DNA from: Rhabdothermincola salaria
Lineage (GTDB): Bacteria; Actinomycetota; Acidimicrobiia; Acidimicrobiales; Acidimicrobilacustridaceae
Assembly (NCBI RefSeq): GCF_021246445.1
Contig: NZ_JAJQXW010000001.1
Coordinates: 496,001 to 560,000 of the forward strand
Direction of reading: 5' to 3'
DNA length: 64,000 nucleotides
Part shown: positions 1 to 64,000 of the stretch, one piece after another
Layout of the letters: each line of letters opens with the position of its first letter
How positions within the stretch are numbered: position 1 is the stretch's first letter
Position numbers and translations under genes: made by a program
Notes under the pieces: model-generated
Database searches by the model: none
What the model was told of the DNA's origin: nothing
What the model saw: only the letters and a program-made list of their open reading frames with translations

Positions 1-58
1 CCGGGCGGCCTCTCTGCCGCCGTCTCGCCTCGGCGCTCGTTTCCATGGAGGAACCCCG

Positions 59-580
59 ATGACCGACACCGTGACCGGTGAGATGACCGAGACGTACAGC
101 CGCAAGGTCGGCGACCGTCTACGGGCCATCCGACGCCAGAAGCGGCTGAGCCTCCAGGACGTGGAGGCGGCGTCGGACCTCGAGTTCAAGGCGTCGGTGC
201 TGGGCGCGTACGAGCGCGGGGAGCGGGCCATCTCGGTCCCGCGCCTGCAGCGGCTGGCCCGCTTCTACAACGTCCCGGTCGATCAGCTGCTGCCCAACGA
301 CGACGGCCCCGCCTTCGCCGAGGACGGGCCCGCGATGGGCATCATCGACGAGCGCTCCTTCACCATCGACCTGCGCCGCCTCGAGGACCTCACCGGCCCC
401 GAGGCCGACATGTTGAACCGCTACCTGAGCATGATCCAGGTGCAACGCCAGGACTTCAACGGTCGGGTGCTCACCATCCGCAAGGACGACCTGCGAGCCA
501 TCGCCTGCATCCTCGGCGTGGGCCCGAGTTCGGCCACCGAGCGTCTCGGCGACCTGGGACTCGGCCACGGCGTCTCCTGA
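59..580 (+). CDS. bldD: BldD-like HTH transcriptional regulator with c-di-GMP-binding signature
   Basis: This 173-residue protein has an N-terminal XRE/Cro-type helix-turn-helix (about residues 16-80, with YERGERAIS in the recognition region) and a C-terminal domain that resembles Streptomyces BldD. BldD is a developmental repressor that dimerises on DNA through cyclic di-GMP, using an RGD-X8-RQDD signature. Here the equivalent is R130-Q-D132, eight residues, then R141-K-D-D144, so the ligand-contacting Arg and Asp positions are kept. A GGAGGA ribosome site lies about 6 bases before the ATG. The hemW GTG starts 4 bases after the stop, so the two are probably co-transcribed. The BldD-type assignment is strong; regulation by c-di-GMP is inferred from the motif and from the two GGDEF/EAL genes elsewhere in the window. 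Confidence 0.88.
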   Translation: MTDTVTGEMTETYSRKVGDRLRAIRRQKRLSLQDVEAASDLEFKASVLGAYERGERAISVPRLQRLARFYNVPVDQLLPNDDGPAFAEDGPAMGIIDERSFTIDLRRLEDLTGPEADMLNRYLSMIQVQRQDFNGRVLTIRKDDLRAIACILGVGPSSATERLGDLGLGHGVS

Positions 581-584
581 CCCG

Positions 585-1682
585 GTGACGTCGGCCCCCC
601 TCGGGGCGCCCGCCCCGGCCTTCGGCGTCTACGTCCACATCCCGTTCTGCGCTCGTCGCTGCGACTACTGCGCGTTCGCCACCTGGACCGACCGCCACCA
701 CCTGACTGACGCCTACCTCGGCGCCGTGCGCGCCGACATCGACGGTCACCGTCGCTCGGGGGCCATGGGCCCCGCCACCTCCGTGTTCGTCGGCGGTGGC
801 ACCCCGTCGCTGGTGCCGGCGGCCGACCTCGTCGCCGTGCTGGCCGGCATCCCGCTGGCCCCGGGCGCCGAGGTCACCGTCGAGTGCAACCCCGACACCG
901 TCGACGAGCACTCGCTGGCGACCTATCGGGCCGGCGGGGTGACCCGGCTCTCGTTCGGCGTGCAGTCGATGGTGCCCGAGGTGCTCGTCGCCCTCGGACG
1001 TTCCCACGACCCCGACAACGTCAGGCGCGCCGTGGACGCGGCGCGAGCCGTCGGGTTCGAGACGTTCAACCTCGATCTCATCTACGGCGGTGCGGGCGAG
1101 ACGCTGGCGCAGTGGCGCACCACCCTGGAGGCGGTGGTGGCCCTCGACCCGCCTCATGTGAGCGCCTACGCCTTGACCGTCGAGGCCGGTACCCCGTTGG
1201 CCGCCGACCCGGCCCGTCACCCCGACGACGACGATCAGGCCGACAAGTACCTCATGGCCGACGAGGTCCTGGGCGCCTCCGGGTTGGAGAACTACGAGAT
1301 CTCCAACTGGGCCCGTGCGGGGCACCGTTGCCGCCACAACGAGCTCTACTGGGCGCAGGGCGACTACCTGGGCGTTGGTTGTGCCGCCCACTCGCATCGG
1401 GGCGGGCGCCGGTGGTGGAACCTGCGCACCCCGGAGCGCTACATCGAGGCGGTGCAGGCCGGCGAGTCCACCGAGGCGGCCCACGAGGACCTCGACGACG
1501 ACCGCCGGCGCATCGAGGGGCTGCAGCTGTCGTTGCGCACCGGGGCCGGCGTGCCCGAAGCGGCGCTGGCCGCCGACGACCTGGCGGTGCTCGACGGGCT
1601 GGTCGAGCACCGCGCCGGTCGGATCCGGCTGACCGTCGAGGGTCGTCTCCTGGCCAACGAGGTGGCCGTCCGCCTGCGCTGA
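585..1682 (+). CDS. hemW: Radical SAM heme chaperone HemW
   Basis: This 365-residue cytoplasmic protein belongs to the HemW family, formerly annotated as oxygen-independent coproporphyrinogen oxidase. HemW binds a [4Fe-4S] cluster and heme and delivers heme to target proteins. The radical-SAM cluster motif CxxxCxxC is visible as C22-ARR-C26-DY-C29 inside HIPFCARRCDYCAF, followed by the glycine-rich VFVGGGTPS strand. HemW has this CxxxCxxC motif without the extra cysteine typical of true HemN. The length matches the family. The GTG start lies 4 bases after the bldD-like stop. The family is certain; heme-chaperone rather than oxidase function is inferred from family knowledge. Confidence 0.92.
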   Translation: MTSAPLGAPAPAFGVYVHIPFCARRCDYCAFATWTDRHHLTDAYLGAVRADIDGHRRSGAMGPATSVFVGGGTPSLVPAADLVAVLAGIPLAPGAEVTVECNPDTVDEHSLATYRAGGVTRLSFGVQSMVPEVLVALGRSHDPDNVRRAVDAARAVGFETFNLDLIYGGAGETLAQWRTTLEAVVALDPPHVSAYALTVEAGTPLAADPARHPDDDDQADKYLMADEVLGASGLENYEISNWARAGHRCRHNELYWAQGDYLGVGCAAHSHRGGRRWWNLRTPERYIEAVQAGESTEAAHEDLDDDRRRIEGLQLSLRTGAGVPEAALAADDLAVLDGLVEHRAGRIRLTVEGRLLANEVAVRLR

Positions 1683-1690
1683 CGGCATCG

Positions 1691-2626
1691 TCAACGGGTG
1701 GTCGTCGACGGGTCGGGCAGGTCGAACACCTGCCCCACCATCACCAGGTCGGGATCGGAGGGCACCACCAGCCGATCGCGGTTGGTCTCGACGAGGGCGG
1801 TGAGATAGGTCGCCACCTCCTGGTCGGCCGGTGGACGAGCGAGGTGGTCGGTGAGGACGGCCGTGGCCACGTGCCAGAGGTGTTCGCCGGGTTGGATCCG
1901 CCACGTGGCCTGGGGGTCCGTCGGCCGCGCGGGGGTCGCCTCGGGGTCTGCCGGGGTCGGGGCGGGTTCGGCGGGGGCTGGGTCCGTGGACGGCAGGTCG
2001 GACCCGATGCCGGGTGGGATGTCGTCGAGGGCCATCACCACGGCTCGCTCGGTGGGGCCCGTGGCGGACGGGCCTGTGGTGGCGGGGCCCGTGGCGGACG
2101 GGCCTGTGGTGGAGGGGGTCGCGGCGACGGCCGTGTCGGCCACGGGCCGGTCGGGGAGCACCATCACCGTGGCGACCTGGCGAGCGGGCTCGCCCGTGGC
2201 GGCGGCCGCCGCGCCCGGGGCGAGGGTGGCGGTGGCCAGGGCCACGCCGGCGGCGGTGTGCACCAGGCGTCGCACCGCCGGCAGGCAGAGGCGATCGACG
2301 AAACCCACCAGCCGGCGTCGTCGCCGCAGCGGGCTGCGGTGCACGACGAGGCCGAGGACGCCGGTGGCGGCGGTCCAGGTGATGAGGCCCAGGCCGACGA
2401 GGCGCACCACGGCGAACGCGGCGACGATCGGGTCGGTGGTGGTGAGCCACTGGACGAAGCCCTGGTGGTCGTAGGTGTCGGGACCGGGCAGGGCGTGCCC
2501 CGTCCACCACAGCACGCCGGCCACCACGGCGAGGACGGCTGCGCCGAGCACCAACGTGCGGGTCGGCCGGGTCGGCGCGGGTGCGCTCGCGGCGGCGGAA
2601 CCGGCAGGAGGATGGATCGTACTCAT
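1691..2626 (-). CDS. Membrane protein with C-terminal LysM domain
   Basis: This protein is about 311 residues long. The chosen ATG at 2626 overlaps the stop of the upstream kinase-like gene as ATGA, which indicates translational coupling. Two or three hydrophobic segments lie in the N-terminal half (for example LVLGAAVLAVVAGVLWW and VRLVGLGLITWTAATGVLG). A Thr/Ser/Pro/Gly/Ala-rich linker follows, then a LysM-like module near the C-terminus (ATWRIQPGEHLWHVA to GQVFDLPD). LysM domains bind peptidoglycan or GlcNAc polymers, so the protein probably links membrane and wall. The linker contains a 30-bp tandem duplication at 2054-2113. Function is otherwise unknown. Confidence 0.8.
   Translation of the reverse strand: MSTIHPPAGSAAASAPAPTRPTRTLVLGAAVLAVVAGVLWWTGHALPGPDTYDHQGFVQWLTTTDPIVAAFAVVRLVGLGLITWTAATGVLGLVVHRSPLRRRRRLVGFVDRLCLPAVRRLVHTAAGVALATATLAPGAAAAATGEPARQVATVMVLPDRPVADTAVAATPSTTGPSATGPATTGPSATGPTERAVVMALDDIPPGIGSDLPSTDPAPAEPAPTPADPEATPARPTDPQATWRIQPGEHLWHVATAVLTDHLARPPADQEVATYLTALVETNRDRLVVPSDPDLVMVGQVFDLPDPSTTTR
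2054..2113. repeat. 30-bp tandem duplication in the LysM protein linker
   Basis: Two adjacent 30-bp units (2054-2083 and 2084-2113) differ at only the last base. They encode the repeated Thr-Gly-Pro-Ser-Ala-Thr-Gly-Pro linker segment of the LysM protein. The period is a multiple of three, so copy number can change without a frameshift. Confidence 0.9.
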
Positions 2627-4269
2627 CGCCAGGCCTCCGGACCGAAGGCGGTGGTGGTCCCCTGGGCGTCGCTCACGACCAGTGGCGTGCAGCCGGCGGT
2701 GTCGGGTTCCCCTGCCTGCAGGGCCACGCCGCCGGCGACGCTGGTGCCCGGTTCGGTGGCGTGGGGGACCCCCGGTTCGGGCCACGACCAGAACACGAAG
2801 AGGGCGCCGGTCTCGGGGCGCAGCACGGCGGGCACCTCGCGACCTGTGCAGTGCCAGTCGCCCACGGCCACCACGTCGCCGGGACCGCCCACTGCATAGC
2901 GGCGGCCGCCGTGCTCGACGACCGTGGCCTCCCCCTCGGGCGGGGTCGTCTCGGTGGTGGTGCTCGCGTCCGGTGCCGGCTGCGGCCCGCGACTCGCGGC
3001 CTCGGTGTGGTCGGTGGCGGGGGCGTCCGATCGGGCGGGGTCGGCGCTGGTGACGGTGGTGGGCGCTGGTGGGTCCGCCACCGACGGGGCCGGCGCCGTG
3101 GCCGAGGAGGTGCCACCCAGCCAGGCCGACACACCGAAGAAGGCGGCGAGCGACATGGCGGCGACGCCTCCGACCGCGGCGACGGGCCCGACCGGGAGTG
3201 GCCGCCGTGCGGGGTCGTCGTCCGGCCGTAGTCGGGCGATGTCGCCGAAGAGGCGGTCGGAGGGGTGGACGGGGTCATCGGCCCGGGGCGAGTCGATGAC
3301 CACTCTGGTCGCGCCGCCGAACTGGCCCGGGATGGGCTCCGAGGGCCGGGGGTCGGCGCCCTCGCGGCGGTCGGGGTCTCGACGAGTTCCTTGCGGCGGA
3401 GACCCGTCGTCTCGGTGGTGGTCGTTGTCGGCGACGAGGTCGACGCGGTCGGCGGGTGCGAGCCGTCCACGGTCGACGTCGCCGAGGAGACGGATGAGGG
3501 GATCGACGGCGCCGTCGGCGGTGCTCGTCGGGGCGGGCGCTTCCGTCGTCTCGTCGGGGCCGTCCGCCCCGCGGGTCGGACCGGACCCCCACGGGCGGCC
3601 GAGCGCAGCCTCGGGCACGGCCCGGCGAACGGCGTCGACGAACGCCTGCAGCCCTGGTCGGCAGGTGGGGTCGGGACCCGTGGCCTGGGCGGCCACTCCG
3701 AGCAGCGCCCGCCGCTGGGCCCGGGTGCGGCGGTCGTCGCGGCGGCGCCGACCGTCGGCCTCCGTCGCTCGAGTGGTCGAGGCGCCACCGCCGTCGGCGT
3801 CGAGCAGGTCGGCCAGGAGGCGGCCGAGCCCGGCGACGTCGTCGGAGGGGCGGACGGGATCTCGACCGTCGTCGCGTGCGTCGAGGCGCCGGGCGTCGCC
3901 GAAGCCGCAGAGGACCGGTCGACCGTAGGGGTCGAGCAGCACGTGGCTGGGATCGAGGCCGCCGTGGACCACCCCGAGGCCGTGCAGGTCCCGCACGGTC
4001 GCCGCCACCGCCACGACCAGCCCGGCCGCCCGGGCGGGGGTGAGCGGCCGGGCGAGGTCGGCCGTGGACCGGCTCCCGACCCACCGGGTGTGGACCTCCG
4101 GTTCGCCGTCGGCGTCCACCAGGCCGACGAGCTCCACCACGCCCGGGTGGTGAAGACCATCGAGGATCGCTGCTTCCCGCCGGCCCCGGTCGGGTTCGTC
4201 GGGTGGGGGCGACTTCGCCGCCACCAGTCGACCACCGTCGTCGTGCACCACTCGGACCCGATCTCCCAT
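2623..4269 (-). CDS. Membrane-anchored protein pseudokinase
   Basis: This 548-residue protein has an N-terminal protein-kinase fold, one transmembrane helix near LPVGPVAAVGGVAAMSLAAF, and an extracytoplasmic C-terminal domain with two cysteines. Early kinase motifs survive: the VAAK lysine (K19) and a candidate alphaC glutamate (E32, REAAIL). The catalytic loop is degenerate, VHGGLDPSHVLL in place of HRDLKxxNxLL, so the HRD aspartate is Gly104 and the metal-binding Asn is His109. DFG reads GFG (residues 122-124). The protein should therefore not catalyse phosphotransfer and probably acts as a sensor or scaffold. I start it at the ATG at 4269, where the kinase fold begins; the frame is open further upstream but without recognisable domain sequence. 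It is coupled to the LysM gene and divergent from the J-protein gene. Confidence 0.82.
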   Translation of the reverse strand: MGDRVRVVHDDGGRLVAAKSPPPDEPDRGRREAAILDGLHHPGVVELVGLVDADGEPEVHTRWVGSRSTADLARPLTPARAAGLVVAVAATVRDLHGLGVVHGGLDPSHVLLDPYGRPVLCGFGDARRLDARDDGRDPVRPSDDVAGLGRLLADLLDADGGGASTTRATEADGRRRRDDRRTRAQRRALLGVAAQATGPDPTCRPGLQAFVDAVRRAVPEAALGRPWGSGPTRGADGPDETTEAPAPTSTADGAVDPLIRLLGDVDRGRLAPADRVDLVADNDHHRDDGSPPQGTRRDPDRREGADPRPSEPIPGQFGGATRVVIDSPRADDPVHPSDRLFGDIARLRPDDDPARRPLPVGPVAAVGGVAAMSLAAFFGVSAWLGGTSSATAPAPSVADPPAPTTVTSADPARSDAPATDHTEAASRGPQPAPDASTTTETTPPEGEATVVEHGGRRYAVGGPGDVVAVGDWHCTGREVPAVLRPETGALFVFWSWPEPGVPHATEPGTSVAGGVALQAGEPDTAGCTPLVVSDAQGTTTAFGPEAWR

Positions 4270-4405
4270 ACCGGCAGTGTTGACCCCAGAACAACGGAAA
4301 AGCAATGAAAAACTCGAAAAGGTCTGAGGTGATCGAACACGCGAGGCGGAGCACGTTCCGGCACGTAGCCTGGGAGCGTCCGCGGCACAGGGAGTCGGCC
4401 CAGGG

Positions 4406-5050
4406 GTGAGCACGCACTACGAGGTGCTGGGCGTGGCGGCCACCGCCAGTCCCGAGGCCATTCGAGGCGCCTATGTGGCCATTGCCAAGGCCAACCACCC
4501 CGACCGGCGTGCGTCGGATGATCCGGCCCGCCGGGCCGCGGCCGACGCCACCATGAAGCGGGCCAACCAGGCGTGGTTCGTCCTGCGCGATCCCGGTCGC
4601 CGCTCCGAGTACGACCGCACGCTGTCCCGGCCGGCGACGGCCCCGTCGTCATCGACCGCGTCGGCGCGGCCATCGGGCGGGGTGGGGGGCGAGCGCATCG
4701 CGTCGGGGGTCGTCGTGCCCGCGGCCCATGCCGGCTTCTTCCGGTGGGTGCCCGTCGTCGTCGCCGTCGTGGTGCTGGGCGGGATCCTCGTCTTCAGCGC
4801 CTACGCCACGTCCCAGGACACCACCACCCCGACCGGTCCGACGACCACCGCGCCGACGTTCCCCGTGGGGTCGTGCGTCCTCGTGGCCGCGCTCGACACC
4901 GGCCCGCAGCCGGTGAAGGTGGCGTGCGGCACCGGCAACTCGGCTCGGGTGGACTCCATCGTGGCGACACCCCGGCCGTGCCCGCCCGACAGCGTGGGCC
5001 TCCCCCTCGACGACAACCGCACCACCCTGTGCCTGAAGAGCACCCGCTGA
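4406..5050 (+). CDS. Membrane-anchored J-domain (DnaJ-like) protein
   Basis: This 214-residue protein begins with a J domain (residues about 4-72) carrying the HPD tripeptide at 31-33, which stimulates DnaK ATPase activity. A Ser/Thr/Ala-rich linker and one transmembrane helix (about residues 110-133) follow, then a small exported domain with four cysteines that could form disulfides. There is no Gly/Phe-rich or zinc-finger region, so it is not DnaJ itself but a specialised J-protein placing DnaK activity at the membrane. It starts with GTG and is divergent from the pseudokinase gene across a 136-bp spacer that is AT-richer than its surroundings and probably holds both promoters. Confidence 0.85.
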   Translation: MSTHYEVLGVAATASPEAIRGAYVAIAKANHPDRRASDDPARRAAADATMKRANQAWFVLRDPGRRSEYDRTLSRPATAPSSSTASARPSGGVGGERIASGVVVPAAHAGFFRWVPVVVAVVVLGGILVFSAYATSQDTTTPTGPTTTAPTFPVGSCVLVAALDTGPQPVKVACGTGNSARVDSIVATPRPCPPDSVGLPLDDNRTTLCLKSTR

Positions 5051-5077
5051 CTCGGTGCGGTTCCTAGGCTGGACCCC

Positions 5078-5452
5078 GTGCTGCGTGCCACCGGACTCGA
5101 TCATGTCGTGCTCAACGTCGCCGACGCCCGCCGGTCGCTCGCCTGGTGGCGAGATCTGCTGGGGGCCGAGGCGGTCCGTCTCGAGGAGTGGGAGGCGGGC
5201 GACGCGCCGTTCCTCTCCGTGCGCCTCGACGCCACGACGATCATCGACCTGTTCGAGACGGAACGAACGGGCGTGAACGCCGATCACCTCTGCGTGGTGG
5301 TCGAGGGGGGCGACCTCGCCGAGGTGGCGGCCTCGGGCACCTTCGACGTGCTCGGGGCGCCGGCCACCCTGTTCGGCGCGCAGGGTTGGGGCACGGGGCT
5401 GTACGTGCGCGACCCCGACGGCAACACCGTGGAGCTGCGCACCTACCCCTGA
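5078..5452 (+). CDS. VOC (glyoxalase/dioxygenase) superfamily protein
   Basis: This 124-residue single-module VOC protein begins GLDHVVLNVADARRSLAWW and ends with the typical LYVRDPDGNTVELR strand, the two paired beta-alpha-beta-beta-beta units of the family. Putative metal ligands are the His of GLDHVV and the Glu of NTVELR. VOC proteins include glyoxalase I, fosfomycin-resistance enzymes and ring-cleaving dioxygenases; the sequence does not identify the substrate. The GTG start lies 27 bases after the J-protein stop, so the two may share a transcript. Confidence 0.85.
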   Translation: MLRATGLDHVVLNVADARRSLAWWRDLLGAEAVRLEEWEAGDAPFLSVRLDATTIIDLFETERTGVNADHLCVVVEGGDLAEVAASGTFDVLGAPATLFGAQGWGTGLYVRDPDGNTVELRTYP

Positions 5453-5526
5453 CGCGATCGACGCCCCACGGGACGCCCGGCCCCGGTTGGGCGCCTCTCG
5501 TCGGCTGGGATAGGGTCATCGGCCCC

Positions 5527-5600
5527 GGGCGTATGGCTCAGTTGGCTAGAGCGCTGCCTTCACACGGCAGAGGTCACAGGTTCGAGTCCTGTTACGCCCA
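5527..5600 (+). tRNA. tRNA-Val (anticodon CAC)
   Basis: A complete 74-base cloverleaf is visible. The acceptor stem GGGCGTA pairs with TACGCCC. The D arm is GCTC-AGTTGGCTA-GAGC. The anticodon stem CTGCC/GGCAG closes the loop TTCACAC with anticodon CAC. The T arm is ACAGG-TTCGAGT-CCTGT. The discriminator is A5600 and CCA is not encoded. It reads valine GTG codons, which are abundant in this genome. A strong terminator follows immediately. Confidence 0.96.
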
Positions 5601-5606
5601 CCCGGA

Positions 5607-5631
5607 AGCCCCGCCATCGGCGGGGCTTTCT
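5607..5631 (+). terminator. Intrinsic terminator after tRNA-Val
   Basis: A perfect 9-bp stem AGCCCCGCC / GGCGGGGCT closes a 3-base loop (ATC) and is followed by a T-rich stretch (TTTCT), a classical rho-independent terminator 6 bases downstream of the tRNA. Confidence 0.85.
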
Positions 5632-5737
5632 ACGCGTACGGGGCACTGTGCCGCGGACGTACCGCGAGCCCGTCGGGGCACACGGATCGCCGCCCGGCTC
5701 GACCGCCTCAGGACGGCGGCTCAGGTAAGTCGGGGGG

Positions 5738-6127
5738 TCACCGTCGGCCGAGCAGGGCGGACAGCTCGTCGCTGACGTCGCCGAGGGCGGTGATGCCGCC
5801 CTGGCGGTAGGCCACCCAGGACGGTCCTGGGTCGAGCGAGGCGTCGGCCGCGTCCTGCCAGGCCTCCAGGAGTGACTGCACCAGGGCGAGCAGCGACACG
5901 GTGTCGACCACTCCGTGGGTGCGGGCGGCGCGCTGGGCTTCGGCCAGCGCAGCCATCCGCCCCTCGGCGTGCTTGACCGTGGCGGCGCCGTCACGCCCGT
6001 CGATGCGGCAGAGGGGTGCCCCGCCGCTCGCGGCCGTGAGGTCGGCCTCGGCTCGGGCTCGAGCCTGCGCGAGCAGGTCCAGTGGGTCCTGCACGACTTC
6101 GACGCTATCGGGTCGCGAGGGGAGCAC
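5738..6127 (-). CDS. Hypothetical protein
   Basis: This frame encodes 129 residues that look mostly alpha-helical, with Ala- and Leu-rich segments and no transmembrane helix or recognisable motif. Codon usage matches its neighbours (third positions mostly G or C), and it fills an otherwise empty stretch between the tRNA and the thioredoxin/CcdA-like gene, to which it is divergent. An internal Met near 5970 gives a shorter alternative start. I do not recognise the family. Confidence 0.5.
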   Translation of the reverse strand: MLPSRPDSVEVVQDPLDLLAQARARAEADLTAASGGAPLCRIDGRDGAATVKHAEGRMAALAEAQRAARTHGVVDTVSLLALVQSLLEAWQDAADASLDPGPSWVAYRQGGITALGDVSDELSALLGRR

Positions 6128-6275
6128 GCTCCTGCGCGCCGGGCGGGTGATGCTCGCCTCTCGGTCGCCTGGCGCGGCCGCAGGGTCGGCGGATCATCCT
6201 CGCTCTCGCACATGGTGCGATCGGCGTCGTTCCGGGGACTTCGTGCCCTGTGATCAACGCCGACAGGTGCAGACG

Positions 6276-7628
6276 ATGCCAGCAGTGACCTCCCCTGCGA
6301 CAGCCTCCCGTCGCCAGCGGATCCTGGCGGCAGCTGCAGCCCTGCTCGGTCTGCTCGCGCTCGTGGTGCTGGTGGCCGTGCCGGCTCGCCCGGCCGGCGC
6401 CCAAGAGGATGGTGGTCGGGATGGGGTCGATCGCTCCGAGGTGGTGGTCGAGGTCTTCTGGGGCGATGGGTGCCCGCACTGCGAGGCCCTCCTGCAGTTC
6501 CTCGACGAGCTCACCGGTCGCGTCGACGGGGTGACGGTGGTCGCACGAGAGGTCTGGTACGACCGGGCCGCCCAGCAGCTCATGGGGGAGCGGGCCCGGG
6601 CCATCGGTGTCCGCTCCGACGCGGTGCCGTTGACCATCGTGGGCGATCAGGCGTGGGTTGGCTACAGCGGACCGATCGGTGCCCAGATCGAGGCCGCCGT
6701 CCTCCGCCAGCGTGGGGGAGCTGCGCCGGCACCGAGCGGTGGCGACGCGGTGCCCGATGCCGGGGAGGCGACGGTCATCGACGTCCCGCTCGTGGGCGAG
6801 GTCGACGTGCAGGGTCGTTCGTTGCTGGTGGCCACCGCACTCATCGCCGTGGTCGACGGGTTGAACCCCTGCTCGCTGTGGGTCCTGACCATGCTGCTGG
6901 CTCTGGTGTTGCACACCGGTTCGCGCCGGCGAGTGGCCGCGATCGGCGGCACGTTCCTGTTCGTGACCACTCTCGTCTACGGCTTGTTCATCGTCGGGGT
7001 GTACGGGGCGATGTCGCTCGTCGGCTCGCTCGGCTGGATCCGGGCACTGGTCGCCGTGTTCGCCATCTGCTTCGGGCTGGTGAACGTCAAGGACTACCTG
7101 TGGTTCGGCGCCGGTCCATCGCTCACCATCGCTGATGAGCGAAAGCCACGCCTGTACCGGCGCGCCCGTTCCCTGGCCGGGGCCGATCTGGCCTTGCCGG
7201 CGGCGCTGGTCGCCGCGGCGGTGATGGCTGCCGGGGTGGCCCTGGTCGAGTTGCCGTGCACCGCCGGGTTCCCGGTGGTGTGGAGCGATCTGGTCGCCAA
7301 CACGGGTGCGTCGGGAGCGACCTTCGGGGTGCTGTTGGCGGTCTACCTCGTCGTCTACCTGCTCGACGAGCTGGTGGTCTTCGGTGCGGCGGTGGTCACG
7401 ATGCGGGTGACCAAGCTCCAGGAACGCCACGGGCGGGCCCTCAAGCTGGTCGGCGGGATGGTGATGATCGTGATCGGCTTCACCATCGTCACCGCCCCAC
7501 AGGTCCTCGAGGAGCCCGTCGGGTCCCTGGTCGTCTTCCTCGTCGCTGCGGGACTGAGTGCGCTGGTGGTCCTGGTGGATCGAGTCGTCCGGCGGCGCCT
7601 CCCGGCGCGGTCGGAGTCGGGCCGCTGA
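6276..7628 (+). CDS. Exported thioredoxin-like domain fused to DsbD/CcdA-like membrane domain
   Basis: This 450-residue protein starts at the ATG at 6276, giving an N-terminal signal or anchor helix (about residues 17-41). A thioredoxin-fold segment carries a CPHC redox motif (C66-P-H-C69). From about residue 185 a six-helix membrane domain follows, with conserved cysteines in LNPCS (C199) and VELPCTAGFP (C328). Those two cysteines match the electron-relay pair of the DsbD/CcdA family, which moves electrons from cytoplasmic thioredoxin across the membrane. Having both in one chain suggests a self-contained thiol-disulfide relay on the outer face of the membrane. Target proteins cannot be read from the sequence. 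Confidence 0.88.
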   Translation: MPAVTSPATASRRQRILAAAAALLGLLALVVLVAVPARPAGAQEDGGRDGVDRSEVVVEVFWGDGCPHCEALLQFLDELTGRVDGVTVVAREVWYDRAAQQLMGERARAIGVRSDAVPLTIVGDQAWVGYSGPIGAQIEAAVLRQRGGAAPAPSGGDAVPDAGEATVIDVPLVGEVDVQGRSLLVATALIAVVDGLNPCSLWVLTMLLALVLHTGSRRRVAAIGGTFLFVTTLVYGLFIVGVYGAMSLVGSLGWIRALVAVFAICFGLVNVKDYLWFGAGPSLTIADERKPRLYRRARSLAGADLALPAALVAAAVMAAGVALVELPCTAGFPVVWSDLVANTGASGATFGVLLAVYLVVYLLDELVVFGAAVVTMRVTKLQERHGRALKLVGGMVMIVIGFTIVTAPQVLEEPVGSLVVFLVAAGLSALVVLVDRVVRRRLPARSESGR

Positions 7629-7638
7629 CTCCGGCAGC

Positions 7639-8316
7639 TCAGCCGGAGAGCCCGGAGAGGCCGTTGCCGAGGACCTTGGCGCCGAGCAGCAGCAACACCA
7701 CGGTCATGATGGCGGCGTTGTGGTCGGTCATGAACCGACGCACGGAGCGGAGGCTCCGGGAGGCAGGGGCCGGGGCGACGAGGGAGAACACCACCGACCC
7801 GACCACGCTGAGCGAAGCGATGGCGACGAAGGCCGCCACCGCCAGCGCCTCACCATCGGCCTCGAGCCCGGCCTGGGCGATGGAGGCGGCGGCGGCCAGG
7901 GTGAGCACCAGGTTCTTGGGGTTGGCCGCCGAGAGGGCCAGGCCGAGCACCAACGCCCGGCCGGGGCCCATGGCGTCGATGCCGGCCATCCAGCCGGGCA
8001 TCTCGGGGGTGCTGCCCGGCGCCGGTCGCTTGCGCCACTGGCGGCCCGCCATGGTGAACAGCGCGACGGCGAGGGCCATCTGCAGCCAGTTCACGCCGGT
8101 CGCGACGTCGGAGTCGGGGTCGCTGGCCCCTCCGGCGACGAGGACCACGAGCACGCTCACCACGCTGAGCCCGACCACCCAGCCCACCGCGAACGTCGGT
8201 CCTGCGGACCGGGCCCGGGGGCCGGCCAGCACCATCACCACCGCCACGACCGGGAAGGGACTGAGAGCGACCGCCATCGCCGTGGGTAGCAGATCGGCGA
8301 TCGCGTCGACGGTCAT
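7639..8316 (-). CDS. GAP (LysE-like) family integral membrane protein
   Basis: This 225-residue protein has about six hydrophobic helices and starts at an ATG at 8316. The opening LLPTAMAVALSPFPVVAVVMVL, the NPKNLVLTLAAAASIAQAG segment and the terminal helix LLLLGAKVLGNGL match the GAP/Sap family, relatives of LysE exporters that include the mycobacterial sulfolipid-1-addressing protein. The family is thought to move small molecules or lipids across the membrane; the substrate is unknown. It is convergent with the thioredoxin/CcdA-like gene (10-bp gap) and divergent from the DUF389 gene. Confidence 0.8.
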   Translation of the reverse strand: MTVDAIADLLPTAMAVALSPFPVVAVVMVLAGPRARSAGPTFAVGWVVGLSVVSVLVVLVAGGASDPDSDVATGVNWLQMALAVALFTMAGRQWRKRPAPGSTPEMPGWMAGIDAMGPGRALVLGLALSAANPKNLVLTLAAAASIAQAGLEADGEALAVAAFVAIASLSVVGSVVFSLVAPAPASRSLRSVRRFMTDHNAAIMTVVLLLLGAKVLGNGLSGLSG

Positions 8317-8406
8317 CGTGGGGAGTCTGGCAGCGGCGTCGGGCCTGGTGGGTGAGCGCCCGCCCGATGCCCGACAACAGGCGGTCCGCGTGCCAGGATT
8401 CCCGCC

Positions 8407-9387
8407 GTGTTGAGCCTCTCCGATGCCGACATCGCCCGCATGCGGGGCCAGCTCTTCTTCGAGGGCGACGGAGCCGCCCACAAGCTGAGCCGCTACTGGT
8501 TGCTGTTGTTGTTGGCCGCGGTGATCGCGTCGGCGGGGGTGGTGGCGGACTCCACCGCCACCGTCATCGGCGCCATGATCGTGGCGCCGCTCATGGTGCC
8601 CATCCTCGGCACCCTGCTCGGGGTGGTCCTCGCCGATCGCGACAACCTCATCCGCTGCGTCGTGCTCGTGGTGGCCGGTTCGGCCGCGGTGGTCGGTGTC
8701 GGCTACCTGCTCGGGGTGCTGGTCGAGCCGATCGTGGCAGCCTCCACCAACGGCCAGGTGGCCGGTCGGGTGTCGCCTCGCCTGGTGGACCTGATCGCCG
8801 CCCTCGCGACCGGGGCGGTCGGGTCCGTCGCCCTCGCCCGGGAGGACATCTCCGACACGCTGCCCGGCGTCGCCATCTCCATCTCGCTCGTGCCGCCCCT
8901 GGCCGTGGTGGGCCTGACGCTGGAGTCGGGGGCGCCCGAAGAAGCGTTCGGGGCGCTGCTGTTGTTCCTCACCAACGTGAGCGCCATCCTCGGCAGTGGC
9001 CTGGCGGTCATGGCCGCCTACCGGGTGCACCGTCTGGTGGAGCCCCGACCCGAGGGGTCGGTCCGGACGCTCCGCCGGGGTCGGGCCACCGCGGCGATCA
9101 TCGTGAGCCTCGTGGTCATCTCCATCCCTTTGGGGCTGACCTCGGCCCGGGTGACCGCCGACCGCAACACCGAGGCGACCGTCGACCAGGTGGTCGGCTC
9201 CTGGGCCGAAGCCGCCGGCTGGGACCTCGTGGGCATCACGACCACGTCCGAGGGAGTGTCCGTGAGGGTCACCGGCCAACTGCCCGAACCCGAGGTGGGG
9301 GACCTGCGCGCCGAGCTCGACACGGCCGGCCTGGCCGGCACGGAAGTGGAGCTCGAGCTCATCCCGGTGACCCGCCTCACCCTCTGA
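8407..9387 (+). CDS. DUF389 family membrane protein
   Basis: This 326-residue protein starts with GTG. Its six or seven transmembrane helices include the diagnostic DUF389 segments SAGVVADSTATVIGAMIVAP and ISLVPPLAVVGL. A C-terminal soluble domain (about residues 255-326) follows the last helix. DUF389 proteins occur in bacteria and archaea and have no established function. The gene is divergent from the GAP gene, with a 90-bp spacer, and precedes the P-type ATPase by 133 bp. Confidence 0.88.
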   Translation: MLSLSDADIARMRGQLFFEGDGAAHKLSRYWLLLLLAAVIASAGVVADSTATVIGAMIVAPLMVPILGTLLGVVLADRDNLIRCVVLVVAGSAAVVGVGYLLGVLVEPIVAASTNGQVAGRVSPRLVDLIAALATGAVGSVALAREDISDTLPGVAISISLVPPLAVVGLTLESGAPEEAFGALLLFLTNVSAILGSGLAVMAAYRVHRLVEPRPEGSVRTLRRGRATAAIIVSLVVISIPLGLTSARVTADRNTEATVDQVVGSWAEAAGWDLVGITTTSEGVSVRVTGQLPEPEVGDLRAELDTAGLAGTEVELELIPVTRLTL

Positions 9388-9520
9388 AGCCAGATCCCGG
9401 CCGGCGCCGGTTGGGTCGAAAGGCCCTGCGTCCGCGACGAGGCCGGCGGGTAGGGTCGAACCCGGAGTGCCGGGAAGTCTGGTCGGCTCGTATTCGTGGA
9501 CCGCCGACGAAAGGCGACCG

Positions 9521-12307
9521 ATGACCAGCACCGCACGCGAGGCCACGAGCCTGGCGGAGGTCGACGAGGCCGACCACCACGCCCTGGCCTCCCACGAGGT
9601 CATCCTCCTCCTCGAGACCGACGTCGATCGCGGCCTCGATACCGCCGAGGCCGAGCGTCGAGTCGGGCGCTACGGGCCGAACGAGCTCGACGCGGCGGCC
9701 ACGGCCGGCCCCATCCGGCGTCTGCTGCGACAGTTCAACCACCCCCTGATCTACGTGCTGCTCGTGGCCGGGGTCGTCACCCTCGTGTTGGGCGAGTACA
9801 TCGACTCCGGGGTGATCTTCGGGGTGGTCGTGGTGAACTCGATCGTCGGGTTCATCCAGGAGGCCAAGGCCGAGGCCGCCCTGGACGCTCTGCGGTCGAT
9901 GGTGCGCACCGACTCGCGGGTGCGGCGCGACGGGTCCAAGCAGACGCTGCCGTCGGTCGACCTGGTACCGGGGGACGTGGTCTTCGTGGAAGCGGGGGAC
10001 AAGGTCCCCGCCGACCTGCGCCTGGTGGAGGTGAGCGAGCTGCAGGTGGACGAGTCGGCCATGACCGGTGAGTCCGTCCCCGTGCAGAAGGACGAGGTCG
10101 CGCTCGACCCGACCACTCCGGTGGCGGATCGTCGGAACATGGTCTACTCGGGCACCCTGGTCACCGCTGGTACCGGGGTGGGTGTGATCGTGGCCACCGG
10201 CGCGCGCACCGAGCTGGGCGAGATCCATCGTCTGGTGGGCACGGCCGACCGGCTGGCCACCCCGTTGACCAAGAAGCTGACGTGGTTCTCCAAGGTGCTC
10301 ACGGCGGCGATCCTGGGTCTGGCCCTGGTGACGTTCCTGATCGGGTTGGCACGGGGCGAGAGCGGTGTGGACATGTTCACCGCTGCCGTCGCCCTGGCCG
10401 TGGGATCGATCCCCGAGGGGCTCCCGGCCGTCGTGACCATCACCTTGGCCATCGGCGTGAACCGGATGGCTCGCCGGCAAGCCGTGATCCGTCGCATGCC
10501 GGCGGTGGAGACGCTGGGCAGCACGACGGTGGTGTGCTCGGACAAGACCGGCACCCTGACCGAGAACCAGATGACCGTCCGAGTCATCTGGACCGCGGAC
10601 ACCCGCTACGAGGTGACCGGCTCGGGCTACCAGCCCGAAGGGATCATCCGGGTGCTGCCGGAGGGCGTTGGCTCCGCCGACGGAGAGGGTGGTCCCGACC
10701 GCGGTGGGGTGGACCTCGACGAAGAGGGGGCGCTGCACTGGACCCTGACCGTCGGCGTCGCGTGCAACGACGCCCGCCTCAACCGAGAGGGGGAGACCTG
10801 GACCGTGGTGGGGGACCCCACCGAAGCGGCCCTCCTGGTGGCGGGAGCCAAGGCGAACATCGACCGCAAGGAGCTGAGTCGCGCGCTGCCTCGACGCGGC
10901 GGGATCCCGTTCAGTTCCGATCGCAAGTACATGGTCACCGTCCACGAGGACGGGCAGGAGCAGCGGCGGGTGGCCGTGAAAGGCGCGGTGGAGCGGGTTG
11001 TCGAGCTGTGCCGCCAGGAGCTCCTCGCCGACGGGTCGACCCGGCCGGTCGACCCCGACCGCGTCCACGAGGCGGCCGAGGAGCTGGCGGCCGAGGGCCT
11101 GCGGGTGCTGGCCACCGCCACCGGCCACATCGATCCCGACGTGGCCCCCGATGTCGAGAACATGCGGGGGCAGCTGGTCTTCACCGGGCTGCAAGCCATG
11201 CTCGACCCGCCCCGTCAGGCGGCCATCGACGCCGTCGGCGCCTGCCAACTGGCCGGTATCGACGTGAAGATGATCACTGGCGACCACGCCACCACCGCGA
11301 CGGCCATCGCCGAGCAGCTCGGCATCCTCGGTGAACGCGACGACGGCGACGTGCTGACCGGCCCCGACCTGGCCGAGCTCAACCCCGAGGAGTTCCCGGG
11401 CGCCGTGGAGCGGGCGTCGGTCTTCGCTCGGGTGTCGCCCGAGCAGAAGCTCCGCCTCGTCGAAGGGCTGCAGTCTCGGGGGCACGTGGTGGCCATGACC
11501 GGCGACGGGGTGAACGACGCCCCCGCCCTCCAGCAGGCCGACATCGGCGTGGCCATGGGTCGGGGAGGGACCGAGGTCGCCAAGGAAGCGTCGGACATGG
11601 TCCTCACCGACGACGACTTCGCCACGATCGAGGCGGCCATCGAAGAGGGCCGGGGGGTGTGGGACAACCTCAAGAAGTACATCGTGTGGACCGTGCCGAC
11701 GAACATGGGCGAAGGCCTCGTCATCCTGTCCGCCATCGTGCTCGGGCTGGCCCTGCCGATCCTCCCGGTGCAGATCCTCTGGATCAACATGACGACGGCC
11801 CTGGCCCTCGGCCTCATGTTGTCGTTCGAGCCCAAGGAGCACGGCATCATGCGCCGGCCGCCGCGCGACCCGTCCGAACCGCTCTTCAGCGGGACCCTGG
11901 TCGCCCGGATCTTCATGGTGGCCGGTCTGCTGGTCGGCGGCGCGTGGTGGATCTTCGAGTGGGAGCAGGGCAACGGCGCGCCGATCGAGGAGGCCCGAAC
12001 GGCCGCCGTCAACATGTTCATCGCCATCAAGATCGCGTACCTGCTCAGCTGCCGTTCGCTCACCCAACCAATGCGCGAGATCGGGTTCTTCTCCAACCAC
12101 TGGCTGCTGTTCGGGATCGCGGTCCAGGTGGCCGGCCAGATGGCCATCACCTATCTGCCGTTCATGAACACGGTGTTCGGCACGGCGCCGCTCAGCCTCG
12201 GCGCGTGGGGTCTCATCGTCCTCGGAGGGGCGGTGGCGCAGGCGGTCGTGACGACGGACAAGACCGTCCGACGTCGTCTCGCCGAACGGGCGGCCGCCTC
12301 GACCTGA
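9521..12307 (+). CDS. P-type cation-transporting ATPase (P2 type)
   Basis: This 928-residue ion pump starts at the ATG at 9521, preceded by GAAAGG at a good distance; the open frame reaches back to 9467. Domain order is cation-ATPase N-terminal domain, actuator loop with MTGES, the M4 motif PEGLP, the phosphorylation loop DKTGTLTENQ, and the hinge GDGVNDAPALQQADIG, then four C-terminal helices. PEGLP in M4 and the overall layout are those of P2-type pumps related to SERCA/PMR1 and Na+/K+-type ATPases. M6 reads ILWINMTTALALGLM, common in bacterial pumps of uncertain ion specificity. Ca2+ or Na+ export is plausible but not proven. Confidence 0.92.
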   Translation: MTSTAREATSLAEVDEADHHALASHEVILLLETDVDRGLDTAEAERRVGRYGPNELDAAATAGPIRRLLRQFNHPLIYVLLVAGVVTLVLGEYIDSGVIFGVVVVNSIVGFIQEAKAEAALDALRSMVRTDSRVRRDGSKQTLPSVDLVPGDVVFVEAGDKVPADLRLVEVSELQVDESAMTGESVPVQKDEVALDPTTPVADRRNMVYSGTLVTAGTGVGVIVATGARTELGEIHRLVGTADRLATPLTKKLTWFSKVLTAAILGLALVTFLIGLARGESGVDMFTAAVALAVGSIPEGLPAVVTITLAIGVNRMARRQAVIRRMPAVETLGSTTVVCSDKTGTLTENQMTVRVIWTADTRYEVTGSGYQPEGIIRVLPEGVGSADGEGGPDRGGVDLDEEGALHWTLTVGVACNDARLNREGETWTVVGDPTEAALLVAGAKANIDRKELSRALPRRGGIPFSSDRKYMVTVHEDGQEQRRVAVKGAVERVVELCRQELLADGSTRPVDPDRVHEAAEELAAEGLRVLATATGHIDPDVAPDVENMRGQLVFTGLQAMLDPPRQAAIDAVGACQLAGIDVKMITGDHATTATAIAEQLGILGERDDGDVLTGPDLAELNPEEFPGAVERASVFARVSPEQKLRLVEGLQSRGHVVAMTGDGVNDAPALQQADIGVAMGRGGTEVAKEASDMVLTDDDFATIEAAIEEGRGVWDNLKKYIVWTVPTNMGEGLVILSAIVLGLALPILPVQILWINMTTALALGLMLSFEPKEHGIMRRPPRDPSEPLFSGTLVARIFMVAGLLVGGAWWIFEWEQGNGAPIEEARTAAVNMFIAIKIAYLLSCRSLTQPMREIGFFSNHWLLFGIAVQVAGQMAITYLPFMNTVFGTAPLSLGAWGLIVLGGAVAQAVVTTDKTVRRRLAERAAAST

Positions 12308-12400
12308 CGGGGAGCCGTCTCGGCTCGGTCCGCCTGGCGGCGAGGGCTACGGTTGCGCTCGGCCTGCGTCGGTGCGGCCCCCCGAGACCCGAGGAACACG

Positions 12401-12922
12401 ATGAACAAGGCGACGTTGCGCACGCTCAGTGCGGCCGACCAGGACCTGTTGCGCGAGACCGAACCGGCTCGGCTCCGGGAGCTCGACGAGGACGACCTGC
12501 TGGCGTTGCACGCCCGGATCCGTCGGGCCCGCAACAAGTACGCCAAGAACTACCGCCGCCAAGCGGCGTCGCGCGTCACCGCCGACAAGAGTCGGGCGGT
12601 GGCCAGCAAGGCCAACCAGCGCACGTCGGCCAAGGCCGAGGTCTACGAGGACGCCCTGGCCCGGGTGAGCCGTCACCTGGCCAAGGCCGCCCGTCAGAGC
12701 GCCGAGGCCCTGAAGTCCGAGCGTCTGGCCGCCGCACGCGGCCAGAAGGGCAAGGGCAAGGGCGCGTCGGCCAGCAAGGGCAAGGGGCGAGCCAAGGCCT
12801 CGTCGGCCAAGAAGGGCGACGCCAAGGACAACAAGAAGTCCCGCACCCCGATCTCGAAGCGGTCCTCGGCCTCGGCGCGTTCCACCACCCGCCGGGCTCA
12901 GGCGAAGCGGGCCGCCAAGTGA
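12401..12922 (+). CDS. Actinobacterial conserved protein with Lys/Ala/Ser-rich basic tail
   Basis: This 173-residue protein starts at the ATG at 12401. The first ~110 residues are helical and charged (RTLSAADQDLLRETEPARL, DEDDLLALHARIRRARNKY) and look like a family I have seen widely in actinobacteria without assigned function. From about residue 110 the chain becomes low-complexity and strongly basic, with runs of Lys, Ala, Gly and Ser (KGKGKGASASKGKG), like the tails of histone H1-like bacterial proteins. DNA or RNA binding is therefore possible but inferred from composition only. Its stop overlaps the next GTG start as GTGA. Confidence 0.75.
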   Translation: MNKATLRTLSAADQDLLRETEPARLRELDEDDLLALHARIRRARNKYAKNYRRQAASRVTADKSRAVASKANQRTSAKAEVYEDALARVSRHLAKAARQSAEALKSERLAAARGQKGKGKGASASKGKGRAKASSAKKGDAKDNKKSRTPISKRSSASARSTTRRAQAKRAAK

Positions 12923-13116
12923 CGGGCCCGATGCCCGCCGCCGGCATCGGCGAGAACCTCTACCTGGCCGAGAACGCCTCCACCCTCAGCTACACCGTCG
13001 ACCTCACCATCGGTGGCGACTCGTGGTCCTACGCCGAGACCACCATGCTGCGCATGCGCGAGTTCGACGAACCCTTCCCCCACACCGACCACAACACCTT
13101 GCACCGCGTCGCCTGA
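12919..13116 (+). CDS. Small beta-rich hypothetical protein
   Basis: This 65-residue frame is coupled to the basic-tail protein by a GTGA overlap (GTG 12919-12921, stop 12920-12922). It has alternating beta-type segments (TLSYTVDLTIGGDSWSYAE) and ends PHTDHNTLHRVA. It reads like the C-terminal strands of a lipocalin-like barrel rather than a complete fold, so it may be a fragment. No partner N-terminal part is visible upstream. I cannot assign a function; an ATG at 12931 is an alternative start. Confidence 0.55.
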   Translation: MTGPMPAAGIGENLYLAENASTLSYTVDLTIGGDSWSYAETTMLRMREFDEPFPHTDHNTLHRVA

Positions 13117-13137
13117 CGCGCCCCTGGAGCTGCTCCC

Positions 13138-13473
13138 ATGATCCGATCCCTCTCACGCGCCGCGCTGGCGGCCTCAACGATGGTGGCCGCCCTGGTCCTG
13201 GTCGCCGCGCCGGCGAGCGCCCATCCCGGCCACTCCAGTGGTGACGTCGGCGACGACGTCCGCCATCTGGTTTTCGGTGTCGACCACACGATCGTGGCGG
13301 TCACCCTCGCCGTGACCGTCGTCGCGCTCGTGGCCCTCGGTGTGCTCTCGTGGTTGGCCTCGGTCGGGCGCTCGCCTGTGAAGGTGCCGAAGGGCTTCGC
13401 GACCGGCGTGGCCCGCACCGGGTTCGGGCTGGGAGCTCTGGCCGCTGGTGCCGGGTTGCTCGCCGTTTCCTGA
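13138..13473 (+). CDS. Small exported membrane protein, hypothetical
   Basis: This 111-residue protein has a clear signal sequence (residues 1-28, ending PASA before HPGH) and two further hydrophobic segments (about residues 48-75 and 90-110). The mature N-terminus contains HPGH and FGVDHT, histidines reminiscent of the HupE/UreJ-type start, but the protein is too short for that family. Metal binding is only a guess. It lies 21 bases after the small beta-rich protein and may be in the same operon. Confidence 0.6.
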   Translation: MIRSLSRAALAASTMVAALVLVAAPASAHPGHSSGDVGDDVRHLVFGVDHTIVAVTLAVTVVALVALGVLSWLASVGRSPVKVPKGFATGVARTGFGLGALAAGAGLLAVS

Positions 13474-13482
13474 GTCGCCTCA

Positions 13483-16030
13483 CTACGACGTCGGCGGAGC
13501 CTGCAGCATCGGGGTGAAGCGGTGCGGTGGCACCGCCGGTGACCACAGGAAGCCCTGGGCCAGCTCACAGTCGAGCCCGAGCAGGGTGGCGCGCTGCTGC
13601 TCGGTCTCGACCCCTTCGGCGACGACCTCGATGCCGAGCAGCCGGGCCACTCCGCAGATGGCCCCCACCAGGGCGACGTCGTCGTCGTTGGGGAGGTCGA
13701 CCACGAAGGACCGGTCGATCTTGAGCTCGTCGATCTCGAGGCGCTTGAGGTAGGCCAGCGACGAGTAGCCCGTGCCGAAGTCGTCGATGGCGACGCGGAC
13801 CCCCATGGCTCGCAGGGCCTGGAGGGTGGCGGTGCTGGGTGTCGAGCACCTCCACCATCGTGCTCTCGGTGACCTCCAGGACGAGCTGGGTGGGGTCCAG
13901 CCCGCTCTCGGCGAGCGCATCGGTGACCACGCCGACCAGGTCGGGGTCGGCCAGCTGCCGGGCCGAGATGTTCACCGACACCGACAGGGCCCGCTCGTCG
14001 TCCGGCCAGGCCGCGGCGTCGTGGCAGGCCTGGCGCAGGATGGCACGGTCGATGGCGCCGATGAGGGCGATCTCCTCGGCGAGGGCGATGAAGTCGTTGG
14101 GTCCGACCGTGCCGATACCCGGACGTTCCCAGCGGGCGAGGGCCTCGGCTCCCACCACCGTGCCGTCCTGGATGCGGACCCGAGGCTGGTAGTGGGGGAC
14201 GATCTCTCCTCGGTCGAGGCCCTGACGCAGGGCGATCTCGGTCTCGAGGCGTCGGCGCGCCCGACCTCGGTCGGCCTGGTCGAACCAGGCGGTGTGGCTG
14301 GGGCCGTGGTCCCCGGCCGGGCCGAGGGCGCCGATGGCGTCGGACAGCAAGGCGTCGGCCTCGGTGCCGAGACGGGACGTGGCCACCCCGACCGAGATCG
14401 ACGGGCGCAGGACGTGGTGGTCGACGGCGACGTCGCTGATGGTGGCCCGCAGGGCGGCGATCCGCTCTTCGACGGTGGTGCGCTCGGCGAGACCGGGGCA
14501 CAGCACGGCGAAGCGGCCGTCGGTCAGGCGACCCACGAACTCGTCGGACGTGACGGCGTTCTCGAGGCAGCGGGCCACGTGCACGACGAGGGCGCCGCTG
14601 GCGTCGTGGCCGAGCGACTGGTCGACGCGGGCCAGCTCGTCGATCTCCATGGTCAGGACGGTGACCCGGCCGTCGAGGCCCTCACGCAGCGCCCGGCGAA
14701 GCCCCTCGACCACCGCGGTGCGGCTGGGCAGGCCGGTGAGGGGGTCGGTGAGGTCGGCCTCGATGTCGGCCTCGCGGCGGCGGGCCTGCTCCATGATGCT
14801 GGCGGCGATGTTGCGCACCTCGTGGACCAGGTCGGTGTCGAGGTCCTCGGGGGGTCGGTCGTCGCGGCCCATGACGAGGGCGACCACGTCGTCGCCACTG
14901 CTGGTGCGGCTTCGCGCCGCCGCCACCCAGCCTCGACTCGCGGGGCCGTGGTCGGCCGCGTCGACGGGTGGCGGCTGGAAGGGGAGGTGGGTGGCCAGGT
15001 TCCCGGAGGTCATGGCCCGGTCCAGCCAGGGCAGCGACGCCAGCGGGACATCGTGGATCATGGCGCGCACCTCGGGAGGCAGGCCCGGGTCGGCGCGGAC
15101 CCGCAGCCGGCCGTCGTGCACCGAGAGCAGGACGACCCGGCGGGCTCCGAGTCGCTCCTCGGCCAGTCGGGCGAGGTCCACCAGGACGTCGTCGACGTCG
15201 ACGCCGGCGACGGCCCGGGCCAGCAACCGGTCGACGCCCTGGCGGAACCGGGCGGCGCGGCGAGCCGACGAGATGTCGCGGATCACGATCTGGAGGTGCT
15301 GGCGGCCCTGCAGTTGCACGACGGTGACGCGGGCACCCACTTCGAGGGTGGCGCCGTCGTCGGCCAGGACGCGGTAGGTGTGGCGCACGACGCGGTCTGG
15401 TCGGCTCCGCACCGAGTCACGGTGCTGTTGGGAGCGGCCCAGGTCGTGGGGGTGCACCACGTCGGCGACGCGTCGGCCCACCACCGGCCGCTCGCGGGCC
15501 CGCAGCAGGAGCTCGGTCGCCTGGTTGGCGTAGACGACGACGCCCGCATCGACGAGCACGACGGCCTCGTCGAGGTTCTCGAGCAGGCTGCGGTAGCGGG
15601 CCCCGAGCTCGCTGCGCTCCTGTTCGGCCTCGACCCAGTCGGTGACGTCGAGGAGGAGCCCCTCGAGCAGGCCCTCGATCGCCGCCCGCCCTCCCTGCTC
15701 CCAGACCCAGCGCACCGCGCCGTCGGCCCGGCGGATCCGGTAGCGCAGGTCGTAGGGCTTCTCCGCGTCGACGGCGATGCTCACCTCGCGGTGCACCATG
15801 GCCAGGTCGTCGGGGTGGATGAAGGCGCTGAAGTCTCGCCCCACGAGGTCGTCGGGCGAGAGGCCCAGGAGGGCCCGGACCTCGCCCCACACGTGGCGCA
15901 CGGTGAAGTCGGCGTCGTGATCGCACAGGTAGGCGATCCCGGGCAGATGGGCGAGCACCGCGTCGGCCGCGCCCTCACCGAGGGTGGTCGCATCCTCGGG
16001 ATCCGGGGCTCTCCCCGCTGAAGTGGTCAC
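13483..16030 (-). pseudogene. Frameshifted PAS-PAS-GAF-GGDEF-EAL c-di-GMP phosphodiesterase-like gene
   Basis: The gene should encode about 848 residues: two PAS domains, a GAF-like region, a degenerate GGDEF domain and an EAL domain. GGDEF reads LTDGRF, so cyclase activity is not expected. EAL motifs are good (GAEALARW, VNISARQL, LEVTEST). The frame then shifts: after ACC (13838-13840) one extra base in the GGG run at 13837-13839 moves the remaining part (IDDFGTGYSSLAYL, KIDRSF, VAEGVETE) to another frame ending at 13483. With one base removed the length is exactly 849 codons. As given, the protein would lose the central EAL motifs. This is either a recent mutation or a sequencing error. The start is taken as GTG 16030. 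Confidence 0.82.
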
Positions 16031-16230
16031 GTGGTGTGGTGGCTCCCGACTGGTGGGGTGAGCCGTCGATCGCACCAGATTAGTGCGGGGCCCTCCGTCG
16101 GTGGGGATGTCCAGCCGACGGCGGGCCGTGCTCACCGGAGGAGACCAGGGGCACGCAGAGTGAGCCCTGGTCGTCGGAGGGCGGAGGGCCGTGCTGTCGG
16201 CGGGGCCGGAGCCGGTGCGAGACTTCGGGC

Positions 16231-17496
16231 ATGTCCCGTCCGGTGAGCCGTCGCCAGCTCCTCGGCGCGGCGGGTGCCGCCGCCGGGGGCTTCGTGGTGG
16301 GCGGCGTCGTGGGGCCCCTGGCGGCGGGCGGCACCGGGGCCGACGACGATCCTGCGCCGCGGGCCGACGCCACGGCGGTCGCCTTCCACGGCGCCCACCA
16401 GGCCGGTGTGGCCACCGCCCCCCAGGCCCACGTCGTGCTGGCCGGCGTCGACATCGCCGGTTCTGCGGCTGAGTTGGCCGCAGTGCTCGACACCTGGTCG
16501 GTGGCCGCCGCCCGGCTCACGGCGGGGGCCCAGGTGGGGGAGCGGTCGCCGAGCTCGCGGCTGCCCCCTGTCGACACGGGTGAGGCCGACGACCGTCCGC
16601 CGTCGCGGCTGACCGTCACCGTGGCGGTCGGGGCGTCGGCGTTCGACCGGTCGGATCGCTTCGGGCTGGCCGCCCGGCGGCCACCGGGCCTCGTCGAGCT
16701 GCCTGCGGTGGCGGGCGACGACCTCGATCCGCGCTTCTCCGGGGGTGACCTCTGCCTCCAGGTCGGTGCCGACGACCTCCAGGTGGCGTTGCACGCCGTG
16801 CGCAACCTGGTGCGGGTGGCCGAGGGGCGCGCCAGCGTGCGCTGGTCCCACGTGGGCACCGGGCCGCCGCCGGGGGCGGCACCGGTGGTCGGCGACGGCG
16901 CGTCGTCTCATCGCAACCTGCTGGGGTTCCGGGAGGGTACGGCCAACCCTCGCCCCGGCCGCCCCCGCTTCGACGACGCGGTCTGGGTGGCCGAGGGTGA
17001 CGACCCGTCCTGGATGGTGGGTGGCACCTATCTGGCGCTTCGCCGCGTCGACCTCGACCTCGGCGCGTGGGAGGAGCTGACCCTCCTCGACCGGGAGCGG
17101 GTGATCGGACGGCACCGCCGCTCGGGGGCCCCGCTCGGCGATGTCGCCGAGGACGCCCCTCTCGAGCTGGAGGCGGAGGGGCCCGACGGGCGCCCCGTCA
17201 CCGATCCCCGTTCGCACGTGGCCGTCGCCCACCGGGCGTCGCAGGGCCGACGACCGCTGTTTCGTCGCAGCTACAACGTGGTGGAGGGCATCCCGCAGGC
17301 CGAGGGGGCCGGCGCCGGTGGTCTGTTGTTCCTGGCCTTCTGCCGTGACCCGGCCGAGCAGTTCACCCCCGTGCTCGAGGCGCTCGCTGCCGGCGACCTG
17401 CTGGGCACCTACCAGCGCACCGTCGCGTCCGGTGTGTTCGCCGTGCTCCCCGGCCTGCGGCCCGGCGACTCCTGGTCCCAGCACCTGTTCGGCTGA
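16231..17496 (+). CDS. Tat-exported Dyp-type heme peroxidase (EfeB-like)
   Basis: This 421-residue protein starts with a twin-arginine signal (SRRQLLGAAGAAAGG). The mature part is a Dyp-type peroxidase: SSHRNLLGFREGTANPR is the distal heme motif, SHVAVAHR carries the probable proximal His, and RRSYNVVEG plus LLFLAFCRDP are typical C-terminal blocks. Dyp peroxidases oxidise dyes, phenols or heme with peroxide; EfeB members act in iron uptake. The catalytic aspartate of the GXXDG motif is replaced by Glu235 (GFREG), an uncommon but conservative change. No EfeU or EfeO gene is adjacent. It is divergent from the frameshifted sensor gene. Confidence 0.9.
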   Translation: MSRPVSRRQLLGAAGAAAGGFVVGGVVGPLAAGGTGADDDPAPRADATAVAFHGAHQAGVATAPQAHVVLAGVDIAGSAAELAAVLDTWSVAAARLTAGAQVGERSPSSRLPPVDTGEADDRPPSRLTVTVAVGASAFDRSDRFGLAARRPPGLVELPAVAGDDLDPRFSGGDLCLQVGADDLQVALHAVRNLVRVAEGRASVRWSHVGTGPPPGAAPVVGDGASSHRNLLGFREGTANPRPGRPRFDDAVWVAEGDDPSWMVGGTYLALRRVDLDLGAWEELTLLDRERVIGRHRRSGAPLGDVAEDAPLELEAEGPDGRPVTDPRSHVAVAHRASQGRRPLFRRSYNVVEGIPQAEGAGAGGLLFLAFCRDPAEQFTPVLEALAAGDLLGTYQRTVASGVFAVLPGLRPGDSWSQHLFG

Positions 17497-17648
17497 GCGG
17501 TGTCGGGGTCCGGCCGGGCTGACGCTCCGCCGGCCACGCGCTGTCCGCTGTCCGCCGTATGCGTCGTGCGTCGTGCGTCGTGCGCGTCTCGCCTCGGCGG
17601 GCCCGCCCGCGGTCGTCCGGCCGGTTCCGACCCATCGTCGGTTGTGAA

Positions 17649-17663
17649 TGTGACAGTGTCACA
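17649..17663. promoter_or_regulatory. Palindromic operator candidate
   Basis: TGTGACAGTGTCACA is a perfect 7-bp inverted repeat around one central base, 32 bases before the GTG at 17696. GTGACA-N-TGTCAC-like sites are common operators of TetR/FadR-type regulators of lipid metabolism. No regulator gene lies next to it. Confidence 0.6.
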
Positions 17664-17695
17664 GGCGACACCTGACGACCCTCTTGGAGAGACCC

Positions 17696-18820
17696 GTGCC
17701 GCCCATCCCCGTCGACGAGTACCCCCTGCACCAGGCCCCGCTGTCCCTGGCCTACCCGGCGTCGAGCGACCGCAACTTCTACGACCGCTGCTACATCAAC
17801 GCCCACGATCGCACCGGCGAGGTCTTCCTCATCACCGGGCTCGGCGTCTACCCGAACCTCGGCGTCATCGACGCCTTCGCCTGCATCCGTCGCGGCGACC
17901 AGCAACACGTCATCCGCATGTCCGACGCCCTCGGTGACGACCGCATGGACCAGTCGGTCGGTCCGTACCGCATCGAGGTCCTCGACCCCCTCAAGGAGCT
18001 GCGGGTGGTGTGCGAGGGCGACGACCACGGCCTCTCGCTCGACCTGCACTGGCGGGGCTCGTACCCGGCGGTCGACGAGTCACCCCACGTGATGCGGGGG
18101 CCGAGCGGCAAGATCATCCTCGACGCCCAGCGCTTCGCCCAGGTGGGCACCTGGGAGGGGTTCATCCGGGTCGACGGCGAGGAGCTCACCGTCTCTCCCG
18201 ACCAGTGGGTCGGCACCCGTGACCGCTCCTGGGGGATCCGCCCCGTCGGCGAGGCCGAGCCCGCCGGACGGGCCGCCGCCGAGCCCGATCCCAACTACGG
18301 GTTCTGGTGGCTCTACTGCCCGATCCGGATGGAGGACCACGCCCTGGTCTTCATCTTCCAGGAGACCGCCGAGGGCCACCGCTTCCTCAACGACGCCCTG
18401 CGGGTGTGGCCCGAAGAGAGCGGCCGGGGGGTCGAGACCCTCGGCTTCCCCAAGGTCGACATCCAGTACCGCTCCGGCACCCGCATCCCCACGGGCGCCA
18501 CCATCACCGCCACCGAGCCCGACGGCACGCCGTTGGTGGTCGAGATCGAGAGCAAGGGCTACGTGGCCCTCGCCGCCGGTTGCGGCTACGGCTCGGATCC
18601 GCAGTGGACCCACGGCCTCTGGAAGGGCCGCGACTGGGTCGAGCGGGCCACCTACGACCTGAACGACCCGGCCAACGCCGCGGCCACCCAGTTCGGCATG
18701 CTCGACCACGTCGGCATCGCCCGCTGCAACGGCCAGGTCGGTGCCGGACTGTTCGAGCACGCCTCCATCGGCCGCCACGATCCCTCGGGGTTCACCGACT
18801 TCATGTCCGTCGCCCCCTGA
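17696..18820 (+). CDS. Conserved hypothetical protein, lipocalin/CrtC-like fold suspected
   Basis: This protein is about 374 residues long from the GTG at 17696, which has GGAGAG at a good distance; an in-frame TTG at 17684 is possible. It has no signal peptide or membrane helix and is rich in Trp, Tyr and beta-type segments (FWWLYCPIRMEDHALVFIFQ, SWGIRPVGEAE). It resembles long two-barrel proteins common in sterol- and lipid-degrading actinobacteria, distantly like hydroxyneurosporene synthase/tocopherol-cyclase proteins. That link is from memory of the pattern and is uncertain. An operator-like palindrome precedes it, so it may be induced by a lipid-type ligand. Confidence 0.75.
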   Translation: MPPIPVDEYPLHQAPLSLAYPASSDRNFYDRCYINAHDRTGEVFLITGLGVYPNLGVIDAFACIRRGDQQHVIRMSDALGDDRMDQSVGPYRIEVLDPLKELRVVCEGDDHGLSLDLHWRGSYPAVDESPHVMRGPSGKIILDAQRFAQVGTWEGFIRVDGEELTVSPDQWVGTRDRSWGIRPVGEAEPAGRAAAEPDPNYGFWWLYCPIRMEDHALVFIFQETAEGHRFLNDALRVWPEESGRGVETLGFPKVDIQYRSGTRIPTGATITATEPDGTPLVVEIESKGYVALAAGCGYGSDPQWTHGLWKGRDWVERATYDLNDPANAAATQFGMLDHVGIARCNGQVGAGLFEHASIGRHDPSGFTDFMSVAP

Positions 18821-18841
18821 CGGGTCCCCCAACGACGCTGC

Positions 18842-18954
18842 GTGCCCCCAACGCTGGGTTGCCCCCACCGCTGGGTGCCCTCAACGCTGGGTGCCCTCAA
18901 CGCTGGGTGCCCTCAACGCTGGGTGCCCTCAACGCTGGGTGCCCTCAACGCTGG
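18842..18954. repeat. 16-bp minisatellite
   Basis: Five perfect copies of GTGCCCTCAACGCTGG run from 18875 to 18954. Two imperfect copies precede them (18842-18857 and a 17-base unit at 18858-18874) and a degenerate partial copy follows. The array is non-coding, between the convergent 3' ends of the lipocalin-like and ABC-F genes, and is followed directly by two hairpin elements. Confidence 0.93.
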
Positions 18955-18971
18955 ATGCCCCCACCGGGTTC

Positions 18972-19013
18972 TTGCATGGTTTCGACGTGCTCCGGCACGC
19001 CGAAACCATGCAA
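18972..19013. repeat. Dispersed hairpin family A, copy 1
   Basis: A 13-bp perfect stem TTGCATGGTTTCG / CGAAACCATGCAA is followed, after one mismatch, by CGTGC / GCACG around the loop TCCG. Flanks are TTC on the left and CTACGG on the right. On the minus strand the element reads CCGTAGTTGCATGG then the hairpin. It lies between convergent genes. Confidence 0.88.
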
Positions 19014-19033
19014 CTACGGCAAGTAGACGGTTC

Positions 19034-19075
19034 TTGCATGGTCTGGGCGTGCCCTGGCACGCCGAAACCATGCAA
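19034..19075. repeat. Dispersed hairpin family A, copy 2
   Basis: The base of the stem TTGCATGGT / ACCATGCAA is the same as in copy 1, and the upper stem is GGCGTGC / GCACGCC. The right arm is identical to that of copy 1, including the CTACGG flank, while the left arm has diverged; pairing is mostly kept. It lies about 60 bp from copy 1 in the same orientation. Confidence 0.85.
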
Positions 19076-19092
19076 CTACGGGAAGCGGGATG

Positions 19093-20700
19093 TCAGGCGA
19101 TCTCGACGAGGTCGAGCATCTCGGCGCTGAAGTAGTCGAGCTGGCCCTCGGGCATCATCAGGCAGCGGTCGGGGGCCAGGTGGCGCACGAACTCGGCGTC
19201 GTGGCTGACCACGATCATGGTGCCCGGCCACGACGCCAGGGCCTGGCCGATGGCGGCGCGGCTCATGGGGTCGAGGTTGTTGGTGGGCTCGTCGAGGAGC
19301 AGCAGGTTGTGGCGCCCCGCCACCAGCTGGGCCAGTGCCAGCTTGGTCTTCTCGCCGCCCGACAACGTGGCCGCGTCCTGGAAGGCCTTGTCGCCCGACA
19401 GGCCGAACATGCCGATGAGGGCGCGCAGCATCTCGTCGCCGAGGCCGGCCTGGTCGCGCATGTGGTCGAGGAGTGAGCGTCCTCCCGTGATGCCCTCGTG
19501 CTCCTGGGCGTAGTAGCCGGGCTCGACCCGCAGTCCCAGCTCCACGTCACCGAGGTCGGGTTCGAGCTGCCCGGCGAGCACCTTGAGCAGGGTGGTCTTG
19601 CCGGCGCCGTTGAGGCCCATGATGAGGAGCCGCTCGCCTCGACCGACGTCGAAGCTGACGTCGGAGAACACGTCGAGGGCCCCGAAGCTCTTCCACACCT
19701 CTCGGGCGGTGATCACGGTGCGTCCGCACGACGGGGGTTCCGGGAAGCGCAGGTCGAGCGACCGTCGGGCGGACGGCCCGTCCACCCGGTGCTCCTCGAT
19801 GCGGGCCACCCGGCGGTCGAGGTTCTTGGCCACTCGGGCCCGCTTGGCCGTCTGGCCGCGCATCTTGTCGGCCTGGGCCGAGAGGCGCCGGATCTCGGAC
19901 TGCTGCTGTTCGGCCACCTTGGCCAGGCGCTCCTCGTCGGCGGCTCGGGACTTGAGGTACTGGGAGTAGGTGCCCTTGTACTCGACGATCTCGCCGACGG
20001 CCTCCTCTTCCTCTCGGTCGAGGTGCACGACGCGGGTGATGGCCTCGTCGAGCAGGTCGAGGTCGTGGCTGATGACCAACAGACCGCCGCGGTAGCCCCG
20101 GAGGAACCGCAGGAGCCAGTCGCGCGCGTCGGCGTCGAGGTGGTTGGTGGGTTCGTCGAGCAGCAACAGGTCGGAGCCGGCGAAGAGGATGCGGGCCAGC
20201 TCGAGGCGCCGGCGCTCGCCTCCGGAGAGGGCGCCCAGGGTGAGCTCGAGGCGGTCGGCAGCCAGGCCGAGGCCGTCGACGAAGCGGCGGGCCTCGGCTT
20301 CGGCGCTGTAGCCGCCGTCGTTCTCGAAGCGCTCCTGGGCGTCGGTGAACCGGATGATGTTGCGCTCGCTGGCGTCTTCCTCCATGGCGATGCGCAGCTT
20401 CTCGAGGCGCTCGGCGGCGGCGTCGAGGCCTCGGCCCGACAGGACGTGGGCCAGGCAGTTGGTGTCGTCGGGGACCGGCTCCTGGCGGGGGTCCTGGGAG
20501 AGGTAGCCGGTGGCCCCCTCGCGTCGGGCGGTTCCCGCCTTGGGGGGCACCGCCCCGCCGAGGACCTTGAACAGCGTGGTCTTACCGGCGCCGTTGCGGC
20601 CGACCAGGCCGACCTTGTCGCCGGCGCGCACCTGGAACGTGACGCCGTCGACGATGGTCTTGCCACCGATCTCGACCACCAGGTCCCGTACGTTCAACAC
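19093..20700 (-). CDS. ABC-F family ATP-binding protein
   Basis: This 535-residue soluble protein has two ABC ATPase cassettes and no membrane domain. Walker A motifs are GRNGAGKTT and GLNGAGKTT; signatures are LSGGERRRLELARIL and LSGGEKTKLALAQLV; Walker B strands are LLLLDEPTNHLD and LLLLDEPTNNLD. A basic, glutamine-rich linker with a coiled-coil look joins them (residues about 250-300). ABC-F proteins act on ribosomes, regulating translation or protecting against antibiotics that bind the peptidyl-transferase centre. The subtype cannot be told from this sequence. The GTG start at 20700 faces the promoter region of the GGDEF-EAL gene. Confidence 0.92.
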   Translation of the reverse strand: MLNVRDLVVEIGGKTIVDGVTFQVRAGDKVGLVGRNGAGKTTLFKVLGGAVPPKAGTARREGATGYLSQDPRQEPVPDDTNCLAHVLSGRGLDAAAERLEKLRIAMEEDASERNIIRFTDAQERFENDGGYSAEAEARRFVDGLGLAADRLELTLGALSGGERRRLELARILFAGSDLLLLDEPTNHLDADARDWLLRFLRGYRGGLLVISHDLDLLDEAITRVVHLDREEEEAVGEIVEYKGTYSQYLKSRAADEERLAKVAEQQQSEIRRLSAQADKMRGQTAKRARVAKNLDRRVARIEEHRVDGPSARRSLDLRFPEPPSCGRTVITAREVWKSFGALDVFSDVSFDVGRGERLLIMGLNGAGKTTLLKVLAGQLEPDLGDVELGLRVEPGYYAQEHEGITGGRSLLDHMRDQAGLGDEMLRALIGMFGLSGDKAFQDAATLSGGEKTKLALAQLVAGRHNLLLLDEPTNNLDPMSRAAIGQALASWPGTMIVVSHDAEFVRHLAPDRCLMMPEGQLDYFSAEMLDLVEIA

Positions 20701-20871
20701 CCTCCAAGGATGCCAGCTGGGGTCTCCGGTCCCGACATGCGCCGTTCAGTGGCGCGATATTCACTCACCGTGGTAGATCTGAGGGCGGTTCGCGCTCGAT
20801 GTGGTCACCCGACGAATTTCCGCGCGAAGTGCTTCAGTTGACCGGAACGCGGGCCGAGAACACGGCATCCG

Positions 20872-20891
20872 AAAATGGTCCGAACGGACCA
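20872..20891. promoter_or_regulatory. Palindromic operator candidate upstream of GGDEF-EAL gene
   Basis: AATGGTCCGAACGGACCATT is a 9-bp perfect inverted repeat with a 2-base centre, ending 26 bases before the ATG at 20918. It is AT-richer than the surroundings. A TTGACC -35-like hexamer lies at 20836-20841, so a bound repressor would sit over the promoter or start region. The regulator is not identified; it does not look like a Streptomyces BldD box. Confidence 0.6.
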
Positions 20892-20917
20892 TTCGCGCAT
20901 CAGCCAGGGAGCACCAC

Positions 20918-23260
20918 ATGGAGCCGACGCAGGAGGTGACCACCAAGCCTGCCTCGGCGCGCCTGTCGGTCGCCGTGCTCGTCGTGGGCACCACCTGGGT
21001 CGTCCTGCACGCCGTGGGCTGGCTCGATCCCGAGGCCAAGATCACCTTCGGCCTGCTGGGGCTCACCACCGCGGTGGCCACCGCCGTCGGCGTCTACCGC
21101 TGGAAGCCGGAGCCCCGGTGGCCCTGGCTCACCCTCCTGGCCGCCCAGATCCTGGCGCTCGTCGGTGGTGGGGTCCGGGCCCTGCTCGACACGCTCGGCG
21201 ACCTGAGCCCCGACCGGTCGCTCGTGCCCGACCTGTTGGCCCTTCCCGCCTACATCCTCCTGGCCGTCAGCCTGGCCGGCCTGGCCCGCTCCGCCCTGCG
21301 CAGCCGCGACGCCAACCTCGACGCCGTCCTCGACGCCGTCATCGCCTCGTTGGCCCTGCTCACCCTGGCCTGGGTGTACCTGGTCACCCCGGCCCTGGCC
21401 CAGGCCGACGCCCCGCTGTCGGTGCGCCTGGTGCTGGCGGCCTACCCGCCGGCGTCGATGTTCGTGGTGGCCATGGCCGCCCGCATGCTCTTCACGTCGG
21501 CCCGCAAGCCCCCGGTGGCCTTCCGGCTCGTCATGGCCTGCATGGTCGGGCTGCTCGTCGGCGACGTGCTCTACATGCTCGCCGACACCCGCCTGGCCGA
21601 GATCCCCACCACGATCCTCGATGTGCCCTACGCCATGGCCTACGTCGCCTTGGCCGCCGCGGTGCTGCACCCCTCGATCCGTCGGGTGTCCGAGCCGGTG
21701 AGCGCCGCCGACGACACCCCCCGCATCGGCCGCCTGGTCTTCGTGGCCGCCGCCCTCTCCATCCCGGTCATCGTGTTGCTGGTGCCGGCCGAGACCCTCG
21801 AGACCACCAGCGAGCGGGTCGTCGTGGGCGCCATCGTGTTGTTGCTCACCGGCGCCGCGTCCTGGCGGATGTTCCGGGCGCTGCGCCAGCAGGCCCGGGC
21901 CCAGGATCGCCTGGTGCACCAGGCCACCCACGACGTCCTCACCGGGCTGGGCAACCGCCTGTTCGTGGTCGAGCACCTGACCAAGGCCCTCGACGACGAC
22001 CGGCGCGGCTCCATCGCCGTGCTCGTCATCGACCTCGATCGCTTCAAGTTGGTCAACGACTCGATGGGTCACACCTTCGGTGACGAGCTGTTGTTGGCGG
22101 TGGCTCGCCGGCTCCTGGACAGCGTGCGCCCCGGCGACGTGGTCGCCCGCATCGGTGGTGACGAGTTCATGGTGGTGTTGCACGGGGTGCGTGACGAGTC
22201 CGCCGCTCGCGACGCGGCCGAGCGCACCCGCCTGAGCTTCAAGTACCCGTTGGCCGCCGGCGACGTGGAGATGACCGTGTCGGCCAGCGTCGGTGTGTCC
22301 TACGCCCCGCCCGGCTACCTGCCCGAGGCGGGGGCCGAGTCGCTCCTGCGCGACGCCGACACCGCCATGTCACGGGCCAAGGACGCCGGCCGCGACACCG
22401 TCTCGGTGTTCGACACCTCCATGCGCGAGCGGGTGGCCGAGCGCCTCACCCTCGAGCGCGAGCTGCGCCACGCGCTCGAGCGCGGCGAGCTCGAGGTCTA
22501 CTACCAGCCCAAGTTGCGCCTCTCGGACATGCGGGTGGTCGGCATGGAGGCCCTCCTGCGCTGGAACCACCCCGAGCGGGGCACGGTGCGTCCGGACCTG
22601 TTCATCCCCATCGCCGAGGACACCGGGATGATCGACGAGATCGGCCTGTGGGTACTCGATCAGGCCTGTGGCCACCTGGCCCGCCAGCGGGCCGGGCTGC
22701 GCCAGCCCGAGCTGCTCACCGTCAGCGTGAACCTGTCGGTGCGCCAGCTGCGCGACGACTCCCTGGTCGACAACGTGGCCCGCACCCTGCTGCGCCACGG
22801 GCTGCCCGGCAACGCCCTGTGCCTCGAGCTCACCGAGTCGATGTTCATGGAGAACCTCGATGGCATCCGCCGTCATCTCGAAGCGGTGCGGGCCTGCGGC
22901 GTGAAGATCTCCATCGACGACTTCGGCACCGGCTACTCGTCGCTGGCCTATCTGCGCAGCCTGGCCGTCGACGAGGTCAAGATCGACCGGGCCTTCGTGA
23001 GCGATCTGGACCCCCAGAGCGGTTCGGGCACCAGCGTGGTGGCCGCCGTGGTGGCGATCGCCAGCTCGATGGGCATCGCCACGGTGGCCGAGGGCATCGA
23101 GACCGAGGAGCAGGCCGACGTGCTGCGCGAGCTCGGCTGCACCGAGGGTCAGGGCTTCCTCTACTCCCGTCCGCTGCCCGCCGGTGAGGCGGTGGCGGTG
23201 ATGGAGGAGATCGGCCTGGCGGCCGGCACCCGCCTCCGGGTGGTGCCGCACTCGGCCTGA
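20918..23260 (+). CDS. Membrane GGDEF-EAL bifunctional c-di-GMP protein
   Basis: This 780-residue protein starts at the ATG at 20918 (AGGGAG upstream). The N-terminal ~320 residues hold about eight or nine hydrophobic helices, a MASE-like sensor. The cyclase domain follows with an intact GGDEF (residues 413-417, RIGGDEFMVVL). The phosphodiesterase domain has an intact EAL (residues 544-546, GMEALLRW), VNLSVRQL, LELTESMF, IDDFGTGYSSLAYL, VKIDRAF and VAEGIETEE. All catalytic signatures of both activities are present, so it could make and degrade cyclic di-GMP in response to a membrane signal. It probably provides the ligand pool sensed by the BldD-like protein. Confidence 0.93.
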   Translation: MEPTQEVTTKPASARLSVAVLVVGTTWVVLHAVGWLDPEAKITFGLLGLTTAVATAVGVYRWKPEPRWPWLTLLAAQILALVGGGVRALLDTLGDLSPDRSLVPDLLALPAYILLAVSLAGLARSALRSRDANLDAVLDAVIASLALLTLAWVYLVTPALAQADAPLSVRLVLAAYPPASMFVVAMAARMLFTSARKPPVAFRLVMACMVGLLVGDVLYMLADTRLAEIPTTILDVPYAMAYVALAAAVLHPSIRRVSEPVSAADDTPRIGRLVFVAAALSIPVIVLLVPAETLETTSERVVVGAIVLLLTGAASWRMFRALRQQARAQDRLVHQATHDVLTGLGNRLFVVEHLTKALDDDRRGSIAVLVIDLDRFKLVNDSMGHTFGDELLLAVARRLLDSVRPGDVVARIGGDEFMVVLHGVRDESAARDAAERTRLSFKYPLAAGDVEMTVSASVGVSYAPPGYLPEAGAESLLRDADTAMSRAKDAGRDTVSVFDTSMRERVAERLTLERELRHALERGELEVYYQPKLRLSDMRVVGMEALLRWNHPERGTVRPDLFIPIAEDTGMIDEIGLWVLDQACGHLARQRAGLRQPELLTVSVNLSVRQLRDDSLVDNVARTLLRHGLPGNALCLELTESMFMENLDGIRRHLEAVRACGVKISIDDFGTGYSSLAYLRSLAVDEVKIDRAFVSDLDPQSGSGTSVVAAVVAIASSMGIATVAEGIETEEQADVLRELGCTEGQGFLYSRPLPAGEAVAVMEEIGLAAGTRLRVVPHSA

Positions 23261-23293
23261 CGGTCCCGGCGCGGGTGGCGCGCCGGAGGGGGC

Positions 23294-24052
23294 TCAGCTG
23301 GCGGCGCGCACCCGACCGCTGTCGGCTTCCCACTCGGGGGCCGACACACCGGCTTCGAGGCCACGGCCGAGCCACAGCATCTCGTAGAGGTCGGGGTCGG
23401 TGAAGGCCAGCCGGGGTCCGAACTCCTGCATGTCGCAGTAGCAGGCGATGCTCGACGGCGACCCGAGGTAGCCCTTGGGCTCGAGCCCGGCGAAGGTCTG
23501 CCAGGCCCGGCCGCACACGGCCTGGATGAGGTCGAGGGCCACCAGGTCGAACACGGCGAGGCCGAGCTCCACCCCGCTCTTGGCGGCCAGGGTGATGACG
23601 CCTTGCACCAGGGCCAGGCTGATGAGGCCGTTGGTGGACGACTTGCGGTACTCGGGCATCACCGCGATGGTCGCCACGTCCCAGATGGTGCTGGGGTCGA
23701 CGTCGAGGCCCGAGCGGGCCAGCACGGCGTCGATGTCCTCGCCCCAGATGCGCTCGAGGTCGTTGAGGCTCTTGAAGCCGGCGGGGGAGTCGACGATGAG
23801 GCGGACCACGCCGGCGGGCAGCCGGCGGGGGTGGTCGAGGACGACGAGGAAGACCGACCCGGGCTCGTACTCGTCGTACTCCTCGCGCAGGAACTCCTCG
23901 GTCTCGCCGAAGAACTCGCCGAACACGGCTCGCTCGACGTGGCGACCGAGTTCGGAGCGGGGGTCCGACGCGGGGATGACGTAGAGGCCGAAGGGGGTGG
24001 CGCTGCGCCCTTCCTCTCGCATCACCGCCGAGGCCAGCTCCTGGAGGTCCAC
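23294..24052 (-). CDS. LuxI/GNAT-like acyltransferase (possible autoinducer-synthase relative)
   Basis: This 252-residue cytoplasmic protein looks like a member of the acyl-homoserine-lactone synthase / N-acyl amino acid synthase side of the GNAT fold. ERAVFGEFFG, EEYDEYEPGSVFLVV, AGVVRLIVDSP and IWDVATIAVMPEYR follow the LuxI order of R-x-x-VF, E-x-D, Y-strand, G-x-x-RL and the W-E/D-x-x-R/T-x-x-V strand. LuxI enzymes use S-adenosylmethionine and acyl carriers. The GTG start is 3 bases after the stop of the AdoMet-decarboxylase-like gene, so the two are a tight operon. The fold assignment rests on motif order and is moderate; the product is unknown. Confidence 0.7.
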   Translation of the reverse strand: MDLQELASAVMREEGRSATPFGLYVIPASDPRSELGRHVERAVFGEFFGETEEFLREEYDEYEPGSVFLVVLDHPRRLPAGVVRLIVDSPAGFKSLNDLERIWGEDIDAVLARSGLDVDPSTIWDVATIAVMPEYRKSSTNGLISLALVQGVITLAAKSGVELGLAVFDLVALDLIQAVCGRAWQTFAGLEPKGYLGSPSSIACYCDMQEFGPRLAFTDPDLYEMLWLGRGLEAGVSAPEWEADSGRVRAAS

Positions 24053-24055
24053 CGG

Positions 24056-24442
24056 TCAGAACCCCTTGGCCACGCAGCGGTTGGTGCGGAAGAAGTCGGC
24101 GGTGAAGTCGAGGGCCGCGGTGGGGTCGAAGGCCTTGCAGGTGTAGATGTCGACGCTGAAGAACTTGACCGGTTCCTCCCACGCGTAGAAGTGGGCGCCG
24201 GAGGTCTCCCAGTGGATCCAGCCGGCCCAGCCGTAGAGGTCGGAGCGGTGGGTGGCGGGCTCCATGAGGGCCGTCATGTCGATGACGCCGGAGAGCTGCG
24301 ACAGGTAGCTGGAGATCTCCTCGGCGGAGATGAGGTGGTCGACCTGGCCTTCGATGACGAGGCGCTGGCGATGGATCATGGGCGCCAGGTCGGGGAGCTC
24401 GGCGGGGTCCAGGACGAGCTGGGGGCTTCGTACGTCGATCAC
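24056..24442 (-). CDS. S-adenosylmethionine decarboxylase-like protein, divergent active site
   Basis: At 128 residues this protein has the length of bacterial class 1b AdoMet decarboxylase (SpeH). The segment WETSGAHFYAWEE followed by FFSVDIYTCKAFDP aligns with the SpeH pattern SESHLTIHTWPE and AAIDLFTCG. With one inserted residue, Ser81 aligns with the pyruvoyl-forming serine and Cys102 with the catalytic cysteine. The flanking Glu and His of ESH and the processing His (five residues after the Ser) are replaced by Thr80, Gly82 and Tyr86. Self-cleavage is therefore doubtful. It is first in a two-gene operon with the LuxI-like gene and starts with GTG at 24442. Confidence 0.65.
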   Translation of the reverse strand: MIDVRSPQLVLDPAELPDLAPMIHRQRLVIEGQVDHLISAEEISSYLSQLSGVIDMTALMEPATHRSDLYGWAGWIHWETSGAHFYAWEEPVKFFSVDIYTCKAFDPTAALDFTADFFRTNRCVAKGF

Positions 24443-24550
24443 GCTGAGGGGTCCTCATCGGGCCAGGTGGACGCACGGCGCGTCACACGATCGGGACTCC
24501 ACCCGCCGCAGAGTATGGAGGGCGCGGCCCGCCGAGGGAAAGGATCTGCG

Positions 24551-24579
24551 GCGGATTTCACGCCTTCCGAGCGGATTTC
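24551..24579. promoter_or_regulatory. Direct-repeat regulatory site candidate
   Basis: GCGGATTTC occurs at 24551-24559 and again at 24571-24579, spaced exactly 20 bases or about two helical turns. It lies in the 235-bp divergent promoter region between the LuxI-like operon and the glucose-dehydrogenase-like gene. The layout suits a response regulator or activator that binds direct repeats. Confidence 0.45.
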
Positions 24580-24677
24580 GTCCCGAGTGCGGACGCACCG
24601 TGGCGACAGCCTCACGCTACGTGTGTGTGATCGGTGCATCGGGGTGGGACTGCCCGGACGGGGTAAGGCTGTCGGAC

Positions 24678-25718
24678 ATGGACGCCATCACCATCGAACC
24701 GGGTCGATCGAACAGCGTGCGCCTCGAGCCGGTGCCCGAACCCGGCCCGGAGCAGGGCCCCATCGTGGTGGAGAGCATCGCCACCGGGGTCTGCGGCACC
24801 GATGCCGAGATCGTGGCCGGGGAGTACGGCGAGGCCCCCGAGGGCGAGGGCCGCCTGGTGCTCGGCCACGAGTCGTTGGGGCGCGTCGTCGACCCGGGCC
24901 CCTACGGCGGGTTCGAGGTCGGCGACCTGGTGGTGGGCGTGGTGCGCCGCCCCGACCCGGTGCCGTGCCGCAGCTGTGCGGTGGGGGAGTCGGACATGTG
25001 CCGCAACGGGCGCTTCACCGAGCGGGGCATCAAGGGTCGCCACGGCTTCATGGCCGAGCGGTGGGGCATCGAACCCGAGCACGCCGTGCGGGTGAGCCCC
25101 GCTCTGGGGGCGCTCGGCGTGCTGATGGAGCCGGCGTCGGTGGTGGCCAAGGCGTGGGAGCAGGTCGACCGGGTCGGCGACCGGGCGTTCTGGGAGCCGC
25201 GCACGGTGCTGGTGACCGGGACCGGGCCGATCGGCCTGCTGGCCGCCCTGATCGGGTGCCAGCGGGGCCTCGACGTGGTCGTGCTGGGCCGCCACGACAC
25301 CGGTCCCAAGGCCGACCTGGTGACGGGCCTGGGGGCCCGGCTCGTGTTCGACATCGACGAGCTCGACGACGATCCGGACGTGGTGGTCGAGGCCACCGGT
25401 GCGGGCACGGTGATCGCCGGAGCCCTCGATCGGGTGGCGCCGGGCGGGGTGGTGTGCCTCACCGGCCTGGGCGGTGACGGGCACCGGCCCCGGTCGACCC
25501 TCGCCGAGCTGGCCACCCAGCTGGTGCTCGACAACACGGTGGTGGTCGGCTCGGTGAACGCCAACCGACGCCACTTCGTCAAGGCCCACGACGTGTTGTG
25601 CGCCGCCGACCAGGACTGGCTGGCGGGGCTGATCACCCGTCGCATGAGCCCGACCGAGGCGGTCGACGCCCTGCGCGAGGGCGGCGACGACGTGAAGGCC
25701 GTCGTCGACTGGACCTGA
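24678..25718 (+). CDS. Zinc-dependent glucose 1-dehydrogenase-like alcohol dehydrogenase
   Basis: This 346-residue medium-chain dehydrogenase starts at the ATG at 24678. Catalytic zinc ligands are C39 (GVCGTD) and H64-E65 (GHES). A structural-zinc lobe has C97-RS-C100 and C108 followed by GIKGRHGFMAE, the arrangement seen in archaeal and actinobacterial glucose dehydrogenases rather than in classical alcohol dehydrogenases. The nucleotide-binding fold carries VTGTGPIGLLAA. The likely reaction is oxidation of glucose or a related aldose to the lactone with NAD(P)+. It is divergent from the LuxI-like operon and ends before a strong bidirectional terminator. Confidence 0.83.
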   Translation: MDAITIEPGRSNSVRLEPVPEPGPEQGPIVVESIATGVCGTDAEIVAGEYGEAPEGEGRLVLGHESLGRVVDPGPYGGFEVGDLVVGVVRRPDPVPCRSCAVGESDMCRNGRFTERGIKGRHGFMAERWGIEPEHAVRVSPALGALGVLMEPASVVAKAWEQVDRVGDRAFWEPRTVLVTGTGPIGLLAALIGCQRGLDVVVLGRHDTGPKADLVTGLGARLVFDIDELDDDPDVVVEATGAGTVIAGALDRVAPGGVVCLTGLGGDGHRPRSTLAELATQLVLDNTVVVGSVNANRRHFVKAHDVLCAADQDWLAGLITRRMSPTEAVDALREGGDDVKAVVDWT

Positions 25719-25761
25719 AGCCGGGCGCCCCGCCCACGACCGGAGCTGATGCCGGGCGCGC

Positions 25762-25795
25762 CACGGGCGGGACCCGGTGGCGGGTCCCGCCCGTG
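25762..25795. terminator. Strong bidirectional intrinsic terminator-like hairpin
   Basis: A perfect 14-bp stem CACGGGCGGGACCC / GGGTCCCGCCCGTG closes a 6-base loop (GGTGGC) between two convergent genes. There is no U-tract, as is common in high-GC actinobacteria. Confidence 0.75.
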
Positions 25796-25838
25796 TGCCG
25801 GGGGGGGGATGGCGTTGTGGCGCGTGGCGCCCGGTGCG

Positions 25839-26006
25839 TCAGCGACGCCCGGCGAGAGCCCGCTCGAGCTCGGTCTTCGACATCTTCGAGCGGCCGGGGA
25901 TCTTGCGGCGCTTGGCCTCGTCGTAGAGCTGGTCGTAGGTGGGGCCGTCGTCCTGAGAGCTTGGTGCCAAGGAGCTGGGGCGGGTGGCGATCTTGGTCAT
26001 GGGCAT
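25839..26006 (-). CDS. Small basic protein with Rho_N-like motif
   Basis: This 55-residue protein (ATG 26006) has a GGAGGAG ribosome site 10 bases upstream. Its C-terminal half, TYDQLYDEAKRRKIPGRSKM then SKTELERAL, looks like the short SAP/Rho-N-terminal type helix-extended-loop-helix in which a Y-x-x-A-K-x-x-x-I-x-G-R-S core precedes S-K-x-E-L. Such modules bind nucleic acid. The gene belongs to the cluster of small stress-type genes before the sigma module, and a GTCT-N15-GGGTAG promoter candidate precedes it on this strand. Confidence 0.72.
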   Translation of the reverse strand: MPMTKIATRPSSLAPSSQDDGPTYDQLYDEAKRRKIPGRSKMSKTELERALAGRR

Positions 26007-26051
26007 GGGGTGGGTTCTCCTCCGATGCGAGACGACGGGGTAGCCGTGCTC

Positions 26052-26076
26052 CTACCCACTGCGTCGCTGGGCAGAC
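26052..26076 (-). promoter_or_regulatory. Candidate SigB/SigF-type promoter
   Basis: Read on the minus strand this is GTCT, 15 bases, GGGTAG, close to the SigB-group consensus GTTT-N14-16-GGGTAT. It ends 45 bases before the start of the small basic protein at 26006. Confidence 0.4.
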
Positions 26077-26109
26077 GTGGTGTCGTGGCGAAGCGGTCGC
26101 GTGGCGGCG

Positions 26110-26373
26110 TCAGGACGCCACGTCCTCGCCCGGCTGGGGCACGACCGGCGAGGGCTCGGGTCGCGGATCGATGGGCGAGGGCTCCTCCGGAGGGACCACC
26201 GGGCCGGGTTCGGCCGGGCCCGGCGGGGAGGGGACCACCGGGTCCCCCGGAGTGGGCTCGGGGAGGATCGGCGACGGCTCGTGCCCGGGCAGGATGGGAC
26301 TGGGGTCGGTGGTGGTGGCCCGGGGGCGGCTGGGCGATCCCGCGGGGAGCGGCGCGTGCTGTGTGTGTCGCAT
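26110..26373 (-). CDS. Small proline-rich protein
   Basis: This 87-residue frame is about one third proline, with repeated PSPI and PEP units (DPSPILPGHEPSPILPEPTP). There is no signal peptide or hydrophobic helix, so the protein would be extended and cytoplasmic. Two GGGTAG hexamers lie just upstream of the ATG on this strand (26383-26388 and 26403-26408). Low complexity makes coding status uncertain, but third codon positions and placement among small stress genes support it. Confidence 0.5.
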   Translation of the reverse strand: MRHTQHAPLPAGSPSRPRATTTDPSPILPGHEPSPILPEPTPGDPVVPSPPGPAEPGPVVPPEEPSPIDPRPEPSPVVPQPGEDVAS

Positions 26374-26448
26374 GGCCGCGTCCTACCCGAGAGCGCCCAC
26401 CGCTACCCATGGGCGACCGCTCTCGGCCGGATGCTCGGCCGGATGGAG

Positions 26449-26474
26449 GTCTACGGACCAGCGTCCGGGGGTAG
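26449..26474 (+). promoter_or_regulatory. Candidate SigB/SigF-type promoter
   Basis: GTCT (26449-26452), 16 bases, GGGTAG (26469-26474), 68 bases before the ATG of the small acidic protein. It is the same arrangement as the candidate before the small basic protein. Confidence 0.4.
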
Positions 26475-26542
26475 ACGCCCCGTCGAGCCGGCCTGCGCGT
26501 CTGCGGCGCGCACCGGACGTCCCGCCGAACGAAGGAGCAGCG

Positions 26543-26743
26543 ATGCCCGACAACGCCGACACCACGCCCGAGACCCAGAGCGCCGACGAGGCCGACGCCG
26601 AGGCGACGCACAAGGCCGATCGCATGCCCACCCCCGAAGAGGAGCGGCTCGCCGAGAGCCAGGAGCTCGATCCCGAGGTGGCCGAGTCCTACAAGGAAGC
26701 GGCCGAGCGCGGTGCCAACGTCAAGGGCGAAGGCGAGATCTGA
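26543..26743 (+). CDS. Small acidic conserved actinobacterial protein
   Basis: This 66-residue, highly acidic protein has a strong GAAGGAG ribosome site. The C-terminal stretch DPEVAESYKEAAERGANVKG then EGEI, and the PTPEEERLAE core, match a small conserved protein of actinobacteria with no known function. It is predicted to be soluble and partly helical. Its position upstream of the STAS / anti-sigma / sigma genes and behind a GTCT-N16-GGGTAG sequence suggests it belongs to the stress regulon, which is inference. Confidence 0.75.
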   Translation: MPDNADTTPETQSADEADAEATHKADRMPTPEEERLAESQELDPEVAESYKEAAERGANVKGEGEI

Positions 26744-26825
26744 GTGGGCCGTCGCATGGTGGCAGACCGTCTCCACCCGGTGGGCGTCAGCGCCCCGACG
26801 CCGGGCTCGTCGGTAGGGTGGCACG

Positions 26826-27152
26826 GTGTCCGCTGATCTCGATCAACCGCTCAAGATCGTCGTCTCCTCCGAGGGTGACACCGTCGTGGTGTCGCTCACC
26901 GGGGAGCTCGACCCCCACACCGTGCCGATGCTGGCCGACGAGCTCGATGACGCCATCGACGGCGGCGCCACCTCGGTGGCCCTCGACCTGTCGGGGCTCA
27001 CGTTCATCGATTCGTCGGGCCTCCGGGTGGTGATCGCCACCCACCGGCGCCTCGAGGAGTCCGGTGGCCGCTTGGTGCTGCGAGCCCCGAGCGACACCGT
27101 TCGCCGCCTGCTGGAGCTCACGGGCCTGCTCGGCCACATCGACATCGTCTGA
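26826..27152 (+). CDS. STAS-domain anti-sigma factor antagonist
   Basis: This 108-residue single STAS domain belongs to the SpoIIAA/RsbV family. The phosphorylatable serine lies in LTFIDSSGLRVV, and the first strand VVSLTGELDPHT is typical. In the partner-switching scheme the unphosphorylated form binds the anti-sigma kinase and frees the sigma factor. It starts with GTG. A terminator-like hairpin separates it from the anti-sigma gene, so it may be transcribed partly on its own. Confidence 0.92.
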   Translation: MSADLDQPLKIVVSSEGDTVVVSLTGELDPHTVPMLADELDDAIDGGATSVALDLSGLTFIDSSGLRVVIATHRRLEESGGRLVLRAPSDTVRRLLELTGLLGHIDIV

Positions 27153-27166
27153 CGTACCGATCCGAT

Positions 27167-27204
27167 CAGCATCGCCCAGGGGTGTCCGCCCCCGGGCGAT
27201 GCTG
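27167..27204. terminator. Hairpin between STAS and anti-sigma genes
   Basis: An 11-bp perfect stem CAGCATCGCCC (27167-27177) / GGGCGATGCTG (27194-27204) encloses a GC-rich loop. It follows the STAS stop by 14 bases and could terminate or attenuate transcription into the anti-sigma gene. Confidence 0.6.
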
Positions 27205-27331
27205 CGTCCGGCACCGGCTCGCGTGCCCACCACCCGTTGCCGCATCCGGTGTCGCCCACCAACCCAACGACCAGCCCTGCGCCGGCCGGCTCCCGCCGCC
27301 GGTGACCGCCGCCGCCCGAGGAGCCCCCGCC

Positions 27332-27718
27332 ATGACCGACGCCGAGTCACGACCGGTCCGTCTCACGTTTCCCGCCGAGGCCCGCAACCTGCGGATCGCT
27401 CGTCTCACCGCGGCCGGTGTCGCCGGTGAGGCCGGCTTCTCGCTCGACGCGATCGAGGACCTGCGGGTGGCGGTCGACGAGCTGTGCGCCGTGCTCGTCG
27501 ACGGCGCCGGGCCCGACGCCGACGCCACCGTCACCTACCGGGTCGTCGGCGACCAGGTGGTCGTCGAGGGGGAGTGCCAGAACGGCGCGGCCGACGCCGA
27601 CCTGCACTCCGTCGCCCGTGAGCTGCTGAAGATGACGACCGACGACTACACCGTGGCCAAGGCCGGCGATCGCGTCTCGTTCCGCATGGTCAAGCAGCGC
27701 CACGCCACGTCGGTGTGA
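27332..27718 (+). CDS. UsfX/RsbW-type anti-sigma factor (degenerate HATPase)
   Basis: This 128-residue protein starts at the ATG at 27332. LDAIEDLRVAVDELCAVL and the following strands VTYRVVGDQVVVEGECQ match the mycobacterial UsfX/RsbW group that holds SigF-type sigma factors. As in that group, the classical Asn of the N box and the glycine boxes of GHKL kinases are not obvious, so kinase activity is uncertain although binding to sigma and STAS partners is expected. Its stop overlaps the sigma start (TGATG), which gives tight stoichiometric coupling. Confidence 0.85.
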   Translation: MTDAESRPVRLTFPAEARNLRIARLTAAGVAGEAGFSLDAIEDLRVAVDELCAVLVDGAGPDADATVTYRVVGDQVVVEGECQNGAADADLHSVARELLKMTTDDYTVAKAGDRVSFRMVKQRHATSV

Positions 27719-28494
27719 TGATGGCCGAGACCCAGGATCCGCCGATCGCCGAGTGGTTCGTCGAGTTCCGGCGCACTCGCGACCGCCGCCTGCGCAACAA
27801 GCTCGTCGAGCACCACATGCGTGTCGTCGAGTACTCCGTGCGCCGCTACTCGAACCGGGGGGTCCCCACCGAGGACCTGCGCCAGGTCGGGCTCATGGCG
27901 GTGGTCAACGCCGTCGACCGCTTCGACCCCGAGGTCGGGGTGGCCTTCTCCACCTTCGCCAGCCGCACCATCGAGGGCGAACTCAAGCGGTACTTCCGGG
28001 ACAAGACCTGGTCGGTGCGCCCGCCGCGCCGGGCCCAGGAGCTGCACCTCGACCTGCGGCGCACCGACGAGGAGCTCACCCACGCCCTCGGCCGGTCTCC
28101 CACCGTCGCCGAACTGGCCGACGCGCTCGACGTGAGCGAGGACCACGTCCTCGAAGCGCTCGAGGCGGGCACCGCCCACCAGGCGGCCAGCCTCGACCAG
28201 CCCGCACCGGGCGGAGACGACGAGGGGGCCACCCGTGGCGAGCGTCTGCTCGGCGAGGTCGACGGTGGCTTCGGTCGGGTCGACCGCGAGATGATCATCC
28301 GCGAGCTGGTGGCAGGGCTGCCCGAGCGGGAGCGCACGATCATCTTCCTGCGCTTCTTCGAGGGCAAGACCCAGCCCGAGATCGCCGAGATGGTCGGCGT
28401 GAGCCAGTCGTACCTCTCGCGCATCCTGCGGCGCACGCTGCTCGAGCTGAAGGATCGCCTGGGCGACCTCCCCCTCTACGACGAGGGGCTGTAG
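27718..28494 (+). CDS. SigB/SigF/SigG-family RNA polymerase sigma factor
   Basis: This 258-residue group-3 sigma factor has region 2 (SNRGVPTEDLRQVGLMAVV and the -10-binding FSTFASRTIEGELKRYFRD), region 3 (RSPTVAELADALDVSEDHV) and region 4 with the -35-binding helix-turn-helix (GKTQPEIAEMVGVSQSYLSR). The start may be the ATG at 27718 or at 27721, and the former overlaps the anti-sigma stop. The partners upstream make this a general-stress module. GGGTAG-type promoter candidates before nearby small genes fit its expected specificity. Confidence 0.95.
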   Translation: MMAETQDPPIAEWFVEFRRTRDRRLRNKLVEHHMRVVEYSVRRYSNRGVPTEDLRQVGLMAVVNAVDRFDPEVGVAFSTFASRTIEGELKRYFRDKTWSVRPPRRAQELHLDLRRTDEELTHALGRSPTVAELADALDVSEDHVLEALEAGTAHQAASLDQPAPGGDDEGATRGERLLGEVDGGFGRVDREMIIRELVAGLPERERTIIFLRFFEGKTQPEIAEMVGVSQSYLSRILRRTLLELKDRLGDLPLYDEGL

Positions 28495-28614
28495 GACCCC
28501 AGGGTCTCTCTGGCGGCCACGGGCGTGGCCGGGGGCGGTGGATGGGGGCGTTGGTGCGTTCGTTCGGCCTTCGGGGCGGGGCGTTCGGTGCCGCGGGTGG
28601 AACGTCGGGCGCGC

Positions 28615-28661
28615 CACTGGCCCGCACACCCAGCTCGTCGAGCGGGAAGTGCGGGCCAGTG
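28615..28661. terminator. Nested hairpin downstream of the sigma gene
   Basis: A 13-bp perfect stem CACTGGCCCGCAC / GTGCGGGCCAGTG encloses a 21-base loop that itself contains the palindrome GCTCGTCGAGC. It lies 120 bases after the sigma stop and could be a terminator or a protein-binding site. The rest of the ~280-bp stretch between 28495 and 28777 shows no convincing gene. Confidence 0.55.
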
Positions 28662-28777
28662 TGGTGGTGGCGGCAGGCGTGGTGTGGCGGTCATCAGTGA
28701 TGGACCGGCGGGGCCTCGGCCGATCGACCGGCGGCGGTCCAGCGGTGTCGAGCGGCGGCGGCTCGACGCGGTGCGGC

Positions 28778-28900
28778 TCAGGACTCCGGGAAGTCGGACG
28801 TGGGGTGGCCGACGATGCTGTCGGCGGCGAGGGAGAGCAGCAGCACGCCGAGGCCGGCGGCGAGGACGAGGCCGAGCACGGAGACGAAGATCATGGTCAT
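28778..28900 (-). CDS. Small single-pass membrane peptide
   Basis: This 40-residue frame (ATG 28900) has AAGGAG 9 bases upstream. Almost the whole N-terminal half is one hydrophobic helix (MIFVSVLGLVLAAGLGVLLL), followed by a short tail ending FPES. Upstream on this strand is GGGTAG (28939-28944), suggesting the same sigma group as its neighbours. Function unknown; the strong ribosome site is the main evidence that it is translated. Confidence 0.6.
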   Translation of the reverse strand: MTMIFVSVLGLVLAAGLGVLLLSLAADSIVGHPTSDFPES

Positions 28901-29031
28901 TCGGGGACGCTCCTTGAGATTCCTGGACAGCAGGTTCCCTACCCGCTCGCGTCGCCCATGTGCCGGTGTCACGGAATCGTCATGGACGGTCCGGCGCGGG
29001 GTGGCGCGGCGTCCGTTCCCGGCTGGGCCGG

Positions 29032-30891
29032 TCAGAGGCCGATGACGGCCACGCTGTCCGGGGGCAGGGCCACGCCGGGGCCCTCGAGAGCCACCGTCTC
29101 GTGGGAGGCCATGAGCAGGTCGGCGTCGGCTCCGGCGCCCGGGATGGGCAGGGTGGCCTGCTCGGCGCCGAGGTTGACGGCGACGGCGACGGCACCGCGG
29201 CGCAGCACCAGGGTGCCGTGAGCGTCGTCGACGGCGACGGTGACGCGGTCGAAGCGGCCGTCGAGCAGGTCCGGTCGGCCGGCGCGCAGCTGCAGGAGGC
29301 GGGCGTACCAGGCCCTCATCTCCGCGTGTCGGCCCGCATCACGCTCGGACCAGTCGAGCACGGCCTCGGTGAAGGTCGCCGGGGACTCGGGGTCGGCCAC
29401 CTCCTCGGGCGACCAGCCGAACTCGGCGAACTCCGCCATCCGTCCGTTGCGCACGGCCTCGGCCAGGGCGGGGTCGGCGTGGTGGTCGGCGAAGAACGGG
29501 AACGGCGCCGATGCCGCCCACTCCTGGCCTTGGAAGAGCATGGGCACGAACGGCGACGTGAACACGAGCGCACCGGCGATCTTGAGGCGATCGGTCGAGA
29601 GCAGGTGGCCGAGCCGTTCGCCCCGGGCCCGGTTGCCGATCTGATCGTGGTTCTGGGCGTAGCCGACGAAGGACGCCCCGCTCAGGCCCTCGGGGGCCCG
29701 CCCGTGGTAGCGGTCGCGGTGCTCGCTGTACTGGCCTCGGTAGACGTAGGCGTGGCGTAGCGACTCGGCCAGCGGCGTGAGGCCCACGTAGTCGGCGTAG
29801 TAGCTGTCGTGCTCACCGGTGAGGGCGGTGTGCACGGCGTGGTGGAAGTCGTCGTTCCAGTGGGCGTCGATGCCGTAGCCGCCCGCGCTGCGGGGTTCGA
29901 GCAGGCGCGGGTCGTTGCGGTCGCTCTCGGCGACGAGCACCAGGCGGCGGCCGAGCTGGTCGGAGAGCTCGTCGACCTCGGTCGCGAGCTGTTCGAGGAT
30001 GTGCACGGCGCTGGTGTCGATGAGGGCGTGCACGGCATCGAGGCGCAGGCCGTCGATGTGGTAGTCGCGCAGCCACATCAGGGCGTTGTCGACGAGGAAG
30101 CGTCGCACCTCGTGGCTGCCGGGGCCCGACAGGTTGACGGCGTCGCCCCACGGGGTGGTGAAGAAGTCGGTGAAGTAGGGCCCGAAGACGCCGAGGTAGT
30201 TCCCCTCGGGCCCGAGGTGGTTGTAGACGACGTCGAGGAGGACGGCGAGGCCGCGCTGGTGGCAGGCGTCGACGAGGGTCTTCAGGTCGTCGGGGTCGCC
30301 GTAGGTGGGGTGGGGGGCGTAGAGGTCGACCCCGTCGTAGCCCCATCCCCAGCGCCCGGCGAAGGCGGCCACCGGCATGAGCTCGACGTGGGTGACGCCG
30401 AGCTCGACGAGCGCGTCGAGGTGCTCGATGGCCGTGCGGAAGGTGCCGCCGTGGTAGTCGTCGCCGGTGGCGGCGGCCACGGTGCGGGGGTCGCCGGTGA
30501 AGGTCCCGATGTGGAGCTCGTAGACGACGGCTCCGGCGAGCGGGCCGGCGTCCCAGCCGTCGTCGTGCCAGGTGAAGGCCTCGTGGTCGAGCACCCGGGA
30601 CGGCCCGTGCACGCCGTGGGGCTGCCACGGGGAGCGGGGGTCGGGACGGGCGTCGCCGCCGTCGACGCGGAACAGGTAGTCGGTGCCGGGGCCGGCGTCG
30701 TCGACGGTGAGGCTCCACCAGCCGCCGTCGTCCGACGTCATGGGCAGCCGGCGGCTGGCTCCGTCGCTGCCGCCCGTGGTGCCGGTGGAGTCGGTGCCCT
30801 GGGGGGCCGCGGTGGGCTCGGTGGTGCGGGTGGGCAGCTCGAGCTCCACCTGCTCGGCGGCCGGCGCCCACACCCGGAACTCATGCGCCAT
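29032..30891 (-). CDS. treZ: Malto-oligosyltrehalose trehalohydrolase
   Basis: This 619-residue GH13 enzyme starts at MAHEFRVWAP (ATG 30891). The N-terminal beta-sandwich is followed by the catalytic barrel with DVVYNHLGPEGNYL, the nucleophile region GLRLDAVHALID, the acid/base region LVAESDRNDPRL and AQNHDQIGNR, all typical of TreZ. TreZ releases trehalose from maltooligosyl-trehalose made by TreY. A Ser/Thr/Gly-rich insertion at about residues 25-50 is unusual. TreY is not in the window, while GlgX lies just upstream on the same strand. Confidence 0.94.
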   Translation of the reverse strand: MAHEFRVWAPAAEQVELELPTRTTEPTAAPQGTDSTGTTGGSDGASRRLPMTSDDGGWWSLTVDDAGPGTDYLFRVDGGDARPDPRSPWQPHGVHGPSRVLDHEAFTWHDDGWDAGPLAGAVVYELHIGTFTGDPRTVAAATGDDYHGGTFRTAIEHLDALVELGVTHVELMPVAAFAGRWGWGYDGVDLYAPHPTYGDPDDLKTLVDACHQRGLAVLLDVVYNHLGPEGNYLGVFGPYFTDFFTTPWGDAVNLSGPGSHEVRRFLVDNALMWLRDYHIDGLRLDAVHALIDTSAVHILEQLATEVDELSDQLGRRLVLVAESDRNDPRLLEPRSAGGYGIDAHWNDDFHHAVHTALTGEHDSYYADYVGLTPLAESLRHAYVYRGQYSEHRDRYHGRAPEGLSGASFVGYAQNHDQIGNRARGERLGHLLSTDRLKIAGALVFTSPFVPMLFQGQEWAASAPFPFFADHHADPALAEAVRNGRMAEFAEFGWSPEEVADPESPATFTEAVLDWSERDAGRHAEMRAWYARLLQLRAGRPDLLDGRFDRVTVAVDDAHGTLVLRRGAVAVAVNLGAEQATLPIPGAGADADLLMASHETVALEGPGVALPPDSVAVIGL

Positions 30892-30973
30892 CGTCGACCC
30901 GATCGTCCTGCGTGTGCGCCTGGCGCTCCGCCGCCCTCTTGCCTGGGTGCGCCCCACCCTCCCAGGCCTTCTT

Positions 30974-31011
30974 GCATGAGATCGACGTCGTGGAGCACGT
31001 CGATCTCATGC
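30974..31011. repeat. Dispersed hairpin family A, copy 3
   Basis: A perfect 15-bp stem GCATGAGATCGACGT / ACGTCGATCTCATGC closes an 8-base loop (CGTGGAGC). The left flank is CTTCTT as in the other copies. The base GCATG/CATGC is conserved while the upper stem has changed on both arms. It lies 28 bp after the 3' end of the DUF5709-like gene. Confidence 0.85.
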
Positions 31012-31038
31012 GAGTTCGTTGGCGGGAGGCGGGTGACG

Positions 31039-31461
31039 TCATGGGGTGGTGTAGCCGTCGCCGTCGGGGCCATCGGGGTCGAGGCCGCTGCGTCGGCGGG
31101 CCTCGTCGGGATCGACGACGTGGACGGCAGCCTCCTCGGCGCTCGTCGGGCCGTCGGCCGCGGGGTCGAGGTCACCGACCATCGCCGCTTCCTCGTCGGC
31201 GCCGAGCGGATCGTCGGAGGGCTCGTAGAGGCCGCGGGCCACGTGCTCGTCGGGGGTGAGCCGGTCGGGGTTCTCGCGTGCCGCCCGGCCGGCGACGGAG
31301 TCGGCGGTCTCGGTGCCGCCCGCGCCGTAGGCCTCGGCCCCCCACTGGGTGTCGGGTGGCATGTCGTCGAGAGAGGCGCCGGTGGAGGCCTGCCCGGTGT
31401 CGCCCTCGACGTCCTCGTCGAAGGCGTCGAACTGCTCGGCTTGGTCTTGCTCGTCTGCCAT
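31039..31461 (-). CDS. Acidic DUF5709-like protein
   Basis: This 140-residue, strongly acidic protein has no membrane segment. LDDMPPDTQWGAEAYGAGGT and the GRAARENPDRLTPDE stretch resemble the DUF5709 family of actinobacteria, in which a D-E-G-Y/A-Y core is followed by a GTTA-type and an E-x-P-D motif. The family has no known function and is often near stress genes. The chosen start is the ATG at 31461; hairpin elements of family A flank the gene on both sides. Confidence 0.75.
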   Translation of the reverse strand: MADEQDQAEQFDAFDEDVEGDTGQASTGASLDDMPPDTQWGAEAYGAGGTETADSVAGRAARENPDRLTPDEHVARGLYEPSDDPLGADEEAAMVGDLDPAADGPTSAEEAAVHVVDPDEARRRSGLDPDGPDGDGYTTP

Positions 31462-31542
31462 GGGGACCATCTTCCCGCGATCGCGTCGGCCCCGAACCAC
31501 GGCCCGAACCACGGCCCTGGGTCCCAGCCCGAAACCTCCCCC

Positions 31543-31590
31543 TTCTTGCATGACATCGGCGCACTCCACCACGCCGATTCCATGCGAGAA
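31543..31590. repeat. Dispersed hairpin family A, copy 4
   Basis: The basal stem TTCTTGCATG / CATGCGAGAA includes one G-T pair. After two mismatches the upper stem ATCGGCG / CGCCGAT closes a 10-base loop. It lies in the 179-bp gap between glgX and the DUF5709-like gene, about 50 bp after the 3' end of glgX. Confidence 0.82.
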
Positions 31591-31640
31591 GCGGGATGGG
31601 GGCGCGGGTCGGCGGGAGAGGTGCGGGCGCGTTCTGGGGG

Positions 31641-33884
<2,244 letters not shown>

Positions 33885-34280
33885 GGCTCCCTTCTAGCCG
33901 AGCTCCGGGCGTATGCGGTCGGCCGACCCCGACTCTTCACATGGCGATGGCGTCGGTCGCCCGTTGTTCGGGCGGGGCGTCGATCCGTTCACCGGTGCCA
34001 TCGGCGGTCCGCTCGGGCGTGCGTGGGATCGCCGTGGCGAGGGCGGCCACCGGTTCTAGCGAGCGCTGCGGGGGGAAGGTTCCCAGTCGACCCGTGGCAG
34101 CAGCCACCAACCGGGCCGACAGGTGTGCCAGCATCGCCGGCACCGACGTCCGCCGAGAGATGCCCTGGAGATGCCCGACGTGATGTCCGCCCCCCGAGAC
34201 CCAGGCATTCGCAGCCGGCGGGGAACGAATGCTCGGGGCGGCTGTCGCGGCGTCGGACCTCCGATCCGGGGGACCCGGCG
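33885..34280. other. 396-bp divergent intergenic region
   Basis: This lies between the divergent glgX (-) and HATPase (+) genes. A 68-codon minus-strand frame (33937-34143) has about 79% G/C at third positions, below the neighbours, and no clear ribosome site. I do not call it a gene. No repeat of the A or B families is present. Confidence 0.5.
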
Positions 34281-34697
34281 ATGAGCACCCAGCGGGCCAC
34301 GGCGACGTTCGCAGCCGATCTCGAGAGCGCGGCGGCCGCTCGCCACTTCGCCGAGGACCGCCTGCGGGAATGGGGCGCCGAGGAGCTCGTCGAGTCGACC
34401 CGGCTCCTGGTCAGCGAGCTCATGGTCAACGCGGTGCTCCACACCGGCACTCCGGCCAGGCTCACGCTGGAGCTCGACGTGGGTTGTCTGCGCGCCGAGG
34501 TGGTCGATGGCGGCGAGGGGGATGTGGCTCGCCGGCCCTACGAGCCCGATGCCCCGACCGGCCGCGGCCTGATGATCGTCGATGCCCTCGCCACCCGGTG
34601 GGGTGTCGACGAGTTCGACGCGGGCAAGGTCGTGTGGTTCGAGCTGGACCGTCAGCTCACCAGCCCCTCGGTGCGGGGCAGGTCCGCCTCCGGCTGA
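34281..34697 (+). CDS. GHKL ATPase-domain protein, RsbW/anti-sigma type
   Basis: This 138-residue single HATPase domain starts at the ATG at 34281. The N box is intact (SELMVNAVLHTG), as are the G1 (VDGGEGD) and G2 (GRGLMIVDAL) boxes, so unlike the protein at 27332 this one should bind ATP. Such stand-alone domains act as anti-sigma kinases or phosphorelay partners of STAS proteins and are common in actinobacteria. No STAS or sigma gene is adjacent; it may cross-talk with the sigma module 7 kb away, which is inference. Confidence 0.87.
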   Translation: MSTQRATATFAADLESAAAARHFAEDRLREWGAEELVESTRLLVSELMVNAVLHTGTPARLTLELDVGCLRAEVVDGGEGDVARRPYEPDAPTGRGLMIVDALATRWGVDEFDAGKVVWFELDRQLTSPSVRGRSASG

Positions 34698-34856
34698 GGT
34701 CCCGCCCGCGGCTCTCTGGCTGACGCCCCGCTCTCCGGTCGTGGCTCCGCCCCGGACCCGCCAGCGGAGGCCCCGCGTTCCGACTGGTCCGACGCCCCCG
34801 TTCCGGTTGATCCGACCGGGCACCTCCCCGCCTTCGGCGGATGCGGCCGCGGTGGT

Positions 34857-36203
34857 TCAGCTGACGGTGCGGAGGGTAGCGATGGGCGCCTGGTCGTCGG
34901 CCGGTGGGGCCCCGGCGCCGAGGAGCATCAGCTCGGTGGGGTCCACCGGGTTGAGGTCGCCGGTGCGCACGGCCGGTTGGGCGTGGGTGAGCAGCGTGCG
35001 CAACATGGCCATGGCGAAGGCCTCGGTGTCGAGGTCGGGGTCGAGCTGGCCGGCCTGCTGGGCGGCGCCGACGAGGGCGACGATGCGGGGGATGGGGCCC
35101 CACGTGACGGCCCCGGGCGCGTAGCTCTCGCTCATGCCCGCGAACACGAGGATGGCGCTCTGGGTGAGCGGCTGGGAGCGCTCCATGAGCGCGGTGGCCA
35201 GGGCGATCATGGTCCGCAGCTCGGTGATGGGATCGAGTCCGTCGGGGATGGAGGTGAACGACTCGTCGGCCAGCATCAGGAACACCCCGATGCCGAGGGC
35301 GTGCTTGGAGCCGAACAGGCGGTGGATCTCACCGGCGGAGATGCCGGCAGCGGTGGCCACCTCTTCGATGCTGAGCTCCTGCCATGGCCGTTCGGTGAGC
35401 AGCCCTCGGGCGGTCGCGGCGATGTCGAAGGGGGTGACGACGCGGTCGTGGGTGTGGGCGAACGCCGTCATCTGGCTCTGGGGGGTGGTGCGGCCATGGC
35501 GGACGCGCTCGCCGTCGGAGGGGAAGCGGGTCATGAGGCCCGCCACGACCGGCAGGTCGGCGCCGTCGTCCTGCATGCGGGTGAGCGTGATGAGCATGGC
35601 GAACGCCGCCCAGGAGTACAGCTCGACGGGAGCACCCTCGGGGTCGATGAGGTGGCGAGCCGCGAAGGCGTCCATGAAGGTGGAGTAGAGGGCGGCGAGG
35701 TTGTCCATGGTCACCGGGGGACGGGCCTCCCGGCCCCAGCGGGTGAGCATCAGCTCCGACGCGGCGACCGCTCGCTTCTCGGTGATGCGGTATTGGCGGC
35801 GGAGCTTCTCGGCCACCACCGGGTCGTCGAGCTTGGCCAGCATGCCCAGGCGCACCCGGAGGGCGGGGTCGTCGACCACGGTGCGCAGCTGCATCTGGCA
35901 GGCCTGCTCGAACTGGGCGTGGAGGTCGCCGTCGCCCAGGGCCATCTGGTTCATGAGGTCGACGACGGCGGGGTCGTAGCCGTCGGCGGTTGGGTCGGTG
36001 ATGTGGTCGACCAGCTCGTCGAGGTACTCCTGGGTGGTGCTCCAGTAGGCGTAGAAGGTGGCCCGGGTGATGCCGGCCGCCTTGGCCAGCCGGGAGACGT
36101 TGAGCCCGCCGAAGAGCTCGGCGGGCGGAGTGTCGATCCACAGGTCGAGGCCGGCCTGGAGGACCTTCTCACGTGTGGTGGGGGGGGAGGACGGGTTCGG
36201 CAC
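34857..36203 (-). CDS. Tandem TetR-family regulator with two HTH modules
   Basis: This protein is about 448 residues long, with two complete TetR modules in one chain. The first HTH is TREKVLQAGLDLWI to LAKAAGITRATFYAYW; the second is DIAATARGLLTERPW to VATAAGISAGEIHRLFGS. A single chain may thus mimic a TetR dimer. I use the GTG at 36203; an in-frame start at 36236 would lie inside the -10 and operator region. A 9-bp inverted repeat at 36227-36248 lies just upstream and is probably its own operator. The ligand is unknown; many relatives control lipid or acyl-CoA genes. Confidence 0.85.
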   Translation of the reverse strand: MPNPSSPPTTREKVLQAGLDLWIDTPPAELFGGLNVSRLAKAAGITRATFYAYWSTTQEYLDELVDHITDPTADGYDPAVVDLMNQMALGDGDLHAQFEQACQMQLRTVVDDPALRVRLGMLAKLDDPVVAEKLRRQYRITEKRAVAASELMLTRWGREARPPVTMDNLAALYSTFMDAFAARHLIDPEGAPVELYSWAAFAMLITLTRMQDDGADLPVVAGLMTRFPSDGERVRHGRTTPQSQMTAFAHTHDRVVTPFDIAATARGLLTERPWQELSIEEVATAAGISAGEIHRLFGSKHALGIGVFLMLADESFTSIPDGLDPITELRTMIALATALMERSQPLTQSAILVFAGMSESYAPGAVTWGPIPRIVALVGAAQQAGQLDPDLDTEAFAMAMLRTLLTHAQPAVRTGDLNPVDPTELMLLGAGAPPADDQAPIATLRTVS

Positions 36204-36226
36204 GGCCCCGACTATACAGGACTGTT

Positions 36227-36248
36227 CACTAGACACTGATGTCTAGTG
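36227..36248. promoter_or_regulatory. Autoregulatory operator candidate of the tandem TetR gene
   Basis: CACTAGACA and TGTCTAGTG form a perfect 9-bp inverted repeat with a 4-base centre (CTGA), 23 bases before the GTG at 36203 on the minus strand. A TATAGT -10-like hexamer lies between operator and start. The sequence is far more AT-rich than the local average. Confidence 0.72.
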
Positions 36249-36562
36249 CAACGCTCGCTCGTGCTCATTGACCAGGGCGTCAGCGTGCGGTTGTCTGGCC
36301 ACGTGCCGGCGGCCCCGCCGTCGACACGACCGGCTCCGTCCCAGGTCCGTCGCTCACTTCGGTGGGTGAGGTGCCGGGGACAGGCCGGGGCTGGACCGTC
36401 CGGATCACTCCGGGCGCCGGTCGCACTGCGTGCGAGGCGCAGCTCGGCTCGTCATCTGGGCGGCGCGGGCCGAGCGTGCCTCGACGTGGGCCCTGAACCG
36501 GCGACAGCCTCCTTCACCGCCGCCCGGACTCGCTCGAAGCGGCTCGCCCGAACCACGCGTAG
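36249..36562. other. Intergenic stretch without a convincing gene
   Basis: The ~310 bases between the tandem TetR operator and the first family-B hairpin contain only short frames with irregular third-position composition. The last ~30 bases, including CGAACC-CGCGTAG, are shared with the left flank of the family-B copy at 37876, so the B element is longer on this side than its hairpin. Confidence 0.5.
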
Positions 36563-36563
36563 T

Positions 36564-36604
36564 TGTCGGGTTAGGGCGTCGACAGGTGACGCTGTTTCCT
36601 GACA
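36564..36604. repeat. Dispersed hairpin family B, copy 1
   Basis: The outer stem TGTCGGG / CCTGACA (one G-T pair) and inner stem GGCGTC / GACGC frame the GACAGGT region. The left flank is CGCGTAGT and the right flank GGTTCGCCGGTGG. A second, nearly identical copy follows 62 bases downstream. Confidence 0.87.
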
Positions 36605-36625
36605 GGTTCGCCGGTGGGGTGTTGT

Positions 36626-36666
36626 TGTCGGGTTAGGGCGTCGACAGGTGACGCTGTTTCCTGACA
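36626..36666. repeat. Dispersed hairpin family B, copy 2
   Basis: This tandem duplicate of copy 1 (period 62 bp) has the same hairpin and right flank with one substitution. It ends about 20 bases before the stop of the minus-strand nuclease-like gene at 36687. Confidence 0.88.
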
Positions 36667-36686
36667 GGTCCGCCGGTGGAACGCGG

Positions 36687-37736
36687 CTACTCGTGCTGGG
36701 GGGCGGGTGGATGGGCGGCGGGGTGAGCGTGTCGGGAGGACCGCACGGCGTTGCGGAGGGTCGCCACGACCCGCCCGGGCTGGTGCCAGACGTCGACCTC
36801 GGCGATCTCGAGCACGGTCCAGCCGCTGGCGCGGAGCCGACCGAGGCGGACCTGGTCGCGCTCGCGGTCGACAAGGCTGCGGTGGTACAGCTCGCTTTGG
36901 ATCTCGACGATGACGGTGGCCTGGCGATGGGTGTAGTCGACCCGTCCGATCACGCCGCCGTCGTCGCCGATCGTCACCTGGCGCTCGAAGCCGGCGACGT
37001 CGTGGTCCCGGAGGATCTGCTCGAAGCGGTGCTCGAGGTTGGAATCGGTCGGCCGGTAGTCCGGATCGCTGCGGTCCTCGAGGATCGAACGCATGGTGCG
37101 GATCCCGGGACGGCCGCGACCTTGCAGATCCTCGAGCATGGCGAGCAGATCGCGGTAGGTGGTGAGCCGCAGGCTCAAGCACCGGTCCGTGAGGCGGGCG
37201 ACGCGATCGGGGTGCACACGGGCGGCGAGGTCGAACAGGGTGCGGGCCGCCGTGGTGACCCGCAGCCCGTCGATCACGGTCACGTGGCCGACGTGGAACC
37301 TCGTGGAGGTGTGGCTCACGGGGGTCCTCGGGTCACGGGCGCGCCGGACCCGCATCACGTGAGGGGGGAGCAGAGCGAACCCGCCGAACCCGAGGACCGC
37401 GGCGGCGGAGGACGTGGCGAGGGCCGCATCATCGCCCTCACGGAGTAGTGCGGCCATGGCGGATCGGCGTTCGGTGGGCGGGGCGCTGACGAAGGACCAG
37501 ACCCGCCTGGTGGCGCTGGCGATCTCGCCGGTCTCCCGCCAGCGACGGAGGCTGTCACGGCCAAGGCCGGCCTCCCGGGCCTGGGCCGAGGTGAACAGCC
37601 CATGCTGGCCGGCCGCGATCTCGCGGACTCGGGTCCTTCGGTCGTCCTTGGGGTGATGGGGTTCACTGGCCAGGATCGCTGGGAGTGGCCCCGGCGGGGT
37701 CGGTATGACCCAAGGGTTCGGCGTGGCATCGTCCAT
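36687..37736 (-). CDS. AbiEi-like wHTH / DUF559-type nuclease-fold protein
   Basis: This 349-residue protein resembles the actinobacterial family that joins an N-terminal AbiEi-antitoxin-like winged helix (IAAGQHGLFTSAQAREAGLG) to a C-terminal Vsr/DUF559-type PD-(D/E)XK fold (IGRVDYTHRQATVIVEIQSE followed by LYH). The Asp of GRVDY and the Glu of VEIQ are the candidate catalytic residues. Members are numerous in actinobacterial genomes, with no firm function; a link to defence or toxin-antitoxin systems is only suggested by the domains. No AbiEii-type toxin partner is adjacent. Family-B hairpins lie on both sides of the gene. Confidence 0.8.
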   Translation of the reverse strand: MDDATPNPWVIPTPPGPLPAILASEPHHPKDDRRTRVREIAAGQHGLFTSAQAREAGLGRDSLRRWRETGEIASATRRVWSFVSAPPTERRSAMAALLREGDDAALATSSAAAVLGFGGFALLPPHVMRVRRARDPRTPVSHTSTRFHVGHVTVIDGLRVTTAARTLFDLAARVHPDRVARLTDRCLSLRLTTYRDLLAMLEDLQGRGRPGIRTMRSILEDRSDPDYRPTDSNLEHRFEQILRDHDVAGFERQVTIGDDGGVIGRVDYTHRQATVIVEIQSELYHRSLVDRERDQVRLGRLRASGWTVLEIAEVDVWHQPGRVVATLRNAVRSSRHAHPAAHPPAPQHE

Positions 37737-37875
37737 CTCGACTCCCTGGGACGGGAAGTGGTGGACGGCACGGCCGCCGATCGCCGGAGTCCATCACTGG
37801 AAGCACGCAGTGACAAGGGCACGTTCGGGCGACCGACACATCGAGGCTCGGCTCCTCGCTCGAACCGCGCGTAGT

Positions 37876-37916
37876 TGTCAGGGTTGGGCGTCAACAGGTG
37901 ACGCCCTTTCCTGACA
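37876..37916. repeat. Dispersed hairpin family B, copy 3 (best-formed)
   Basis: The structure is a 7-bp outer stem TGTCAGG / CCTGACA, a 3x3 internal loop (GTT/TTT), an 8-bp inner stem GGGCGTCA / TGACGCCC and a 5-base loop ACAGG. The left flank CGCGTAGT and right flank GGTTCGCGAGGG are shared with other copies. It lies between the nuclease-like and acyl-CoA dehydrogenase genes. Confidence 0.9.
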
Positions 37917-38001
37917 GGTTCGCGAGGGCCGGGAAGCCGGGCAGGTCCGGCTGGGAGGGAGACTCCTGGGATCGGCCTCGAGCGGAGTCGGGGGTGAGGC
38001 G

Positions 38002-39150
38002 TCAGGGGGTGAGGGAGCGGCCGATGATCTCCTTCATGATCTCGGTGGTGCCGCCGTAGATGGTCTGGATGCGGGTGTCGAGGTAGGCCCGGGCGATGGG
38101 GTACTCGAGCATGTAGCCGTAGCCGCCGTGGAGCTGCACGCAGCGGTCGACGACCCGCTTCTGCAGCTCGGTCGTCCAGTACTTGGCCATGGCGGCCTCC
38201 TCGACGCTGAGCGTGCCGGCCACGAGGGCTTCCACGCAGCGGTCGACGAACACCTCGCCGATCTGGATCTCGGTGGCCATGTCGGCCAGCTCGAAGCGGC
38301 TGTTCTGGAACGAGGACACCGGGCGACCGAAGGCCTGGCGCTCGTCGGTGTACTCGAGGGTCCAGCGCAGGGCCTGGCGGGCCATGGCGATGGCGCCCAC
38401 GGCGATGGAGAGCCGCTCCTGGGCCAGGTTCTCGACCAGGTGCACGAAGCCCATGCCCTCGGTGCCGAGGAGGTTGTCGACCGGCACGTGCACGTCGTTG
38501 AAGAACAGCTCGGCGGTGTCCTGGCTCTTGAGGCCGACCTTGGCCAGGTTGCGGCCCCGTTCGAAGCCGTCCATGCCCCGTTCGAGCACGATGAGGCTCA
38601 TGCCCTTGTGGCGTTGGCTGGGGTCGGTCTTCACGGCGGTGATCACCAGGTCGGCGTTGATGCCGTTGGTGATGAAGGTCTTGGAGCCGTTGACCACGTA
38701 GTGGTCGCCGTCGCGGATGGCGCTGGTGGACATGCCGGCGAGGTCCGAGCCGATGCCGGGTTCGGTCATGGCGATGGCGGTGATGAGCTCGCCCGAGGCG
38801 ATGCCGGGCAGCCAGCGGGCCTTCTGGTCGTCGGTGGTGAGGCTGAGGAAGTACGGCAGGCAGATGTCGTTGTGCAGGGTGATGCCCAGCCCGGCTCCGC
38901 CGGTGCCGGCGTAGGCCATCTCCTCGGCGAGGACCTGGTTGTAGCGGAAGTCGTCGACCCCGCCGCCGCCGTACTGCTCGGGCGCGGCCATGGCGAGGAA
39001 GCCGTTGTCGCCCGCCTTGGTGAACAGCTCTCGGGGGACGATGCCGGCGCTGTCCCACTCCTCGGTGTGCGGGGTGATCTCCTTGGCCACGAAGGCGCGG
39101 ACGGACTCCCGGAACATCTCGTGGTCGTCGGTGAGCAGCGTGCGTTCCAT
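38002..39150 (-). CDS. Acyl-CoA dehydrogenase, long-chain (LCAD-like)
   Basis: This 382-residue FAD enzyme of fatty-acid oxidation catalyses alpha,beta-dehydrogenation of acyl-CoA. ITAIAMTEPGIGSDLAG is the acyl-CoA dehydrogenase signature, and QLHGGYGYMLEYPIARAYLD and IYGGTTEIMKEIIGR are the C-terminal ones. The last motif has Gly where medium-chain enzymes have the catalytic Glu (YEGT). This is the pattern of LCAD, whose base lies on another helix near TLEYTDERQAFG. There are no other beta-oxidation genes next to it. Confidence 0.92.
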   Translation of the reverse strand: MERTLLTDDHEMFRESVRAFVAKEITPHTEEWDSAGIVPRELFTKAGDNGFLAMAAPEQYGGGGVDDFRYNQVLAEEMAYAGTGGAGLGITLHNDICLPYFLSLTTDDQKARWLPGIASGELITAIAMTEPGIGSDLAGMSTSAIRDGDHYVVNGSKTFITNGINADLVITAVKTDPSQRHKGMSLIVLERGMDGFERGRNLAKVGLKSQDTAELFFNDVHVPVDNLLGTEGMGFVHLVENLAQERLSIAVGAIAMARQALRWTLEYTDERQAFGRPVSSFQNSRFELADMATEIQIGEVFVDRCVEALVAGTLSVEEAAMAKYWTTELQKRVVDRCVQLHGGYGYMLEYPIARAYLDTRIQTIYGGTTEIMKEIIGRSLTP

Positions 39151-39212
39151 GGCGGTCAGGCTACGCCTCGGGCGCGCTGGCTGACGAGGCCGTCAGCCAG
39201 AACGAATCCGAC

Positions 39213-39262
39213 GTTCTTGCATGGTCTTGGCGCCATGGGGCGCGACGAACGCATGCAAGAAC
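39213..39262. repeat. Dispersed hairpin family A, copy 5
   Basis: The perfect 11-bp base GTTCTTGCATG / CATGCAAGAAC is the longest symmetric base of the family. The interior is more divergent: GTC / GAC and GCGCC / GGCGC pairs with bulges. It lies in the 193-bp gap between the acyl-CoA dehydrogenase start and the 3' end of the Cys-motif gene. Confidence 0.82.
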
Positions 39263-39343
39263 CGGTTGTGGGGCAGGCTGGTTGTGGGGCCGGTCCGGGG
39301 GGGCGGTCCGGGGGCGGTCCGGGCGGCCTGTCCGCGGGTCGCT

Positions 39344-39766
39344 TCAGCGGGGGCGGCGGCGGGGGTCGACCAGGCCGGGGCCACCCATGGAAGCCGAGAC
39401 GGAGGCCGCCTCACGCAGGCCGTCGGCTGCCGCGACGGTCATCCGCGACAACGAGGCGATGTCGGGGGTGCGCCCGGCGGTGGCGGTGCCGTGCAGGTGG
39501 TCGAGGTGGTGGCGCAGGACCTGGCTGCAGTTGCTCCGGAAGCGCTCGGTGGAGGCTTGGGTGGCGATCCACTCGGGATCGTCGACCCGGGCTTCACGGA
39601 TCCAGTCGAGGGCGGGGGTGGCCGCGACCAGCAGCTCGGCCAGCTCGGGGTACTGCCGGGCCGGGCCCAGGCTGCGAGGACCGAGGTAGCGCCCGCACTG
39701 GCAGGGGCAGAGGGTGGCACTGCTGGGGGGAGTGGTGGTGGCCGCCATGAACTGATTGTGACCCAT
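39344..39766 (-). CDS. Hypothetical protein with N-terminal Cys motif
   Basis: This 140-residue protein has a CPCQCGRYLG cluster near the N-terminus, which could bind a metal, followed by a helical region. I do not recognise the family. An alternative ATG at 39748 would shorten it by six residues and leave the inverted repeat at 39754-39790 wholly outside the coding region; that start may be the true one. The spacer to the next upstream gene is 69 bases. Confidence 0.6.
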   Translation of the reverse strand: MGHNQFMAATTTPPSSATLCPCQCGRYLGPRSLGPARQYPELAELLVAATPALDWIREARVDDPEWIATQASTERFRSNCSQVLRHHLDHLHGTATAGRTPDIASLSRMTVAAADGLREAASVSASMGGPGLVDPRRRPR

Positions 39767-39790
39767 CTGCCACGCAAAGTGGGCACAATC
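39754..39790. promoter_or_regulatory. Imperfect inverted repeat at the start of the Cys-motif gene
   Basis: GATTGTG-A-CCCA (39754-39765) and TGGG-CACAATC pair over 11 bp with one bulged base and a ~14-base centre. It covers the likely start or promoter of the minus-strand gene at 39344 and may be an operator. Confidence 0.4.
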
Positions 39791-39835
39791 GCGCCCTCTG
39801 GGGCCAAAACGAGCCGTACGGCCTAGGCGCGCCGC

Positions 39836-40549
39836 TCAGAGCTCGACGTGCACCGCGTGGGGGTGGGCGAGGGTGATCCGGGCATCGTGGAGGTCGGCCT
39901 CGAAGACGTGGCCTCCTGTGGAGCGATCCGCGGCCAGGAGGTGCAGGTGGAAGCCGGCGAACTCGAGGTCGCCGGCGTCGGGCGGGAAGCAGAACCCGAC
40001 CATCGTGCCGACCAGCTCGGGGACGGTGAAGTCGTGCTGGTCGGTGGCGAGCACCTCGGCCAGGGGCCGGTAGGGCGGGTGCTGGCGGGCGACCGATCGA
40101 AAGCGCACCGGCGCGAAGCGGCCCTCGACCCGCAGGGCGTAGCAGCCGTCGGGATCGGGCAGGTGCTCGCGGACGAGGGCCTCGAACCCGGCCCGGTCGA
40201 GAGGCCCGGTGACGTCGATGGTGGTCGCCTCGACCAGGTCGCAGAGCACGGCGAAGGGGACCCGGGCGGTGTCGGGGGCGAGCCGGGCCACGCCGTCGAC
40301 GTCGATGTCCCAGAACTCGCCGTCGACGACGACGAGCTCGCCGTCGAGGCCCTCGAGGGTGCCGATCCCGAAGTGGCCGAGCGGGCGCAGGTCGCCGACG
40401 GTGACGTCGCCCTCGTACGCGCCGGCCTGCACGTCCTGGGCGGTGTGGATCTGGATGATGTCGCCGGGGTCGTGGTCCTCGTCGGTGAGCTGGTCGCTGC
40501 GGAAGGTGTGCACGCGCAGGCGGTGGGCGAGGACGGGGTCGATCGTCAC
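39836..40549 (-). CDS. budA: Alpha-acetolactate decarboxylase
   Basis: This 237-residue protein has all blocks of the AlsD/BudA family: HFGIGTLEGLDGELVVVDGE, ARVPFAVLCDL, and the zinc-binding GFHLHLLAADRSTGGHVFE with the His-x-His pair and the downstream His. The enzyme converts 2-acetolactate to acetoin in butanediol/acetoin metabolism or removes excess acetolactate. There is no signal peptide. No acetolactate synthase or butanediol dehydrogenase gene is next to it. Confidence 0.93.
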   Translation of the reverse strand: MTIDPVLAHRLRVHTFRSDQLTDEDHDPGDIIQIHTAQDVQAGAYEGDVTVGDLRPLGHFGIGTLEGLDGELVVVDGEFWDIDVDGVARLAPDTARVPFAVLCDLVEATTIDVTGPLDRAGFEALVREHLPDPDGCYALRVEGRFAPVRFRSVARQHPPYRPLAEVLATDQHDFTVPELVGTMVGFCFPPDAGDLEFAGFHLHLLAADRSTGGHVFEADLHDARITLAHPHAVHVEL

Positions 40550-40598
40550 GGTCGTGGACCCTACCGACGAGCGGCGCCGTGTCGGGGTGGAAGTCGTC

Positions 40599-40724
40599 GG
40601 GCTGGTCGGGGAGCGGGCTCGATGTGGCTGCGCCCCAGGGGCCGGACCGGGCAGGCTGGATGTTGGCGGGCTGGTCGGGGACCGGGCGCGATGTCGTCGG
40701 TCTCGAGGGATCGGACCGGGCGGG
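40599..40724. repeat. Imperfect ~69-bp direct repeat in a 415-bp gap
   Basis: Two copies start at 40599 and 40668 with GGGCTGGTCGGGGA-CGGGC and share most of the following ~50 bases. A perfect 13-bp tandem GGCTCGCGTCACA lies at 40761-40786. The gap between budA and the small HhH gene (40550-40964) has no convincing gene; the short frames across it mirror the repeat. Confidence 0.72.
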
Positions 40725-40964
40725 GGTGCCGGGCTGGCTCTGGGCGGGAGCGGTGGCGCCGGCTCGCGTCACAGGCTCGCGTCACAGCGGGGTGGCGGAG
40801 CGAGCCGGTGTGGAGTCGCGCGAGGATCGGCGCTGGTCGCGTCGGCGGCGTGGCCGCTGCGGTGGGGATGCCGGCCGGGGTGGCCGACGTCGGCTCCGCA
40901 GCGCGTCGTGCCGACCAGGCCCGGCCCGCCCGGCCCGATCCCCGAACGGAGGCTCTCGATCGCT

Positions 40965-41180
40965 GTGACGTCCAGGATCTTCGACATCCCCGGTCTGCCC
41001 GCTCCGGCCCGACGAGCGCTGGTCCGCAACGGCTTGACGTCGTTCGAGGCCGTGGCGGCCTGCGACGAACGAGACCTCGCGGTCCTCCATGGTGTGGGCC
41101 AGCGCACCATCGAGGTGTTGCGTCGTGCCCTGGCCGAGCAGGGTCGAGGCTTCGGCGACCCCACCCCTCCGACTCGCTGA
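40965..41180 (+). CDS. Small helix-hairpin-helix protein
   Basis: This 71-residue frame has a GTG start with GGAGG upstream at a longer than ideal distance. The sequence FDIPGLPAPARRALVRNGL then LAVLHGVGQRTIEVLRRAL contains two HhH-type turns, PGLP and HGVG, as in RNA polymerase alpha-CTD and other non-specific DNA-binding modules. It is likely a stand-alone nucleic-acid-binding or protein-interaction unit. Function unknown. Family-B hairpins follow its stop. Confidence 0.62.
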   Translation: MTSRIFDIPGLPAPARRALVRNGLTSFEAVAACDERDLAVLHGVGQRTIEVLRRALAEQGRGFGDPTPPTR

Positions 41181-41215
41181 CGGACTCGATCGCTGGCAGT
41201 CGCCGTGCGCGTACC

Positions 41216-41258
41216 TGTCGGATTTCGGCGCCGACAGGTGACGCCCTTTACCGCCAGG
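41216..41258. repeat. Dispersed hairpin family B, copy 4 (degenerate)
   Basis: It begins TGTCGG and keeps CCGACAGGTGACGCCCTTT and the right flank AGGTTCGCGAGGG of copy 3, but the left inner arm is altered. The left flank GCGCGTACC corresponds to GCGCGTAGT of copy 3. A second degenerate copy starts 61 bp downstream. Confidence 0.75.
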
Positions 41259-41276
41259 TTCGCGAGGGGGCGTGGC

Positions 41277-41318
41277 TGTCGGCGTTGGGCGTCGAGGGGT
41301 GGTGCTCCTTTTCCGACA
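41277..41318. repeat. Dispersed hairpin family B, copy 5
   Basis: The outer stem TGTCGG / CCGACA is perfect and the left inner arm GTTGGGCGTC is kept, with a changed loop. The right flank is GGTGCGCGAG. Together with copy 4 it forms a 61-bp tandem pair like copies 1 and 2, between two convergent genes. Confidence 0.75.
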
Positions 41319-41420
41319 GGTGCGCGAGTGAGTTGCGGGAGGGATGGCGCGCGGGGAGGGGGGTGAGCGGCGGGGGCTCGAGGAGGCGAACGCCCGGAGA
41401 GGTGGGCGCCCCGGGGGCGG

Positions 41421-43991
41421 CTACTCGTAGGTGAGCCAGGGGCCGGCGAGGGGTTGCTGGCCCCGGCCGGGGACGGTCCAGTCGCACACGCCGTCGGGGA
41501 AGATGGCGGCCAGGCGCTCGGCCTGGGCGGGGGTGAAGTCGACGGCGTAGACGTCGGAGGCGGCGTCGGCCGGCACGAGGGTGCAGGCGATGGTGGTGCC
41601 CACCAGCGGGGCCCCGGCCTGCTGGCGGGGGTCGGCGTGGAGGGGGAAGGCCTCGTTGCAGGGGCCGTCGAGCTCGTAGGCCTCGGGCCCGGTGAGCACG
41701 GCGCCGTCGGGGAGGCGGCAGCGGTCGGCGCCGTCGCCGGGGCGGGCCTCGGCCAGCAGGGCGGCGCGCACCGAGATGGCTCGCATCTCGTCGGGCGATG
41801 CCACGGCGCTCGGGCGGGCCCGGGCGTCATCCGCGTCACCCGAGTCGTCCGCCTCAGCCGAGTCGGCGGTGGGGGGAGGGTCGGTGTCGGGCGCGGCGGG
41901 CACGAGCGACCAGGCGCCGCTCCACGGGTCGCCGGCGCGGGGGACGGCCTCCACGCCGCCGTAGGAGTCTGCGGCCAGGGCGTCGGCGTCGGTGAGCCAC
42001 TCGTCGAGGAGGCGGACGGCTTCGAGGGTGGTGTTGTCGTGGCCCAGGGCGGCACCGAGGAGGCTGGCCAGATCGGTGATGCCGGGCCTCGACCACATGA
42101 CGAGGTTGGGGTTGGCGGTGCCGTCGCGGAGGGCCAGGCGGTCGCGGATGGCGTAGAGGCGTTGGCGGTCGTGGATGTCGCCGACGGGGTCGTTGTAGAC
42201 GCCGATGAGCAGCACGGGGACGTCGACCAGGCCCCCGGCGCCGTCGTGGGTGAGCGCTCCGCCGGTGGCGGTGGCGCTGCCGGCGGTGAGGCGTCCGTCG
42301 CGGTAGACGCGCTCGAGCACCTCGTCGGAGGCACGGGTGCGGGTGGGCTGCCAGTTGCCGTCGACGTCGTAGCCGCCGATGCCCTCGTTGAGGTCGAGGA
42401 ACTCGTCGACGGAGAGCACGCCCTCGTTGAGGGCGTCGAGCCCGTACTGCACGCCGGTGTTGTCGAGCGGGCTGAGGGCGTAGCCGGTCTCGCGGTCGGT
42501 GCCGAGGAGGTTGACGTTGGAGTCCTGCAGGGTGCAGCGCACGCCGCGGGGGTTCCTGTCGGGGTCGTACTCCTGCCCGGCGTCGAAGAGGGCTTCGGCG
42601 CAGCCGACCGACGGGTCGATGTTCTGCAGGTAGGTGGCCCGCCAGAAGGCGCAGGTGGTGGGGGAGGCGAAGCCGCTGATGGCCAGGCGCTGCTCGTCGG
42701 TGAGGTCGGCGCCCTCACCCGCGCCCTCGCCCGCGGCGTCGGACGGGTCGGCGCTGGTGCCGCCACCGAGCGCCAGCTCGAGCAGGGCGCCCAGCCCGCC
42801 GAGGCCGGTGCCGGCGTCGCCGTACCAGCGGCCCAGGAGCCCGCAGTCGGCCACGCCGCCGGCGATGCTCATGGCGTCGGGGAAGGGGATGGACGGGGCG
42901 ACGGCGTCGAGCAGGCCGGGGTAGTTCTGGGCGATGAGGAGCTGTTGGATGGCGCCGCCGGAGCCGCCCTCGCCGATGGTGTAGCGGGGCAGGCCGTAGG
43001 CCTCGCTGAAGTGCTCCTTGGCCACCATGACGGTCTCGGCGGCCACGACGTCGTTGCAGGCGGTGGCGAAGGTGGTGAGCGACGAGGCCGCCACCGCGTA
43101 GCCGTCGGCCAACAGGTCGGTGGCCAGGGCCGCACCGCTCTCCTCGCCCTGGCCGAAGGTGGCACCGCAGCCGCCGCCGAAGCGGTAGACGAGCCGGCCG
43201 TTCCACGCCGAGTCGTCCCACGCCCGCACCGGGGTGGGCCCGGGCGTGGTGCCGGCGGGGGCCCCGGGGTGGGGGTCGAGCATGGCGAAGGTGGTGATCG
43301 AGCGGTTGAGCACCGCCGTCTCGAGGCGAACGATGAAGGGACGGTCGCCGTCGAGCACGGCGACGTCGTCGGGCACCACCGCGGGGTCGGCGAGGTCGCG
43401 CAGCGTGCCGCTGGTGGTGCGATACATCCATCGGACCTGGCTGCGGGCCCAGCAGTCGTCCTCGGGCGGCCCCAGGCCGGCGGCTTCGGTGGTGCACACG
43501 AAGGGGCTCAGCTGGGGCCCGGAGATGAGGGGGCCGTCGACGGGGTGCACGTCGACGGTGAGCTCGGCTGCCTCGTCGTCGAGCGCCGCGGTGATGGTGC
43601 TCTCGCCGAGGGGGAGGCCCTGCACCACACCGACGAGGCGGGGTGGGGCGTCGGGGGCGGCGTGGGGGTCGTCGGAGAAGGTGAAGGCCGAGGTGACGTC
43701 GCGGCCGTCGACGTCGACGGAGACGTCGTCGAGCGACAGGCCGGTGGGGGAGTCGATGCCGACGAGCACGTTGCCGTTGGTGACGTAGGCGGCCGGGGTG
43801 GACAGCGACAGGATGCGCAGGGGGGCGTCGGGGTCGACGGAGGGGGCGACCGGGCCCGGACGGTCGGCCTCGTCGCCGCCACCGGTGCAGGCGGCGGCCA
43901 CCAGCGCCAGCGCCACGACCACCACCAGCCCCCTGAGCGCTCGAAGGGGACGAGCGGGCGGCGTGGTGAGGCGGCGGTGAGCGATCGGCAT
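41421..43991 (-). CDS. DUF6351 family lipoprotein (alpha/beta hydrolase-like, tannase/esterase relative)
   Basis: This 856-residue secreted protein begins with a lipoprotein signal ending LVAAAC (lipobox Cys35). GEGGSGGAIQQLLIAQNYPG has a GxSxG-like nucleophile elbow, and YRFGGGCGATFGQG may form the oxyanion region. Many cysteines suggest disulfides (CGATFG, FATACNDV, DCWARS, CRLPDGA, ACTLV). The pattern is that of DUF6351, large secreted proteins near the tannase/feruloyl-esterase side of the alpha/beta hydrolases. The substrate is unknown; an ester or polymer is likely. It is a single gene between convergent and divergent neighbours. Confidence 0.83.
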   Translation of the reverse strand: MPIAHRRLTTPPARPLRALRGLVVVVALALVAAACTGGGDEADRPGPVAPSVDPDAPLRILSLSTPAAYVTNGNVLVGIDSPTGLSLDDVSVDVDGRDVTSAFTFSDDPHAAPDAPPRLVGVVQGLPLGESTITAALDDEAAELTVDVHPVDGPLISGPQLSPFVCTTEAAGLGPPEDDCWARSQVRWMYRTTSGTLRDLADPAVVPDDVAVLDGDRPFIVRLETAVLNRSITTFAMLDPHPGAPAGTTPGPTPVRAWDDSAWNGRLVYRFGGGCGATFGQGEESGAALATDLLADGYAVAASSLTTFATACNDVVAAETVMVAKEHFSEAYGLPRYTIGEGGSGGAIQQLLIAQNYPGLLDAVAPSIPFPDAMSIAGGVADCGLLGRWYGDAGTGLGGLGALLELALGGGTSADPSDAAGEGAGEGADLTDEQRLAISGFASPTTCAFWRATYLQNIDPSVGCAEALFDAGQEYDPDRNPRGVRCTLQDSNVNLLGTDRETGYALSPLDNTGVQYGLDALNEGVLSVDEFLDLNEGIGGYDVDGNWQPTRTRASDEVLERVYRDGRLTAGSATATGGALTHDGAGGLVDVPVLLIGVYNDPVGDIHDRQRLYAIRDRLALRDGTANPNLVMWSRPGITDLASLLGAALGHDNTTLEAVRLLDEWLTDADALAADSYGGVEAVPRAGDPWSGAWSLVPAAPDTDPPPTADSAEADDSGDADDARARPSAVASPDEMRAISVRAALLAEARPGDGADRCRLPDGAVLTGPEAYELDGPCNEAFPLHADPRQQAGAPLVGTTIACTLVPADAASDVYAVDFTPAQAERLAAIFPDGVCDWTVPGRGQQPLAGPWLTYE

Positions 43992-44160
43992 CGACCGCAG
44001 ACGCTACGGCACGGCCGTGCCCTCGGCCGGGCACCCCGGCGCAATCCCGGGCCGACGCCTGGGGAAGGCCGACGCCGAACCCGGGCATCGGGAGGCGCCG
44101 GGTCAGGTTCTCGCCAGGGTGGCGGAGCCACCGCGGAGAGCGTGCCTATGCTCGCCCTCC

Positions 44161-44832
44161 ATGACCAGGCGAGGTGGGGCTTCCAGCGGCGAGCCGAAGA
44201 CGGCCGACGTGCTGTTGGAGGTGACCATCCGCCTGCTCGGCGAGCACGGTGAGGGCGGTCTGCGCGTCGAGGACGTGCTCAGCGAGGCCGGTGCGTCGCC
44301 CAGCTCGCTGTACCACCACTACGGCAACCGCGACGGGCTGATCGAGGCGGCCCGGGTGATCATGTTCACCCGATCGGTCGCGAGCGACATCGAGGTGCTG
44401 CGGACCATCCTCGACGAGTCCGAGACGGGATCGGAGCTGCTCGAGCGGATCCTGCAGGTCAACCGGGCCGTCCAGGATCCGAACCGCGCCCCGCGACGGC
44501 GCGAGCGCTTGGCCATCCTGGGCTCGGCGGCCGACCGGCCGGCGCTGTGGGCGGCGCTGAGCGAGCAGCAGGACAACCTCACCGCGGTGACCGCCGAGCT
44601 GATCCGAGACGCCCAGGAGCGGGGCCTGATGCGCTCGGACCTCGATGCGCGGGCGGTGGCCTACTTCATCCAGGCCTACACGTTCGGCAGGGTGCTGTCG
44701 GACGTGGCGAGCGAGCCGGTGGACCCCGACGAGTGGATGCGGGTGGTGGATCTCGTGGTGAGCCAGTGGATCGTCACCGACGCCGACACCCCGACGAGCC
44801 CCCCCCGCCGCCGCCGGCGCCCCGCTCGCTAG
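44161..44832 (+). CDS. TetR/AcrR-family transcriptional regulator
   Basis: This 223-residue protein starts at the ATG at 44161. The N-terminal HTH is KTADVLLEVTIRLLGEHGEG then VEDVLSEAGASPSSLYHHYG, a canonical TetR DNA-binding domain. The helical C-terminal ligand domain ends in a Pro/Arg-rich tail. Its divergent neighbour is the DUF6351 lipoprotein gene, a natural candidate target across the 169-bp spacer. The ligand cannot be inferred. Confidence 0.9.
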   Translation: MTRRGGASSGEPKTADVLLEVTIRLLGEHGEGGLRVEDVLSEAGASPSSLYHHYGNRDGLIEAARVIMFTRSVASDIEVLRTILDESETGSELLERILQVNRAVQDPNRAPRRRERLAILGSAADRPALWAALSEQQDNLTAVTAELIRDAQERGLMRSDLDARAVAYFIQAYTFGRVLSDVASEPVDPDEWMRVVDLVVSQWIVTDADTPTSPPRRRRRPAR

Positions 44833-44871
44833 CCGCAGCCTTTCCTGGGGTCGTCGTGCCCCTCCTCCTAG

Positions 44872-44913
44872 TTGCATGGTTTCGGCGTGCTCCAGCACGC
44901 CGAAACCATGCAA
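44872..44913. repeat. Dispersed hairpin family A, copy 6 (perfect)
   Basis: A perfect 19-bp stem with TTGCATGGTTTCGGCGTGC as left arm and its exact complement as right arm closes the loop TCCA. It is nearly identical to copy 1 but in the opposite orientation: its CCTAG flank is on the left and AGAAGCC on the right. It lies between convergent TetR and LPXTG genes. Confidence 0.9.
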
Positions 44914-44937
44914 GAAGCCGATGGGTGGGAACGCGGA

Positions 44938-44967
44938 GAAGGCCGGCCTCCTCGGAGGCCGGCCTTC
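44938..44967. terminator. Strong terminator-like hairpin
   Basis: The arms GAAGGCCGGCCTCC and GGAGGCCGGCCTTC are perfect 14-base complements with two bases between them, so about 12 bp form in practice. It lies 55 bases beyond the stop of the LPXTG gene and next to hairpin A6, between convergent genes. Confidence 0.72.
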
Positions 44968-45022
44968 ACCGGTACAGGGGTCAGTCGTTGCCGACGATCC
45001 CCGTCACATGGCGGGAGTCAGT

Positions 45023-45496
45023 TCAGGCAGTGGCTCGCTTGCGCACCGCGAAGGTGACGAGGGCGCCGACGGCCAGCAGGGCGATGCCGAGCTGGGCGAT
45101 GGGGGCGGAGTCGCCACCGGTGTAGGGCAGGGCGCCAGCGGCGACCGGAGCGGGAGCCGGGCAGGGCACGTTGATGACCGACGAGCGGGACACGCCGCCG
45201 CCGGTGGCGACGAGGGTGTAGGTGCCGCACTCGGCCGGCATGGTGAAGGTGAAGGTGCAGTTGCCGGCGCCGTCGGTGGTGACCGAACCGAGAGCGGCAC
45301 CGTTGAGGGTGAAGTCGACGGCCGTGTCCGGCGGGAAGCCGACGCAGCGGGTGGTGACCTCACCGAGGACCTGCGCCGTGGGCGGGGTCTCGATGGTGGC
45401 ACCGGAGTACTCCTGCGCGCTGGCGGTGCCAGCGAAGGCGAAGATTCCGGCGAGCACGATCGCCAAGGCGGCGATCGAACGGGTGAGCTTGGTCAT
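45023..45496 (-). CDS. LPXTG-type cell-wall-anchored surface protein
   Basis: This 157-residue protein has a signal peptide (residues 1-27, cut after TASA), a beta-rich central domain with four cysteines plus one in the Pro-rich stem, and a sorting signal: LPYTG at 123-127, a hydrophobic helix (LGIALLAVGALVTF) and the basic tail VRKRATA. A sortase should cleave between Thr and Gly and link it to peptidoglycan. No sortase is in the window. It starts at the ATG at 45496 with GAAAGG upstream; the ~240-bp region beyond it shows no further gene. Confidence 0.9.
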   Translation of the reverse strand: MTKLTRSIAALAIVLAGIFAFAGTASAQEYSGATIETPPTAQVLGEVTTRCVGFPPDTAVDFTLNGAALGSVTTDGAGNCTFTFTMPAECGTYTLVATGGGVSRSSVINVPCPAPAPVAAGALPYTGGDSAPIAQLGIALLAVGALVTFAVRKRATA

Positions 45497-45738
45497 GGGG
45501 GGACCCTTTCGTCTGGGTGTTCGGACGACGGGCCTCCCGCCACGCCGTGCGGCAATGCTCCTACAGCCAGCACCACCTGGTCAATCACCGTAGTGCAATT
45601 CCTCCGCCCGTAGGGGGTTCTTCTTGGTCGGGGCCCGCGATGGCCGTCCATCGCTGCCCGACGGTGGATCGCGCTCGGGGGCATCCGCTCGGACGAGCTC
45701 CTGGGCGGAGAGCGCCCCGCGTGAGCTCGTGGGCTCGC

Positions 45739-48315
45739 TCAGCCGCCGATGGAGAACGGGGGGCCGAGGGGGCCCTCGAACTGCGGCGCCGCGCCCAGGT
45801 CGGGGGCACCTTCGATGCGCACCGTGAGCTGGTCGGGGTTGGCGGTGGGCTGGGGGAGCACCTCGAGGCGGTAGGGCCACGACGGCACCACCCCGGACAG
45901 CTCGAACACCACGGTGCGGGTGGCGCCGGGGCCCACGTCGACGGTGGTGGAGTACACGGGTTGGCCGAACTCGGTCTGGGCCTGCACCCCACCGGGCCGG
46001 CCGTCGACGGTGACGGTGTCGAGGCGGTGGGGGGAGTGGAGGGTGACCACCTGGCGGTTGGTGCCGAAGGGCAGGTCGTTTCTGTTGCCGAGGATGTAGC
46101 GGGGGAGGCCGTCGGCGGGGGCGTCGTTGCGCAGCGCGACGGTGATCGTGGAGGTGAGGGCGCCGGTCTCGGGGTCGACGACGGTGGCCACGTCGATGTC
46201 GCGGAACAAGAAGGTGTCGATCTTGTTGGCCAGCAGGTTGGCCGAGCGCACCGAGAGCACGTCGGAGCCGTCGGGCACCGACCACCGACCCGACAGGCCG
46301 ATGCGGTCGAAGAAGGCCTCGGGTCGCTCGTCGAACACCGACACGCGCAGGTGGCCGTCCTCGACGAGGGGGCCGAGGACGTCGGTGAGGTCGGTGATGC
46401 CGGGCAGGGGCCGGGAGGTGAGGGCGCTGAAGGTGGCGTCGGCCACGTCGCTCAGCAGCTCGCGGCGGTTCGGGTTGTCGCCGTCGAAGCGCACGTACTG
46501 CTCGACGAGGAGGAACTGCTCGGCGTTGTCGGCGCCGATGGTGAGCGTCTCGCCCTCGACCTCCACCTCCACCGGGCCGGTGAGGCGCAGCAGCCCGGCC
46601 AGGGCGGCGGGGTCGGCGTAGATGGCCCCGTCGATCTCGGTGCCGGCGGGCGTCTGGGGGTAGAGCTGGCCGATGACGTCGCGGTTGGTGGGCCAGTCCG
46701 GGCTGGCGCCGGTGTTGCCCACGAAGACCTCGACGAAGTAGGCGCCGTAGCGCTCCTCCCAGTCGGGGGGTGGGTCGAAGGCGTAGGGCGCGGCGAAACC
46801 GCCCTCGGGGTAGAGGCGGCCGATGTTGCCGGTCTCGACCAGGTTCAGGTCGCCGTCGGTGACGTCGAGCAGGCCGAAGGCGCCGATGAAGCCGCCGCCG
46901 TCCCGGCTCTCGGCCGGAGTGGACATGGCCACGAAGTAGCGGGCGGTGCCGTCGGCGCCGAGCAGGGCGGGGGCCACGGCGAGGGCCTCGGCCGCCAGCT
47001 CGGTCTGCTGGGACACATCGGCCAGCTCCTCGCGGAAGCGGTCGAGCTCGTCGTCGACCAGCCCGACCAGCCAGGGGGAGCGCACCGAGTCGACGGCGTC
47101 GAGGGCGCCGGTGACGGTGGTGGCGGAGTCGGCCACCGGCTCCTGCAGGGCCACGATCTGGGCCAGGTCGACCTGGCCGCCTTCGGCGGTGAGGGTGCGG
47201 TAGTCGGCGGTGGAGGCGGTGATGGCGGCGCTGTCGCCGAGGTCACCGCCGGCGGAGGCCACGGCGCGCAGGGCGTCGACGTGCTGGCCGACGACGGGCA
47301 CGTAGCGGCCGGCCCAGGTGAGGGGTCCCTCGAGGCGGTCGGAGGCCCGTTCGAAGTCGAGGGCGGCCAGGCCGAAGCTCTCGGCCGCGGCCGGGGTGTC
47401 GCCGGCCCGGATCAGGTCGAGGCCGTTGGTGGCCTGGTCCTCACCGGCTTCGAGTCGGGTGCGGGACTCGAGGGCGGCCACCGCGGCGCCGATCGACGCC
47501 AGGGCGACCACGGCGACCACCACGTAGGTGGCGCGGCGGGCGACCTTGCGTTCGCGGGTGCGGGCCATGCGGTAGCCGGACCACACGGCGGGCAGCACCG
47601 CGGCCGCGCCGACGAGGGTGGGGAGGCCCACGAAGCCGTAGTCGGGGCCGCGCAGCAGGGCCTGCACGGCGAAGGCGCCGATGAGGGCGGCGGTGAGGCG
47701 GTCACGGCGGTCGGAGAACACCACGATGCCGACCAGCAACAGGGCGGCCACGGCGCTGACCTTGGCGGTGGCGTCGCCGCCGATGCCGACCACGGCCGCC
47801 ACGCCGCCCAACCAGATGAGGGCCCAACGCCGGGCCCGGGAGGCGGCGAACACGACACCGGCGCCGAGCAGGGCGCACCACACCACGTCGGCGGCGCGCA
47901 GGCCCACCGGACGGGCGGGGGACAGGGCGGCCTCGATGGCCGAGACGGCGGCGACCACGGCGATGAGGGTGGGGGTCAGCTCGCGCAGCTTGCGGGCCAG
48001 GGGGCTGCTGGGCCGCCGGGCTCGTGCTCTCGTGCCCGGTCCGCTCGGCCCCCGGCCCGGTCCGGCGTCGCCGGCCGTTCCCCCGTCGCCCCAGTCGTCG
48101 CCTTCGTCCTCCGGGTCCTGGCCTGCACCCCCCGCGGAGGCGGCGGCCGCCGTCGCCCGCTGCTCGTCCACGAGGTCCGAGAAGAGGTCGCCCAGGTCGT
48201 GGCCGCCCGGGTCATGGTCGCGGCGGTCGGCGCCCGGGTCGGGGCCAACGCCCTCGCCAGGCGCCGTGGGGCGGCCGGAGAAGCGGGGATCGCGGGGGTC
48301 GGGGGGAGTGGTCAC
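45739..48315 (-). CDS. DUF4012 domain membrane protein
   Basis: This protein has about 858 residues and starts at the GTG at 48315, which overlaps the DUF1269 stop as GTGA. The acidic, Gly/Asp-rich N-terminal ~110 residues are cytoplasmic, followed by about six membrane helices. The long extracellular part from about residue 265 carries the DUF4012 core (RYFVAMSTPAESRDGGGFIG, TGNIGRLYPEGGF, WPTNRDVIGQLYP). DUF4012 proteins are typical of actinobacteria and chloroflexi, often near polysaccharide genes as here; function is unknown. Its 3' end faces the LPXTG gene. Confidence 0.88.
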   Translation of the reverse strand: MTTPPDPRDPRFSGRPTAPGEGVGPDPGADRRDHDPGGHDLGDLFSDLVDEQRATAAAASAGGAGQDPEDEGDDWGDGGTAGDAGPGRGPSGPGTRARARRPSSPLARKLRELTPTLIAVVAAVSAIEAALSPARPVGLRAADVVWCALLGAGVVFAASRARRWALIWLGGVAAVVGIGGDATAKVSAVAALLLVGIVVFSDRRDRLTAALIGAFAVQALLRGPDYGFVGLPTLVGAAAVLPAVWSGYRMARTRERKVARRATYVVVAVVALASIGAAVAALESRTRLEAGEDQATNGLDLIRAGDTPAAAESFGLAALDFERASDRLEGPLTWAGRYVPVVGQHVDALRAVASAGGDLGDSAAITASTADYRTLTAEGGQVDLAQIVALQEPVADSATTVTGALDAVDSVRSPWLVGLVDDELDRFREELADVSQQTELAAEALAVAPALLGADGTARYFVAMSTPAESRDGGGFIGAFGLLDVTDGDLNLVETGNIGRLYPEGGFAAPYAFDPPPDWEERYGAYFVEVFVGNTGASPDWPTNRDVIGQLYPQTPAGTEIDGAIYADPAALAGLLRLTGPVEVEVEGETLTIGADNAEQFLLVEQYVRFDGDNPNRRELLSDVADATFSALTSRPLPGITDLTDVLGPLVEDGHLRVSVFDERPEAFFDRIGLSGRWSVPDGSDVLSVRSANLLANKIDTFLFRDIDVATVVDPETGALTSTITVALRNDAPADGLPRYILGNRNDLPFGTNRQVVTLHSPHRLDTVTVDGRPGGVQAQTEFGQPVYSTTVDVGPGATRTVVFELSGVVPSWPYRLEVLPQPTANPDQLTVRIEGAPDLGAAPQFEGPLGPPFSIGG

Positions 48316-48893
48316 TCCGAGGCGCGGCCCTCGTCGGCGGTCGTTGTGGCGCCCTCGGTGGTGGCGGTGCCGGTGACGGGGATGGCGTGGTCGGCGCCTT
48401 CGTCCATGGCGGCGCTGATCTCGGAGGCCACCGCGGGCGGGAGGTTGGACCAGATGAGCTTGCCGTCGAAGCGGTTGAGCTCGCGCACCGCGGCTTCGTT
48501 GTCGGCGAAGTCGGTGAGCAGGCACAGGGCGGCGTGGCCGGGCTCGAGCAGACCTTCCATCTCCTTGATGAAGTCGTCGGAGATGCCCTTGTCGATGATC
48601 TTGGCCAGCAGGGCGCCGGCGCCGCCGGTGACGGCACCGGTGACGAGGCCGCCGACGGGGCCGGTGAGCAGGGTGCCGAACAGCAGGCCCCAGAAGGCGC
48701 CGCCGAGGCCGCCTTCGACGGGGGTCATGTCGGTGGTCTCCAGCTTGTGGGCCCGGCCGTCGGCGGTCTTGGAGATGACGACGGCGTCGTCGATGCCGAG
48801 CTTGCCGTCCTTGGCCAGGCGGCCGGCGGCCATCAACATCTCCTGGGCCTTCATGGGGTCGTCGACGGCGATCACGACGAGCTGCTGGGTCAT
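48312..48893 (-). CDS. DUF1269 membrane stress protein
   Basis: This 193-residue protein has the DUF1269 pattern: a short N-terminal strand (VVIAVDD), a kinase-independent helical part, a Gly-rich hydrophobic hairpin (AFWGLLFGTLLTGPVGGLV) and a C-terminal domain (KEMEGLLEPGHAALCLLTDF). Members are called general stress or nicotinate-phosphoribosyltransferase-associated proteins, with no biochemical role shown. It is coupled to the DUF4012 gene. The 211-bp region upstream to 49105 has no gene but holds the ribosome site of the next one. Confidence 0.87.
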   Translation of the reverse strand: MTQQLVVIAVDDPMKAQEMLMAAGRLAKDGKLGIDDAVVISKTADGRAHKLETTDMTPVEGGLGGAFWGLLFGTLLTGPVGGLVTGAVTGGAGALLAKIIDKGISDDFIKEMEGLLEPGHAALCLLTDFADNEAAVRELNRFDGKLIWSNLPPAVASEISAAMDEGADHAIPVTGTATTEGATTTADEGRASE

Positions 48894-49104
48894 CGGTGGC
48901 GGGGCCTTTCACGCGAGGGGCGGGCCGGCGGCCCGCGACGCGCCGCTCACTCTACGACGCGCCCCGCCGGCGGGAGGGCCGCCTGTCGCCCAGCGTGCGG
49001 GCGCCCGGGTCAGCGGGTGCCGAACGCTTCGAGGCGTGCAGGTGCCACTGGTGGAGGTGGCGTTGCGTCTCAGGGCGGGCCGGTTGACCTGAAGGAGGAG
49101 CAGC

Positions 49105-49380
49105 GTGGGGCTTCCGGAGGCGGCGCCGAGCGGCGGTCTAGCATCGCCGGACTTGGGCGAGATGTGGAAGGGACCCGTGGTGTCCGATGCCGCTGCCTCG
49201 CGGCGCGCCTCCGCATCGGCCTCAGGGGGCGCGGCGGCGGAGGTCGCGGGCGCGGTGGCGGCAACCTGCACGGTTCCGGTGGACGTGGTGGAGATCGACG
49301 GCGGCCATGTCTCGATGCTGCGGTCGCCGCACGCCGAGGCGATGGCGGCGGCCATCGTCGAGCAGGTGGGGGCGTCGTGA
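49105..49380 (+). CDS. Short protein with thioesterase-like C-terminal segment
   Basis: This 91-residue frame has a very strong ribosome site (GAAGGAGGAG, 5-8 bases before the GTG). The last ~35 residues, VDVVEIDGGHVSMLRSPHAE followed by AMAAAIVEQ, closely resemble the end of alpha/beta hydrolase thioesterase domains, where the His of GGH is catalytic. The nucleophile and acid parts are absent, and the first 50 residues are Ala/Ser-rich. It is thus a truncated domain or a small regulatory peptide. It is coupled to the following glycosyltransferase by a GTGA overlap. Confidence 0.6.
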   Translation: MGLPEAAPSGGLASPDLGEMWKGPVVSDAAASRRASASASGGAAAEVAGAVAATCTVPVDVVEIDGGHVSMLRSPHAEAMAAAIVEQVGAS

Positions 49381-50528
49381 GGGTGCTGCGGGTGTCGCAC
49401 TCGGCGGTCGTGGGTGAGTGGCGTCGGCGGGAGGCCGAGCTGCGCCGCCTGGGGGTGGATGTGGCGCTGGTGTCGGCCAAGGCGTGGGACGAGGGCGGCC
49501 GCCGGGTGGTGCTGCAGCCCGAACCGGGGGTGACGGGGGCGCACACCTGGGGTCGCCATCCGTACCGGTTCGTGTACGACCCGCGGCCGGTGTGGCGGGC
49601 CCTGCGCTCGGGTCCGATCGACGAGCTCGACGTGCTCGACGTGCACGAGGAGCCGGCGGCCCTGGCCACGGCCGAGGTGCTGGCGCTGGAGTGGTTGTCG
49701 CGCCGCCTCCCCGGGCGGGGCCGTCGTCGGGGACGGGCCCGGGTGTGCCTCTACAGCGCCCAGAACATCGCCAAGCGCTATCCGCCGCCGTTCCGGTGGT
49801 TCGAGCGGTGGGCCCTGCGCCGGGCCGACGGCGTGCACAGCTGCAACGCCGAGGCCGGGCGGATCGTGGTGGCCAAGGGCTTCTCCGGGATGGTCGCCGA
49901 CCTCGGCCTGGGCGTCGACCCGCCCCGTGGCGCCCCTCCCGGCGCGTCCCCCGCGGCGTCGGGCGGCGAGTCGTCGAGCCACTCGAACGGTCCGTTGCGG
50001 GTGGGCTACGTGGGGCGCCTCGAGTCCTTCAAGGGGGTGGACGTGGCCGTGCGGGCGGTGGCCGCCGTGGCCGACGCCGAGCTGGTGGTGGTGGGCGACG
50101 GCCCCGAGCGGGGCGCCCTGGTCGCCCTGGCCGACCGGTCGGGGGTGGCCGATCGGGTGCGGTTCCGGGGCCCGGTCGACCACGACGACCTGGGAGCGGT
50201 GTACGCCGCCCTCGACGTGGTCGTCGTCCCATCGCTGGAGACGCCGGCGTGGGTCGAGCAGTTCGGTCGGGTGGCGGTGGAGGCCATGGCCAGCGGGGTG
50301 GCGGTGGTGGTGTCCGACAGCGGTGCCCTGCCCGAGGTGGTGGGCGACGGGGCCGAGGTGGTGCCGTGGGGCGACCCCGACGCGTTGGCCGCGGTGCTGG
50401 CCCGCCTGGCCGTCGACCCGACCGGCCGGGCCCGGTTGGCCGCCGCCGGACGAGCCCGGGCCGGGCACTTCACCTGGGCGGCGGTGGCGGCACGCCACCG
50501 GGCCCTCTACGACGAGGTGGTGGCGTGA
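49377..50528 (+). CDS. Glycosyltransferase family 4
   Basis: This 383-residue GT-B glycosyltransferase starts at the GTG at 49377. The acceptor half begins VRVLRVSHSAVVGEW; the donor half has RVGYVGRLESFKGVDVAVRA, DVVVVPSLETPAWVEQFGRV and the EAMASGVAVV helix typical of GT4 nucleotide-sugar binding. It probably transfers a hexose to a growing lipid-linked glycan at the cytoplasmic membrane face. Its start and stop both overlap neighbours as GTGA, so it is part of one translational unit. Confidence 0.9.
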   Translation: MRVLRVSHSAVVGEWRRREAELRRLGVDVALVSAKAWDEGGRRVVLQPEPGVTGAHTWGRHPYRFVYDPRPVWRALRSGPIDELDVLDVHEEPAALATAEVLALEWLSRRLPGRGRRRGRARVCLYSAQNIAKRYPPPFRWFERWALRRADGVHSCNAEAGRIVVAKGFSGMVADLGLGVDPPRGAPPGASPAASGGESSSHSNGPLRVGYVGRLESFKGVDVAVRAVAAVADAELVVVGDGPERGALVALADRSGVADRVRFRGPVDHDDLGAVYAALDVVVVPSLETPAWVEQFGRVAVEAMASGVAVVVSDSGALPEVVGDGAEVVPWGDPDALAAVLARLAVDPTGRARLAAAGRARAGHFTWAAVAARHRALYDEVVA

Positions 50529-53500
50529 CCGGGCCGGCCGCCCCCGCCCTGGCGCTCGACGTGGTGGTGGTGAGCCACCGCTCGGCCGACCACCTGGCCG
50601 CCTGCCTGGCCGGCCTACCGCCGGAGGCGCACGTGGTGGTGGTGGACAACGCCTCACCGGACGCGTCGGTGGCGGTGGCCGAGGCGGCCGGCGCCGAGGT
50701 GGTGGCCGGGGCGGTCAACGCCGGGTTCGCGGCCGGGGCCAACCGGGGGGCCGCCCTCGGGACGGGCGAGGCGGTGCTGTTCCTCAACCCCGATGCGGTC
50801 GTCGACGCCGACATGGTGCGGGCCCTGGTGCAGCGCCTGGTCGACGAGCCCGACCTGGCGGTGGTGTCGCCGCGGCTGCGCCACCCCGACGGCTCCCAGC
50901 AGCGGGTGTGGTGGCCGTTCCCGTCGCCGGCCTCGGCCTGGTCGGAGGCGATCGGTCGGCACCGGTGGCCGGCGGGACGCCGTGGGCCGTCGGGCCCCAG
51001 GGGCGGGGCCGACGACGGCGTCGGTGGCGCCGCCGGGAGAGGGTTCGTCATCGGGGCGTGCTTCTTGGTGCGCCGGTCGGTGTTCGACGCCCTCGGTGGC
51101 TTCGACACCCGGTTCTGGCTCTACGGCGAGGAGGCCGAGCTGTGCCGTCGGGCGGTCGACGCCGGCTGGCGGGTGGCCGTGGCCGACGACCTCGAGGCGG
51201 CCCACGTGGGTGGGGCCAGCGCCGCGCCGCTGGACCCGGAGGTGTTCGACCACTTCGAGCGGGGCGGCGAGCACTTCGTGGCCGTGCACGCCGGCAAGGC
51301 CGCCCTGGTCTCGTACCGACTTGGCCAGCTGCTGGGGGCTGGGGTGCGGGCGGTGGTGCCCGGCTCGCCCGTGCGCCGCACGTTGCACCGGCTGCGGTCG
51401 CGGCGCCTGGTCGCCCAGCTGGTGCGGCGGCCCACCTCGGTGGCGCTCGACAGCCCGGCCACACGGGCCCCCGGTCGGGGGCTGGTGGTGTGCTCCCTCG
51501 AGCCGTGGGACGAAGTGTGGCGGCGCAACCAGTTCCTGGTGGACACACTGCTGCGGCGCGACCCGGACTTGCGGGTGCTGTTCGTGGAGCCGCCGTTCGA
51601 CTGGGTGCACGAGCGCCGGCGGGGCGCCGGCCGCCGTCGCCGGCGGGGGTTGCGGCCGGTGCCTGGCGAGGGGCGGGTGGTGCGCGTCGAGCCCGGCAAG
51701 GGGTGGCCCCGCCACCTGGGCCCGCTGCGCCTGGGGACGCTGGCCGACCGGTCGCTGCGCCGCCAGGTGCGCGAGGCAGCCGACGAGCTGGGCCTGGTGG
51801 CGCCCCGGCTGTGGGTGAACGACGCCCACTACGCCCACCTGGCCACCCGCACCGGGTGGCCGGCGCTCTACGACGTGACCGACGACTGGTCCGAGGCCGG
51901 CCGTGGCGATCCCGCCGCGGCGCGGGCGGCGGCCCGGGTGCGCGCCGACGAGGCCAAGCTGTTGGCGGAGTGCGAGGCCGTGGTGGTGTGCTCCGAGGCC
52001 CTGGCCGGGCCCCGCCGGGCGGTGCGCCCGGACGTGGAGGTGATCCCCAACGGCGCTGATGTGAGCCGGCTCACGACCCCCCAGCCCCGGCCCGAGGCCA
52101 TGCCGCCCGCCCCCACGGCGGTGTACGTGGGCACCCTGCACGAGGACCGCCTCGACGTCGACCTGGTAGAGGGCCTGGCGGCCGCCCGGCCCGACATGGC
52201 GGTGGTGCTGGTGGGCCCGGACGCCCTGGCACCGGCGGCGCAGGCCCGGCTCGCCACCCACCCGAACGTGCACCTGGTGGGGGCCCGTCCCCAGGGCGAG
52301 GTGGCCGGGTGGCTCCAGCACGCGGACGTGGTGGTGGTGCCCCACGTGGTGTCGGCGTTCACCGAGAGCCTCGACCCGATCAAGGCCTACGAGGTGCTGG
52401 CCGTGGGCCGCCCCACGGTGGCCACGCCGGTGGCCGGGTTCCGCGACCTGGGCGACCCGGTGCGCACGGTGAGCGCCGAGCGGTTCGTGGCCACGGTCGC
52501 CGAACTGGTCGACGCCCGCCCCGTGGCCTCCCGGCCCCGGCCGGTGCCCACCTGGGACGAGCGGGGAGAGGCCTTCGCCGCCGTGCTCGACCGGTTGGGC
52601 CGCGCTGGCGGCCCTGGCCGCCACCGCGATCGTCCCCTGCGGGTGGCGCTGGTGACCCACTGCGCCCAGCTCGGGGGCGCCGAGCTGGCCCTCGAGCGCA
52701 TGGTGCCGGCGGTGCGGGCCCGAGGGGTGGAGGTGGTGGTGGTGCTCGGCGAGCACGGTCCGCTGGCCCACCGGCTGCGCACCGCCGGGGCCACCGTGCT
52801 CGTACGCCCCCTCGATCCCCGCCTCGGGGCCACCCGGCGCGACGAGGTGGTCGGATGGTCGGCCCTCTCCCGTGCCGCCCAGGCCGCCCGGGAGGTGGTC
52901 CGCCTACGCCGCCTGCTGGTGGAGGTGGGCGCCGACGTGGTGCACACCAACTCGCTCAAGGCCCACCTGTACGGCGGGCTGGCCGGGCGCCTGGCCGGGG
53001 CGCCGGTGGTGTGGCACGTGCGCGATCGCATCGCCGCCGACTACCTGCCCCGCCCGGCGGTGGTGGCGCTGCGGGCCCTGGCCCGGCGCCTGCCCTCCGC
53101 GGTGGTGGCCAACTCCGAGGCCACCCGGGCCACGCTCGGTGCCGAGGCCGCCCGGGCCACGGTGGTGCACGATGCCCTGCCCGCCGAGCTGGTGGGCGCG
53201 CCTCCCGGCCCGGCGGCGTCGCCGGGCGGGGAGGGCCCGGGCCGGTGGGGGGCGAAGACGTCCACCGAAGCGCCGGGGCCCCTCGAGGTGGTGATGGTGG
53301 GGCGCCTGGCCCCGTGGAAGGGTCAGCACGTGGTGGTCGACGCGGTGGCCCGGGCGTTCTCGCCGGGGATGGTGCGCCTGCACCTGGTGGGCGCCGCACT
53401 GTTCGGCGAGGACGACTACGAGGCGCAGCTGCGCGCCCAGGTCCGCCGCCTCGGCATCGACGACGACGTGGTGTTCACCGGGTTCGTCGACGACGTGCCC

Positions 53501-53833
53501 GCTCGCCTGGCCGCGGCCGACGTGGTGGTGCACGCGTCGGTGCTGCCCGAGCCGTTCGGGCAGGTGGTCATCGAGGCCATGGCCGCGGGGCGGGCGGTGG
53601 TGGCCGCCGACGCCGGCGGACCGGCCGAGGTGGTCACCGACGGCGTGGACGGGCTGTTGGTGGCCCCCGACGACGTAGATGCCCTGGCCGCCGCCCTCGC
53701 CCGGCTGGCCGCCGATGCGGACCTGCGGGCCCGGCTCGGCCGCGAGGCGGCGCGCACCGCGGCGGTGTTCACCCCGGCCGCGGTGGCCGAGCGCCTGCTG
53801 GGCGTCTACGAGTCCCTGCCCACCCGGCGGTAG
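50525..53833 (+). CDS. Three-module glycosyltransferase fusion (GT2 + GT4-like + GT4)
   Basis: This 1102-residue protein has three complete transferase modules. The GT2 rhamnosyltransferase-like part is residues 1-~280 (DVVVVSHRS, VVVDNASPD, LFLNPDAVVDADM, GGFDTRFWLYGEEAELC). A TuaH-like GT-B part spans ~317-690 (VVCSLEPWDEVWRRNQ, ALYDVTDDWSEAG, VIPNGADVS). A GT4 part spans ~704-1102 (RVALVTHCAQLGGAELALE, MVGRLAPWKGQHV, PEPFGQVVIEAMAAG). It could add three sugars in series. The start overlaps the previous stop as GTGA, and the 3' end overlaps the convergent GT gene by 28 bp. Confidence 0.92.
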   Translation: MTGPAAPALALDVVVVSHRSADHLAACLAGLPPEAHVVVVDNASPDASVAVAEAAGAEVVAGAVNAGFAAGANRGAALGTGEAVLFLNPDAVVDADMVRALVQRLVDEPDLAVVSPRLRHPDGSQQRVWWPFPSPASAWSEAIGRHRWPAGRRGPSGPRGGADDGVGGAAGRGFVIGACFLVRRSVFDALGGFDTRFWLYGEEAELCRRAVDAGWRVAVADDLEAAHVGGASAAPLDPEVFDHFERGGEHFVAVHAGKAALVSYRLGQLLGAGVRAVVPGSPVRRTLHRLRSRRLVAQLVRRPTSVALDSPATRAPGRGLVVCSLEPWDEVWRRNQFLVDTLLRRDPDLRVLFVEPPFDWVHERRRGAGRRRRRGLRPVPGEGRVVRVEPGKGWPRHLGPLRLGTLADRSLRRQVREAADELGLVAPRLWVNDAHYAHLATRTGWPALYDVTDDWSEAGRGDPAAARAAARVRADEAKLLAECEAVVVCSEALAGPRRAVRPDVEVIPNGADVSRLTTPQPRPEAMPPAPTAVYVGTLHEDRLDVDLVEGLAAARPDMAVVLVGPDALAPAAQARLATHPNVHLVGARPQGEVAGWLQHADVVVVPHVVSAFTESLDPIKAYEVLAVGRPTVATPVAGFRDLGDPVRTVSAERFVATVAELVDARPVASRPRPVPTWDERGEAFAAVLDRLGRAGGPGRHRDRPLRVALVTHCAQLGGAELALERMVPAVRARGVEVVVVLGEHGPLAHRLRTAGATVLVRPLDPRLGATRRDEVVGWSALSRAAQAAREVVRLRRLLVEVGADVVHTNSLKAHLYGGLAGRLAGAPVVWHVRDRIAADYLPRPAVVALRALARRLPSAVVANSEATRATLGAEAARATVVHDALPAELVGAPPGPAASPGGEGPGRWGAKTSTEAPGPLEVVMVGRLAPWKGQHVVVDAVARAFSPGMVRLHLVGAALFGEDDYEAQLRAQVRRLGIDDDVVFTGFVDDVPARLAAADVVVHASVLPEPFGQVVIEAMAAGRAVVAADAGGPAEVVTDGVDGLLVAPDDVDALAAALARLAADADLRARLGREAARTAAVFTPAAVAERLLGVYESLPTRR

Positions 53834-54837
53834 ACGGCGTCGAGGGCGTCGACGTGGCCCTCGATGGTGAAGGCCTCGGCCCACCGCTGGTGCAGGGCGT
53901 CGCCCACGCTCGCCTGCCGTCCCTCGTCGTCGGCCAGGGCCCGCAGCTCGGTGGCCGCCTCGGACGCCGACCCCGGGGTGAACAGCCCGCCGACCCCGGC
54001 CGAGCCGACGGTCTCGAGGTGGGCGCCGCCGGCGGCGGCCACCACTGGGGTGCCCGCGGCCATGGCCTCCACCACGGTGAGGCCGAAGGGTTCGGCGGGG
54101 GCGGGGGCCACCACGATGGACGCCTCGGCCAGGCGGCGGGGCACGTCGCCGACGAACCCGGCGAAGCGCACCGAGCCCTCGACGCCCCCCGAGCGGGCCA
54201 GGGCCTCGAGGCGGGGGCGCTCGGCGCCGTCGCCCACCACGTCGAGGTGCCAGCCCTGCTCGGCCAGGCCGGAGGCGGCCCAGGCCCGCAGGGCGGTGGC
54301 GGTGTCCTTCTCGGCCTCCAGACGTTGGGCGACGAGCACCACCGGCCGGCGGGGGCGCGGCGGCTGGGTCCACGGCACCCCGTTGGGCACCACGTGCACG
54401 CGGGGGTCGCCGAGGTCGAGCCCGGCGCGCTCGGCCACGAAGGCGCTGATGGCCACCTGGGCGGCGAGGAACCGGGGGAGGAGGCGGTAGAGGCGGGCCC
54501 GGCGGCGGCCGGCGCCGCGCTCCTGGGCGAAGTGCACGGTGGCGACGACGGGGGCGTGGTGGCGGGGCCGGGAGGCGACGGCGGCCACCTCGGCGGCGGT
54601 CATGTGGGCGTGCACCACGTCGGGTCGCTGCGAACCCAGCGCCCGGGCGGCGGCCGCCGTTGTCGAGGCGGGGGCCCACTCGGCACCGGCGCCGTCCAGC
54701 GCGGCGGTCATGGGCAAGTGGGCCCCGCCCAGCACGGTGACCTGGTGGCCGAGCTCGGCCTGGCGGGCGGCCACGTAGGTGACGTAGCGCTCGACGCCGG
54801 CGAAGGCGTCGGTGCACACCACGTGCACGACCCTCAT
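53806..54837 (-). CDS. Glycosyltransferase family 4
   Basis: This 343-residue GT4 enzyme starts at the ATG at 54837 (MRVVHVVCTDAFAGVERYV). Donor-domain motifs are VVLVAQRLEAEKDTATALR, GDGAERPRLEALAR and PAEPFGLTVVEAMAAGTPVV. It is the only minus-strand gene inside the plus-strand glycan block, and its last 28 bases overlap the end of the three-module transferase. The sugar is unknown. Confidence 0.9.
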   Translation of the reverse strand: MRVVHVVCTDAFAGVERYVTYVAARQAELGHQVTVLGGAHLPMTAALDGAGAEWAPASTTAAAARALGSQRPDVVHAHMTAAEVAAVASRPRHHAPVVATVHFAQERGAGRRRARLYRLLPRFLAAQVAISAFVAERAGLDLGDPRVHVVPNGVPWTQPPRPRRPVVLVAQRLEAEKDTATALRAWAASGLAEQGWHLDVVGDGAERPRLEALARSGGVEGSVRFAGFVGDVPRRLAEASIVVAPAPAEPFGLTVVEAMAAGTPVVAAAGGAHLETVGSAGVGGLFTPGSASEAATELRALADDEGRQASVGDALHQRWAEAFTIEGHVDALDAVYRRVGRDS

Positions 54838-54954
54838 GGCCACGATCCGCCCCGAGGGGAGGCGGGGGTCCGCGGGGCTCGACGCACGGGCCGCATGGTA
54901 CGACGGCTCCAAGACCGTCCCGGGCGCTCGGCGGCGTCGCCTATCGTCCGGGCG

Positions 54955-55935
54955 ATGGCCGCCGCCTTTCGTCGAGTCCTGCCCGCGGGGCTCAAGGGCC
55001 GGGTGCGCGAGGCCATCCGGCGCACCGAACGGGGCCGGCGCCTCACCGACGACATCGTCACGCCGACGCCCGAGAAGGCGGCGGGCACGCCCGGTGCGGT
55101 CCACGGTCCGGGCATCCCGATCCTGGCCCTGATGGCCACGTGGAACGAGGAGGAGATCGCCTACGCGTCGGTGCGCCACGCCCTCGCCCTCGGGGTGGAC
55201 GCGGTGTTCGTGCTCGACAACGCCAGCGACGACGCCACCCGCACCGAGGTGGAGGCCGCCGGCGCCACGGTGGTGATGACCTACGCCACCGAGCAGTTCG
55301 ACGAGGCCTTCAAGTACGAGCTGGTCAACCGGCAGATCCCCCGCCTCACCGCCGAGCGGGGCCTCGACCGGGCCTGGTGGCTGATGCTCGACGCCGACGA
55401 GTTCCTGGACGTCCCGGGTGGCTCGCTGCCCGGCTTCCTGGCCGGCGTGGAGGCCGAGGCGAGGGTGGTGGGGGCCCGGGTGTTCGACCACTACCCCTCC
55501 GCCCCCGACGGCTACGTGGCTCGCACGAACCCGTTGGCCCAGCAACCGCTGTGCCGGGAGGTGGGCTACGACGCCTGCCGGGCCGGGCACCACAAGCACC
55601 CGCTGTTCCTGGTCGACGCCGACGCCCCGCCGATCTCGGTGTCGCCGGGGTTCCACACCCTGCGGGCCCGGGGGCGACTGCGCGAGAGCGCCCGCAGCGT
55701 GGTGCTGCACCACCACCCGCTGCGCGACGCCCAGGTGGCTCGGCGCCGCCTCGCCGCCCTGGCGGCCCGTGGCACCACCGCCGACAGCCGCCACCGCCTG
55801 CAGGCCGACGGCCACATGCGGGCCCGTCTGGCCTCCCTCGACGCCGTGTACGCCGGCGACTTCGACGCGGTGATCGACCACCGCACCGGGGGGCGGGGCA
55901 TCCGGGTGCATCCGTGGCCGGAGGTGGCGCCGTGA
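54955..55935 (+). CDS. Glycosyltransferase family 2-like protein
   Basis: This 326-residue protein belongs to the glyco_tranf_2_4 type: ILALMATWNEEEIAYASVRH, VFVLDNASDDATRTEVEAAG and WWLMLDADEFLDV (the DxD-type metal site) are clear. The C-terminal part has His-rich segments (AGHHKHPLFLVD, VVLHHHPLRDAQV). It is soluble and probably acts on the cytoplasmic face. The next gene starts inside its stop codon (GTGA). Confidence 0.87.
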   Translation: MAAAFRRVLPAGLKGRVREAIRRTERGRRLTDDIVTPTPEKAAGTPGAVHGPGIPILALMATWNEEEIAYASVRHALALGVDAVFVLDNASDDATRTEVEAAGATVVMTYATEQFDEAFKYELVNRQIPRLTAERGLDRAWWLMLDADEFLDVPGGSLPGFLAGVEAEARVVGARVFDHYPSAPDGYVARTNPLAQQPLCREVGYDACRAGHHKHPLFLVDADAPPISVSPGFHTLRARGRLRESARSVVLHHHPLRDAQVARRRLAALAARGTTADSRHRLQADGHMRARLASLDAVYAGDFDAVIDHRTGGRGIRVHPWPEVAP

Positions 55936-57116
55936 CCTGGTGGCACCTCACCATGCCGTTCTCCACCGACGGCAGCGCGGTGAACAACGTGATCCGCGAG
56001 GTCACCCGGGCGGCGGCGGCAGACGGCATCGATTCGGTGGTGGTGGGCTCGCACAACCGCACCTACGAGTTCCCCCACGCCCGGGTGGAGACGGTCGACC
56101 ACGCCGCCCACCTCGACCACGAGTACCTGACCCGCCCGCAGATGCTGGCCGACGCCGCCCTGGGCCGGGTGGGCCGGGCCCGGCCGTGGGCGGGGCGCCT
56201 CTACCGGCCGGCGGCCGAGCAGCTGGGCTCGGTCGACGGGCCGGTGTTCGTGCACGAGGGGTTCTACGGGGCGGTGGCCCCGTCGCTGGTGCGCGCCACC
56301 GGCTACGACGGCGGGTTGTTCGTGTACCTGCACGCCCAGGTGTCCAAGACGTACTCGCGGCGCGAGCTGCGGCGCCTGCTCGACCCGGTCGATGCCGTGG
56401 TGTGCGTGTCGGGCGCCATGCGCGACGTGCTCGCCGACCGTCTCGGCGGGGGCCGGTGGGCCGACCGGCTGGCGGTGGTCAACAACGCGGTGGACGTGGA
56501 CCGGTTCACCCCGGCAGTCGCGCAGCCCCACGCCGACGGGTCGGGGCCGCCGGTGGTGCTGTTCGTCGGGGCCATGATCCCCGCCAAGGGCCCCGACGTG
56601 CTCCTCGACGCCCTGGTGCTGCTGGCCGAGCGGGGGGTGGAGGTGCAGGCCCGTTTCGTGGGCAGCTCCACCCATGCCCCCGGGCTGCCGCTGAGCCGGT
56701 TCGAGCGCCGGCTGCGGCGCCGAGCCGAACGCCTGGGCGACCGGGTGACGTTGGTGCCCTACGTGCCCAACGCCGAGGTGCCCGAGCTGTACCGGGCCGC
56801 CGACGTGTTGGTGGTGCCCAGCCAGTTCGCCGACCCGTGCCCGTTGGTGGTGCTGGAGGGGATGGCCTCCGGCCTGGCCGTGGTGGCCACCCCGCGCGGT
56901 GGCGCCCCCGAGATCGGCGCCGACGCAGTGGACTACGCCGACGGGGCCGAGGGCCTGGCCGCGGTGCTGGCCGTGCTGGCCACCGACCCGGAGCGCCGGC
57001 GGGCCCAGGGTGAGCGCGGTCGCCGCCAGGCCGAGGCCTCGACGTGGGCTCACCGTCTCGAGCGGCTGCGCGCCGTGGTCGACGCGACGGCGGCGGGCGC
57101 GGGGTCGGCATCGTGA
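55932..57116 (+). CDS. Glycosyltransferase family 4
   Basis: This 394-residue GT-B enzyme starts at the GTG at 55932. Its donor domain has VVLFVGAMIPAKGPDVLLDA, YVPNAEVPELYRAADVLVVP and PLVVLEGMASGLAVVATPRG. The acceptor half contains VNNVIREVTRAAAADG and QVSKTYSRRELRRLL. It sits in a chain of GTGA-overlapping genes between the GT2-like and sulfotransferase genes. Donor and acceptor are unknown. Confidence 0.9.
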   Translation: MTWWHLTMPFSTDGSAVNNVIREVTRAAAADGIDSVVVGSHNRTYEFPHARVETVDHAAHLDHEYLTRPQMLADAALGRVGRARPWAGRLYRPAAEQLGSVDGPVFVHEGFYGAVAPSLVRATGYDGGLFVYLHAQVSKTYSRRELRRLLDPVDAVVCVSGAMRDVLADRLGGGRWADRLAVVNNAVDVDRFTPAVAQPHADGSGPPVVLFVGAMIPAKGPDVLLDALVLLAERGVEVQARFVGSSTHAPGLPLSRFERRLRRRAERLGDRVTLVPYVPNAEVPELYRAADVLVVPSQFADPCPLVVLEGMASGLAVVATPRGGAPEIGADAVDYADGAEGLAAVLAVLATDPERRRAQGERGRRQAEASTWAHRLERLRAVVDATAAGAGSAS

Positions 57117-58027
57117 GCCCCGAGCCGACCGAGCCGACCGAGCCGACCGACGCCACCGCAGCGGCCGGAGCCCGGCCCGCGGTCGACCCCGGGGGCGAGC
57201 GGCTGCGCCCGCTGCGCCCGGACTGGCTGATCATCGGCGCCCAGAAGTGCGGGACGACGTCGCTGGCGGTCGCCCTGGGCCGGCACCCCGACATCTTCGT
57301 GCCGGCGGGCAAGGAGGCCCACCACTTCGGCACGGTGCACGACGCCGGGGTGGGCGGTGAGGACTACGCCGGGTTCTTCGCCGGATGGCAGGGCGAGCGC
57401 CTGATCGGTGAAGCCACCCCCGAGTACCTGTACCTGCCGTCGGCGCCCCGCCAGATCCTCGGCTATCTGCCGGAGGTGAGGCTGGTGGCCATGCTGCGCG
57501 ACCCGGTGGACCGGGCCTGGTCGGCGTACTGGCACGGGGTGCGCACCGGCGTGATCCGAGGCAGCTTCGAGCAGGCCCTCGACGACGAGGCGCGGGTGCT
57601 CGGCCGGGGTCGCTACAGCTTCACGTCGCTGGTCGACCGGGGCCGCTACGTCACCCAGCTGCGGCGTTACGAGGCGGCGGGCCTGGACCGGGCGGCGCTG
57701 CACGTGGTGATCTTCGAGGAGCTCGTGGCCGACCCGGTGGCCGGGGTGGAGGCGGTGCAGCGCTTCCTCGGGGTCGAACCGCTGGCGCTGGGCCTGGAGC
57801 TGCGCAACCCGGCGCGCCTCAATCGCCTGCCGGCGGTGCTGCGGGGCCCGGTCTGGCGCCGGCGGGGCACCCGGTGGGGGCGCCATGTCTACGGTCGCAG
57901 CCTGGTGCCCTTCACCCCGCCGCCGATGGCGCCGGCCACCCGGGCCTGCCTGGTCGAGGCGTTCGCCCCGTACAACGAGGCCCTGGCCACCTGGCTCGGC
58001 CGCGATCTGCCCTGGAGCACACCGTGA
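57113..58027 (+). CDS. PAPS-dependent sulfotransferase
   Basis: This 304-residue protein starts at the GTG at 57113. The 5'-phosphosulfate-binding loop is IIGAQKCGTTSL (residues ~40-51), and the 3'-phosphate-binding region is MLRDPVDRAWSAYWHG. FEELVADP and the final RNPARLNRLP are typical of bacterial carbohydrate sulfotransferases. It should transfer sulfate from PAPS to a sugar hydroxyl, making a sulfated surface glycan or glycolipid. The N-terminus has an E-P-T repeat (PEPTEPTEPT). Both ends overlap glycosyltransferase genes. Confidence 0.92.
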   Translation: MSPEPTEPTEPTDATAAAGARPAVDPGGERLRPLRPDWLIIGAQKCGTTSLAVALGRHPDIFVPAGKEAHHFGTVHDAGVGGEDYAGFFAGWQGERLIGEATPEYLYLPSAPRQILGYLPEVRLVAMLRDPVDRAWSAYWHGVRTGVIRGSFEQALDDEARVLGRGRYSFTSLVDRGRYVTQLRRYEAAGLDRAALHVVIFEELVADPVAGVEAVQRFLGVEPLALGLELRNPARLNRLPAVLRGPVWRRRGTRWGRHVYGRSLVPFTPPPMAPATRACLVEAFAPYNEALATWLGRDLPWSTP

Positions 58028-59067
58028 GTGCCGGCGCCGGCGCCCGCCCGACGGTGTCGGTGGTGATCCCCACCGCGGGCGAGCATCGCCGCTACCGCTT
58101 GCAGCTGGCCCTGTTGTCGTTGCAACGGCAACTGTTGCCGGACGATCACCTCGAGGTGGTGGTGGTGCTCGACGGCGAGGACCCGGGCGACTACGTGGTG
58201 GTGGCCGACGTGGGCCTCGACGTGACCTTGCTGGCCCAGCCCCAGGCGGGACCGGCCACGGCGCGCAACACGGGGTGGCGGGCGACGTCGGGTGACGTGG
58301 TGGCCTTCCTCGACGACGACGTGGCGGTCATGCCGGGGTGGCTCGACGACCTGCGTACGTTCTTCGCCGAGCACCCCGGGGTGGCCGCCGTCGGCGGCAC
58401 CATCGAGCCGCTGCACCCCCGCAACGTGGTGAGTCGGATGATGACCGACTTCGGCCACCTCGACCACCGCCGCGGGCCCCACGGCAAGCGCCTGCTCACC
58501 GCCAACGCTGCTGTCCGGCGCCCGGCCCTCGAGGCCGTGGGCGGGTTCGACGAGTCGTTCCCGCTGGCGGCCGGGGAGGACATGGACCTCTCCGACCGGC
58601 TGGGTCGGGCCGGCTTGGTGGTGACCACGACCGAGGGGGCGACCGTGCTGCACGGGCACCCCCGCCGCCCCCGCTCGATGGTGGCCACCGCCCGCCGCTA
58701 CCGGGCCGGAGGGATTCGACCGGATCTCGACGAGCAGGGGAGCGCGCCCTCGCGGACGCCGTCGGGACCGTCGGTGGTGCCCGGACCGGCAACCGCCCGT
58801 CCGGGGGCCTCGAAGCGCGCCGTGACGGCGGCGCGGCGGGTGGTGGCCGACCGGGTGCACCGTCCGGGTCGTCACCCGGCGGTGGTCGACGTGGTGGACC
58901 TGGTGGTGTTCGGTCTGCCTCAGCTGCGCCACCTGCCTGACCTGGTGGCGCAGGCGCGGGCCGGCCGCACCCGTCCCGGGCCGCTCACCGCGCTGGTGGA
59001 GGCGCTGTTGGAGCTGCGGTGGCGGGTGGAGTTCACCCGCCCGGCGGTCAGGATCGAGCGAACGTGA
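58024..59067 (+). CDS. Glycosyltransferase family 2
   Basis: This 347-residue GT-A enzyme starts at the GTG at 58024. VSVVIPTAGEHRRY, GPATARNTGWRATSGDVVAF and FLDDDVAVMPGWLDDL give the nucleotide-sugar and DxD metal sites; GGFDESFPLAAGEDMDLSDR is the acceptor-side ED motif. The C-terminal ~100 residues are basic and may associate with the membrane. It is the last gene of the plus-strand block and converges on the minus-strand export genes. Confidence 0.9.
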   Translation: MSAGAGARPTVSVVIPTAGEHRRYRLQLALLSLQRQLLPDDHLEVVVVLDGEDPGDYVVVADVGLDVTLLAQPQAGPATARNTGWRATSGDVVAFLDDDVAVMPGWLDDLRTFFAEHPGVAAVGGTIEPLHPRNVVSRMMTDFGHLDHRRGPHGKRLLTANAAVRRPALEAVGGFDESFPLAAGEDMDLSDRLGRAGLVVTTTEGATVLHGHPRRPRSMVATARRYRAGGIRPDLDEQGSAPSRTPSGPSVVPGPATARPGASKRAVTAARRVVADRVHRPGRHPAVVDVVDLVVFGLPQLRHLPDLVAQARAGRTRPGPLTALVEALLELRWRVEFTRPAVRIERT

Positions 59068-59147
59068 CGAGCGGCGTGTGGTCGCCGTCGTCGGCCTCCC
59101 GGAGTGCGCCGGGAACGTCGGACGACGGGCTCTTGGCCCGCGGTGGC

Positions 59148-60122
59148 TCAGCGGCGGGTGAGGCGACGGAGGCGCTCGGCGGGCGGTGAGGTGGCGGTCA
59201 CCTCGGTGGCCACGCCGGCCAGGTAGGCGACGTGGCGCACGGCGGGGCGGGGGTCGTCGCCGCGCACCAGGTGCACGCCGGCGGCGGCCGCGGTGCGGCA
59301 CGCGGCCCGCAGGGCGGCGGCGAGGCGGATGTCGTCGGCCACGAGCCCGGGGTGGCGGCGGGCGAAGCCGACGAGGCCGCGCCCGTGGAGGAAGGTCTTG
59401 GCCAGCAGGCCGCCGACGGTGGGGGTGAGGCGGTAGTCCACGCGGGCGTCGTCGACCCACACGAAGGCCACGCCGGCCTCGTGGGCACAGCCCTGCAGGT
59501 CGACCTCCTCGAAGCCGACGGCGTGGATGTCTTCGCGGAAGCCGCCGAGGCGCCCCCACAGGGCGCGGGGCAGGGCCAGATTGGCGCCCCAGCCGTACAC
59601 GAAGCCGTTCGCTCCCTCGGCGGGGGCGGGCAGGGCGAACTGCCAGCGACGGGAGCGGGGGCCGCTGAGGGCGGTGGGGTCGAGGGGGCCGGCGGCGATG
59701 CGGTCGGGGCCGTGGCGCAGGGTGCGCCAGTGGGCGTCGAGCCACCCGGGGGTGACGGCGTCGTCGGCGTCGCAGTAGGCGAGGATGCGGCCTCGGGCGG
59801 CGGCGGCGCCGGCGTTGCGGGCCCGGTTGGAGCCGGGCACCGGGCCGGCGTCGACCACCCGCACCGGCACCCGGTGGCCGAGGGGGTGGGCGGCCACCAC
59901 CGCGACGGTGGCGTCGGTGGAGCCGTTGTCGGCCACCACCACCTCCCAGCGGCACCGGGTGGTCTGGGCGGCGAGGGCGTCGAGCTGGGTGGCGATGGTG
60001 GCGGCACCGTCGCGCACGGGGATCACGACGGTCACGTCGACGGTGTCGCGGGCCGTGTCACTGGCTGTGTCCCGGGCCGTGTCGCCGTCCGGCCCGGGGT
60101 CGGGTGCCTGCCCTGCGGTCAC
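59148..60122 (-). CDS. Glycosyltransferase family 2
   Basis: This 324-residue GT-A enzyme starts at the GTG at 60122, which overlaps the preceding stop. VTVVIPVRDGAATIATQLDA, VVVADNGSTDATVAVVA, ILAYCDADDAVTPGWLDA (DxD) and GGFREDIHAVGFEEVDLQ are the family motifs. Its N-terminus has a D-T-A-R-D-T repeat before the first strand. It is the last gene of the minus-strand block. Confidence 0.9.
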   Translation of the reverse strand: MTAGQAPDPGPDGDTARDTASDTARDTVDVTVVIPVRDGAATIATQLDALAAQTTRCRWEVVVADNGSTDATVAVVAAHPLGHRVPVRVVDAGPVPGSNRARNAGAAAARGRILAYCDADDAVTPGWLDAHWRTLRHGPDRIAAGPLDPTALSGPRSRRWQFALPAPAEGANGFVYGWGANLALPRALWGRLGGFREDIHAVGFEEVDLQGCAHEAGVAFVWVDDARVDYRLTPTVGGLLAKTFLHGRGLVGFARRHPGLVADDIRLAAALRAACRTAAAAGVHLVRGDDPRPAVRHVAYLAGVATEVTATSPPAERLRRLTRR

Positions 60123-61201
60123 GATCCCAGCGCGGCGCGCAGCTCGTCGAGGTAGCCGTGCCCGTGGCGCTGGTCGGGTTCGAGGTGGTTGCCCTCGGCC
60201 CATTCGTTCCAGGACTTCACGAACAGCAGGCGCTGCTCGGCGGGGAGCCCGGCGATGGCGTCGAGGTGGCCGAGGGCGGCGTCGACGTGGGTGCGGAACT
60301 TGGCCGGGGTGGAGCCGTGGGCGACCACGCCGCGGCGCCCGGAGCGGGGGGTGTTGTCCCAGTTGGGGTACACGCAGGGCAGCGCCGGGTGCTCGACGGT
60401 GGAGGCGGGGTGGGCGACGGGCTCGGTGGCGTAGGGGTAGATCTCGGGCAGGCCCAGCTTGCGCAGCACCCGCATGCGACGCCGGGCCCACGGCGACGTG
60501 TCGAGGGGGAGGCGCATGGCGCAGGTGGCATCGAAGCCGTCGGCGGCGGCGCGGCGGTAGGAGGGCCCGAGGCCGACGAGGTCGGCGACCTCGGCCACCA
60601 GGTAGAGGCCGCCGAGGTCGGCGTCGTGGGCCATGGCCTGCCAGCGCTCGACGAAGGCGGCGGCGTCGGGCAGGTGCTCGGGGCGGAACACGTAGAACAG
60701 CGGACGGCCGTCGACGCGCACGTAGCGGGGATCACGGAAGGCGTCGAGCAGGTGGTCGAAGTGGGCCCGCTCGTCGTCGGCGCCGGGGTAGGACTGCTCG
60801 ATGAGCACCCGTTCGGGGGCGCCGTGCCACACGCCGGACCAGCTCTGGTTGGCCCAGGCCAGGGCGAAGCCGAAGTCGGGTCGGCCGCTGGCCAGCACCT
60901 CGGTGAAGGGGCGCTCCAGGATGCGGCGGCCGCCGAACCAGTAGTGCCAGTAGACGAAGGCCTCGAGGCCGGCGGCGCGGGCCATCTCGGCCTGGGCGGC
61001 GCGGGTCTCGGGTACCCGCAGGTCGTAGAAGCCGAGGTCGGCGGGCAGGTGGGGTTGGTGGTGGCCGGGGTAGCGGGGGCGGGCCTTGGCCGTGTTGGTC
61101 CACTCGGTGAACCCGGCGCCCCACCACTCGTCGTTCTCGGGTACGGGGTGGTACTGGGGCAGGTAGAAGGCCAGGGCCCTCGCTGCCGGGGCGTCGCTCA
61201 C
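60119..61201 (-). CDS. WbsX-like (GH99-related) polysaccharide biosynthesis protein
   Basis: This 360-residue protein matches the WbsX/GH99-like family: AFYLPQYHPVPENDEWWGAG, FTEWTNTAKARP, WHYWFGGRRILERPF and LFVKSWNEWAEGNHLEPDQR. Such proteins sit in O-antigen and rhamnan loci and are related to endo-mannosidases. They are thought to process or transfer glycan chains, but no activity is established for most. It starts at the GTG at 61201 inside the wzt stop. Confidence 0.93.
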   Translation of the reverse strand: MSDAPAARALAFYLPQYHPVPENDEWWGAGFTEWTNTAKARPRYPGHHQPHLPADLGFYDLRVPETRAAQAEMARAAGLEAFVYWHYWFGGRRILERPFTEVLASGRPDFGFALAWANQSWSGVWHGAPERVLIEQSYPGADDERAHFDHLLDAFRDPRYVRVDGRPLFYVFRPEHLPDAAAFVERWQAMAHDADLGGLYLVAEVADLVGLGPSYRRAAADGFDATCAMRLPLDTSPWARRRMRVLRKLGLPEIYPYATEPVAHPASTVEHPALPCVYPNWDNTPRSGRRGVVAHGSTPAKFRTHVDAALGHLDAIAGLPAEQRLLFVKSWNEWAEGNHLEPDQRHGHGYLDELRAALGS

Positions 61202-62499
61202 GCCCGTTCCGATCGCTCGGCGGCTGCGTCGCGGTCCCTCGCCGCAGTGTCAACGGCCCCGCCGCCCTGGACCGGCGGGCCGTTCTCCAGCTGGCGGTAG
61301 GAGAAGTCGGCCAACACCTGCCCGGTGATGGCGTCGGTGCCGGCGGGGTGGGGGTAGGGCAGCAGCTCGGGCACCTCGAACGAGCACACGTTCTCGACGA
61401 GGTCGAAGCGGTTGTAGGGGATGCCCACCTCGAGGCTGACGTGGTAGGTGCCCGGTACCAGCCAGGGGGTGGCGATGGTGAGCTCGGCGGTGAGGTGGCC
61501 GTCGACCTCGAACCAGTCGCCGGTGTGGCGTGAGTCGCAGACCACGACGGCTTCGCCGCGGCGGTTGCGCACCACGACCTGCACGTACACCCGGTGGCGG
61601 TCGTCGCCCTTGGCGCGCAGCGAGAAGCGCACCCGCTTGGGGGCGGCGGTGGTGGTGGGCTCGGAGACGACGGCCACGGACGTGACGGCCACGGGGGTGC
61701 GGGCCCGGGCCCGGGTGGTGGGGATCTCGCCGGAGTGGGTGTCGGCGCCGGAGGTGTCGAGGTAGTGGGCGATGGCGTCGTCGACGGGGCCGAGGTAGTC
61801 GCGCCGGCCCTCGACGAGGACCATGGCCGAGGTGCACAGGCGGGCGACGGAGTCGAGCTGGTGGCTGACGAAGAGCACCGTGCGCCCGTCGGCGGCGACG
61901 TCGTGCATCTTGCCCAGGCACTTGGCCTGGAACTCCTGGTCGCCGACGGCGAGGACCTCGTCGACGAGGAGGATCTCGGTCTGGAGGTGGGCGGCCACGG
62001 CGAAGGCCAGGCGCACGTACATGCCGCTGGAGTAGCGCTTGACGGGGGTGTCGAGGAAGCGTTCGATGCCGGCGAAGTCGACGATGGCGTCGAACTGACG
62101 GTCGATCTCGGTGCGGCGCATGCCGAGGATGGCGCCGTTGAGATAGATGTTCTCGCGCCCGGTGAGCTCGGGGTGAAAGCCGGTGCCGACCTCCAGCAGG
62201 CTGCCGATGCGGCCCCACAGGTCGATGCGCCCGGCGGTGGGCCCGGTGATGCGGGTGAGCAGCTTGAGCAGGGTGGACTTGCCGGCACCGTTGCGGCCGA
62301 TGACGCCCATGACCTCGCCGCGGGGCACGTCGAGGCTGATGTCGCGCAGGGCCCAGAACTCCTCGGTCTGGCTGCGGCGCAGGGGGTGGCGCAGGCGGTC
62401 GAGGGCGACCTGGGCCAGGGTGATGTGGTCGTTGTGGTGGTGGCGGATGGTGTAGGCCTTGGACAGGCCCTCGACGCGGATGGCGAGGTCAGATGACAT
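61198..62499 (-). CDS. wzt: Polysaccharide ABC exporter ATPase with Wzt-type C-terminal domain
   Basis: This 433-residue protein has one ABC cassette: Walker A GRNGAGKST (68-76), signature YSSGMYVRLAFAVAA, and Walker B ILLVDEVLAVGDQEFQ. The last ~160 residues (from about 265) form a beta-sandwich like the carbohydrate-binding Wzt_C domain (RVYVQVVVRN, GTYHVSLEVG), which in O-antigen exporters recognises the finished chain. It overlaps the permease stop by 11 bases and drives export of the glycan made by the neighbouring enzymes. Confidence 0.94.
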   Translation of the reverse strand: MSSDLAIRVEGLSKAYTIRHHHNDHITLAQVALDRLRHPLRRSQTEEFWALRDISLDVPRGEVMGVIGRNGAGKSTLLKLLTRITGPTAGRIDLWGRIGSLLEVGTGFHPELTGRENIYLNGAILGMRRTEIDRQFDAIVDFAGIERFLDTPVKRYSSGMYVRLAFAVAAHLQTEILLVDEVLAVGDQEFQAKCLGKMHDVAADGRTVLFVSHQLDSVARLCTSAMVLVEGRRDYLGPVDDAIAHYLDTSGADTHSGEIPTTRARARTPVAVTSVAVVSEPTTTAAPKRVRFSLRAKGDDRHRVYVQVVVRNRRGEAVVVCDSRHTGDWFEVDGHLTAELTIATPWLVPGTYHVSLEVGIPYNRFDLVENVCSFEVPELLPYPHPAGTDAITGQVLADFSYRQLENGPPVQGGGAVDTAARDRDAAAERSERA

Positions 62500-63334
62500 C
62501 GGCGAAGGCCCGTTCCATCCGGCTGAAGATGGCGATACCGGCGGCGAACACGGCGAGGGCGGCCCCGGCGGACCAGGCGGCGAGCACCAGCGAGGGTCGG
62601 GGGGTGCCGATGAGTGCCCAGCGCATGCCTTCGAGCAGGCCGGTGAGGGGGTTGAGCTCGAAGAAGATGCGCGAGCCCTCGGGGACGCTGGCCAGCGTGT
62701 AGGCGACGGGGCTGGCGAAGAGCAGGAACTGCACGGCCACGGGGAGGATGTACTGCACGTCGCGGTAGCGCACCATGAGGGCGCCGGCGGCCAGGCCGAC
62801 GCCGAGGGCCAGGGCCAGCACGAGCAGGAACCACAGCGGCAGGGTGAGCACGCCGAGGCCGGGGTGCACGCCGGTGGCGACGAGCAGCACGACGAGCAGC
62901 CCGAGCGAGACGGCCACGTCGACGAGCGTGGACAACATGGTGGACAGCGGCAGCATCACCCGGGGGAAGTACACCTTGGACACGAGCTGGGCGTTGCCGA
63001 GCAGCGACGAGCTGGTGCGGGTGGTGACCTGGCTGAAGGTGGTCCAGGTGACCATGCCGGCGAGGGTGAACACGAAGTAGGGGATGCCGGCGGGGGCCTC
63101 GAGGTCGGCCACGCCGCCGAAGACGAACGACAGCACGCCGGCGCCGAGGAGGGGCACGAGGATCACCCAGACGGCCCCGAGCACGGTCTGGCGGTAGCGC
63201 AGGGTGATGTCGCGGGCGGCGAGGCGCACCAGCAGCTCGCGGAACTCCCACAGCTCGCGGGGACCGGGGGGCAGCCACGAGCGCTTGGGCCGGATGGTGA
63301 GCAGCGGCTTGGGGAGTGGAGTGGGGTCGGTCAC
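62489..63334 (-). CDS. wzm: Polysaccharide ABC exporter permease
   Basis: This 281-residue ABC-2 type permease has about six transmembrane helices, preceded by the amphipathic motif ELWEFRELLVRLAARDITLR and RYRQTVLGAVWVIL. FELNPLTGLLEGMRWAL is the conserved segment of the Wzm/TagG/RfbA group. With Wzt it forms the transporter that moves undecaprenyl-linked polysaccharide across the membrane. It starts at the GTG at 63334, overlapping the sugar transferase stop. Confidence 0.93.
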   Translation of the reverse strand: MTDPTPLPKPLLTIRPKRSWLPPGPRELWEFRELLVRLAARDITLRYRQTVLGAVWVILVPLLGAGVLSFVFGGVADLEAPAGIPYFVFTLAGMVTWTTFSQVTTRTSSSLLGNAQLVSKVYFPRVMLPLSTMLSTLVDVAVSLGLLVVLLVATGVHPGLGVLTLPLWFLLVLALALGVGLAAGALMVRYRDVQYILPVAVQFLLFASPVAYTLASVPEGSRIFFELNPLTGLLEGMRWALIGTPRPSLVLAAWSAGAALAVFAAGIAIFSRMERAFADVI

Positions 63335-64000
63335 GTGAGGGACGACGGTTCGGCGGCGAACGTCGCCGCCGGGCCGTCGGTCCGGGTGGGGTCGGCGTCG
63401 CCGGTGTTCGCGGGGTCGGTGAGGTCGACCACGTCGGGTGCCTCGTCGGCCCGGGCCCTCATCTGCCGCCACACGACGTGAGGGGTGCGGGCCAGGATCT
63501 GCAGGTCGAGGGCGAGGGACCACTGCTCGACGTAGCGCAGGTCGAGCTCGGTGTACTTGCCGAAGTCGGCGTCGTTGCGTCCGTCGAGCTGCCACAGCCC
63601 GGTGATGCCCTGGGGCATCTCGACCCGGCGGTGGAGCTGGGCGGGGAACTGGGCGTCCTCGGCGGGGAGGGCCGGGCGGGGCCCGACCAGGCTCATGTCG
63701 CCGGCGATGACGTTGAGCAGCTGGGGCAGCTCGTCGAGGCTGGAGTGGCGCAGCCAGCGCCCGATGCGGGTGACCCTGGGGTCGTCGGCCATCTTGAACA
63801 GGGGGCCGAGGCGTTCGTTGCGGTCGAGCAGGGCGGGCTGGTGGTGCTCGGCGCCGCACACCATGGTGCGGAACTTCAACATGGTGAACAGCCGGCCGTC
63901 CTGGCCCACCCGCACCTGCCGGAACAGCACCGGGCGTCCGGAGCTGGCCAGGATGGCCACGGCGATGGCGGCCATGAGGGGCGACAGGACGACGAGCATC
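63331..64000 (-). CDS. Initiating sugar-phosphate transferase (WcaJ/WbaP type), 5' end outside window
   Basis: This is the C-terminal part (at least 222 residues) of a polyprenyl-phosphate hexose-1-phosphate transferase. FRQVRVGQDGRLFTMLKFRT, RIGRWLRHSSLDELPQLLNV, GDMSLVGPRPALP and ITGLWQLDGRNDADF are the catalytic-core motifs. The usual N-terminal KRxFD and the start of its membrane helix lie beyond base 64000, so the gene is cut by the window edge. It starts assembly by loading the first sugar phosphate onto undecaprenyl phosphate. The C-terminal ~30 residues are a variable tail. Confidence 0.93.
   Translation of the reverse strand, partial: MLVVLSPLMAAIAVAILASSGRPVLFRQVRVGQDGRLFTMLKFRTMVCGAEHHQPALLDRNERLGPLFKMADDPRVTRIGRWLRHSSLDELPQLLNVIAGDMSLVGPRPALPAEDAQFPAQLHRRVEMPQGITGLWQLDGRNDADFGKYTELDLRYVEQWSLALDLQILARTPHVVWRQMRARADEAPDVVDLTDPANTGDADPTRTDGPAATFAAEPSSLT

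Follow-up and report, generated by a model that had tools for sequence, protein, structure and literature searches.

A carbohydrate-type sulfotransferase gene in a variable glycan cassette beside a Wzm/Wzt exporter of Rhabdothermincola salaria

Bacteria with both a sulfated capsule and an ABC exporter are already known. In Vibrio sp. KMM 8419 and Cobetia marina KMM 1449 the capsule structure has been reported, and the gene cluster is described as holding an ABC exporter as well as a sulfotransferase and PAPS genes (PMC11641403, PMC11766843). Neither account describes a sulfotransferase as assigned by experiment, and the Vibrio paper describes the variable region of a related strain as being without a sulfotransferase (PMC11641403, PMC11766843). 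A different route, through Wzx and Wzy, is reported for synechan, the product of the xss locus of Synechocystis PCC 6803, where neither blooms nor accumulated EPS are reported to form once xssA is mutated (PMC8205485). The wbsalmo O-antigen locus of Aeromonas salmonicida combines Wzm and Wzt with a sulfotransferase-domain gene that follows wzt, and the O-antigen structure as reported has, according to its authors, no such sulfated residue (PMC4483657). In Gram-negative systems of the ABC-dependent kind, a domain of Wzt is described as reading a modified chain end, the modification being a methyl group, phosphorylation or a Kdo-like sugar (PMC9445017).

Here we describe a locus of Rhabdothermincola salaria that joins this known class of sulfotransferase-bearing polysaccharide loci, using a window of 64,000 nucleotides (the whole stretch of DNA analysed). 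The conserved end of the locus is formed by a plus-strand glycosyltransferase read from its sequence as GT4 type (49377..50528, start 49377 or 49383), an 1102-aa fused glycosyltransferase on the same strand with a GT2 stretch followed by two group-1/GT4-type stretches (50525..53833, Pfam) and, convergent with the latter, a minus-strand GT4 glycosyltransferase (53806..54837, Pfam). The first gene of a variable cassette follows on the plus strand and encodes a GT2-like glycosyltransferase (PF13704, 54955..55935, start 54895 or 54955), succeeded on that strand by a GT4 glycosyltransferase (55932..57116, Pfam), a PAPS-type carbohydrate sulfotransferase (57113..58027; Pfam, phmmer, alignment and fold) and a GT2 glycosyltransferase (58024..59067, Pfam). 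The minus strand then carries a further GT2 glycosyltransferase (59148..60122, Pfam), a WbsX-family protein (60119..61201, PF14307, 412.6 bits), Wzt with an ABC ATPase and a C-terminal cap-binding-like domain at about residues 256-400 (61198..62499; Pfam, fold), the ABC-2 membrane subunit Wzm (62489..63334, PF01061, 68.3 bits) and an initiating sugar-phosphate transferase that continues beyond the window edge (63331..63999, TIGR03025). The part of this last protein inside the window scores 249.4 bits, under the model's cut-off of 295.55 (NCBIfam), and its complete gene encodes 259 aa (L011:3331-4110).

The sulfotransferase frame is intact, begins with GTG and encodes 304 aa, overlapping by 4 bases both the stop of the GT4 gene before it and the start of the GT2 gene after it. 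A gap of 80 bases separates the plus-strand glycosyltransferase run from the converging minus-strand exporter run; with the sulfotransferase in one arm and the exporter in the other, the locus is not a single operon in R. salaria. The first-pass annotation had described this arrangement, a sulfotransferase within overlapping glycosyltransferase genes that converge on an exporter accompanied by a WbsX-like protein and an initiating transferase, and it is confirmed, with exact coordinates. Chance or a high-GC frame artefact was ruled out as the origin of the sulfotransferase frame by Pfam, fold and gene overlaps. The Wzm and Wzt pair, together with the initiating transferase and glycosyltransferases, constitutes the gene set of an ABC-dependent pathway (Pfam, NCBIfam); among the ten locus proteins scanned with Pfam there was neither a Wzx flippase or Wzy polymerase nor a methyltransferase or kinase domain. 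A second polysaccharide gene set directly follows, just beyond the window (L011:4216-17915, G000:C1:560216-573915), with families recognized by eye as Wzz/tyrosine-kinase-like, polymerase-like, a second initiating transferase, an aminotransferase and an epimerase. Elsewhere on the same contig (L012:9321-12532, G000:C1), frames resembling a CMP-sugar cytidylyltransferase and a sialic-acid synthase adjoin an insertion-sequence-like frame pair, likewise by eye.

The envelope that would receive the product sets this locus apart from its counterparts. Searches of the genome found no match to LpxC (4 of 14 controls positive) or Omp85 (7 of 14 controls positive) and seven matches to WhiB, for which Corynebacterium glutamicum was the only positive among the 14 controls. 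Together these results make the host, most likely, an actinobacterium of the monoderm type, lacking an outer membrane, and make an LPS O-antigen an unlikely identity for the polymer, a point that the first-pass annotation missed. The product of A. salmonicida, in contrast, is an LPS O-antigen (PMC4483657), the Vibrio and Cobetia products are Gram-negative capsules (group 3, with Kps genes in Cobetia) whose PAPS genes are reported within the cluster rather than on another contig as in R. salaria (PMC11641403, PMC11766843), and synechan is made by an organism with an outer membrane (PMC8205485). In Synechocystis, a plasmid-borne sulfotransferase (pSYSM 40411-41316), which gene order suggests to be XssA, is 28% identical to the R. 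salaria protein over residues 33-303 and, as here, adjoins glycosyltransferase genes among other polysaccharide genes. A homolog on Sinorhizobium meliloti pSymB similarly sits in a polysaccharide locus with glycosyltransferase, O-antigen-ligase and chain-length genes. The first-pass annotation had called a sulfated polysaccharide 'not a known structure for this group', which a narrow literature search of titles and the starts of abstracts did not contradict, weak evidence of absence as such a search is.

The identity of the sulfotransferase was examined at the level of family, fold and residues. The protein matches Pfam Sulfotransfer_3 with 50.8 bits (cut-off 27) and Sulfotransfer_1 with 38.7 bits (cut-off 22), and no NCBIfam model matches it at E≤0.001. 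Among solved structures, phmmer returned 14 sequences at E≤0.001, the best being 3rnl (Alicyclobacillus, called Sulfotransferase), followed by heparan sulfate 3-O- and N-sulfotransferases. An AlphaFold2 model built with 32 aligned sequences reached a mean pLDDT of 89.7, and its Foldseek ranks 1-21 consist of 3rnl and the heparan enzymes (3-OST, NDST; E 1.8e-18 to 4.2e-9), with polyketide, tyrosine and small-molecule sulfotransferases starting later, from 1.9e-5. The modelled fold is thus nearest to carbohydrate sulfotransferases, not to the small-molecule type, with identities of 19-24% to the heparan enzymes and 32% to 3rnl (Foldseek). PAPS-dependent carbohydrate sulfotransferases are typified by a 5' phosphosulfate loop GxxKxGT, an Arg and a Ser that bind the 3' phosphate, and a catalytic Glu. 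In the 32-sequence alignment, six positions do not vary (G42, T48, R129, P131, R134, Y179), at least 90% of sequences share E68 and S137, and position 45 is Lys in the R. salaria protein and most rows and Arg in some. In the phmmer alignment, E68 falls on the EVHFF stretch of 3-OST-1, in keeping with K45, E68, R129 and S137 being the donor-binding and catalytic residues, by analogy with the heparan enzymes. The fold, the donor loop, an LRDP motif and the EVHFF-aligned Glu are all common to the R. salaria enzyme, the heparan sulfate 3-O-sulfotransferases and NDST, and 3rnl. No membrane segment is evident (hydropathy over 19 residues peaks at 1.44), as expected of an enzyme that draws on cytoplasmic PAPS, and the protein probably adds sulfate to the exported chain.

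Its sulfate donor can be accounted for by the genome. A search for PAPS synthesis genes, the check suggested by the first-pass annotation, found CysD (537.2 bits) and a fused CysNC (1074.4 bits) on contig C2, both above cut-off (NCBIfam); the model matched by the latter is that of the bifunctional sulfate adenylyltransferase/adenylylsulfate kinase, and its APS kinase domain scores 230.4 bits. APS kinase occurs in 51 of the 61 genomes, the own genome included (E≤1e-20), and also where the sulfotransferase is missing, so the PAPS genes are not specific evidence for glycan sulfation. Moreover, the same PAPS pool serves six other PF13469 sulfotransferases of the genome, each of which outscores the 57113-58027 protein on that model. 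Three PF13469 sulfotransferase genes other than 57113-58027 lie inside 26 kb at G000:C1:1831217-1856861, and the genome has four inositol-phosphatase-family matches, among which a PAP phosphatase may be. The CysNC type (L013:3928-6773, G000:C2) is patchy, its N-terminal part being 90-91% identical in another genus (G014, G004) and only 68% identical in a genome of the same genus (G001), where CysN and APS kinase appear to occupy separate frames. CysH (L002:1423-2106) shows CC and CxxC motifs, which are marks of APS reductases. It scores above the cut-offs of two phosphoadenylyl-sulfate reductase models (225.9 vs 154, 175.5 vs 165.1) and below those of APS_reductase (186.2 vs 235.3) and PAPS_reductase (157.1 vs 254.2) in NCBIfam. 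An argument from the motifs that assimilation needs no PAPS is therefore partial, since NCBIfam favours the phosphoadenylyl-sulfate reductase models, and was set aside.

Relatives of the sulfotransferase were surveyed with genes called by a simple codon-bias caller made for this analysis rather than a published one. Matches at E≤1e-10 occur in 25 of 61 genomes, own included, and the clade that holds the 57113-58027 protein, moderately supported at its base (82/80), comprises seven sequences drawn from five family genomes (G000, G003, G006, G025 and G036). Three of these five have Wzm/Wzt in the same place. In the own genome (G000) the two lie 5 kb apart, in G025 the sulfotransferase is divergent from Wzm/Wzt, and in G003 sulfotransferase, GT2, Wzm and Wzt are consecutive on one strand with overlapping ends; the surroundings in G036 (a 5.9-kb contig) and G006 (contig ends) are too short for Wzm/Wzt to be judged. 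The GT2 gene 58024-59067 also has homologs that adjoin the sulfotransferase in G025 (52% identical over 223 aa) and G003 (48% over 331 aa), suggesting that the two may travel together. Of the 50 sulfotransferase matches listed, 7, spread over six genomes, have a Wzm relative (79 places) no more than 20 kb away, against about 1.0 expected from random placement; matches that share a genome are not independent, and the other 43 have no Wzm relative nearby. In another family of the order (G039), a more distant sulfotransferase (L113:6073-7083) lies 1.6 kb from Wzt (E 2.9e-9 in a profile search). Beyond these genomes, phage records gave no sulfotransferase match, 223 plasmid records matched by tblastn, all below 60% identity, and a genome-contig scan confined to close relatives found six distant sulfotransferase loci that are 28-32% identical (blastp).

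The enzyme could instead act on another product, such as a glycolipid, the repeat unit of the neighbouring Wzz/Wzy-like set or a small molecule, with the Wzm/Wzt polymer only loosely related to it. The second polysaccharide set, as read by eye, lies within a few kb and could own some of the genes, a close homolog on one G006 contig overlaps a Wzx-like flippase gene, and the S. meliloti and Synechocystis homologs belong to loci with O-antigen-ligase or flippase genes. Against this stand the 4-base overlaps with both flanking genes, the close homologs adjoining Wzm/Wzt in G003 and G025, and a fold nearest to carbohydrate enzymes rather than the small-molecule type, and we consider such a product unlikely. 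A different doubt concerns the enzyme itself, which might be decayed or repurposed and add no sulfate, as may hold in A. salmonicida judging from the account of that locus (PMC4483657). Tandem copies in relatives, as well as a partial second copy at a G006 contig end that has an internal stop, indicate that turnover may be high. In R. salaria, though, the frame is intact, the donor-loop and catalytic-site residues are kept and the fold is confident, and the six close homologs (43-54% identical) in four other family genomes have no internal stop, all of which makes decay very unlikely. The tandem close relatives are found in G036 (L058:2769-4494) and at two places in G006 (L059:17506-18860, L060:17393-18549); each G006 pair has one member reaching the contig end.

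Within the relatives searched, the genus is represented by one further genome, G001. Comparison with it, which rests on this one genome pair, places the sulfotransferase in the variable part of the locus. At one end, the 49377 glycosyltransferase is 58% identical in G001, the fused glycosyltransferase (50525-53833) 61% over 1088 aa and the 53806 GT4 protein 60%; at the exporter end, Wzt is 61%, Wzm 73% and the initiating transferase 68% identical. Of the six genes in the middle (54955-61201), four are without a G001 match at E≤1e-5 (best or second match). The PF13704 GT2-like protein (54955-55935) has no match among the G001 genes called, the GT4 protein (55932-57116) and the GT2 protein (58024-59067) have weak local matches (29% over 208 aa and 32% over 145 aa, respectively), and the sulfotransferase has no match in the G001 genome at E≤1e-10. 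The middle of the G001 locus holds instead six glycosyltransferase genes, a methyltransferase-domain protein, an 88-aa FkbM-type fragment and a hexapeptide transferase. On sequence comparison the sulfotransferase is a cassette gene that is absent from the same-genus genome, which the first-pass annotation had missed. Moreover, identity to G001 splits within Wzt, with 195 of 245 residues (80%) in the ATPase part and 52 of 155 (34%) in the tail, as would be expected if the tail follows chain structure. With the ends kept, the middle swapped and the tail diverged, sulfation would belong to a serotype-like cassette.

The chain-recognition domain that the first-pass annotation had assigned to Wzt as Wzt_C is backed by fold and falls short by Pfam score, at 22.7 bits under the cut-off of 30.4. 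For the tail model (178 residues, 5 sequences, pLDDT 77.0), Foldseek ranks 1-10 are taken by Wzt structures of A. aeolicus (E 1.3e-6 to 1.7e-5), whose TM-scores by query length are a modest 0.49-0.54. The Wzt domains 5hnp, 5hno and 2r5o follow between ranks 14 and 36, interspersed with other beta-sandwich proteins. These matches to solved Wzt structures support a chain-recognition domain with the fold of the cap-binding domains of A. aeolicus, Klebsiella O12 and E. coli, here in an organism without an LpxC match. Sulfate might conceivably cap the chain, ending its growth and permitting export, with the Wzt tail reading the sulfated end. Structures matched by the tail include cap-binding 8dky, with bound methyl-mannose, and 5hnp, whose title names a Kdo-capped saccharide. 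Methyl, phosphate or Kdo are described as filling the cap role in known systems (PMC9445017).

Gene content points both ways here. Once glycosyltransferases and WbsX are set aside, none of the six cassette proteins other than the sulfotransferase is clearly a decorating enzyme, and the G001 cassette has methyltransferase-type genes alongside its diverged Wzt tail. In a Pfam scan of 20 chosen proteins from the Wzm loci of four relatives (G041, G004, G054 and G037), methyltransferase domains occur beside or near Wzm/Wzt in G041 and G004, in line with a capping role. The seven proteins of that scan chosen near Wzm/Wzt in G054 and G037 contain none, however, so a single capping enzyme in each locus does not hold as a general rule. 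Furthermore, the Wzt tails of G003 and G025, which are also encoded beside a close sulfotransferase, are unlike the R. salaria tail (no BLAST similarity at E≤1e-3), general decoration is suggested by the tandem sulfotransferases and by the homolog linked to Wzx, and a glycosyltransferase could add the cap. Tail charge, considered as a sign of sulfate binding, was rejected because the Lys+Arg count shows no clear difference from G001 (15 vs 13). A sulfate cap is on balance distinctly unlikely, and the narrower proposal that the sulfotransferase replaced a capping methyltransferase in this actinobacterial lineage, with a Wzt tail that follows the cassette and reads the sulfated end, is improbable as well.

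The computed results, namely the order of the genes, their families and folds, the PAPS genes, the differing cassette and the diverged Wzt tail, are best explained, with fair probability, by an enzyme that sulfates a lipid-linked polysaccharide in the cytoplasm before export by Wzm/Wzt, the sulfate being a variable, serotype-like decoration. The variability is suggested by the cassette position of the gene, as the two genomes compared within the genus carry different cassettes. In this pathway, the initiating transferase (63331) would prime the lipid carrier on the cytoplasmic side, and the fused and single glycosyltransferases would extend the chain. The 57113-58027 enzyme would then move sulfate from PAPS onto a chain sugar, still on the cytoplasmic side; we infer this activity along with the acceptor sugar and the position and amount of sulfate. 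The C-terminal domain of Wzt would read the chain end, and Wzm/Wzt would export the finished glycan. The genome has three LCP-type matches, and an LCP-type ligase probably then attaches the glycan to the cell wall, the likely end of the polymer. Of what an exported sulfated polysaccharide, as proposed by the first-pass annotation, would need, the locus genes, the exporter and PAPS synthesis are in place, and sulfate on the chain stays a prediction, with A. salmonicida as the counter-case.

Relative to the described systems, what is new here is a cassette difference coupled with a split in the Wzt tail, the single overlapping run of G003 and a monoderm, non-LPS setting. If the prediction is true, sulfated exported glycans would extend to monoderm actinobacteria without LPS. 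Should sulfate even act as an export cap, a cell that lacks LPS would add a further class to the known caps, which are methyl, phosphate and Kdo-like sugars. The natural pair of genomes with and without the sulfotransferase around the same exporter core offers a test bed for whether the Wzt tail reads a sulfated end. Sulfate would, if the prediction holds, belong to a cassette that differs between species, as expected under phage or predator pressure on surface glycans.
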